Shown in pieces: positions 1 to 32,431 of a stretch of DNA of 32,431 bases. The position numbers and the translations under genes are program-made. Position 1 is the stretch's first letter. The number at the start of each line of letters is the position of its first letter. The notes under the pieces were generated by a model that worked only from the letters and a program-made list of their open reading frames with translations, was not told where the DNA came from and searched no databases. The DNA is from Oscillospiraceae bacterium (GTDB lineage Bacteria; Bacillota; Clostridia; Oscillospirales; Oscillospiraceae), in the NCBI GenBank assembly GCA_017435615.1, contig JAFSET010000009.1, positions 1 through 32,431 of the forward strand. The letters are read 5' to 3'.

Positions 1-4
1 GCAG

Positions 5-87
5 ATTGCCCTGACGGGCAATGGCATTCTTCGAATGCCGGGGAAACGGATTGCCACGCCAGTGTGCGCACTGGCTCGCAATGACAA
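5..87 (+). repeat. Multi-hairpin palindromic repeat element, copy 1
   Basis: Three consecutive inverted repeats are visible: attgccc/gggcaat (5-22), ggcattc/gaatgcc (23-39) and ccagtg/cactgg (59-74). The last sits inside an outer attgc/gcaat pair (50-54 with 78-82). The same order of hairpins, and the shared block cggattgccac-ccagtg-cactgg-tcgcaatgaca, recurs in opposite orientation at 183-268. No open reading frame with a ribosome site crosses it. It is best described as a REP/BIME-like or non-autonomous repeat. No transposase is nearby, so how it spreads is unknown. Confidence 0.7.
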
Positions 88-182
88 GTCGGTAGGTTTC
101 TACCGTTTCGTTAAACAGGAAAAACGCTGATGCGTAACATTTTTTCTCCTTTTGCAGCAAAAGAAAAACCTAAAGCGGTGTC

Positions 183-268
183 ATTGCGAACCAGTGACCG
201 ATGTCACTGGTGTGGCAATCCGTTATCTCTTGCAATGCGCAGCATTGCGCCGCCCGCAGGGCGGCAAT
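183..268 (-). repeat. Multi-hairpin palindromic repeat element, copy 2 (inverted)
   Basis: Read on the minus strand, this has the same modular order as the element at 5-87: a GC-rich hairpin (244-268), a short gcaatgc/gcattgc hairpin (232-248), then aacggattgcca and a ccagtga/tcactgg hairpin (191-210) closed by attgc/gcaat (183-187 with 215-219). Loop sequences and the first hairpin differ from copy 1, while stem complementarity is kept. That pattern suggests selection on structure. The first two hairpins overlap here, so only one of them can form at a time. Confidence 0.65.
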
Positions 269-310
269 TTGACATCCTCAACAGCTCGAAAAATAAGAAT
301 TTGCAGGTTC

Positions 311-356
311 AAAAAGAAAAAGCCGGGGCGTTGCATAGGTTCATGCAACGCCCCGG
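311..356 (-). terminator. Rho-independent terminator of the redox module
   Basis: A perfect 14-bp inverted repeat, ccggggcgttgcat (323-336) with atgcaacgccccgg (343-356), has a 6-nt loop. On the minus strand it is followed by CTTTTTCTTTTT (322-311). It lies 6 bp beyond the stop of the polyferredoxin-thioredoxin gene and ends that transcript. Confidence 0.9.
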
Positions 357-362
357 AGGGTA

Positions 363-1838
363 TCAGGGTAACAGCGGTGTAATAGCTGCTTCCAGGTCCT
401 CGTAGGTGACGGAGGACACAAAGATTTTTTGGATGATGCCCTGCTGATCCAAGATCAGCGTATAGGGGTAGGTGCCCCGTCCGCCCAGGGCGGTGTAGTA
501 CTCGCCGTTGAAGCCTTCACCGCCGTCGGCGGAGAATAGCAGTCGGGAGTCCGGGTAGTGCTCGGCAATGTAGGCCGGTGCGGTCTCCCGGGAGAGGGCG
601 GAGTGGATGGCTATGACGCAGACATCGTCAGCATAGTTGTCAGCGATCTGCTGGAAGTAGGGCAATTCGTTGACACAGGGGGTACACCAGGTGCCCCAGA
701 AGTTGATCACGGTGATCTTGCCGGTTTCCGTGGGCTTGAGAATTTCGCCGGTATTGCCGTTTTTGTCCATCAGCTCTAAGTCGTAATCGTAGCAAAGGGT
801 CCCCACCTCATTGCCCCGGTCAGCAGATACGATGCCCGGGTTGGGATTGGTCTGATCCGGCTGGTTCCAGTAGTAGACGATGGCACCGGCCAGTACAGCC
901 AGCATCACAATCACACTGATGCACCGGGTAATGAGCTTGGCTTTTTTGTGCTTTTCAGGGGACTGGGCAGAGCCTTCGTTGGGAGCAACCAAAATTTTCG
1001 GTCCCTTCCAAACGATAGCCTTGGTGGGGCAGACCGGGATGCACTCGCCGCAGCTAATGCACTCCTGGTCACCGACGTGGCGGATATCCACCTTGCAGTG
1101 GCTTACGCACAGGCCGCAATCCACGCACTTGTCCTGATTGACCTTGATGCCGAAGAAGGACAGACGGTTAAACAGGCCGTACAGCGCGCCTAAGGGGCAG
1201 ATGAACCGGCAGAACAGCCGGAAAATGAAGATGGAGCCGACACAGATGCTGACCAAAAGCAGAAATTTCCAGGTAAACAGCGGGCCAAGCATGGAAAAGT
1301 AGCTTTCGTTGACGGCGTTGGACAGAAGACCGATTCCGCCTTCCAAGGTGCCTGCGGGGCAGATGTACTTGCAGAACGCCGGCAGGGGGGTATCCCGGAA
1401 GGCGTAGGTAATGGGCACGATGAACACGAAGAACACCAGCACCACATATTTGAAGAAGGACAAAAGCCGGGTCACCGGGCTTTTTTTCAGCTTAGGGGTG
1501 GGAAGCTTGTGCAGCAGCTCCTGCACAAGGCCAAAACCGCAAAGCCAGCCGCAGATCATCCGGCCGAACATCAGGCTGTATAAAAGCAAAATACCGGCAA
1601 CATAGTAAATGGTGCTGTGATCGGCACTGAAGGAGCCTTGTAAAGAGCCTAAGGGACACGCACCCACAGCACCGGGGCAGGAGTAGCAGTTGATGCCGGG
1701 CACGCACATTTTTTTGCTGTCACCCTGATAAATATTGCCGGTGACGAAGCCCTTCAGGTTGGCGTTAAAAAGCACCGCAAAATAAAGCTGCATCAGCTTT
1801 CGCTTGGTGGGCAGCCATTTTTTAATTCTATGAAGCAT
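363..1838 (-). CDS. Membrane polyferredoxin (NapH/MauN-like) fused to a TlpA/ResA-type thioredoxin domain
   Basis: The protein has 491 residues and is an integral membrane electron carrier joined to an extracytoplasmic thiol-disulfide domain. An N-terminal membrane block carries cysteine clusters (NCYSCP...ACPLG near 50-64, CGWLCG near 100, CKYICP and CRFICP), as in Fer4_5 proteins. A two-cluster ferredoxin domain follows near 238-270 (CVDCGLCVSHC and CISCGECIPVC). One further membrane helix leads to a TlpA-like domain with the active site WCTPC near 384-388. The ATG at 1838 was chosen because it lies 5 bp after the upstream stop and follows a GGGGTG element; longer readings overlap the upstream gene. 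The family context suggests electrons pass from cytoplasmic ferredoxin through Fe-S clusters to an outside thioredoxin domain. Direction and partner are inferred. Confidence 0.88.
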   Translation of the reverse strand: MLHRIKKWLPTKRKLMQLYFAVLFNANLKGFVTGNIYQGDSKKMCVPGINCYSCPGAVGACPLGSLQGSFSADHSTIYYVAGILLLYSLMFGRMICGWLCGFGLVQELLHKLPTPKLKKSPVTRLLSFFKYVVLVFFVFIVPITYAFRDTPLPAFCKYICPAGTLEGGIGLLSNAVNESYFSMLGPLFTWKFLLLVSICVGSIFIFRLFCRFICPLGALYGLFNRLSFFGIKVNQDKCVDCGLCVSHCKVDIRHVGDQECISCGECIPVCPTKAIVWKGPKILVAPNEGSAQSPEKHKKAKLITRCISVIVMLAVLAGAIVYYWNQPDQTNPNPGIVSADRGNEVGTLCYDYDLELMDKNGNTGEILKPTETGKITVINFWGTWCTPCVNELPYFQQIADNYADDVCVIAIHSALSRETAPAYIAEHYPDSRLLFSADGGEGFNGEYYTALGGRGTYPYTLILDQQGIIQKIFVSSVTYEDLEAAITPLLP

Positions 1839-1843
1839 TGTTT

Positions 1844-2608
1844 TCACCCCAATCCCACACATTCCGTGCAGATATTCACGGCCTTTGTCAGCACATCCTG
1901 ATAGCCTCCGGCCAAAAAGCCGCCCACAAGCAGCACGGCTGCCACTGCCAGCAGACCCCACTGAACATACCGGACCGGATCAGCTTTCCGGGGAGCTGCA
2001 TCCTGACCGGAAGCCTTGGGTACTTCTTTCAGAAGCCCACATTCCCGGTGCATGCTTTTTTTGCCGTAACAGGCGGCAAAAATGCCGTAGCCAAAGGGAA
2101 GGGCCATACAGGGGAGCATCCAGTACATAGCCTGCACCATGGAGCCGTTGATGTCAGTTTGGTCAAAGTGGCTGCTGTTGAGAGCGTAGCACAAAAAAAC
2201 AATGCTGCCTACGCTGAGCAGTCCCAAGGCGATCCCGGTGTGCAACCTGCGCATTTTGCGTTCACGGAGGATGGCGGCCTTAAGCTGAGGACCGCAGTAG
2301 AGCATATCGGCTTTGCGCCGCAGCTGATGCAGCTGCATATAGACAGGCCGTTCCGGCTTTTTGCCTTGGGAAGTCGGTACGAACAGCGCCAGCAGGAAGC
2401 TTCCGGCGGTCAGGGCCAAAAATACATATATGGGAAAGGCAATGCTGCTGAAGGCAGCCGCTACCTTTTCGGCGGTGTAGATCTGCTCACCGCCGGAGTG
2501 ATAGATCTGCAAACAGGCGGCAATCAGACAGATGCCGGCGGCAACGGCGCAGATGCTTAAAAGAATTCCGTAGAGAAAACGGATGGTTTTGGATAGGGAA
2601 GTTGTCAT
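1844..2608 (-). CDS. Multi-pass membrane protein with a C-terminal CD1871A-type CXXC tail
   Basis: This 254-residue protein has about five hydrophobic segments (near 13-33, 56-78, 123-145, 160-180 and 215-235). It ends in NICTECVGLG, with cysteines at 247 and 250. This ending resembles the very small CD1871A family of CXXC proteins, which are typically short single-helix proteins encoded beside polyferredoxin/TlpA fusions. Here the tail appears fused to a larger membrane protein. The body is not recognised. The start is supported by GGAGG (2616-2620) 7 nt upstream. The downstream polyferredoxin-thioredoxin gene begins 5 bp after the stop, so the two are almost certainly co-transcribed. The CXXC pair probably exchanges electrons or disulfides with that protein. 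Confidence 0.8.
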   Translation of the reverse strand: MTTSLSKTIRFLYGILLSICAVAAGICLIAACLQIYHSGGEQIYTAEKVAAAFSSIAFPIYVFLALTAGSFLLALFVPTSQGKKPERPVYMQLHQLRRKADMLYCGPQLKAAILRERKMRRLHTGIALGLLSVGSIVFLCYALNSSHFDQTDINGSMVQAMYWMLPCMALPFGYGIFAACYGKKSMHRECGLLKEVPKASGQDAAPRKADPVRYVQWGLLAVAAVLLVGGFLAGGYQDVLTKAVNICTECVGLG

Positions 2609-2628
2609 TTTTTGGCCTCCACAGTCAA

Positions 2629-2644
2629 ATACTGTAGTCAGTAT
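2629..2644. promoter_or_regulatory. Palindrome overlapping the redox-module -10 element
   Basis: ATACTG-TAGT-CAGTAT is a perfect inverted repeat with 6-bp arms. It overlaps the -10 hexamer of the minus-strand promoter, as a repressor operator would. It does not match the BlaI/CopY TACA-N2-TGTA core, and no regulator gene lies nearby, so the binding protein is unknown. Confidence 0.4.
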
Positions 2645-2668
2645 AGCACAATCCCCCCGGAAAGTAAA
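2640..2668 (-). promoter_or_regulatory. Sigma-A-type promoter for the redox module
   Basis: On the minus strand, TTTACT (2668-2663) and TATACT (2645-2640) are separated by 17 bp. A TG dinucleotide one base before the -10 gives an extended -10 element. The promoter sits just upstream of the ribosome site of the 254-residue membrane protein. Confidence 0.6.
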
Positions 2669-2712
2669 TCACTGCTTTATCAAAATAAATTTGTAAATTG
2701 CAATAATATTTC

Positions 2713-2741
2713 TTGCATTTCTTCCCCTGATGCGGTAGAAT
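2713..2741 (+). promoter_or_regulatory. Sigma-A-type promoter for the protease-peptide uptake operon
   Basis: TTGCAT (2713-2718) and TAGAAT (2736-2741) are separated by exactly 17 bp. They lie about 65 bp upstream of the protease start, and the sequence around them is AT-rich. No other convincing promoter was seen before the operon's terminator at 18809. Confidence 0.65.
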
Positions 2742-2811
2742 AGAGTGGACTGTGTATACATTAAAATGGATCATTATGCCATGAGATTTATGTTAGAAAG
2801 GCGAGAACCAG

Positions 2812-5800
2812 ATGAAACATGAAACCAACCTGAAAATTGGACAGATTTTTGTTGTCCTGCTGCTGGTGGCAACGCTGCTGGGCGGTATTGCTGTCGCGCC
2901 TGTGGCACAGGCTGCCAAGTTTGAAGCGGCCTCCATCAACAAGGTGGACGGATTGAAGGTGGACTACACCCAGTACTTAGACGGGTCTGTGATCTGCCAG
3001 CTTCCGGATACCATCCGGGACGATCAGGAGATTTCCGTGATCGTGACCCTGGATCAGATCAACCTGATGGATGCTTATCAGGCAACGGACAAGGTGATGA
3101 GCTTTTCCCAGTATGCCACGGCGCCTGAGGCACAGAAGCTCCGTGCGGACATTCAGGCCCGGACCGACAAGGTGCTGGAGAAGCTGGATGCCCAGGGGAT
3201 TGCTTATACCGCCGGAAAGCGGTACGACACACTGCTCAGCGGTGTGGAGCTGGTGATCCGTGCTGATGCCTATGAGGCCGTCTGCAAGACTTTGGGCAGC
3301 GAGTGCGGCATCGTCATGGGCGAAGTCTATCAGGCTGCGGAAACACAGCTTGTGGAAAATACCGTCAATGTGTATGAGACCGGTATTTTCAAAAGCGGTG
3401 AGTCCGGCTATGACGGCACCGGCATGGTGGTGGCAGTTTTGGACACCGGTCTGGACTCCAACCACACTGCTTTCAGCGTGGACAACTTCAAGGCAGACCA
3501 CTTGGGCCTGACCTATGATGAGGTAGCCTCTGTGCTCAGTCAGACCGAGGCTTATAAGCTGGCCAACGGCCTGAGCGTGGACGATGTGTACGTCAACGAG
3601 AAGGTTCCCTACGGCTACGACTATGCGGACAACGATCCGGACGTTTACTCCACCCACAACAACCACGGCACCCACGTTTCTGGCGTGATCGTGGGCAAGG
3701 ATGACACCATCACCGGTGTTGCTCCCAATGCCCAGCTGGTTTCCATGAAGGTGTTCTCCGATGTGGTGGATACTGCCCGCAGTGCCTGGATTCTGGCGGC
3801 ACTGGAGGACTGCGTGATCTTGGGCGTGGATGTGATCAATATGTCCCTGGGTACCGCCTGCGGCTTTGGCACCGAGGGTGAGGAAGAGCTGACCAGCGGC
3901 GTCTATCAGAAGATCCGTGAGGCCGGCATCAGCCTGGTGGTGGCGGCATCCAACAGCTACAGCTCCGCCTACGGCTCTGAAAAGAACGGTAACCTGGCCC
4001 TGACCTCCAATCCCGATACCGGTACCGTTGGTTCTCCCGGTACCTATGCCCACGCCATTTCCGTGGCATCCATCAACGGCGAGGAAACTCCCTACATTAA
4101 ATATAATAAGACGATCATCTACTTTGAAGAATCCACCGACGGCGCCAGTGAGGAAAATGACTTCTTCGAAACCTTGCTGGGCGAGGAGACCTCTAAAAAG
4201 TATGAATATGTAGTAGTACCCGGTGTGGGCCGTACCGCCGACTATACCGGTATGGACGTGCGGGGCAAGATCGCCCTTGTCCGCCGCGGTGACAATACCT
4301 TCGAGGAAAAGGCTATGATCGCCGAGGCTCAGGGCGCGGCCGGTATTATTATTTATAATAATGTATCCGGTGAGATCAAAATGAATGTGGGCGACGCAAA
4401 GCTTGCGGTTTGCTCCATTGCCCAGGACGACGGTGAAATGCTGGCCCAGCAGGGCGGCGGCACCCTGACCATCAGCAAGGAACAGACCTCCGGTCCCTTC
4501 ATCTCTGACTTCTCCTCCTGGGGTCCCACCCCGGATCTGGGTATCAAGCCGGAGATCACTGCCCACGGCGGCAACATTTTGTCTTCTGTTACCGGCGGCG
4601 GCTATGACCGTCTGTCCGGTACCTCCATGGCCTGTCCCAACCTGGCAGGTGTGGCCATTTTGCTGCGGCAGTATGTGGTGGAGAATTTCCCCAATATCGC
4701 CGATGACAACTGCAAGGTCAACGATATGATCAACTGCCTGATGATGTCCACTGCGGACATTGCCATCAGCACCAACGGCCTGCCCTACTTTGTGCGCAAG
4801 CAGGGCGCGGGTCTTGCAAACCTGATGAATGCCATCAGCACCCCGGCCTACCTGACCACCTATGACAAGCAGGGCAACCTGATGGACAAGCCCAAGCTGG
4901 AGCTGGGTGACGATCCTCAGAAGACCGGCGTATATGAAATGCGCTTTGCCATCAATAATGTCAGTGACAAAAAGCTTAGCTATGAGCTGGGCAGCTATGT
5001 GCTGACCGAGGGTGTCAGCGACACCAAGACCAACGCCGGCGAGCAGACAGTCACGGAAGAGGCTGTTGTGCTGGAAGGCGCGCAGACGGTGATCACCGCC
5101 GTCAACGGCCAGGAGCACAAGGGCTCCAAGGTGACAGTGCCTGCCGGTGAGACCGTGGAGGTCACGGTGAAGGTGACCCTGAGTGATGAGGATAAGGCTT
5201 ATTTGGACCAGTCCTTTGAAAACGGTATGTACGTGGAGGGCTACCTGACCCTGAATGCCAAGAGCGGCACCAAGGTCAACCTGAGCGTACCCTATCTGGC
5301 TTTCTACGGTGACTGGGCAAAGGCACCGCTGTTCGACCTGGAGTACTTTGAAACCGATGCCGATGAGCAGGACGACTCCATTGCTGTGGAAGACAAGGTG
5401 ATGGCAGATGCCTACGCCTCCCGTCCTGTAGGCGGCGTTTCCGAGGACTATGTCAGCTACCTGGGCTCCTACTACTTCCTGCAGGACCCCAATGATATGC
5501 TCATTTCCGCTACCCGGGATTACATCTGCCTGTCCAACCAGGAAGGCACCATTCACTCCCTGCGGTTTGTTTGGGCCGGTCTTCTGCGTAACGCCAAGAA
5601 GATCGAAGTGGTCATCACCGATGATACCACCGGCGAGGTGATCTTCGAAACGGTGGACGATGATGTGCGTAAATCCTACGGTGACGGCGGCTCCATCCGT
5701 CCGTCCAATGTGGAGATCGAATTTGACACCGCTGAGTATAACCTGGCCAACAACTCCGAATACACCGTGACCCTGACCGGTTATCTGGACTACGGCGACG

Positions 5801-8800
5801 GCTGCCTGGAAACCAATGAGAAAAATGTATTCCAGTTCCCCCTGACCATGGACTTTGAGGCACCTACGGTCACCAATGTGGAATTTAGCTATGAGTACGA
5901 CAAGACCCTGAAGAAGAACCGGCTGTATGCCCACATGGACGTGTACGATAACCATTACGCCATGTCCGCGCAGCTTGGCTACGTGGGACAGGGAACTGAC
6001 GATGACGGCAATACTGTCCCGGAAATGAAGACCTTTGAGCAGTACCTGACACCCATCTATTCTCAGAAAAACAGCACCACCACGGTGAAGCTGGAGCTGA
6101 CGGATTATATCTATGAGATCAAGGATGGCGCGCGGAACGAGCTGACCTTTGCGGTCACCTGCTATGACTACGCTTTGAACTATGCCACCTATGAGATCGG
6201 CCTGCCCATTAACTTCGTGGACTTCTATTTCGACAGTATGCCCGATGAGGGAATTACCCTGAGTCCCAATGAGGTCTTTACACTGGAACCGCTGGTGGAT
6301 CCCGCTACCGAGTGGGCAGAATTGCTGACCTTCACCTCCTCCAAGCCCAGCGTGGCCCGGGTGGTGAACAACAAGGTGATCGCTGTCGGCTCCGGCAGCG
6401 CCATCATCAAGGTCAGTGACCCCACTACCAACAAGAGCATTACCTTCCCGGTCAATGTCCTGAAGGAAGGGGATGAAGGCTACAGACGCTATGATAAGCC
6501 TGTAGCAGATATCTTCCGGCTGACTGGCTATACCACCCAAAAGGCCTACTATGTGGTGGATAACAACGAAAAGGACATCGGTGACACCGGCAACATCCGC
6601 TTCTTTGAGGGCAACTACTCACTGAAGCTGTACCCCTCTGAAACGGTGCTGCTCAGCTACGACCTGGATGCTTATTTCCCCAAGGATACCACGGTGGAAT
6701 TTGAGACCAGCAACGAAAACATCGTCACCATCGATGACTACGGCAATGTTACCGGCGTGGCAGAGGGCTTTGCCTCTGTAACCGTCAAGGTGATGATGGA
6801 CGGCAAGAGCACCTATTATTCCGAGTCTGTCTCTGTGGAGGTCAAGGATCCCTATCTGACCACCGGCCCCAGCCTGACCCACTACTACGGCAACGGCGGT
6901 CTTGTGGTGATGCCGGAGGACCTGAACCTGAAGGAGATCGGCAACTTCGCCTTTGCCAACTTTGAGTATGTGCAGAAGACCGAAGCTGAGCTGGAGTTTG
7001 ACGACAGCGAGGAAATGAAGCAGTGGTTCATCGGTGACAGCACCATTACCAAGGTGATCCTGCCTGAGGGCATCGAGAAGATCGGCGCATACGCCTTTGC
7101 AAACCTGACCGGTTTGGAGGAGATCGTGCTGCCGTCTACCCTGGAGGCCATTGAATATGGCGCGTTCTACGGCTGCAGCAGCCTGAAAAAGATCACCTTC
7201 AACGGTGAAAACAACCTGAAGATCATCAGCCAGAACGCCTTTGAGGGCTGCGACCTGCAGGATACTGTGGATCTGTCCTCTGTCTGCGTGATCTCCAACT
7301 ACGCCTTTGCGGGCAACAAGAAGCTCAAGGGCGTGACTACCTCCGAGAGCCTGCTGTCTATCGGTGAATATGCTTTCGCAGGCTGTGAGAGCCTGGAGAA
7401 TATGACCATTACCGCCAAAAAGGTGAAGTACGGCCCCTATGCCTTCACCGGCTGTGATGCTCTGAAGGAATTCTATGTTAACGCATCCGTCCTGCCGGAG
7501 GGTATGTTCTATCAAAGCAAGGCTTTGGAGAAGGTGACCATTGGCCCGGATGTGAATGAGATCGGAGAATTTGCTTTCCGTGAGACGAAGGTCTCCACCC
7601 TGGAGGTTCAGGAGGGCAGCAAGACCTACAAGGTGCAGACTGCGGATCATGTTCTGTCCGCAGACGGCAGCAGCCTGATGGCTGTGGCCGCGACTGCTTC
7701 CGGAGCATACACCGAGAAGAATGTCGGCGGCGCAAAGATCACCGCCGTGGGCCTGGGTGCCTTCTCCCACTGTACCGACGTGACCTCCATCACGCTGCCC
7801 AATGTAACGGTGGTGGGTGAGTATGCCTTTGCCTCCGATGAGGAAGCAAAGAAAGGCGTGACCCAGATCCAGCTTGGCACCCTGACGCAGATCGGTGAGT
7901 ACGGCTTCTTTGCCAGCGATATCTCCCAGATGCCTGCCGTTACCGATCAGACACAGATCGGAAAATATGCCTTTGCCCACACGGAGCTGACAGAGGTTAC
8001 CGTTCCCAGCGGAATGACTGTGCAGGAGGGCACCTTCGCCGAATGTACAAAGCTGACCAGTGTGGTCATTGGCGACGATGTGGTGCTGGGTGACTATGCC
8101 TTCAATATGGACAAGGATCTGAGCTACAAGGTCCTGACCTACGATGAGAACGGAGAGAAGTATTTCTACTATGAATTCGGTACGGCTCTGACCAGCCTGA
8201 CGATCGGTAAGAACGCAGTGATCGGCGAAAATGCTTTCTCCTATCACGCAAGCCTGCAGACTGTGACCCTGGGCGAAAACGCAAAGATCGGCAAGCAGGC
8301 CTTCTACAACTGTACCGCTTTGACACAGATCGACCTGAGCAAGGCCGTATCCATCGGTGATTACGCATTCTCCGGTGACGAGTATTATATCTGCCTGGAT
8401 GAAAGCATGGCCTATGCTGCGGTTTCCTCCCAGGGCGAGTATATGACCACGGTCCACGCCACCTCTATTGAAACGGCGGACCTGACCAGTGCGGAAAGTA
8501 TTGGCGAATATGCTTTTGCTATGTGCGAAAAGCTCAGCTCTGTCAAGCTGAACCCGGCAATTACCGATATTCCCACCTATGCCTTTGCAAGCTGTCCCAT
8601 GCTCAGCTCCATTGACCTGAGCCATGTGCAGACCATCGGCGACTATGCCTTCCAGGAGACGGAGGCATTGACTGAGGTGACCCTGACTGCAGCAACGGAG
8701 CTGGGAGAGTACGCCTTTGTCAATGGCAAGTCCCTGAAAAAGGTGACATTGAACAAAGAGGGCACCAAGCTGGGCGAGGGTGCGTTTGCCTACTGTGAAG

Positions 8801-10185
8801 CTTTGACAAGAGTGCAGAATATCGGTTTTGTCAGGGACTTCGGAGATTATGCCTTTGCCTACAGCGACCTGACCGATGTAAACCTGGTCAAGGCAGAAAA
8901 GCTTGGCAATATGGTATTTATGAAGGAAGAAAAGGCCCCCTTCAAGGTAAAGCTGGGCCAGAGCCTGCAGTCCGTGGGTGACAATCCCTTTGCTATGTGT
9001 GTCCTGGAGCCGCTGTGCCAAGTGGAGACCACCGAGTTTAACGGCAAGAAGCAGGAAAACAAGATCTACACCTATGCGCTCAGTGACACCGTGCAGGTGA
9101 TCGACGGCAGCCTGTACTGCACCACCGAAAACGGCCTGGAGTTGATTACCTACACCGGCCTGAATAACGAGGATGTGCGTGTAGCCGCGGATACGGTACG
9201 AATCACCGCCTATGCCTTTGCGGGCACGGATGCAAAGATGGTAACCATGCCGGCAACAGTATTCTCCATTGGCCACAAGGCCTTCTACGATTGCCGGAAG
9301 CTGCACACCGTGGTCTTCGGCAGCCAGGAAGCTCCGGTGTTGGAGGAGGAATTCGACCCGGTATACTATGAAAAGCTGAACCACATTCCCGGCACCGGTG
9401 ACTTTGGTACCTACACCGACTATGACGGCAATGAGGTCCAGATCGACGGTATGGGAATCGTACCCTACTTTATGTGGAATGCCACCGATGGCTTGTACTT
9501 CGATGTATTCTACGGAGCCAGCTTCGTGGATTATGTAGGCTATGTGAAGGATAAGCTGACCATGATCCGTCCTGTCAACGGCACCAATTACGAGTCCTTT
9601 ATTTACGGCCAGTACTTTGATGTGGTCATTGACGGTGCCAATGCTCCGGATAAGAACACCCTGGCTACGGTTGCGGCGATCAAGGCACTGCCTGAGCGTG
9701 TGACCTATGAGCACAAGGATCAGGTGGAGGCCGCCCGGGCTATGTACGCCAAAATCGCGACTTTGGAGCAGCAGGCACTGGTTGTCAATTATGCGGACCT
9801 GGTTTCTGCTGAGCAGAGAATTACCGCCCTGGCTCCCACCGAGGAAACCGAGCAGACCGAGCCTACAGAAGAACCTGAGGAGCAGTCCGGCTTCCATGCC
9901 GGTGCCATTGTAGCCATCGTGGCGGCGGTCCTGGCAGCGGCAGCAGCCGTGGTCCTGGTGCTGCGCAAGGGTAAGAAAAACGGTGCGTCTGCTGAAAAAT
10001 CTGAGACTGAGGATATTCCGGAGCTGATAGAGACCGAGTATGCCGAGGAATCGGAGCAGGACGAGGATGAAGAAGCAGAGGAAGCTGAGGAAGCAGAGGA
10101 TGACGGCGAGTCCGAGGATGCGGAGGATGCCGACCAAACCGACGAAACTGAGGGCGACGACGAAACGGAAGAGCCCACTGTCTGA
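2812..10185 (+). CDS. Giant membrane-anchored subtilisin-like (S8) protease with BspA-type leucine-rich repeats
   Basis: This is a 2457-residue surface protease. A signal peptide covers about residues 1-35 (hydrophobic core then AQAA). The S8 domain shows the triad D211 (VLDTG), H285 (HGTHVSG) and S605 (GTSMACP), with oxyanion N381. A PA-type insert (about 460-545) lies between N381 and the serine, as in lactocepin and C5a-peptidase relatives. A Fn3-like region (695-835), two Big_2-like modules (about 1145-1217 and 1271-1347) and over twenty BspA-type LRR_5 repeats (about 1368-2173, recurring I-G-x-YAF-x-x-C/T) follow. A helical stretch precedes one membrane helix (2361-2384), a KGKK stop-transfer and a highly acidic cytoplasmic tail (2385-2457). 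There is no LPXTG motif. The ribosome site is weak (AAAGGCGAG). The repeats probably bind substrate or host surface. The downstream peptide importer suggests a nutritional role. Confidence 0.93.
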   Translation: MKHETNLKIGQIFVVLLLVATLLGGIAVAPVAQAAKFEAASINKVDGLKVDYTQYLDGSVICQLPDTIRDDQEISVIVTLDQINLMDAYQATDKVMSFSQYATAPEAQKLRADIQARTDKVLEKLDAQGIAYTAGKRYDTLLSGVELVIRADAYEAVCKTLGSECGIVMGEVYQAAETQLVENTVNVYETGIFKSGESGYDGTGMVVAVLDTGLDSNHTAFSVDNFKADHLGLTYDEVASVLSQTEAYKLANGLSVDDVYVNEKVPYGYDYADNDPDVYSTHNNHGTHVSGVIVGKDDTITGVAPNAQLVSMKVFSDVVDTARSAWILAALEDCVILGVDVINMSLGTACGFGTEGEEELTSGVYQKIREAGISLVVAASNSYSSAYGSEKNGNLALTSNPDTGTVGSPGTYAHAISVASINGEETPYIKYNKTIIYFEESTDGASEENDFFETLLGEETSKKYEYVVVPGVGRTADYTGMDVRGKIALVRRGDNTFEEKAMIAEAQGAAGIIIYNNVSGEIKMNVGDAKLAVCSIAQDDGEMLAQQGGGTLTISKEQTSGPFISDFSSWGPTPDLGIKPEITAHGGNILSSVTGGGYDRLSGTSMACPNLAGVAILLRQYVVENFPNIADDNCKVNDMINCLMMSTADIAISTNGLPYFVRKQGAGLANLMNAISTPAYLTTYDKQGNLMDKPKLELGDDPQKTGVYEMRFAINNVSDKKLSYELGSYVLTEGVSDTKTNAGEQTVTEEAVVLEGAQTVITAVNGQEHKGSKVTVPAGETVEVTVKVTLSDEDKAYLDQSFENGMYVEGYLTLNAKSGTKVNLSVPYLAFYGDWAKAPLFDLEYFETDADEQDDSIAVEDKVMADAYASRPVGGVSEDYVSYLGSYYFLQDPNDMLISATRDYICLSNQEGTIHSLRFVWAGLLRNAKKIEVVITDDTTGEVIFETVDDDVRKSYGDGGSIRPSNVEIEFDTAEYNLANNSEYTVTLTGYLDYGDGCLETNEKNVFQFPLTMDFEAPTVTNVEFSYEYDKTLKKNRLYAHMDVYDNHYAMSAQLGYVGQGTDDDGNTVPEMKTFEQYLTPIYSQKNSTTTVKLELTDYIYEIKDGARNELTFAVTCYDYALNYATYEIGLPINFVDFYFDSMPDEGITLSPNEVFTLEPLVDPATEWAELLTFTSSKPSVARVVNNKVIAVGSGSAIIKVSDPTTNKSITFPVNVLKEGDEGYRRYDKPVADIFRLTGYTTQKAYYVVDNNEKDIGDTGNIRFFEGNYSLKLYPSETVLLSYDLDAYFPKDTTVEFETSNENIVTIDDYGNVTGVAEGFASVTVKVMMDGKSTYYSESVSVEVKDPYLTTGPSLTHYYGNGGLVVMPEDLNLKEIGNFAFANFEYVQKTEAELEFDDSEEMKQWFIGDSTITKVILPEGIEKIGAYAFANLTGLEEIVLPSTLEAIEYGAFYGCSSLKKITFNGENNLKIISQNAFEGCDLQDTVDLSSVCVISNYAFAGNKKLKGVTTSESLLSIGEYAFAGCESLENMTITAKKVKYGPYAFTGCDALKEFYVNASVLPEGMFYQSKALEKVTIGPDVNEIGEFAFRETKVSTLEVQEGSKTYKVQTADHVLSADGSSLMAVAATASGAYTEKNVGGAKITAVGLGAFSHCTDVTSITLPNVTVVGEYAFASDEEAKKGVTQIQLGTLTQIGEYGFFASDISQMPAVTDQTQIGKYAFAHTELTEVTVPSGMTVQEGTFAECTKLTSVVIGDDVVLGDYAFNMDKDLSYKVLTYDENGEKYFYYEFGTALTSLTIGKNAVIGENAFSYHASLQTVTLGENAKIGKQAFYNCTALTQIDLSKAVSIGDYAFSGDEYYICLDESMAYAAVSSQGEYMTTVHATSIETADLTSAESIGEYAFAMCEKLSSVKLNPAITDIPTYAFASCPMLSSIDLSHVQTIGDYAFQETEALTEVTLTAATELGEYAFVNGKSLKKVTLNKEGTKLGEGAFAYCEALTRVQNIGFVRDFGDYAFAYSDLTDVNLVKAEKLGNMVFMKEEKAPFKVKLGQSLQSVGDNPFAMCVLEPLCQVETTEFNGKKQENKIYTYALSDTVQVIDGSLYCTTENGLELITYTGLNNEDVRVAADTVRITAYAFAGTDAKMVTMPATVFSIGHKAFYDCRKLHTVVFGSQEAPVLEEEFDPVYYEKLNHIPGTGDFGTYTDYDGNEVQIDGMGIVPYFMWNATDGLYFDVFYGASFVDYVGYVKDKLTMIRPVNGTNYESFIYGQYFDVVIDGANAPDKNTLATVAAIKALPERVTYEHKDQVEAARAMYAKIATLEQQALVVNYADLVSAEQRITALAPTEETEQTEPTEEPEEQSGFHAGAIVAIVAAVLAAAAAVVLVLRKGKKNGASAEKSETEDIPELIETEYAEESEQDEDEEAEEAEEAEDDGESEDAEDADQTDETEGDDETEEPTV

Positions 10186-10201
10186 TCAGTAAACATCGAA
10201 C

Positions 10202-10229
10202 GGCAGGGCCGCTGAAATGCGGCCTTGCC
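10202..10229 (+). other. Intercistronic stem-loop between protease and lipoprotein genes
   Basis: ggcagggccgc (10202-10212) pairs with gcggccttgcc (10219-10229) around a 6-nt loop, with one G-U pair. No T-run follows, so this is not a normal intrinsic terminator. It could protect the transcript end or partly uncouple protease expression from the downstream genes. Confidence 0.5.
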
Positions 10230-10242
10230 CGCCGAAAGGAAG

Positions 10243-11571
10243 ATGCGGAAGATGAATTTGAAACTCAAAACCCTGATACTGTTTCTGCTGCTTACGGTGC
10301 TGTTGATCACCGGCTGCAGTCAGGAACCGACACCGTATCAGGTCAACGATGCGGAGGATTACACCGTCAGCATCCAGTATGATGCCAACGGCGGTATCTT
10401 TACCACCAATACTTCGGTCATTACCGATTCCTACAATATTTCCGGTATGGAAACAAACGCCCAGGGTCTTGTGGAACTGCCTTTGTGCAAGCCTGACGAT
10501 CCTGCCCGGGAGAAAAATGCTTTCGCCCCGGCGAAAAACGGCTATTTCCTGGCCGGCTGGTACACCCAGCGGACCGAAACCGGCACCAATGAAGCCGGTG
10601 AACCGGTCTATACCTACGGCGGCAAGTGGGACTTTGAAAAGGACCGTTTCAGCGTAGATCCCAGCGGCGGACATTCCTCCGCGGAGCCGGTGCTGACACT
10701 GTATGCCGCCTGGATCCCCCTGTTCCAGATCGAAGTGTACGATCTGCACAGCGGCGAGCTGACAGGCACGGTGACCTATGATCCCCAGGAGGGCGCTCAG
10801 AATGTACCTCAGTGGGACGAGGAAACCGGCGCGGTGAATATGTTTAAGTTCCCGGATCATCCCGGCCATACCTTCAACGGTGCCTACTACGACGAGGCAG
10901 GAAAAAACCCGGTGCAGACCCAGCAGCTTGTCCATACCGGTGTTGTGGACGAGGCCACCGGCACCGTTCAGGGCAGCACCATGAAGCTGTATGTGGACTG
11001 GTTGGAAGGGGAGTGGTACCACATTTACAATGTGGAGCAGTTCCTGGATAATGCCAGCGTAAGCGGCAGCTACATCATCCATGAGGATTTGGACTTTGCC
11101 GGTGAGATCTGGCCCTCCTCCCTGATGCACGGCAACTACACCGGCACCATTGAGGGCAACGGCCACACCTTTCAGAATATTACCTTTGAGCAGACCAACA
11201 ACTCCAAGACCAACGGCGGTCTGTTCGGTTACCTGACAGAAACAGCGGCACTGAAGGATGTGACCTTTAAAAATGTCACCTTCACCATTAAAAACGGCAC
11301 CCGTATGGCTGGTACCTCCTACGGATTGCTGGCCGGCACCGTTTCTGACCAGGCAACGCTTACCAATGTCAAGATCGTCAAGAGTACCTTGCAGATCGAC
11401 TCCGGCTGCTACTTCGGCACAGATGACTACAGCATCGGCCTGGTCAGCGGCATGGGCGAGACCGGTATCGATTATAAAGGCATTACCTGTAAAGCCACGG
11501 GCGATGCACCCCAAACTGTTGTCATTACCGTCAACGATGCCACGGTTACCGTGGAATTTGTGACGGAGTAA
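10243..11571 (+). CDS. Lipoprotein with InlB B-repeat-like and GLUG-like regions
   Basis: About 442 residues. The N-terminus is a lipoprotein signal with lipobox LITGC, so the mature protein should be lipid-anchored on the outer face. The region after it contains IQYDANGG and FLAGWYT motifs typical of InlB B-repeats (Listeria-Bacteroides repeat, beta-grasp). The C-terminal half has a beta-helix-like pattern (GTIEGNGHTFQNITF, GGLFGYL, LKDVTFKNVTF) resembling GLUG repeats. Two ATGs (10243 and 10252) follow a GAAAGGAAG element and either could be the start; a TTG at 10225 is less likely. It sits 57 bp after the protease and 28 bp before the binding-protein gene. Function is unknown; adhesion or substrate presentation beside the protease is a guess. 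Confidence 0.82.
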   Translation: MRKMNLKLKTLILFLLLTVLLITGCSQEPTPYQVNDAEDYTVSIQYDANGGIFTTNTSVITDSYNISGMETNAQGLVELPLCKPDDPAREKNAFAPAKNGYFLAGWYTQRTETGTNEAGEPVYTYGGKWDFEKDRFSVDPSGGHSSAEPVLTLYAAWIPLFQIEVYDLHSGELTGTVTYDPQEGAQNVPQWDEETGAVNMFKFPDHPGHTFNGAYYDEAGKNPVQTQQLVHTGVVDEATGTVQGSTMKLYVDWLEGEWYHIYNVEQFLDNASVSGSYIIHEDLDFAGEIWPSSLMHGNYTGTIEGNGHTFQNITFEQTNNSKTNGGLFGYLTETAALKDVTFKNVTFTIKNGTRMAGTSYGLLAGTVSDQATLTNVKIVKSTLQIDSGCYFGTDDYSIGLVSGMGETGIDYKGITCKATGDAPQTVVITVNDATVTVEFVTE

Positions 11572-11599
11572 CATAGAACAAGGAAAAAGGAGAATTATT

Positions 11600-14173
11600 A
11601 TGACAAAAAGAATTGTTTCTTTCGTCCTGTGCATCGCAATGTGCTTTGCAACCATGTCTGTGCTGGCAGGCTGCGGCGGCAGCGGCAGCACCGATGCCTT
11701 CGTTGTGATGTCCGAGCAGTTGGACGGCCTGTTTAACCCCTTCTACTACACCTCCGCCAACGACGGCAGCGTGGTGGGCCTGACCCAGATCGGCATGCTG
11801 TCCTCCAAGCTGGATGAAAACGGCGACGTGGCCGTTGCGTACGGCGACAACGAGGCGGTTGTTGTTAAGGATTATCAGATCACCGAAAACAGCGACAACA
11901 CCACCACTTACACCTTCGTTATTAAGAACGGTATCAAGTTCTCCGACGGTCATCCCCTGACCATGGAAGACGTGCTGTTCAACTTCTATGTGTACTTAGA
12001 CCCGGTGTACACCGGCTCCAACACCCTGTACTCCACCAAGATCCTGGGCCTGAACGAGTACCGGACCCAGACTGTGGGCGCAGGCTCCGAGGGTAACGAT
12101 GACCTGATCTCTTCTCAGGCATCTACCAGAGCACAGGCCCGTATCAATGAGCTGGTCAACCTGTTCCATTCCCAGCTCAAGGCCTCCAGCACCAACGAGG
12201 TCAGCTATGAGGCAATGGTGGAGGCCATCAAGGCGCACTCTGTCAGCTCCGGCTATCAGAGCGCCATCTCCAACACCCCTGACGAGATTACCAGCGACAA
12301 CCTGCTGGCTGACTATGAATATGCCCTGAAGCTGTTCAAGGAAGAGCTGGGCACCGACTACCTGAGCGCTCAGGATTCCTACACCGAAGAGCCCTACAAG
12401 TCCCATGAGGAATTTGGCAACGAGGTTTTCTGCTTCATGTTCACCGAGGGCTATGTGGAAGTGGAGTACGCCGAGGGTGAGAACGGCAAGAAGGACCGCA
12501 CCAAGATCGAAAGCCTGACCCCCAAGTATCCTGACACCATCAAGGATAAGGATGCTGCTATCGATTATATCTACAAGGATAAGATCGCCCGTGAGCTGGA
12601 TATCATTCTGTACTACTGGGCAACTGCTAACAAGCTGAACACCGAATTCACCGCCAAGGCCAAGGAAGTTATCCTCCATGAGAATGTTTCCGAGGACGGC
12701 AACCTGGCTGTCAGCAACATTTCCGGCATCGTGTCCCTGGGTCATACCGACCAGGCCGGTTCTGTAGTCAATGTGAACGGCACCGACTACACCGTTGCCT
12801 CCGGCCACAACGAGGACGGCACCGTTTCCGCAGAGAACGAGTACGATGTACTGCAGATCACCATCGACGGCGTGGACCCCAAGGCTATCTGGAACTTCTC
12901 CCTGACTGTGGCTCCCCAGCACTACTACGGCGAGGGCAGCTCTGTTGCTGTGGATATTGCCAACAACAAGTTCGGCGTGGAATTCGCCAGCTTTGACTTC
13001 ATGAGCGATATCATCCAGTCCCCCAGAAATGTCCGTATTCCCATGGGCGCAGGTCCCTACAAGGCTACCGACAGCGCCAATGCGGATGTACCTGCTGAGA
13101 ACGATTTCTACAAGAACAATATTGTTTACTTCAAGGCCAACGAGAACTTCAACACCGTGGGCGCAGGCATTGAAAATGCCAAGATCGACAAGGTCCGTTA
13201 TCAGATCGTGTCCTCCAACAACGCCATTGCTGCCCTGGAGAGCGGCTCTGTGCACTACATCTCCCCCTCCTTGACCACCGACAACTATGAGAAGCTGGAC
13301 AAGATGAAGAGCAAGGGCTACGAGATGATCACCACCGACCAGCTGGGCTACGGCTACATCGGTGTCAACGCCTCCAAGATCAACGACCTGAACTTGCGTA
13401 AGGCTATTATGTGCGCAATGAATACCGGCCTGGCTCTGGAATACTACCGCGCCGGCACTGCTGAGCAGATCTACTGGAACATGTCCACTGTGAGCTGGGC
13501 ATACCCCAAGGGTGCTTCCGAGTTCGACAACGGCAAGGATTATCCCCAGATGGGCACCTGGAGCGAGGATGTGGCCCGGACCAACATTCAGAAGTATATG
13601 CAGGAGGCCGGTGTCAGCGAGGGCGACAGCCAACTCAAGGTCACCTTCACCATCGCAGGCTCCACCTTGCAGGATCACCCCACCTATAAGGTGTTCCGTG
13701 ATGCCGCTGCTCTGCTCAACGATATGGGTTGGGAAGTCAACGTTGTTTGTGACACCCAGGCCCTGACCAAGATCAGCACCGGTTCTTTGGAGGTTTGGGC
13801 AGCCGCCTGGTCCTCCGCACTGGATCCGGATATGTATCAGGTCTACCACAAGGATTCCACCGCTACCAGCACCCTGGCTTGGGGCTACAACTTCCTGAAG
13901 ACCAGCGGTACTGCCGAAGAGCTGAGCATCCTGGACGATCTGAGTAATCTGATCGATCAGGCCCGTGAGACCAACGATCAGGCGATCCGTTCTCAGCTTT
14001 ATGAAGAGGCTATGGGCTACGTGCTGGATCTGGCAGTGGAGCTGCCGGTCTATCAGCGTGATGTGCTGTATGCCTACAACGCCAATGTCATTTCCAAGGA
14101 CAGCCTTCCCGATGTGATCAATCCCTATTCCTCTCCTCTGGACCGGATCTGGGAGCTTGAATATGCCAACTGA
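11600..14173 (+). CDS. oppA: ABC importer substrate-binding lipoprotein, peptide family (SBP_bac_5)
   Basis: This 857-residue binding protein has a signal peptide and lipobox (LAGC, Cys25). The family signature region SDGHPLTMEDVLFNF lies near 115-129, and the C-terminal half contains the usual lobe sequences (GPYKA, GYIGVN, LRKAIMCAMN). OppA/DppA proteins are usually about 500-600 residues, so this one is enlarged. The extra sequence is mostly around residues 165-400, a helical and acidic insert. AAGGAG lies 7 nt before the ATG. It is followed 18 bp later by the permease gene, giving a complete Opp-type set. It probably captures peptides released by the protease encoded upstream. The exact ligand (di-, oligopeptide or other) cannot be read from the sequence. 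Confidence 0.9.
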   Translation: MTKRIVSFVLCIAMCFATMSVLAGCGGSGSTDAFVVMSEQLDGLFNPFYYTSANDGSVVGLTQIGMLSSKLDENGDVAVAYGDNEAVVVKDYQITENSDNTTTYTFVIKNGIKFSDGHPLTMEDVLFNFYVYLDPVYTGSNTLYSTKILGLNEYRTQTVGAGSEGNDDLISSQASTRAQARINELVNLFHSQLKASSTNEVSYEAMVEAIKAHSVSSGYQSAISNTPDEITSDNLLADYEYALKLFKEELGTDYLSAQDSYTEEPYKSHEEFGNEVFCFMFTEGYVEVEYAEGENGKKDRTKIESLTPKYPDTIKDKDAAIDYIYKDKIARELDIILYYWATANKLNTEFTAKAKEVILHENVSEDGNLAVSNISGIVSLGHTDQAGSVVNVNGTDYTVASGHNEDGTVSAENEYDVLQITIDGVDPKAIWNFSLTVAPQHYYGEGSSVAVDIANNKFGVEFASFDFMSDIIQSPRNVRIPMGAGPYKATDSANADVPAENDFYKNNIVYFKANENFNTVGAGIENAKIDKVRYQIVSSNNAIAALESGSVHYISPSLTTDNYEKLDKMKSKGYEMITTDQLGYGYIGVNASKINDLNLRKAIMCAMNTGLALEYYRAGTAEQIYWNMSTVSWAYPKGASEFDNGKDYPQMGTWSEDVARTNIQKYMQEAGVSEGDSQLKVTFTIAGSTLQDHPTYKVFRDAAALLNDMGWEVNVVCDTQALTKISTGSLEVWAAAWSSALDPDMYQVYHKDSTATSTLAWGYNFLKTSGTAEELSILDDLSNLIDQARETNDQAIRSQLYEEAMGYVLDLAVELPVYQRDVLYAYNANVISKDSLPDVINPYSSPLDRIWELEYAN

Positions 14174-14191
14174 TAAAGGGCGTGTTTACGT

Positions 14192-15187
14192 ATGTTAAAA
14201 TATATAGCAAAAAGAATAGGCTATGCCCTGGTCGTTTTGCTGGGTGTTTCCCTGATCATCTATTTCCTGACCCGCTTGATGCCCATTGACTTTGTTAAGG
14301 ACAAGGTCACCCAGGTGCAGACCAGCGGCGCAACCGTCAGCGCGGAAATGGTTGAGGCAATGTACGCATCCTACGGACTGGAGGAAGACGCAGGCTTCCT
14401 CCAGATCCTGCAGGGATATTTGAACTGGCTGGCAGACCTGGTCCGCTTTGACTTAGGCACCAGCTTCAAATATGGCATCCCCGTTACGGAAAAGATCGCC
14501 ATGCATATGGGTACATCCTTTATCATTGCGCTGATTGCGGCGGTATTTGAATTTATGATCGCCATTCCTTTGGGTATCACCGCGGCAACTCACCAGTACA
14601 GCCTTCGGGACTACATCGTCACCATCTTGGTGATGGTGGGTATCTCCTTGCCGGCCTTCTTCTTCGGTAATATCCTGAAAAGCTGGCTGGCACTGGATCT
14701 TGGCTGGTTCTTCCCCAGCGGCATCCGGGATGCCACCAAGGACTATACCGGTTTCCCCCTGCTGATCGACTATTTCCGTCATGTGTTCATTCCCATCCTG
14801 ACGGTGGTCATTCTGAGTATCGGCTCCAGAATGCGTATGACCCGTACCAATATGCTGGAGGTGCTGAATTCTGACTACATCCGTACCGCCCGTGCCAAGG
14901 GCCTGAAGGAAAAGGTGGTCATCAACAAGCACGCCTTCCGCAACACCCTGATCCCACTGGTTACCTCTATGGCAGGTCTGCTTCCCAGCCTGTTCTCCGG
15001 CGCCATCATCACCGAGCAGGTGTTTAACTTGCCCGGTATCGGTAACATTGCGCTGGAGGCCATGAACGCCGGTGACATTCCCTTCATCATGGGCTACAAT
15101 ATGTTCCTGGCAGTGCTCAGCGTGCTGGGCGTTCTGCTGGCAGACCTGATGTACGGCATTGTGGATCCCCGGGTCAAATTGGAGTAA
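14192..15187 (+). CDS. oppB: Peptide ABC transporter permease, OppB/DppB type
   Basis: 331 residues with about six membrane helices. The N-terminus (MLKYIAKRIGYALVVLLGVSLIIYFLTRLMP) is typical of OppB/DppB. The ATPase-coupling EAA-like loop is ARAKGLKEKVVINKHAFRNTLIP. The C-terminus ends DLMYGIVDPRVKLE, also characteristic of the family. It follows the binding-protein gene by 18 bp and precedes the OppC-type permease by 12 bp. The ribosome site is AAAGGG, with a somewhat long spacer. It should form the membrane channel together with the next gene product. Confidence 0.92.
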   Translation: MLKYIAKRIGYALVVLLGVSLIIYFLTRLMPIDFVKDKVTQVQTSGATVSAEMVEAMYASYGLEEDAGFLQILQGYLNWLADLVRFDLGTSFKYGIPVTEKIAMHMGTSFIIALIAAVFEFMIAIPLGITAATHQYSLRDYIVTILVMVGISLPAFFFGNILKSWLALDLGWFFPSGIRDATKDYTGFPLLIDYFRHVFIPILTVVILSIGSRMRMTRTNMLEVLNSDYIRTARAKGLKEKVVINKHAFRNTLIPLVTSMAGLLPSLFSGAIITEQVFNLPGIGNIALEAMNAGDIPFIMGYNMFLAVLSVLGVLLADLMYGIVDPRVKLE

Positions 15188-15199
15188 GGAGGCAGATGT

Positions 15200-16255
15200 A
15201 TGGAAGAACTGAATAAAGAGCAAGTTCAGCAAGTTACAACTGATACAGATGTGCCTCACGACAAAAATGTACGGCTGATGTCCCCCAACCAAATGCTGGT
15301 GCGGCGGTTTTTCCGCTCCAAGCTCAGCGTTTTGGGCCTTGTGATGGTGATCGGCCTGTTCCTGTTCTGCTTCGTCGGCCCTATGGTCTACACCCAGTGG
15401 GGGGAAACGGATCTGGACAAGAGCGGCAGAACCGAGTACGCCGTATCCGAGTTTACCTACACCGTGGACGGTGTGGAGCATACCCTGCGGCAAACCACGC
15501 AGACCCATTGGGTGGATAATGCCCTGAGTGCCCCCTCTGCCACCCATCCCTTAGGTACGGATGATCAGGGCTACGATGTGCTGGCCCGGCTGATGTACGG
15601 CGGACGGGTTTCCCTGATCGTCAGCTTTATGACCGTGTTCCTGCTGACCATCATCGGCGTGCTGATGGGCGGTATTGCCGGCTATTTCGGCGGCGTGATC
15701 GACGAGGTCATTATGCGCATTTGCGATATCCTTATGTGTCTGCCCGGTATTCCCATTTTGCTGATCCTCAGCTCCGCAATGGACGGCTGGGTGAAGCTGG
15801 GATATATCGAGGAGGGCATGCGCATCTATATTTTGATGCTGTTTTTGACCCTGATCTCCTGGCCCGGCGTGGCCCGTCTGGTCCGTGGACAGATCCTTTC
15901 CCTGCGTGAGCAGGAGTATATGGTGGCTGCGGAAGCCATGGGCTTCTCCACCGGCCGCAAGATCTTTAAGCACCTGGTGCCCAATGTGATGCCCCAGCTT
16001 ATCGTGCAGATGAGCCTGAGCCTAGGCAGCATGATCCTCTATGAGGCAACCCTGTCCTATTTGAATATGGGCATCAAGGCTCCCTATACCGCCTGGGGTT
16101 CTATGATCAACATCATTACCACCAACCAGGATATTTTGCAGAACCATCTGTATGTGTGGGTGCCTGCCGGTGTGTGCATTGTCATCGCAGTGCTGGGCTT
16201 CAACTTTGTAGGCGACGGCTTGCGCGATGCTCTGGACCCCAAGGGAAGGAGATAA
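15200..16255 (+). CDS. oppC: Peptide ABC transporter permease, OppC/DppC type
   Basis: 351 residues. An N-terminal cytoplasmic segment precedes the first helix, and an extracytoplasmic segment of about 60-70 residues follows before ATHPLGTDDQGYDVLARLMYGGR, the family hallmark. The EAA-like coupling loop is AAEAMGFSTGRKIFKHLVPNVMP, and the end is GDGLRDALDPKGRR. AAGGAGG overlaps the stop of the preceding gene and lies 7 nt before this ATG, so translation is probably coupled. It pairs with the OppB-type permease. Confidence 0.93.
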   Translation: MEELNKEQVQQVTTDTDVPHDKNVRLMSPNQMLVRRFFRSKLSVLGLVMVIGLFLFCFVGPMVYTQWGETDLDKSGRTEYAVSEFTYTVDGVEHTLRQTTQTHWVDNALSAPSATHPLGTDDQGYDVLARLMYGGRVSLIVSFMTVFLLTIIGVLMGGIAGYFGGVIDEVIMRICDILMCLPGIPILLILSSAMDGWVKLGYIEEGMRIYILMLFLTLISWPGVARLVRGQILSLREQEYMVAAEAMGFSTGRKIFKHLVPNVMPQLIVQMSLSLGSMILYEATLSYLNMGIKAPYTAWGSMINIITTNQDILQNHLYVWVPAGVCIVIAVLGFNFVGDGLRDALDPKGRR

Positions 16256-16259
16256 GCCC

Positions 16260-17480
16260 ATGAGTACACCGAAAAAATCAAACAACCATTATCTATCCGG
16301 CAAGGAGATCCGTGCCATCGCCAAGGAAAACGCCAAGGTGATCAAGCGGCTGGAGGCTTATAAAAAGCGGAAGGCTGAGGAATCGGAATTTCTGACGGAA
16401 ATGAAGGACAACCGCAATATTTTGGAGATCGAGGATCTGCACACCTACTTCTTTACGGAGCAGGGAACGGTGAAGGCCGTTAACGGCGTATCCTACGATG
16501 TGCCGAAAAACGCCGTTGTAGGCGTTGTGGGCGAGTCCGGCTGCGGCAAGTCCGTCACCAGTATGTCGGTGATGCGGCTGATCCAGGGCCCTGCGGGTCA
16601 GATCGTCGACGGCTCCATCCGCTTCAAGGCCTACGATTATGTGCGTAACGAAAAGGGTGAGCCTGTCCCCAAGGAGGGCGGCAAGCCCGGCGAATACCAA
16701 ATGGAAGAGAAGATCTATGACATTGCCAAAATGCCCATCAACGAGATCCATCGCATCCGGGGCAAGCAGGTTGCCATGATCTTCCAGGAGCCTATGACCA
16801 GCCTGAATCCGGTGTTTACCATCGGAGAACAGCTGGACGAGGTGACCCTGATCCATGTACCCGGTGCTACCAAGGAGCTGGCTAAGGAGAAATCCTGCGA
16901 AATGCTGCGGCTGGTGGGTATCATCCCGGAAAATGTCTACGACCGGTTCCCCCATGAGCTTTCCGGCGGTATGCGTCAGAGAGTGATGATCGCAATGGCC
17001 CTGGCTGCTGAGCCCCGGCTGATCATTGCTGACGAGCCTACCACCGCTTTGGACGTGACCATCCAGGCGCAGATCCTGGACCTGCTGCAGGACATCAAGA
17101 CCAAGATCGACGGCTCTATTTTGCTGATTACCCACGATTTGGGCGTGATCGCGGAAATGGCCGACTATGTGGTGGTTATGTACGCCGGCAAGGTGATCGA
17201 AAAGGGTACTGTGTATGAGATTTTCCAAAATCCGCTGCACCCCTATACAGTGGGTCTGCAGAAGTCCAAGCCTACCATGACCCTGGACGACAGCACAGAG
17301 CTTTATAACATTCCCGGCAATGTCCCCAATCCGGTGGATATGCCAGAGCATTGCTATTTTAAAGAAAGATGCGCCAAGTGCACCGCCAAATGCTCCGGGG
17401 CTTACCCCGGCATGGTGCAGGTGAGCCCCACCCACTTTGTCGCATGTCATCTGTATGACGGGGAGAATGAAAATGGCTGA
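16260..17480 (+). CDS. oppD: Peptide ABC transporter ATPase, OppD/DppD type
   Basis: 406 residues. Walker A is GESGCGKS (91-98), the Q-loop is [10 protein letters not shown] (Q176), the signature is LSGGM (234-238), Walker B is LIIADEP (254-260) and the switch region is ITHDL. The oligo_HPY C-terminal region carries a cysteine cluster ([15 protein letters not shown]...ACHLY) of the kind that can hold an Fe-S cluster in some OppD proteins. Two features are unusual: a charged N-terminal extension of about 50 residues, and an insert of about 35 residues (near 122-158) between Walker A and the Q-loop. The ATG at 16260 is preferred because GGAAGGAG lies 8 nt upstream and it begins 4 bp after oppC. 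A start at 16227 would overlap oppC. Confidence 0.93.
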
Positions 17481-18561
17481 AGAAAAGATCATGAATAATC
17501 CCTGCCAGTACGATGATGAGGCGGAACAGGCCAAGTATTTGGAAAAACGCAAGGCCCAAATGGAGGAGGACTTTGCCAAGCCCTTCGATCCGGAGGCTGT
17601 TTTGGAGGTTCGTCACCTGCGCAAGACCTTCCCCTTGAAGAAGAACATGATGGGCAAGGTGCTCAAAGAGCTGGTGGCTGTGGATGACATTTCCTTCAAG
17701 CTGATGCCCGGTGAGACGCTGGGTATCGTGGGCGAATCCGGCTGCGGCAAGACCACGGCAGGCCGTGCCATTTTGAAGCTGCATCAGCCCACCGGCGGTC
17801 AGATCATCTTTGACGGCCAGGACATTACCAACTACAATTCCAAGCAGATGCGGCCCATCCGCCAGCAGATGCAGATCATTTTCCAGGATCCCTATTCCTC
17901 CCTGCCTCCCAGAAGCACCGTCGGCGGCATTTTGTCCGAGCCGGTGGAGGTCCATAAGATCGTTCCCAAGGAGCAGGTGAAGGACTATGTGCTGGAGCTG
18001 ATGGAAAAGTGCGGTCTGCGGGATTACTACTATGAGCGGTATCCCCACGAGTTTTCCGGCGGTCAGCGTCAGAGAATTTGCATTGCCCGGGCGCTATCTG
18101 TCAATCCCAAGCTGGTGATCTGTGACGAGCCGGTATCGGCACTGGATGTATCCATTCAGGCCCAGATCATTAACTTGCTGAAGGACCTGCAGAAGCAGAT
18201 GAATTTGGCCTATGTGTTCATTTCCCACGATCTGTCGGTGGTCAAGTTTATCTCCGACAAGATCGGCGTCATGTACTTAGGCTCTATGATGGAGTTCGGC
18301 ACCAAGGAAGACATTTTCAGCAATCCCTTGCATCCTTACACCAAGGCACTGTTTTCTGCTGTACCCAATCCGGACCCCACCGCAAAGATGGACCGGATCA
18401 AGCTGGAGGGCGATATTCCCTCTCCGGCCAATCCGCCCAAGGGCTGCCGGTTCCATACCCGCTGCCCCTATGCCCAGGAAATCTGTAAGCATGTACCCCC
18501 TGAATATAAGCAGTACGGCGAGGGCCATTTCGCAGCCTGCCACCTGCTGGATCAGGAGTAA
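17473..18561 (+). CDS. oppF: Peptide ABC transporter ATPase, OppF/DppF type
   Basis: 362 residues. Walker A is GESGCGKT (87-94), the Q-loop region is IIFQDPYSSLPPRSTV, the signature is FSGGQRQR, Walker B is LVICDEP and the switch region is ISHDLSVV. The C-terminal oligo_HPY region has CRFHTRCPYAQEIC and AACH. SLPPRSTV is common in OppF. The N-terminus has about 40 charged residues before the ABC domain. The gene overlaps the end of oppD by 8 bp and has GGGGAG 7 nt before the ATG, so the two ATPases are translationally coupled. They should act as a heterodimer on the two permeases. Confidence 0.93.
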   Translation: MAEEKIMNNPCQYDDEAEQAKYLEKRKAQMEEDFAKPFDPEAVLEVRHLRKTFPLKKNMMGKVLKELVAVDDISFKLMPGETLGIVGESGCGKTTAGRAILKLHQPTGGQIIFDGQDITNYNSKQMRPIRQQMQIIFQDPYSSLPPRSTVGGILSEPVEVHKIVPKEQVKDYVLELMEKCGLRDYYYERYPHEFSGGQRQRICIARALSVNPKLVICDEPVSALDVSIQAQIINLLKDLQKQMNLAYVFISHDLSVVKFISDKIGVMYLGSMMEFGTKEDIFSNPLHPYTKALFSAVPNPDPTAKMDRIKLEGDIPSPANPPKGCRFHTRCPYAQEICKHVPPEYKQYGEGHFAACHLLDQE

Positions 18562-18564
18562 GGT

Positions 18565-18807
18565 ATGGGCACCAAAAAGAAAAAGGAAAAGATCCATTAC
18601 ATTGATGACGGACGGACCCTGGCGGATATGTCCGGCGTGTCCGGTCCCCGTTTGGGTGGCAGCTCCACCCGGCCCCGTCCAAATCCCAAGGATGTATGGA
18701 GCACCTATTGGGGCGCGGTGAAAATGATGTTCGTCCCCATGCTGGTCGTGATCTGCGCCTTGATCATCATTTATATGATCCTGTATTTCCTTTTTACCGT
18801 GATGTAA
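18565..18807 (+). CDS. Small basic single-helix membrane protein at the end of the peptide uptake operon
   Basis: 80 residues. A lysine-rich N-terminus (KKKKEK) and a Gly/Ser/Arg/Pro-rich soluble part are followed by one long hydrophobic helix at about 53-79 that ends the protein. AGGAG, lying at the end of oppF, is 6 nt before the ATG, and the gene starts 3 bp after the oppF stop. The operon terminator begins 1 bp after its stop. The placement and ribosome site argue for a real gene. It is not recognised as any named family. A role as an accessory or stability subunit of the importer is only inference. Confidence 0.75.
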   Translation: MGTKKKKEKIHYIDDGRTLADMSGVSGPRLGGSSTRPRPNPKDVWSTYWGAVKMMFVPMLVVICALIIIYMILYFLFTVM

Positions 18808-18808
18808 C

Positions 18809-18843
18809 AAAAGACCACCGGCTGGAAAACCGGTGGTCTTTTT
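18809..18843 (+). terminator. Bidirectional terminator between the peptide operon and the capsule operon
   Basis: aaaagaccaccgg (18809-18821) pairs perfectly with ccggtggtctttt (18830-18842) around an 8-nt loop. The plus strand ends in TTTTT. On the minus strand the same stem also ends in a U-run, so it can serve the flippase gene that converges from the right (stop at 18855). Confidence 0.92.
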
Positions 18844-18854
18844 GTAAGTTTTCG

Positions 18855-20378
18855 TTATTTTTTGATAACACGCAGAAGGGTCAGGGCGCGGCGGCACAGA
18901 GCCAGGAAATCCTTGCGGTTGAAGATCAGACTGATCACGGCAGCGATCAAACTGTTGATCACCACGAAGATCACGCCGTATACCATAAACATTAAATAGC
19001 CGGACACCTGGCTGACCAGCCGCAGCTCCACAGCACATACCGCTACACCGCTGATCAGCAGCGGCAGCAGAAGCTTCAGCAGAGCCGTGAGCTTTCCGGT
19101 AAAGAACCGGGTATGGACATAGCCCATTTCCAAAACAGCCAGCAGTACAGCACACAGCAGGATGGCGCAGAGCATACCGTAAACACCGAAGAAGGTGCCG
19201 CCGAGGATCATAGCCACCACCAAAACCACACAGGTGATCACCTGGAAGTTGCGGCTGACCCGGAACAGACCTGCCATATTCAGCAGATGACCGCTGGGGA
19301 TGTGGAGCATTTCCACGGCAGAGGTGACCACCATCAAAATGGCAATGGTCATATCGTAGTAGTTGGCATCGGTAATATCGGCGGTGTAAAGCCGGATAAA
19401 GGGCAATATCAGCACGCAGCAGGTGGTCAGCATCACAAAAACAGCCAAAAAGGACAGATACTCATACTGTCCGAATACCTGCCAGACCTGCTGCTTTTTC
19501 CGTTCCGTCAGGAGCTGACCCAGGCTGTGCCGGGGGGCATCGATGATACCGTGGAGCAGGTTTTTCAGCATGGTGAATACATTGTTATAAACCGCGTAAA
19601 CGCTGGCTAAAACCGTTCCGCCGGTGGGGGAGATGGATAAAAAGATAATGGGCGCGGACTTGTAAAGCATGCCGGTGATCTTTTGGGCCATCACATCGGA
19701 GGTGCCCTGGATCAGCTCCGGCATAGGCTGAGCGGAAAGGTCCACATCGGGATTTTTCTTCTTCACATAGCCGGCAAGCAGCAAGCTGTTCGCCAGGGTG
19801 AAGACCATGGTGTTAAACCGCACCATCCACATAGGCCCGTTGGCATTGATCATCAGAATGTTGGCCAAATGACCCAATGCCACAGTGATCACCGTAAAGA
19901 TGTTGACGATAAATTCCTTTTGCTGTGTTTGCAGCAGCACTCGGTAGGTGGTGGCGTAGTACAGGTTAAAGGCCGCAGGCACCACCGTCATCACGATCAG
20001 GGTGAAAATGAATTCCCAGCTCAGGCTGCTGTTGGCGCAAAGACCGTACACGGCGGCAACGGCAACACCGATGCCCAAAAACAGCAATCCGATTTTCCGG
20101 AATTTCTTCCGGGTAGCGGAGAGAATTCCGTTGATCAGGGGCGTTTCCTGACGGCCCAAAGGACCAAACAGGGCCACATTGGAGGCTACGGTAAAGCCGC
20201 CCTCCAAAATCAGCAGCACATTGACGATCTGATTGGCTGTGGAATTCAGTCCGTTGAAATCCGAGCCATAGCGGCCGATCACAAGCTGGGTCACCACGAT
20301 ACCGAACAGACCGTTCACTAAGGTCATAGCCATAGCGGTGATGGCGTTGAGTAAGCTTAATTTGTTTTTATTTTGCAT
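18855..20378 (-). CDS. Wzx-like polysaccharide flippase (MOP/PST superfamily)
   Basis: 507 residues with many hydrophobic segments (roughly 12-14 helices) and the N-terminal pattern LLNAITAMAMTLVNGLFGIVVTQLVIGRYGSDFNGLNSTANQIV of polysaccharide-export flippases. It should move the lipid-linked repeat unit across the membrane. The ATG at 20378 overlaps the last 11 bp of the polymerase gene (ATGCAAAATAA) and lacks a clear ribosome site, so coupled translation is likely. An upstream TTG at 20414 is possible but less likely. It is the last gene of the capsule operon, followed by the shared terminator. Confidence 0.85.
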   Translation of the reverse strand: MQNKNKLSLLNAITAMAMTLVNGLFGIVVTQLVIGRYGSDFNGLNSTANQIVNVLLILEGGFTVASNVALFGPLGRQETPLINGILSATRKKFRKIGLLFLGIGVAVAAVYGLCANSSLSWEFIFTLIVMTVVPAAFNLYYATTYRVLLQTQQKEFIVNIFTVITVALGHLANILMINANGPMWMVRFNTMVFTLANSLLLAGYVKKKNPDVDLSAQPMPELIQGTSDVMAQKITGMLYKSAPIIFLSISPTGGTVLASVYAVYNNVFTMLKNLLHGIIDAPRHSLGQLLTERKKQQVWQVFGQYEYLSFLAVFVMLTTCCVLILPFIRLYTADITDANYYDMTIAILMVVTSAVEMLHIPSGHLLNMAGLFRVSRNFQVITCVVLVVAMILGGTFFGVYGMLCAILLCAVLLAVLEMGYVHTRFFTGKLTALLKLLLPLLISGVAVCAVELRLVSQVSGYLMFMVYGVIFVVINSLIAAVISLIFNRKDFLALCRRALTLLRVIKK

Positions 20379-21711
20379 CGTTTTGTTGGTTTTCTGGCTG
20401 GATACTTGCAGCAAGTACAGCTATGCAGATAAAGGCAGTGGGCATAACCAGAACATCGTACGCCGTGGCCTGGATCAGGCTGATGCCAAAATAGAGTACC
20501 AATACAGTAAACAGAGAAACTCTGTCTGAAAGGTGGCCCTCTTTTAGCCGGAATAAGCCTGTTTTGATGACAAGCGTCAAAATCAAGGCCATCAGAAGTA
20601 CAAGGCCGATAACACCGTAGCAGTTGAGCGTTTGCAGAAAAATATTATGCGCCGGTGCATCGATGATCTGTTTGCCCCGGTTGTAGCGGTGGGGGAACAG
20701 AACAGTGCCGGTTCCGATCCAGGGATTTTTGCGTACTTCCTCCAGACTGAGCTCAGTCAGCGCTTCACGCATAGCGTCGCTTCGTTCAATTTGGCTGAGA
20801 GCATTTTTTTGCGCCTGGCTCTCCTTCTTGGACTCTTCTTTCTTGGAGGAGTCTTTATCTGAGGAATTTTTTTGGCTGTCGGAGATATCCGGTAAAAGCT
20901 TGGCAAAGTTAATGCCAGTCTGCCGGTATACATTATACCGCACCCTTCCGGTATTGCAAACAAACAGCACGCACAGCACAGCCAAGGCACAGACGATGGC
21001 AATCATTCCTGTAAAGATGGCACGCTTGCATTTCAGGCAGGATACGATCAGGGGGATTAATTCCACCAACAGCAGGAAAAAGACGGCCCGGGATCCCAGG
21101 GATAGAATCACCACCACAGTGCCGAAAATCAGCAGTCCGTAGAAAATACACCCTGGTACAGAAAAATCGCGGTGACGAAGCTGCTGGAAGGGAATTGGCA
21201 GAAGCAGCAGCAAAGCGGTACCCATAGCAATTTCGTTGACAGGAGATTGGGTGATGTGTTTCTCTACAAACAGCAGGAAAACAAGCCGGTATACAAGCAG
21301 AATGGACAGAAAAATACAGGCGCAATCGGCCAGTTGACGGGAAGCCTGTTGGTTTTTCTGCTGAAAAACAGAGCAGAAAAGGGCAAGTGTGCCCAACAAA
21401 ACGATGGTATAATACAGGCTATCCTTCAGCTCACCGTGGGTTAACAGGCGGTAAAGGGAAATACAGACATAATATACGGCAAAACCATAGTAAAGAATGG
21501 TAAACAAATCTTTTTTTCTGGCCTTAATATCGGAGATCAGCTTAAGCAGCGCAAAAACCATAAAAGGAAGATAGGTCAAAAGTGCTGCGATCTTCAAAAT
21601 GGAAGATGGCGTCTTCAGCGCACCGACCACCCATCTGGACTGAACTGTCAGCATAATGATCAGCCAGGTAAAAAACAGCCACACATAGTTTTTTTGCACA
21701 AATTTCTTCAT
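20368..21711 (-). CDS. Wzy-like O-antigen/capsule polymerase (O-antigen ligase superfamily)
   Basis: 447 residues with about ten or more membrane helices. A large extracytoplasmic loop contains a Ser/Lys/Glu-rich run (near 275-305) and then NPWIGTGTVLFPHRYN...DAPAHNIFLQTLNCYGVIGL. The HNIFLQ-type motif and the G-x-G before it are typical of Wzy_C/O-antigen ligase proteins. AGGAGG lies 5 nt before the ATG. It sits between a glycosyltransferase and the flippase, the usual place for the Wzy polymerase that links repeat units outside the membrane. Linkage specificity cannot be predicted. Confidence 0.83.
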   Translation of the reverse strand: MKKFVQKNYVWLFFTWLIIMLTVQSRWVVGALKTPSSILKIAALLTYLPFMVFALLKLISDIKARKKDLFTILYYGFAVYYVCISLYRLLTHGELKDSLYYTIVLLGTLALFCSVFQQKNQQASRQLADCACIFLSILLVYRLVFLLFVEKHITQSPVNEIAMGTALLLLLPIPFQQLRHRDFSVPGCIFYGLLIFGTVVVILSLGSRAVFFLLLVELIPLIVSCLKCKRAIFTGMIAIVCALAVLCVLFVCNTGRVRYNVYRQTGINFAKLLPDISDSQKNSSDKDSSKKEESKKESQAQKNALSQIERSDAMREALTELSLEEVRKNPWIGTGTVLFPHRYNRGKQIIDAPAHNIFLQTLNCYGVIGLVLLMALILTLVIKTGLFRLKEGHLSDRVSLFTVLVLYFGISLIQATAYDVLVMPTAFICIAVLAASIQPENQQNDAK

Positions 21712-21720
21712 TGGCGCCTC

Positions 21721-22935
21721 CTACTTGTGTTGTTCACAGATTTCGACGATCCGCTGGCACATGATCCTGGGGTTTTTGTGTTTCAGAATAAAGGCTCTGG
21801 CCTGTGCGCCGATCTCGTCACGCTGCTGCTTGGGTAGAGCGCAGAGCTGATAAAGCTTCTGCTTCAAAGCATCAATGGAATTATCTTCAACATATTGAAT
21901 GTACGGATCATATTCTTCCGGAATACCGTCCAGCTTATACCCAATCACCGGGCGGCCGGAGGCTAAATACTCCATGGTTTTGGAAGGGAAGGAATACTTG
22001 GTAAAGGAATCGATATTTTGACGGGGATTGACCAGGACCGTGGCCTCGGATTGAAGCTGCCGGACGGTTTGCCCGTTTACATAGCCAAAATACTTGATGC
22101 CGGTGCAGGTTTTTTCCAGTTCGTGGATACGGGGAACGGCCTTGCCGTTTCCGCACAGCCACAGCTCGTGATCCGGGTGTTCCCGGTATAATTCCACAAA
22201 GGCATCCAAAAGCTCATACATGCCGTAGGCAGGATTGAGCTGGCCGGAATAAAAGATGACTTTTTTGCCGGAGGTGGCCTCGGGCAGCGGTGGCTGCTGG
22301 TCGTTGTAAATGCCCTCAACCACGGCATAGGGCTTTTTGGATACATCGATCAGGTCCTTTAAGTATTCTGTTATGAATACATAGCTATCAAACTGGTTGA
22401 TGCTGCGCATTTTAATGGCGGCACGCATCCGGTCAGCCACTGTGATCTTGCCGCCGGAGTGGGCGTAGAGCACGGCGCTGGGGACATCGGGCATAAAAAC
22501 ACAGGTACGCAGATTGGAAAAGCATTTTCTTGCCATGCGAATGGCTATACAGGCACCCACATGCAGATCGTAAGTCAGCAGCGTAACCGGTTCGCCTTTT
22601 GCCTGCTTTACCGCTTGCCGGATGGCAGCAAAGGTGGTAATCGCCCGGGACAAGTGCTTCAGTACAGGGAAATTAATGAAGCCGCAGTTCAGATCCTTCG
22701 CTTCCGGAAGGTGGCTCCAGTGTTGTTTTCTGAAAATAATCTTGGGGTACGCAGGCCAATTGGGAATGGGGGTATTGTTGATCAGAGAAATGGGCGCACC
22801 AAGCACCTCGTCCAGTCCCCGGATCACATTTCGGTTCAGATTGTGATCCGCAAGGCCCAGGGCAATCTTGCTCTTTTCAGAAAGATATTCATAATCGTCC
22901 ATATTGTATATGGAGCTACAGAATATGTATTTCAT
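21721..22935 (-). CDS. GT-B glycosyltransferase, family 4-like
   Basis: 404 residues. The C-terminal nucleotide-sugar domain shows KKVIFYSGQLNPAYGMYELLDAF, LWLCGNGKAVPRIHELE and FTKYSFPSKTMEYLASGRPVIGYKLDGIPEEY. The last matches the conserved E-x7-E-like donor-binding segment of GT4 enzymes. There is no signal peptide; it acts at the inner membrane face. GGGAGG lies 5 nt before the ATG. It should add one sugar to the lipid-linked capsule repeat. Donor and acceptor are unknown. Confidence 0.85.
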   Translation of the reverse strand: MKYIFCSSIYNMDDYEYLSEKSKIALGLADHNLNRNVIRGLDEVLGAPISLINNTPIPNWPAYPKIIFRKQHWSHLPEAKDLNCGFINFPVLKHLSRAITTFAAIRQAVKQAKGEPVTLLTYDLHVGACIAIRMARKCFSNLRTCVFMPDVPSAVLYAHSGGKITVADRMRAAIKMRSINQFDSYVFITEYLKDLIDVSKKPYAVVEGIYNDQQPPLPEATSGKKVIFYSGQLNPAYGMYELLDAFVELYREHPDHELWLCGNGKAVPRIHELEKTCTGIKYFGYVNGQTVRQLQSEATVLVNPRQNIDSFTKYSFPSKTMEYLASGRPVIGYKLDGIPEEYDPYIQYVEDNSIDALKQKLYQLCALPKQQRDEIGAQARAFILKHKNPRIMCQRIVEICEQHK

Positions 22936-22950
22936 AGGTACCTCCCGGGT

Positions 22951-24120
22951 TTAGCCAAAGCAGACCTCCCGAATACGCTGGCATACCAGCTTGGTGGCCT
23001 CTCCGGTTTCGCAGCCGCCCAGCGCTTCGTAATGTCGGCGGCAGGCCAGTGCGTAGTCTTCTTCGTTAAAGTTCAAGATACACTGCTCCAGTTCGTCATT
23101 GTCCGTAGAGCGAGGGAAGGGCCATTGCTCCACCGGGGTATAGACCTGAGTGGTTTTGATGTAGTGCTCCAGGTCGGTGGCAAACTGGAAGATGGGACGG
23201 CCGGTCAGCATAAAGTCCCACATAGAGGATGAAAAGTCGTTGACCATTGCATCGGCGGCCAACAGCAGATCCTGCATATCCGGATATTCCGTCAGATCCA
23301 GCACATCCCCGGGAAGGCCTTCCCGGTTGGTAACGCACGGATGCAGCCGGTAGGCGAATTTCCAAACGCCCCCAAAACGTGTTTCAAAGGCCCGGCATAC
23401 CCGTTGGGGATCCACCCCGTAGGAGATGGCAATGGACTCCTTGAAATAGTTGTCATTAGGTTTGCGGTAGGTGGGGGGAAACAGCACCAGCTTTTCTCCG
23501 TCCTTTAACCCCAGCTTTTCCCGGATAGCCTGCCGGCGGACTGGGTCCGGATGAAGCATGGCATCGTTACGGGGCATGCCGATATTCCAAAAAACCTCCC
23601 TGGGGGTGAGCATGGAGTCGGAGATGACCTCGGTAAACCGCTCACAGGTAGAAAGGAACACATCGGTCTTATCCGCGGCCAAGTGCAGGTCCTTGCGGAA
23701 CAAGGGCGTATCCTCATACATATCCAGGCCGCATTTTTTATAAGCGCCGCCGCCGTGCCAGGTGTTGATGATGTACTGCTTTTTGCCCATGGGCAGGTAG
23801 GAAAAACCGCCGCTGTTGGTCAAAAAAACCTGACATGTCAGGGCATAGTAGAAGTATTTCAGGGAATTGTATTTGACAACAGTCAGGCCCTTTTCCGCCA
23901 AATGGGCATATTTTTGCACATCGGCTACCGGAATGATGATCTCAAATTGATCAGGGTACTGGGCCAGCAGAAATTCCGCAACGCATTTGGGACTGTCGCC
24001 ATAGGTTTGAGCCAGGGCGTTCATAAGCACGACCCGGTTCTTTTTGATTGGGAAAAGCCGCAGCGGCAGCATCAAAAACCGCATGGCATTTTTTTTCGCA
24101 AACCGGATCCACGCATCCAT
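22951..24120 (-). CDS. CDP-glycerol glycerophosphotransferase-like enzyme (TagB/TagF family)
   Basis: 389 residues. Family motifs are visible: INTWHGGGAYKKCGLD (near 120-135, acceptor/base-binding loop), KLVLFPPTYRKPND, YRLHPCV, and LLLAADAMVNDFSSSMWDFMLTGRPIFQFATD near the C-terminus. TagF-type enzymes transfer glycerol-phosphate or ribitol-phosphate from CDP-linked donors. The ATG at 24120 was chosen, with AAGGAG 11 nt upstream; a TTG at 24129 is only 2 nt from that element. In a capsule operon it suggests a polyol-phosphate substituent or backbone unit. No CDP-glycerol or CDP-ribitol synthesis gene is present in the window, so the donor must come from elsewhere. Confidence 0.85.
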   Translation of the reverse strand: MDAWIRFAKKNAMRFLMLPLRLFPIKKNRVVLMNALAQTYGDSPKCVAEFLLAQYPDQFEIIIPVADVQKYAHLAEKGLTVVKYNSLKYFYYALTCQVFLTNSGGFSYLPMGKKQYIINTWHGGGAYKKCGLDMYEDTPLFRKDLHLAADKTDVFLSTCERFTEVISDSMLTPREVFWNIGMPRNDAMLHPDPVRRQAIREKLGLKDGEKLVLFPPTYRKPNDNYFKESIAISYGVDPQRVCRAFETRFGGVWKFAYRLHPCVTNREGLPGDVLDLTEYPDMQDLLLAADAMVNDFSSSMWDFMLTGRPIFQFATDLEHYIKTTQVYTPVEQWPFPRSTDNDELEQCILNFNEEDYALACRRHYEALGGCETGEATKLVCQRIREVCFG

Positions 24121-24135
24121 TTTGAACAACGCTCC

Positions 24136-25320
24136 TTAATATTTTCTCCAAACCATTTTATCCACCACGCCAGTGTAAGACTGAATCAGCTTGACCACCT
24201 TGGTGGAGACGTTTTCTTCAATATAGTCCGGCACGGGGATGCCGTGCTCACCGTTCAGGTTGAGCTGCACTGCGGTGTCCACCGCTTGCAGCAGGCTCTT
24301 TTCGTCGATACCGGCCAGCACAAAGCAGCCCTTGTCTAAGGCCTCAGGCCGTTCGGTGGAGGTGCGGATACACACCGCCGGGAAGGGGTGGCCTACAGAG
24401 GTGAAGAAGCTGGACTCCTCCGGCAGTGTGCCGGAATCGGATACGCAGCAAAAAGCGTTCATCTGCAGGCAGTTGTAGTCGTGAAAACCCAAAGGCTCAT
24501 TCATCCGCACCCGGGGATCCAGCCGGAAGCCGGTGCTCTCCAGCCGTTTCCGGGACCGGGGATGGCAGGAGTACAAAATGGGCATATCGTATTTTTCCGC
24601 CATTTTGTTGATGGCATTGAACAGGGACAGGAAATTCTTTTCCGTGTCGATGTTCTCCTCCCGGTGGGCAGACAGCAGGATGTACTTACCCTTTTCAAGG
24701 CCCAGGCGGCTGTGAACATCACTGGCGAGGATTTCATCAAGATTGGCATGGAGCACCTCAGCCATGGGAGAACCGGTGACATACACCCGTTCCTTGGGCA
24801 GACCGCACTCGTGCAGATATTTCCGGGCATGCTCGGAATAGCACAGGTTTACATCGGAGATGATGTCCACGATCCGGCGGTTCGTCTCCTCCGGCAGACA
24901 TTCATCCTTGCAGCGGTTACCGGCCTCCATATGGAAAATGGGGATGTGCAGCCGCTTGGCGGGGATGGCGGACAGGCAGGAGTTGGTGTCGCCCAAAATC
25001 AAAAGGGCATCGGGCTTGATCTGGGCCATCAGCTTATAAGAGCAGTTGATGATATTGCCCACGGTAGCGCCAAGATCGTCACCTACCGCGTCCATATAGA
25101 CCTCAGGGTCCTTAAGTTTCAGGTCCTTAAAGAAGACACCGTTCAAGTTATAGTCGTAGTTTTGGCCGGTGTGGGCCAAAATGCAGTCAAAATACTGACG
25201 GCATTTGTTGATCACGGCGGCCAGCCGGATAATCTCCGGGCGTGTGCCTACGATGATCAGCAGCTTCAGTTTGCCGTTGTTTTGAAAGGAAACATCAGAA
25301 TAATCCAGCTTGATCTCCAT
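24136..25320 (-). CDS. capG: Non-hydrolysing 2-epimerase, CapG/WecB family (UDP-L-FucNAc step)
   Basis: 394 residues. The N-terminal domain begins LLIIVGTRPEIIRLAAVI. The active-site region is HMEAGNRCKDECLPEETNRRIVD, and the UDP-binding region includes LLSAHREENID, YSCHPRSRKR and SDSGTLPEESSFF. These match UDP-GlcNAc 2-epimerase-fold enzymes. Lying directly after capE and capF, it most likely performs the last step, C2 epimerisation of UDP-N-acetyl-L-talosamine-type intermediate to UDP-N-acetyl-L-fucosamine, as CapG/WbjD do. The ATG overlaps the capF stop by one base (TAATG), with GAGGTGG upstream. A role as a plain UDP-GlcNAc to UDP-ManNAc epimerase is the alternative, but is less likely here. 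Confidence 0.9.
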   Translation of the reverse strand: MEIKLDYSDVSFQNNGKLKLLIIVGTRPEIIRLAAVINKCRQYFDCILAHTGQNYDYNLNGVFFKDLKLKDPEVYMDAVGDDLGATVGNIINCSYKLMAQIKPDALLILGDTNSCLSAIPAKRLHIPIFHMEAGNRCKDECLPEETNRRIVDIISDVNLCYSEHARKYLHECGLPKERVYVTGSPMAEVLHANLDEILASDVHSRLGLEKGKYILLSAHREENIDTEKNFLSLFNAINKMAEKYDMPILYSCHPRSRKRLESTGFRLDPRVRMNEPLGFHDYNCLQMNAFCCVSDSGTLPEESSFFTSVGHPFPAVCIRTSTERPEALDKGCFVLAGIDEKSLLQAVDTAVQLNLNGEHGIPVPDYIEENVSTKVVKLIQSYTGVVDKMVWRKY

Positions 25321-26522
25321 TATTCTACCACCTCAAAGAAAGTATCAGGTTTTTTCGGGTCGAAGCACTCGTTAGCCCACATTACAGTCACCAGATCTTC
25401 GGTATCGGACAGGTTGATGATGTTGTGGGTGTAACCCGGCAGCATATGGATAGCCTGGATCCGGTCACCGGATACTTCGTAATTCAGCACCTCATCAGTG
25501 CCTACCTTGCGCATTTGGATCAGGCCCTTGCCGGATACCACAATGAAAAACTCCCATTTGGTATGATGCCAGTGCTGGCCCTTGGTAATACCGGGCTTGG
25601 AAATGTTGACGCTGATCTGACCGCAGGAGGCGGTTTTCAGCAGCTCGGTAAAGCTGCCCCGGTCATCCTTGTTCATCTTCAGGTCGAAGATGGCCTTATC
25701 CTTGGGCAGATAGGAAAGATAGGTGGAATACAGCTTTTTGGCAAAGGAGCCGGCAGGAATTTCCGGCATCAGCAAGGTGTCAGGTTGAGCCTTGAAGCTG
25801 TGCAGCAGCTCCACAATGGCACCTAAGGTGACCTTGTGGCTGACAGGGGCGGCGCAGTAGCGGCCCTCCGGCTGCAGAACGGTATTTACGCCGTCAAATT
25901 CGCAGTGATGCTCCTTACCCTCCAAGGCATCCAGCATCTCGTCCACCAGATCGTCAATGTACAGAAGCTCCAGCTCCACGCTGGGATCGTTGACAGTAAT
26001 GGGCAGATCGCAGGCAATGTTGTTGCAGAAGGTGGCAACCGCGGAGTTGTAGTTGGGGCGGCACCACTTGCCGAACAGATTGGGGAACCGATACACCAGC
26101 ACCTTTGCACCGGTTTCGGCTGCGTATGCAAAAAACAGCTCTTCGCCGGCTTTTTTGCTTTTGCCGTACTCGCCCTGGGCGTAGCGGCCCACTAAGGTGG
26201 CTTGAATGGAGGAGGACAGCATTACCGGGCAGGCGTTGCCGTATTTTTTCAGGGTGTTCAGCAGGGTGCTGGCGAAGCCAAAGTTGCCCTGCATAAATTC
26301 CTCCTGGGTCTGAGGGCGGTTTACGCCGGCCAGATTGAATACAAAATCTGCCTTTTGGCAGGCTTCCTCCAAAAGCTCCGCGGGGGAGTCGATGTCGTAA
26401 AGGTACAATTCCCCAATTTGCAGACCGGGCCGTGTTTTATCCCGGCCATCCTTCAGGCATTGCAGCGCGGCAGTGAGGTTTTTCCCCACAAAGCCGGCAG
26501 CACCGGTGATCAGAATATTCAT
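25320..26522 (-). CDS. capF: CapF: bifunctional SDR reductase/cupin epimerase for UDP-L-FucNAc
   Basis: 400 residues. The N-terminal SDR domain has the NAD(P)-binding GAAGFVG (7-13) and YGKSKK with the catalytic Tyr/Lys pair. The C-terminal part, from about 285, is a cupin with KGQHWHHTKWEFFIVVSGKGLIQMR (metal-binding histidines near 314-318). This two-domain plan is diagnostic of CapF/WbjC: the cupin epimerises at C3 and the SDR reduces C4. It begins 2 bp after the capE stop, with GGGAGG 10 nt upstream. Length and order agree with the Staphylococcus aureus type 5/8 capE-capF-capG arrangement. Confidence 0.95.
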   Translation of the reverse strand: MNILITGAAGFVGKNLTAALQCLKDGRDKTRPGLQIGELYLYDIDSPAELLEEACQKADFVFNLAGVNRPQTQEEFMQGNFGFASTLLNTLKKYGNACPVMLSSSIQATLVGRYAQGEYGKSKKAGEELFFAYAAETGAKVLVYRFPNLFGKWCRPNYNSAVATFCNNIACDLPITVNDPSVELELLYIDDLVDEMLDALEGKEHHCEFDGVNTVLQPEGRYCAAPVSHKVTLGAIVELLHSFKAQPDTLLMPEIPAGSFAKKLYSTYLSYLPKDKAIFDLKMNKDDRGSFTELLKTASCGQISVNISKPGITKGQHWHHTKWEFFIVVSGKGLIQMRKVGTDEVLNYEVSGDRIQAIHMLPGYTHNIINLSDTEDLVTVMWANECFDPKKPDTFFEVVE

Positions 26523-26524
26523 AC

Positions 26525-27571
26525 TTACTTTGCCTCCCAGGCATCCAGCTCGTCCCGGATGAGCTGCAGGGACAGCAGCTTTTCCTTCACCTGCTCCACA
26601 TTCAGAAGATCGGTGTTGCTGGAGTTGAACTCCGTCAGGGTGTTGCGCTCGGTGTTGCCTTCCTTGAAGTACTTGTCGTAGTTCAGGTCACGCTTGTCCG
26701 AGGGTACACGGTAAAACTCGCCCAGGTCGATGGCGTTGGCACATTCTTCATTGGTCAGCAGAGTCTCATACATTTTTTCACCGTGGCGGATGCCGATGAC
26801 CCGGATCTCGTGGCCGGGAGCAAACAGACCGGTGACGGCCTGTGCCAGGGTCTCAATGGTGCAGGCCGGTGCCTTTTGCACCAAAATATCACCGGATACG
26901 CCGTTTTGGAAGGCAAACAGCACCAGGTCCACCGCCTCGTCCAGGCTCATAATGAACCGGGTCATAGACGGCTCGGTGATGGTGATGGGATTGCCGGCCT
27001 TGATTTGATCGATCCACAGAGGGATCACGGAACCGCGGGAGCACATCACATTGCCGTAACGGGTGCAGCAGATCTTGGTCTTTTCCGGAGCAACGGTGCG
27101 GCTTTTTGCTACAATGACCTTTTCCATCATAGCCTTGGAGGTACCCATGGCGTTGACAGGATAGGCAGCCTTGTCGGTGGACAGGCAGACCACATTTTTC
27201 ACACCGGCTTCAATGGCGGCTGTGAGCACGTTGTCGGTGCCGATGACGTTGGTCTTGACGGCCTCCATGGGGAAAAACTCACAGGAGGGCACTTGCTTCA
27301 GAGCCGCCGCGTGGAAAATATAGTCCACGCCGTGCATGGCATTCTTTACGGAAGCCAGGTCACGGACGTCGCCGATAAAGAACTTGATTTTGCCTGCGAC
27401 CTCAGGCATTTTGGCCTGAAATTCATGGCGCATATCGTCCTGCTTCTTTTCGTCACGGGAAAATACACGGATCTCGCCGATATCGGTTTGCAGAAAGCGG
27501 TTAAGCACGGCATTGCCAAAGGAACCGGTACCACCGGTGATCATCAGGGTCTTTCCGGAAAAAACAGACAT
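26525..27571 (-). CDS. capE: CapE: UDP-GlcNAc 4,6-dehydratase/5-epimerase
   Basis: 348 residues, extended SDR of the short FlaA1/WbjB type. The NAD(P) motif is GGTGSFG (13-19). The catalytic region is LSTDKAAYPVNAMGTSK, with Ser131, Met142 and Lys146, the SMK variant of the usual SYK triad seen in CapE/FlaA1/WbpM relatives. It has no membrane domain, unlike PglF/WbpM. It catalyses the first committed step from UDP-GlcNAc to UDP-L-FucNAc. The ATG at 27571 was chosen because GGAGG lies 8 nt before it; the longer reading begins inside that ribosome site. It is 29 bp after the WbuB-like gene. Confidence 0.94.
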   Translation of the reverse strand: MSVFSGKTLMITGGTGSFGNAVLNRFLQTDIGEIRVFSRDEKKQDDMRHEFQAKMPEVAGKIKFFIGDVRDLASVKNAMHGVDYIFHAAALKQVPSCEFFPMEAVKTNVIGTDNVLTAAIEAGVKNVVCLSTDKAAYPVNAMGTSKAMMEKVIVAKSRTVAPEKTKICCTRYGNVMCSRGSVIPLWIDQIKAGNPITITEPSMTRFIMSLDEAVDLVLFAFQNGVSGDILVQKAPACTIETLAQAVTGLFAPGHEIRVIGIRHGEKMYETLLTNEECANAIDLGEFYRVPSDKRDLNYDKYFKEGNTERNTLTEFNSSNTDLLNVEQVKEKLLSLQLIRDELDAWEAK

Positions 27572-27600
27572 ATCAAAAACCTCCAAAAAAGTTTATATCG

Positions 27601-28782
27601 TTATCTTGACAGGAGCTCCTGCTCCAGGTGGTTCATAAATTGGTCACGGGTAAAATGAGCCTGATAGTAGGCTTTGGCATTTCTGCCAAGGGCTGCCCGG
27701 TCCGGACAGGCAAGAAAATCCCGGACGGCCTGAGCAAGGGCTTCACTGTCCCCGGCGGGGACGCAGAAACCGCAGTGGGCCTCAGTCAGCACGGTGGGGA
27801 TCTCGCCGTTTGCGGCGGCAAGGATCGGCTTTCCTGCGGCCATATAGGATTGGACCTTGGCAGGCAGGGTCATGCCGATGAAGGGATCTTCTGTCAGGGT
27901 CACCAGCATGGCATCCGCCATGGCGTAAAATTCAGGCATCTGCTCCGGTGGCTTTCGGCCGTGGAAGATCATATTGTGCAGGGATCGCTCGGCGGCGGAG
28001 GCTTTTAAATTCTCCAGCTCGGAGCCGTCACCGACGATGTGCCAGCGTAACCGGCTTTGGTCCTTGAGAAGGGCAGCGGCCTGCACCACCGTGTGCAGAC
28101 TTTGGGCAGCGCCCACATTGCCGGCAAACATCAGGTCCACAGTGTCTTTTTCCGGCATTTGGGGCAGCCGGTCAAACTGGGCCGTGGCGTATTGGGGCAG
28201 GTAACCGATCCTTTGGTCCTGGATTTGAAATTGCTCTTGCAGATATCCCCGGAACATCCGGGAGGTGATCAGGATGCGGTCTGCCTGGCGGTAGAGCCTG
28301 GCAGATACCCGGTGAAACAGCCGGTAAACAGGGGACTGCTCTGCCACACCGCCGGCGGCCAGACTGGCCGGCCACAGATCCATGGTGTAAAACACGCACT
28401 TCTTTTTGTGACGCTTGGCGTAGGACAGCGCGGCGTTTACCATCATAATGGGGGAGGACTGGATAGCCAGCACCACATCGAAATCTCCGGGAAGGCCCAT
28501 ACAAAAGGCAGTGGAGGAAGCGGCGAAGCTGTAGTAGTTGAGAATCCGGAAGAAAGTACCGCTGCGCCGGCCAACGGTGAAGGTGCGGCAGATCGTTACG
28601 CCGTTATGGGTTTGCCGGCGGTTTTTGCCACCTTTATATTCCGGGAAAATATAGCCCATTGGGTAGTTGGGAATATCCGTTACCACATGGACCTCATGTC
28701 CCCGGGCCGCAAGCCCTTCGCACAGATCTGTGGAGGGGAAGGCTTCCGGCCAGTAATGCTGGGACACCACAAGTATTTTCAT
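27601..28782 (-). CDS. wbuB: WbuB-like glycosyltransferase (GT4), probable L-FucNAc transferase
   Basis: 393 residues, GT-B fold. The N-terminus MKILVVSQHYWPEAFPSTDLCEGLAARGHEVHVVT and YPMGYIFPEYKGG, with MDLWPASL near 135, are hallmarks of the WbuB-like group. The C-terminal donor domain shows DLMFAGNVGAAQSLHTVVQAA, WHIVGDGSELENL and EDPFIGMTLPAKVQSYMAAGKPILAAANGEIP. WbuB is the proposed FucNAc transferase in other FucNAc-containing polysaccharides, and here it lies immediately before capE-capF-capG, so the same role is likely. AGAGG lies upstream of the ATG. The gap to the preceding sugar transferase gene is 17 bp. Confidence 0.88.
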   Translation of the reverse strand: MKILVVSQHYWPEAFPSTDLCEGLAARGHEVHVVTDIPNYPMGYIFPEYKGGKNRRQTHNGVTICRTFTVGRRSGTFFRILNYYSFAASSTAFCMGLPGDFDVVLAIQSSPIMMVNAALSYAKRHKKKCVFYTMDLWPASLAAGGVAEQSPVYRLFHRVSARLYRQADRILITSRMFRGYLQEQFQIQDQRIGYLPQYATAQFDRLPQMPEKDTVDLMFAGNVGAAQSLHTVVQAAALLKDQSRLRWHIVGDGSELENLKASAAERSLHNMIFHGRKPPEQMPEFYAMADAMLVTLTEDPFIGMTLPAKVQSYMAAGKPILAAANGEIPTVLTEAHCGFCVPAGDSEALAQAVRDFLACPDRAALGRNAKAYYQAHFTRDQFMNHLEQELLSR

Positions 28783-28799
28783 GGGTATGCCTCTTTCCC

Positions 28800-30218
28800 T
28801 CAGGAACCGGCAGGAACCTGATCCTGCAATTCCTCATACATCTTTTCCAGCTTCTCTTCTTCAGCCTCGGCAGCGTCAAAGCCTTCGGTGGAGTCCTTGC
28901 TGAAGAGGATGCGGACGGTCAGCAAGATCAGCTTGATATCCAAAAGAATGGAGTAATGCTCGATATACATCAGGTCCAGGCGAAGCTTGTCGTAAGCACT
29001 GGTGTTGTATTTTCCGTAGATCTGGGCATAGCCGGTCAGGCCGCCCTTGACCTTCAGCCGGTAATAAAACTCAGGGATGTTCGCGCCGTACTTTTCCATA
29101 TGCTCCAGCCGCTCCGGACGGGGGCCGACGATGCTCATATCTCCCTTTAGGATGTTGAGGATCTGAGGAAGCTCGTCCACCCGGCAGGCACGGATCACGC
29201 GACCGACCTTGGTGATCCGGGGATCCTTTCCGGTGGCAGGAATGGACTGGCCGTTCTTTTCCGCATCCACGATCATACTGCGGAATTTCAGAATATCAAA
29301 TTCCCGGCCATTGATGGTGGCCCGGCGCTGCTTGTAAAACACAGGACCCCGGTCCTCTATCTTGATGGCAAGGGCGACGATGGCCATAATGGGCGCGGCA
29401 GGAATCAGGGCCAACAGGCACAGCACGATGTCCATAGTCCGCTTGGCAAAGCGCTGACCGGCAGTCAGGCCCTGGCCGTGGACTAAGAGCATGGGTGTGT
29501 CAAAGGTGCTGATATCTTCCGCGTTTTTTACGATAATGTCCGCGATCTTGGGAACCATGTAAAGACGCAGACGGTGTTTGTAGCAGAATTTGACGATGTC
29601 GTTGCGGATCTGGGCAGGCACATCGTTGAGCACAACCGCGTCATACTTGACGATCTGGCGGCAGATCTCATCCAGTCCCCGGTCAACGGAGATCAGGCTG
29701 TCTACCCGGTATTTATCCCGGCGGTGGTCCATCTTCAGCTTCATACCCACGGCGGTTTTGGAGCCGTAGATCATGATCATATTGTAGGGGGCGTAAATGT
29801 GGTAGTAAATAAACTTGTAACCGGCAACTGCCACGGTGGAGATCACCACATCTGCCAGCGTCAGCAGCAAAATAGGCACAACAGACACCATTTCGTTGGC
29901 GATCAGGCTGAGCTGAAAATAGGTGATGATATTGACAATAAACATCGCCAGCCATTGGGCGGTCCAAAGGTCGGCCTTGCGGAGCTGACCGAACTGGAAG
30001 CCGTCAGAATTCTGGATGAACAGGTAGCTCAGTACGGCGTAAACACCTACGAGGATGTATTTGCCGTTGCCCAAATAGGGAGGGAAGGTGCCGCGGTCGT
30101 AACCGGTGCGCCAGGTGATGTAGTAGGCAACACACAGCACGATAACCTCAAACAGGCTTTCAATGCTTTGGACAGTGCCTTTGGTGTGGCTGCTTAATGT
30201 TCTGTTTCTCTTCATCAT
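28800..30218 (-). CDS. Polyprenyl-phosphate sugar-1-phosphate transferase (initiating enzyme, WbaP/WcaJ type)
   Basis: 472 residues. The N-terminus has about four membrane helices and a nucleotide-binding-like central domain. The C-terminal third is the conserved transferase: RTMDIVLCLLALIPAAPIM, FYKQRRATINGREFDILKFRSM, DELPQILNILKGDMSIVGPRPE and KGGLTGYAQIYGKYNTSAYDKL. It loads the first sugar-phosphate onto undecaprenyl phosphate and so starts capsule assembly. Two adjacent ATGs (30218 and 30215) follow AAGGAG; the first has a 6-nt spacer. A longer open frame runs upstream into the leader and promoter and is not real. This is the first gene of a nine-gene operon. The starter sugar is not certain. 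Confidence 0.93.
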   Translation of the reverse strand: MMKRNRTLSSHTKGTVQSIESLFEVIVLCVAYYITWRTGYDRGTFPPYLGNGKYILVGVYAVLSYLFIQNSDGFQFGQLRKADLWTAQWLAMFIVNIITYFQLSLIANEMVSVVPILLLTLADVVISTVAVAGYKFIYYHIYAPYNMIMIYGSKTAVGMKLKMDHRRDKYRVDSLISVDRGLDEICRQIVKYDAVVLNDVPAQIRNDIVKFCYKHRLRLYMVPKIADIIVKNAEDISTFDTPMLLVHGQGLTAGQRFAKRTMDIVLCLLALIPAAPIMAIVALAIKIEDRGPVFYKQRRATINGREFDILKFRSMIVDAEKNGQSIPATGKDPRITKVGRVIRACRVDELPQILNILKGDMSIVGPRPERLEHMEKYGANIPEFYYRLKVKGGLTGYAQIYGKYNTSAYDKLRLDLMYIEHYSILLDIKLILLTVRILFSKDSTEGFDAAEAEEEKLEKMYEELQDQVPAGS

Positions 30219-30230
30219 ATCAAACTCCTT

Positions 30231-30260
30231 GTAACCGCTTGTTTCCTTGTCTGCGGTTAC
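30231..30260 (-). promoter_or_regulatory. Stem-loop immediately upstream of the capsule operon ribosome site
   Basis: gtaaccgc (30231-30238) pairs perfectly with gcggttac (30253-30260) around a 14-nt loop. On the transcript it ends directly against AAGGAG of the first capsule gene. Its position allows control of ribosome access or transcript stability. No known riboswitch consensus was recognised. Confidence 0.45.
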
Positions 30261-30272
30261 GGTTAGATCCTG

Positions 30273-30318
30273 CTGCCGGGCCTCCGGCAGAAAAAGCGGT
30301 CCGGGCTTATGTGGACCG
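30273..30318 (-). promoter_or_regulatory. Attenuator-like hairpin pair in the capsule operon leader
   Basis: On the minus strand, CGGTCC (30318-30313) pairs with GGACCG (30302-30297). It is followed by C and then TTTTT (30295-30291), the layout of an intrinsic terminator. A second perfect hairpin, ctgccgg/ccggcag with a 4-nt loop (30273-30290), follows directly. Both lie within the roughly 160-nt untranslated leader, after the promoter and before the first gene. This fits transcription attenuation or processive antitermination of a long polysaccharide operon. Confidence 0.5.
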
Positions 30319-30382
30319 GTAAGGGGCGGATCTGAATCGGTAGTAATTATCCAATAGGCTGTGATACCCCATAATTGCATAC

Positions 30383-30411
30383 ATTATAAAACATATAATG
30401 TTTTTTTTCAA
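30383..30411 (-). promoter_or_regulatory. Strong sigma-A-type promoter of the capsule operon
   Basis: On the minus strand TTGAAA (30411-30406) and TATAAT (30388-30383) are separated by exactly 17 bp, nearly consensus, with an A-tract in the spacer. Transcription should begin near 30376, leaving a leader of about 158 nt before the first capsule gene. Confidence 0.82.
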
Positions 30412-30499
30412 CCCCTATTCCGCAAGGAAAAACAGGAAAAAACAAGGTATGCACGGCAAGTCCGTGATGCCGACAGATCCGCGGAAAGCAAGGCCATAC

Positions 30500-30529
30500 A
30501 AAAAAAGTGCGCAGCCGAAGCTACGCACT
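30500..30529 (-). terminator. UUCG-loop intrinsic terminator of the candidate small RNA
   Basis: On the minus strand AGTGCGTAGC (30529-30520) pairs with GCTGCGCACT (30515-30506) around a TTCG loop, with one G-U pair, and is followed by seven T residues when the last stem base is counted. The plus strand has no matching T-run, so it works only leftward. No protein gene lies between it and the nearest minus promoter, which implies a short noncoding transcript. Confidence 0.88.
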
Positions 30530-30654
30530 GAAAAATGCAGAGCCTCCATGCTGCGACACATCTTTCACAAGCCAAAATAGGTGCGAAAACGAGGATGCAT
30601 TTTTACCAAATGTAAAATGCACCTACTATGGCTTAAATATTCAGATGTGTCGCA
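30500..30654 (-). ncRNA. Candidate small structured RNA gene in the divergent intergenic region
   Basis: A promoter (30660-30688) and a terminator (30500-30529) bracket a stretch that is one large imperfect palindrome. The predicted transcript starts near 30654 with UGCGACACAUCU, which pairs perfectly (12 bp) with AGAUGUGUCGCA (30563-30552). Inside, the 15-nt segment 30633-30619 pairs with 30584-30570 at 14 of 15 positions, counting one G-U. A UUUUAC/GUAAAA hairpin caps the structure. A single-stranded linker (30551-30530) then leads to the terminator. No coding frame with a ribosome site fits. Length is about 155 nt. It resembles 6S-like rod RNAs in general outline but was not matched to any family. 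A MITE is the main alternative, though the correctly placed promoter and terminator argue for a gene. Confidence 0.6.
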
Positions 30655-30659
30655 AAAAC

Positions 30660-30688
30660 ATAGTACTATATTCGTATAATTTTGTCAA
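30660..30688 (-). promoter_or_regulatory. Promoter of the candidate small RNA
   Basis: On the minus strand a consensus TTGACA (30688-30683) and TACTAT (30665-30660) are separated by 17 bp. The expected start, 6-8 nt downstream, falls at the first base of the 12-bp closing stem of the predicted RNA. Confidence 0.68.
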
Positions 30689-30698
30689 TTATCTGACA
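30683..30698. promoter_or_regulatory. Crp/Fnr-like palindrome between divergent promoters
   Basis: TGTCA-N6-TGACA is a perfect inverted repeat with the half-site spacing typical of Crp/Fnr-family operators. It overlaps the -35 of the small RNA promoter and is centred about 57 bp upstream of the symporter's expected start, close to a class I activator position. No such regulator is encoded in the window. Confidence 0.4.
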
Positions 30699-30712
30699 GA
30701 AAAAATGTTTTC

Positions 30713-30741
30713 TTGACAATATATGGATGCAATGGTAAAGT
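30713..30741 (+). promoter_or_regulatory. Promoter of the SLC13-type symporter gene
   Basis: A consensus TTGACA (30713-30718) and TAAAGT (30736-30741) are separated by 17 bp. The expected start is near 30748, at the edge of a gttgaa/ttcaac hairpin (30747-30761). The leader is about 78 nt long and also holds a gccgg/ccggc hairpin (30774-30784). Confidence 0.72.
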
Positions 30742-30825
30742 AAATTGTTGAATTTTTCAACGCAAACTGCGCAGCCGGACCGGCGAAAAAGCCTGTTACG
30801 CTGCCTGAAAAATGGAGGAAACTGT

Positions 30826-32244
30826 ATGAACATAAAAAGACTGACCTGTATCTTGATCGGTCCGCTGCTGTTTTTGGCGTGCTGGCTGTTTTTGCCTGCA
30901 TCCGTCTTTGAGGCAGCATCAGCCCGCGCGGCTGTAGGCACCGTTGCCTGGATGGCTTTTTGGTGGATCACCGGACCTGTGGATTTCGCGGTCACGGCGT
31001 TTTTGCCCATTGCCATGAACGCCCTGTTCCAGATGACCGATATGTCTGCGGTCATTGCCAACTATGCGTCCGAGACCATTTTGCTGCTGCTGGGTGCTTC
31101 CATCCTGACTGCCTCCTGGGAGGAGACCGGTCTGGACAGCCGTATTGCCGCCAAGTTCTTATCTATGATCGGCAGTAACCTGCGTCAGCAGATCGTATTT
31201 TGGTTCATTTTGTGTACAGTGCTGTCCGCGATTTTGCCCAATGCGGTGGTTTGCGCAGCCATCACTCCCATTGCCGTTTCCATGCTGCGCTATGTGGGTG
31301 AAAAGGATATTGCCAAGAGCAAGAAAGGTTCTTTGCTGCTGCTGACCATTGCCTACGCCACCGGTGTTGGCGGTTTGGCTTCTCCCCTGGGCGGCGCTAT
31401 GAACCTGGTCACCGTGGATTACTTAGAGCAGCTTACCGGTCAGGAGTATATGTATGTATCCTGGGTGATCCGGTTCCTGCCCATTACCGTGGTTTTGGTT
31501 GCCAGCAACATTTTGATGCTGATGATCGGCACCAAGAAAACCGACGAGCTGGGTGGCTCCAAGGAGTTCTTTGCCACACAGTATAAGTCCCTGCCGCCCA
31601 TGACCGCTGAGGAAAAGTGGTCCCTGGGTCTGTTCCTGCTGGCCACCGGCCTGGCCTTCTCCCGTCAGTTCTATCAGGACTACCTGCCCGGCCTGAAGCC
31701 TGCCTATGTATTCATTATCTGCGCGATTTTGGCCTTCTTCGTGATGCGTAAGGACGGCAGCCGCCTGATGAAGTGGAAGAACACCCAGAAGCTGATCGGC
31801 TGGGAGCTGATCTATGTATTCGCCGGCGGCCTGGCTGCAGGCACCCTGATCAACAAGAGCGGCGCTGCGGACGCCATTGCTAAGCTGGTCTCCAGCTCCA
31901 ATTTGGACGGCGGCTTTATCACCGTGCTGGTGATCGTTACTCTGACCGTTCTGATGTCCGACGTGACCAGCAATACTGCTACTGCGGCAGTGGCAATGCC
32001 CATCGTGATCGGTATTGCCCAGGGCATTAACAAGGATCCCATTCCCTATGTGTACATTGCGTCTATCGGTGTGAACCTGTCTTACATGCTGCCCACCTCC
32101 ATCCGTGCCATTCCCGTTGGCTACGGCCTGGAGCCCAAGTACATGCTGAAGAAGGGTATTCCCATCACCATCGTGGTAATTCTTTTGATGAGTCTGATGG
32201 GCTGGCTGATGATGACCTATTGGCCTGCTTTCAGCACGATCTGA
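30826..32244 (+). CDS. SLC13/DASS-type divalent anion:Na+ symporter
   Basis: 472 residues with about eleven or more membrane helices. The two internal repeats carry the family's substrate/sodium clamp signatures: GVGGLASPLGGAMN in the first half and SDVTSNTATAAVAMPI in the second (the SNT motif). Family members import di- and tricarboxylates (succinate, malate, citrate) or sulfate with sodium; the substrate cannot be fixed here. The ATG at 30826 follows GGAGG with a 7-nt spacer; the longer frame from 30745 starts at the transcript start and is rejected. It is a single-gene transcript facing away from the capsule operon. Its leader contains the ten bases that are complementary to the candidate small RNA. 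Confidence 0.9.
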   Translation: MNIKRLTCILIGPLLFLACWLFLPASVFEAASARAAVGTVAWMAFWWITGPVDFAVTAFLPIAMNALFQMTDMSAVIANYASETILLLLGASILTASWEETGLDSRIAAKFLSMIGSNLRQQIVFWFILCTVLSAILPNAVVCAAITPIAVSMLRYVGEKDIAKSKKGSLLLLTIAYATGVGGLASPLGGAMNLVTVDYLEQLTGQEYMYVSWVIRFLPITVVLVASNILMLMIGTKKTDELGGSKEFFATQYKSLPPMTAEEKWSLGLFLLATGLAFSRQFYQDYLPGLKPAYVFIICAILAFFVMRKDGSRLMKWKNTQKLIGWELIYVFAGGLAAGTLINKSGAADAIAKLVSSSNLDGGFITVLVIVTLTVLMSDVTSNTATAAVAMPIVIGIAQGINKDPIPYVYIASIGVNLSYMLPTSIRAIPVGYGLEPKYMLKKGIPITIVVILLMSLMGWLMMTYWPAFSTI

Positions 32245-32264
32245 TTTTCCTGTATATCAAAAGA

Positions 32265-32294
32265 TCCACCGGCCCGAAGCCGGTGGACCTTTTT
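32265..32294 (+). terminator. Intrinsic terminator of the symporter gene
   Basis: tccaccggc (32265-32273) pairs perfectly with gccggtgga (32279-32287) around a 5-nt loop, followed by CC and TTTTT (32290-32294). It begins 20 bp after the symporter stop. Confidence 0.92.
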
Positions 32295-32310
32295 CAGTCT
32301 GTCAAAGAAC

Positions 32311-32343
32311 CCCCTGTTTTCATTAAGCGAAAACAGGGGTTTT
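32311..32343 (+). terminator. Second hairpin terminator downstream of the symporter
   Basis: cccctgttttc (32311-32321) pairs perfectly with gaaaacagggg (32329-32339) around a 7-nt loop, followed by TTTT. It is a tandem backup or belongs to a converging gene beyond the window. Positions 32344-32431 show no gene or clear signal. Confidence 0.75.
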
Positions 32344-32431
32344 GGTATAGTTAGGTGCAAATATAAGCAATATCTGCGAGAAAACGGAGTTATCCCAACT
32401 CCAATTTGCTAGCTTTTTCAGATTCATGGCA

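Follow-up and report, generated by a model that had tools for sequence, protein, structure and literature searches.

Leaders such as the PyrR-regulated pyr leaders, the S-box and similar riboswitches are attenuators that combine an anti-antiterminator, an antiterminator and a terminator, and the T-box leaders of Gram-positive bacteria are multi-copy elements that act by antitermination. Proteins can throw such a switch as well, with PyrR and the BglG-type antiterminators as precedents. Tandem c-di-GMP-II riboswitches have been described, most of them before a putative surface-anchor gene (PMC9481103), and for the purine riboswitch of B. subtilis yxjA a strand exchange of an upstream helix with the terminator region has been proposed (PMC9756952). 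Further, thousands of candidate structured RNAs have been reported from human microbiomes (PMC8040213). Here we describe a large RNA family of gut-associated Clostridia that is absent from Rfam 15 and whose members, judging from their position and pairing pattern, are very probably cis-acting transcription attenuators. One member lies on the minus strand of the window, i.e. the whole 32,431-nt stretch of DNA that was analysed, which comes from an incomplete genome of 2.27 Mb (76.6% complete).

The features of this locus are collected in Table 1. An earlier note on the DNA had proposed a minus-strand promoter with a 17-nt spacer, a perfect stem beginning at the predicted first transcribed base, a second stem, a capping hairpin and a UUCG terminator with a T-run, and all of these elements are present where it had placed them. 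The capping hairpin corresponds to the pairing of segments A and B, which is found in the window copy and co-varies across the family. Taken singly, the promoter match proves little and the terminator match is also unconvincing; a 701-base region held 5 promoter-like sites against 1.7 expected and 1 terminator-like site against 0.7 expected. The predicted structure stood up to folding: the 157-nt RNA reached −63.6 kcal/mol, while 200 shuffled versions averaged −38.0 (z = −6.64) and none of them was as low.

Table 1. Features of the RNA locus and of the genes behind it, in window coordinates.
Feature	Position	Strand	Basis or remark
Putative promoter, TTGACA-17-TACTAT	30660..30688	-	TTGACA 30688-30683, TACTAT 30665-30660; 10/12 consensus matches
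Structured RNA	30500..30654	-	start predicted at 30653/30654, end in T-run; fold and covariance-model match
P1 5' strand, 12-bp closing stem at predicted first transcribed bases	30643..30654	-	fold; covaries
P1 3' strand	30552..30563	-	perfect 12-bp partner of 30643-30654
J1/2 with conserved AUA (30640-30638)	30635..30642	-	ATA conservation in aligned copies
P2 5' strand	30619..30634	-	fold; pairs with 30569-30584
P2 3' strand	30569..30584	-	fold; one mismatch against 30619-30634
Segment A, 5' side of apical hairpin, overlaps top of P2	30608..30626	-	A:B partner-swap z −11.7
Segment B (GGTAAAAATGCATCCTC), partner of A (hairpin) or D (pseudoknot)	30591..30607	-	B:D partner-swap z −9.0; 8/14 pairs changed on both sides
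Segment D, linker (GGAGGCTCTGCATTTTT), partner of B (pseudoknot) or E (antiterminator)	30531..30547	-	partner-swap test, pair counts, folds
Segment E, terminator 5' arm and loop, also antiterminator 3' side	30515..30529	-	D:E partner-swap z −7.9; prefix folds
Intrinsic terminator, 10-bp stem, UUCG loop, T-run	30500..30529	-	stem-loop 30529-30506, then 7 T
Separate promoter-like site of polysaccharide operon, TTGAAA-17-TATAAT	30383..30411	-	sequence match
Sugar transferase (Bac_transf), next gene on strand, first of polysaccharide gene cluster	28800..30218	-	begins 282 nt past RNA

The earlier note had also recognised no known family in this RNA, and the database searches agree. The window gave no Rfam 15 family at gathering threshold, and a scan at relaxed E-value returned five weak matches, all implausible. 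The RNAs of 39 family loci (about 37 distinct places) were likewise without a match at threshold, and the Rfam matches elsewhere in these loci were to tRNA, RNase P, Gut-1 and drum only; the leader copies at L266/L299 (the same place) and L282 have Gut-1 RNA (RF01706) and drum RNA (RF02958) as neighbours, no more than about 1.2 kb away. T-box and other Rfam families were ruled out since neither the window RNA nor the family RNAs gave Rfam matches at threshold, and inspection by eye showed nothing resembling a T-box or a specifier in these RNAs. 6S RNA (RF00013) was rejected as well, the window RNA having no match to its model at threshold or under relaxed settings. A separate 6S-like RNA is present in the window's genome (L002, G000:C82:49492-49693), scoring 41.2 bits against the Rfam cut-off of 46.4. 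No paper describing the window RNA was found among those judged by title and start of abstract. A term search of the main text of PMC8040213 gave no hit; the supplementary lists of that paper lay outside the search and may contain the motif unnamed.

Related DNA was detected by BLAST in 22 of 99 genomes, the window's own counted in. A seed alignment was made from 23 of 28 copies taken from BLAST or phage records (3 partial and 2 unusually long copies were dropped), on which RNAalifold predicted 31 pairs; for 19 of these, one sequence or more differs at both partners. The lack of conserved pairing in relatives that the earlier note had named as a refutation is thus not seen. The covariance model built from this alignment, which was used for the family searches, identified three copies in the window's genome (144.9, 52.5 and 49.8 bits), the best being the window RNA at 30501-30655, and no second copy within the window. 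Within the order, the model found copies in 142 of 394 genomes, spread over 74 of 168 genera; for the class the figure is 100 of 391 genomes, and among 299 genomes sampled across the phylum the window's own alone gave a match. The spread is patchy, with most sampled genomes of the order carrying no copy, and the copy counts per genome in the order and class scans are lower bounds, at most 7 candidates having been scored per genome. Deeper scoring of 15 chosen copy-rich genomes gave 5 to 30 copies each. A pattern scan of named genomes found at least 118 stretches, and among the 80 matches listed were metagenome-assembled genomes titled Clostridia, Oscillospiraceae, Ruminococcus and similar, many of them from animal gut samples. 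A phage origin was considered and rejected: two unannotated fecal 'phage' records carry the RNA, but viral contigs gave a single stretch in a scan with one exact pattern, which diverged copies escape. Plasmids gave no match to the RNA.

Most copies stand directly before a gene. In a set of 132 copies (177 matches minus 41 antisense and 4 repeat entries of the same place), an ORF of at least 45 aa preceded by a Shine-Dalgarno (SD) sequence starts 10-40 nt past the terminator in 90, compared with 4 of 128 in the upstream-side control, and within 80 nt the corresponding counts are 108 of 132 and 26 of 128. A stricter ATG-only rule applied to a second set of 55 copies (56 matches minus 1 repeat entry) found an adjacent ORF in 32; the remaining 23 comprise 12 upstream units of tandem arrays and 11 that are not. 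On the 5' side, 131 copies were examined: in 94 of them the best −10 box has its end exactly 4 nt ahead of model position 1, and 106 carry a −10 box with at least 5/6 matches to TATAAT 0-10 nt upstream, versus 15% of shuffles. Across the family, the predicted start of transcription lies at the foot of the first stem. Because the −10 box and the downstream ORF hold fixed positions, promoter, RNA and gene form one recurrent arrangement. The same-strand position just before a coding sequence that is expected of a cis-acting attenuator is found in the family but not in the window copy. Fifteen tandem arrays were read, with two or three units in succession (such arrays occur at L065, L068, L096, L137, L274, L276-L278 and L290-L296); their spacers measure 43-65 nt in 12 of 17 cases and 98-157 nt in 5, and a promoter-like stretch, judged by eye, precedes the units.

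The proteins encoded behind the leader are enriched in secreted types. Of the downstream proteins, 94 reach at least 100 aa, and in 65 of these a signal-peptide- or lipobox-like start was called, by simple rules rather than a trained predictor, versus 37 of 165 background ORFs (p ~2e−13). The background ORFs were taken from these loci with a plain ATG-plus-SD criterion that may admit spurious frames; for the lipobox alone the counts are 21 of 94 and 12 of 165. Family scans covered 119 of the 124 downstream ORFs, each cut at 330 aa. Among these 119, Pfam assigned BspA-type LRR to 22, followed by smaller groups of zinc-ribbon proteins (5), AMP-binding enzymes (4) and DUF6809 (3). None of the best 25 families of the defence library matched more than 3 of the 119, and the commonest of the best 25 families of the phage library (22 of 119) have no assigned function. 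In the genome with 30 copies, 6 of the 22 copies read precede ORFs with BspA-like starts, as judged by eye. Small proteins of 77-78 aa with similar starts (MNIKxELLKxYIxDF...) recur directly behind the leader in different genomes (L013, L264, L268, L269 and L300).

The linker in front of the terminator, which the earlier note had taken to be free, is not: segment D is complementary to the apical segment B, and in shorter transcripts it folds together with the arm of the terminator. Three alternative helices, A:B, B:D and D:E, are retained in the window copy together with P1 and P2. To compare them across the family, duplex energies of each copy's own partners were set against those of partners exchanged between copies, using 64 non-redundant copies of the 125 parsed from the 132 (7 were unparsable for the segments). 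With pairings that had first been seen by eye on the same sequences, own partners were favoured for A:B (−16.07 vs −11.75 when swapped), B:D (−15.94 vs −13.00) and D:E (−17.13 vs −14.50; z scores in Table 1), and the control pairings A:D (z = +1.2) and B:E (z = +0.2) had no own-partner advantage in the same 64 copies. The same test within one genome, on 21 copies drawn from the 55-copy set (2 of the 55 unparsable), gave 0 of 2000 shuffles reaching the own value for A:B, B:D or D:E, and 1726 and 761 of 2000 for the control pairings. Pairs were also counted in 23 copies aligned with MAFFT, one row serving to define them; the B:D pseudoknot has 90.6% of cells paired, with two of its 14 pairs unpaired in 10 of the 23 sequences. 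The antiterminator helices have 86-96% of cells paired and 2 of 11 pairs changed on both sides; here conservation weighs more than compensatory change.

In a diverged copy, the second unit of L274, the same segment D duplexes with B at −19.3 and with E at −19.0 kcal/mol. Folded alone with the terminator end missing, the linker-terminator stretch adopts the antiterminator in 64 of 64 copies; when it is complete, 31 copies have the terminator as their minimum free energy (MFE) structure and 33 the antiterminator. Prefixes of the window RNA of 136, 139, 142 and 145 nt have the antiterminator as MFE structure (−61.3 at 145 nt) and those from 148 nt onwards the terminator (−61.5 at 148 nt, −61.8 in full), and barring the terminator 3' arm from pairing gives −57.0 versus −61.8 kcal/mol for the full fold. 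In these models the linker-terminator region is a poised switch, with an intrinsic terminator and a mutually exclusive antiterminator that are both conserved. Some bases are conserved without a partner in the proposed helices, namely the AUA of J1/2 (95-97% as ATA, weighted over 95 aligned copies), the GG before the A-run and the UU after B; the AUA might act as a hinge or a binding site. Strict conservation is not seen for the AUG in segment B. A U-A-U triplex of the U- and A-runs was set aside on paper, as the strand directions seem unfit.

The promoter-like sequence, the stems, the three co-varying alternative helices, the terminator, the proximity to start codons and the secreted-type enrichment were all computed directly. 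The family is best read as cis-acting attenuators because of its leader-like position and the co-varying antiterminator in its 3' half. Under the mechanism that we propose, most units would bring their own sigma-A-type promoter and be transcribed from the base of a long stem, P1+P2, capped by the A-rich apical segment B and followed by segment D and the terminator. Segment D would have two mutually exclusive partners. When paired with B it would form a pseudoknot that spans P1 and leaves the terminator 5' arm free, so that the terminator forms and transcription stops; when paired with E it would act as the antiterminator, and transcription would continue into the gene behind. The A:B hairpin competes with the pseudoknot, and therefore whatever favours A:B or occupies B would turn the gene on. 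The pseudoknot would then represent the off state, tipping the switch towards termination, the unpaired 3' end of B may serve as a toehold, and a cellular signal presumably sets the balance between hairpin and pseudoknot. Geometry speaks against the pseudoknot in that it has to join the two ends of a rod of about 25 bp, tip and base, and this would call for a sharp bend at J1/2.

Two versions of the attenuator differ in what throws the switch. The first is a strict-sense riboswitch: a small molecule or ion would bind the rod, at the J1/2 AUA and the apical segment, and pick the hairpin or the pseudoknot. We consider this possible while leaning somewhat against it: the conserved partnerless bases are what a binding site might leave, and tandem units are known in riboswitch classes such as c-di-GMP-II (PMC9481103), but these bases are few for an aptamer, and the genes behind have a likely location, the surface, in common rather than a pathway. 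GGDEF matches were found in 6 of 10 copy-rich genomes. Since GGDEF was not found in the other 4 of the 10 (94-100% complete), the 30-copy genome among them, c-di-GMP is unlikely to be the general signal. The second version, plausible but on balance doubtful in our judgement, is that segment B or D is occupied by a protein of the host or by an RNA acting in trans. The sequences of both segments are conserved beyond their pairing, and a shared factor would explain this conservation as well as the apparent restriction of the family to one class.

That the 155-nt terminated product is itself functional, as a stand-alone trans-acting sRNA with the genes behind it incidental, appears improbable for the family. 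The window copy and some others do lack an adjacent ORF, the units of tandem arrays show, by eye, promoter-like stretches before them and a terminator of their own, and conservation exceeds bare pairing needs in the aligned copies (A55-A58 99-100%, T126-T129 100%). Against this stand the start codons placed 10-40 nt past the terminator, the co-varying antiterminator, which would be pointless in a free sRNA, and the fact that copies in one genome fit their own segments better than each other's. The earlier note had seen here a regulatory RNA of roughly 155 nt whose terminator has no protein gene to serve. An unannotated, conserved and structured RNA with its own promoter-like sequence is indeed present, and the absence of a gene to serve is right for the window copy; neither that absence nor the free-standing reading carries over to most of its relatives, which are leader-like. 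In sequence, the window copy has the putative promoter and terminator of its own, with no coding sequence attached, that a stand-alone sRNA would have, and may be one; most of the family lacks this arrangement.

The window copy stands apart from the proposed attenuators that precede genes. No ORF lies directly behind it, and it is 87-88% identical to four copies in other families of the order, which precede different genes as judged by their N-termini. The flanks of one compared pair are little alike (56% and 43% over 60 nt). Because this identity is found before different genes and between unlike flanks, the module has probably moved, and in the window it probably arrived alone or lost its gene. 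The window copy could now be a remnant or a solitary RNA, or it could feed into the polysaccharide genes from upstream; as an exception within the family it may function on its own, if it functions at all. The polysaccharide cluster (18855-30218, minus strand) encodes a sugar transferase, glycosyltransferases, epimerases, and glycerophosphotransferase-like and Wzy-like proteins, with Pfam matches for 8 of 9 scanned proteins. An ancestral link between RNA and polysaccharide genes was rejected, as only the window's own locus has the RNA among 30 loci with transferase homologues, of which 27 of the 29 others hold at least 500 upstream bases and 14 of the 30 had the leader region read; the homologues are 44 to 66% identical and not all need be orthologues. 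A transferase homologue is present in 32 of 61 genomes of the genus, and TATAAT stretches similar to that of the promoter-like site before the window's transferase could be made out by eye in several of the 14 loci read. Divergent from the RNA lies a Citrate/sulfate-type transporter (CitMHS, Na_sulph_symp; 30826-32244, plus strand), and further away on the same strand as the transporter is a 2457-aa ORF (2812-10185) with, by eye, a subtilase-like start and BspA-like repeats.

Finally, a MITE-like mobile repeat whose ends form a stem by chance might account for the scattered multi-copy distribution and for the apparent movement of the module, but is hardly tenable: a match to a scattered MITE was one of the outcomes that the earlier note had named as refuting it, but instead of near-identical copies placed at random relative to genes, the 22 copies of one genome are diverged (median pairwise identity 0.61, none above 0.9), most copies share the strand of the coding sequence and keep a set distance to its start codon, a placement that by itself largely refutes this reading, and three alternative helices are kept by compensatory changes.

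Read as attenuators, these RNAs form a class found in 142 of 394 genomes of one order, with up to 30 copies per genome and no Rfam entry, which would be a sizeable addition to bacterial gene control and points to a shared signal setting part of the surface of many uncultured gut bacteria. We tentatively extend this to a Clostridia-wide system of up to 30 units per genome, in which pseudoknot-switched, promoter-bearing modules might set much of the surface proteome (BspA-type LRR proteins and lipoproteins) and move between genes, with solitary copies now being free RNAs. The unit from promoter to terminator is small enough for a direct in-tube assay with RNA polymerase.

Compared with known systems, the family resembles 6S RNA in its shape and size (a rod of about 155-200 nt) and in bringing its own promoter and terminator, and differs in not matching the 6S model, and it resembles the T-box leaders as a multi-copy, antitermination-type leader while lacking an Rfam T-box match. 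With the yxjA purine riboswitch it shares the strand exchange between an upstream helix and the terminator as the proposed switching principle (PMC9756952), but the fold and the partners are others and no Rfam purine riboswitch match was obtained. Like the tandem c-di-GMP-II riboswitches (PMC9481103), it occurs in tandem units and with surface-type genes; unlike them, it has no Rfam match, the units in the 15 arrays have their own promoter-like stretches by eye, and 4 of the 10 copy-rich genomes gave no GGDEF match. With attenuators of the PyrR and S-box type it has in common a leader RNA, an intrinsic terminator, a co-varying antiterminator and an upstream competitor for the antiterminator strand. 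It is set apart from these by matching no Rfam family at threshold and by the nature of the competitor, which here would be a long-range pseudoknot between the apical loop and the linker.
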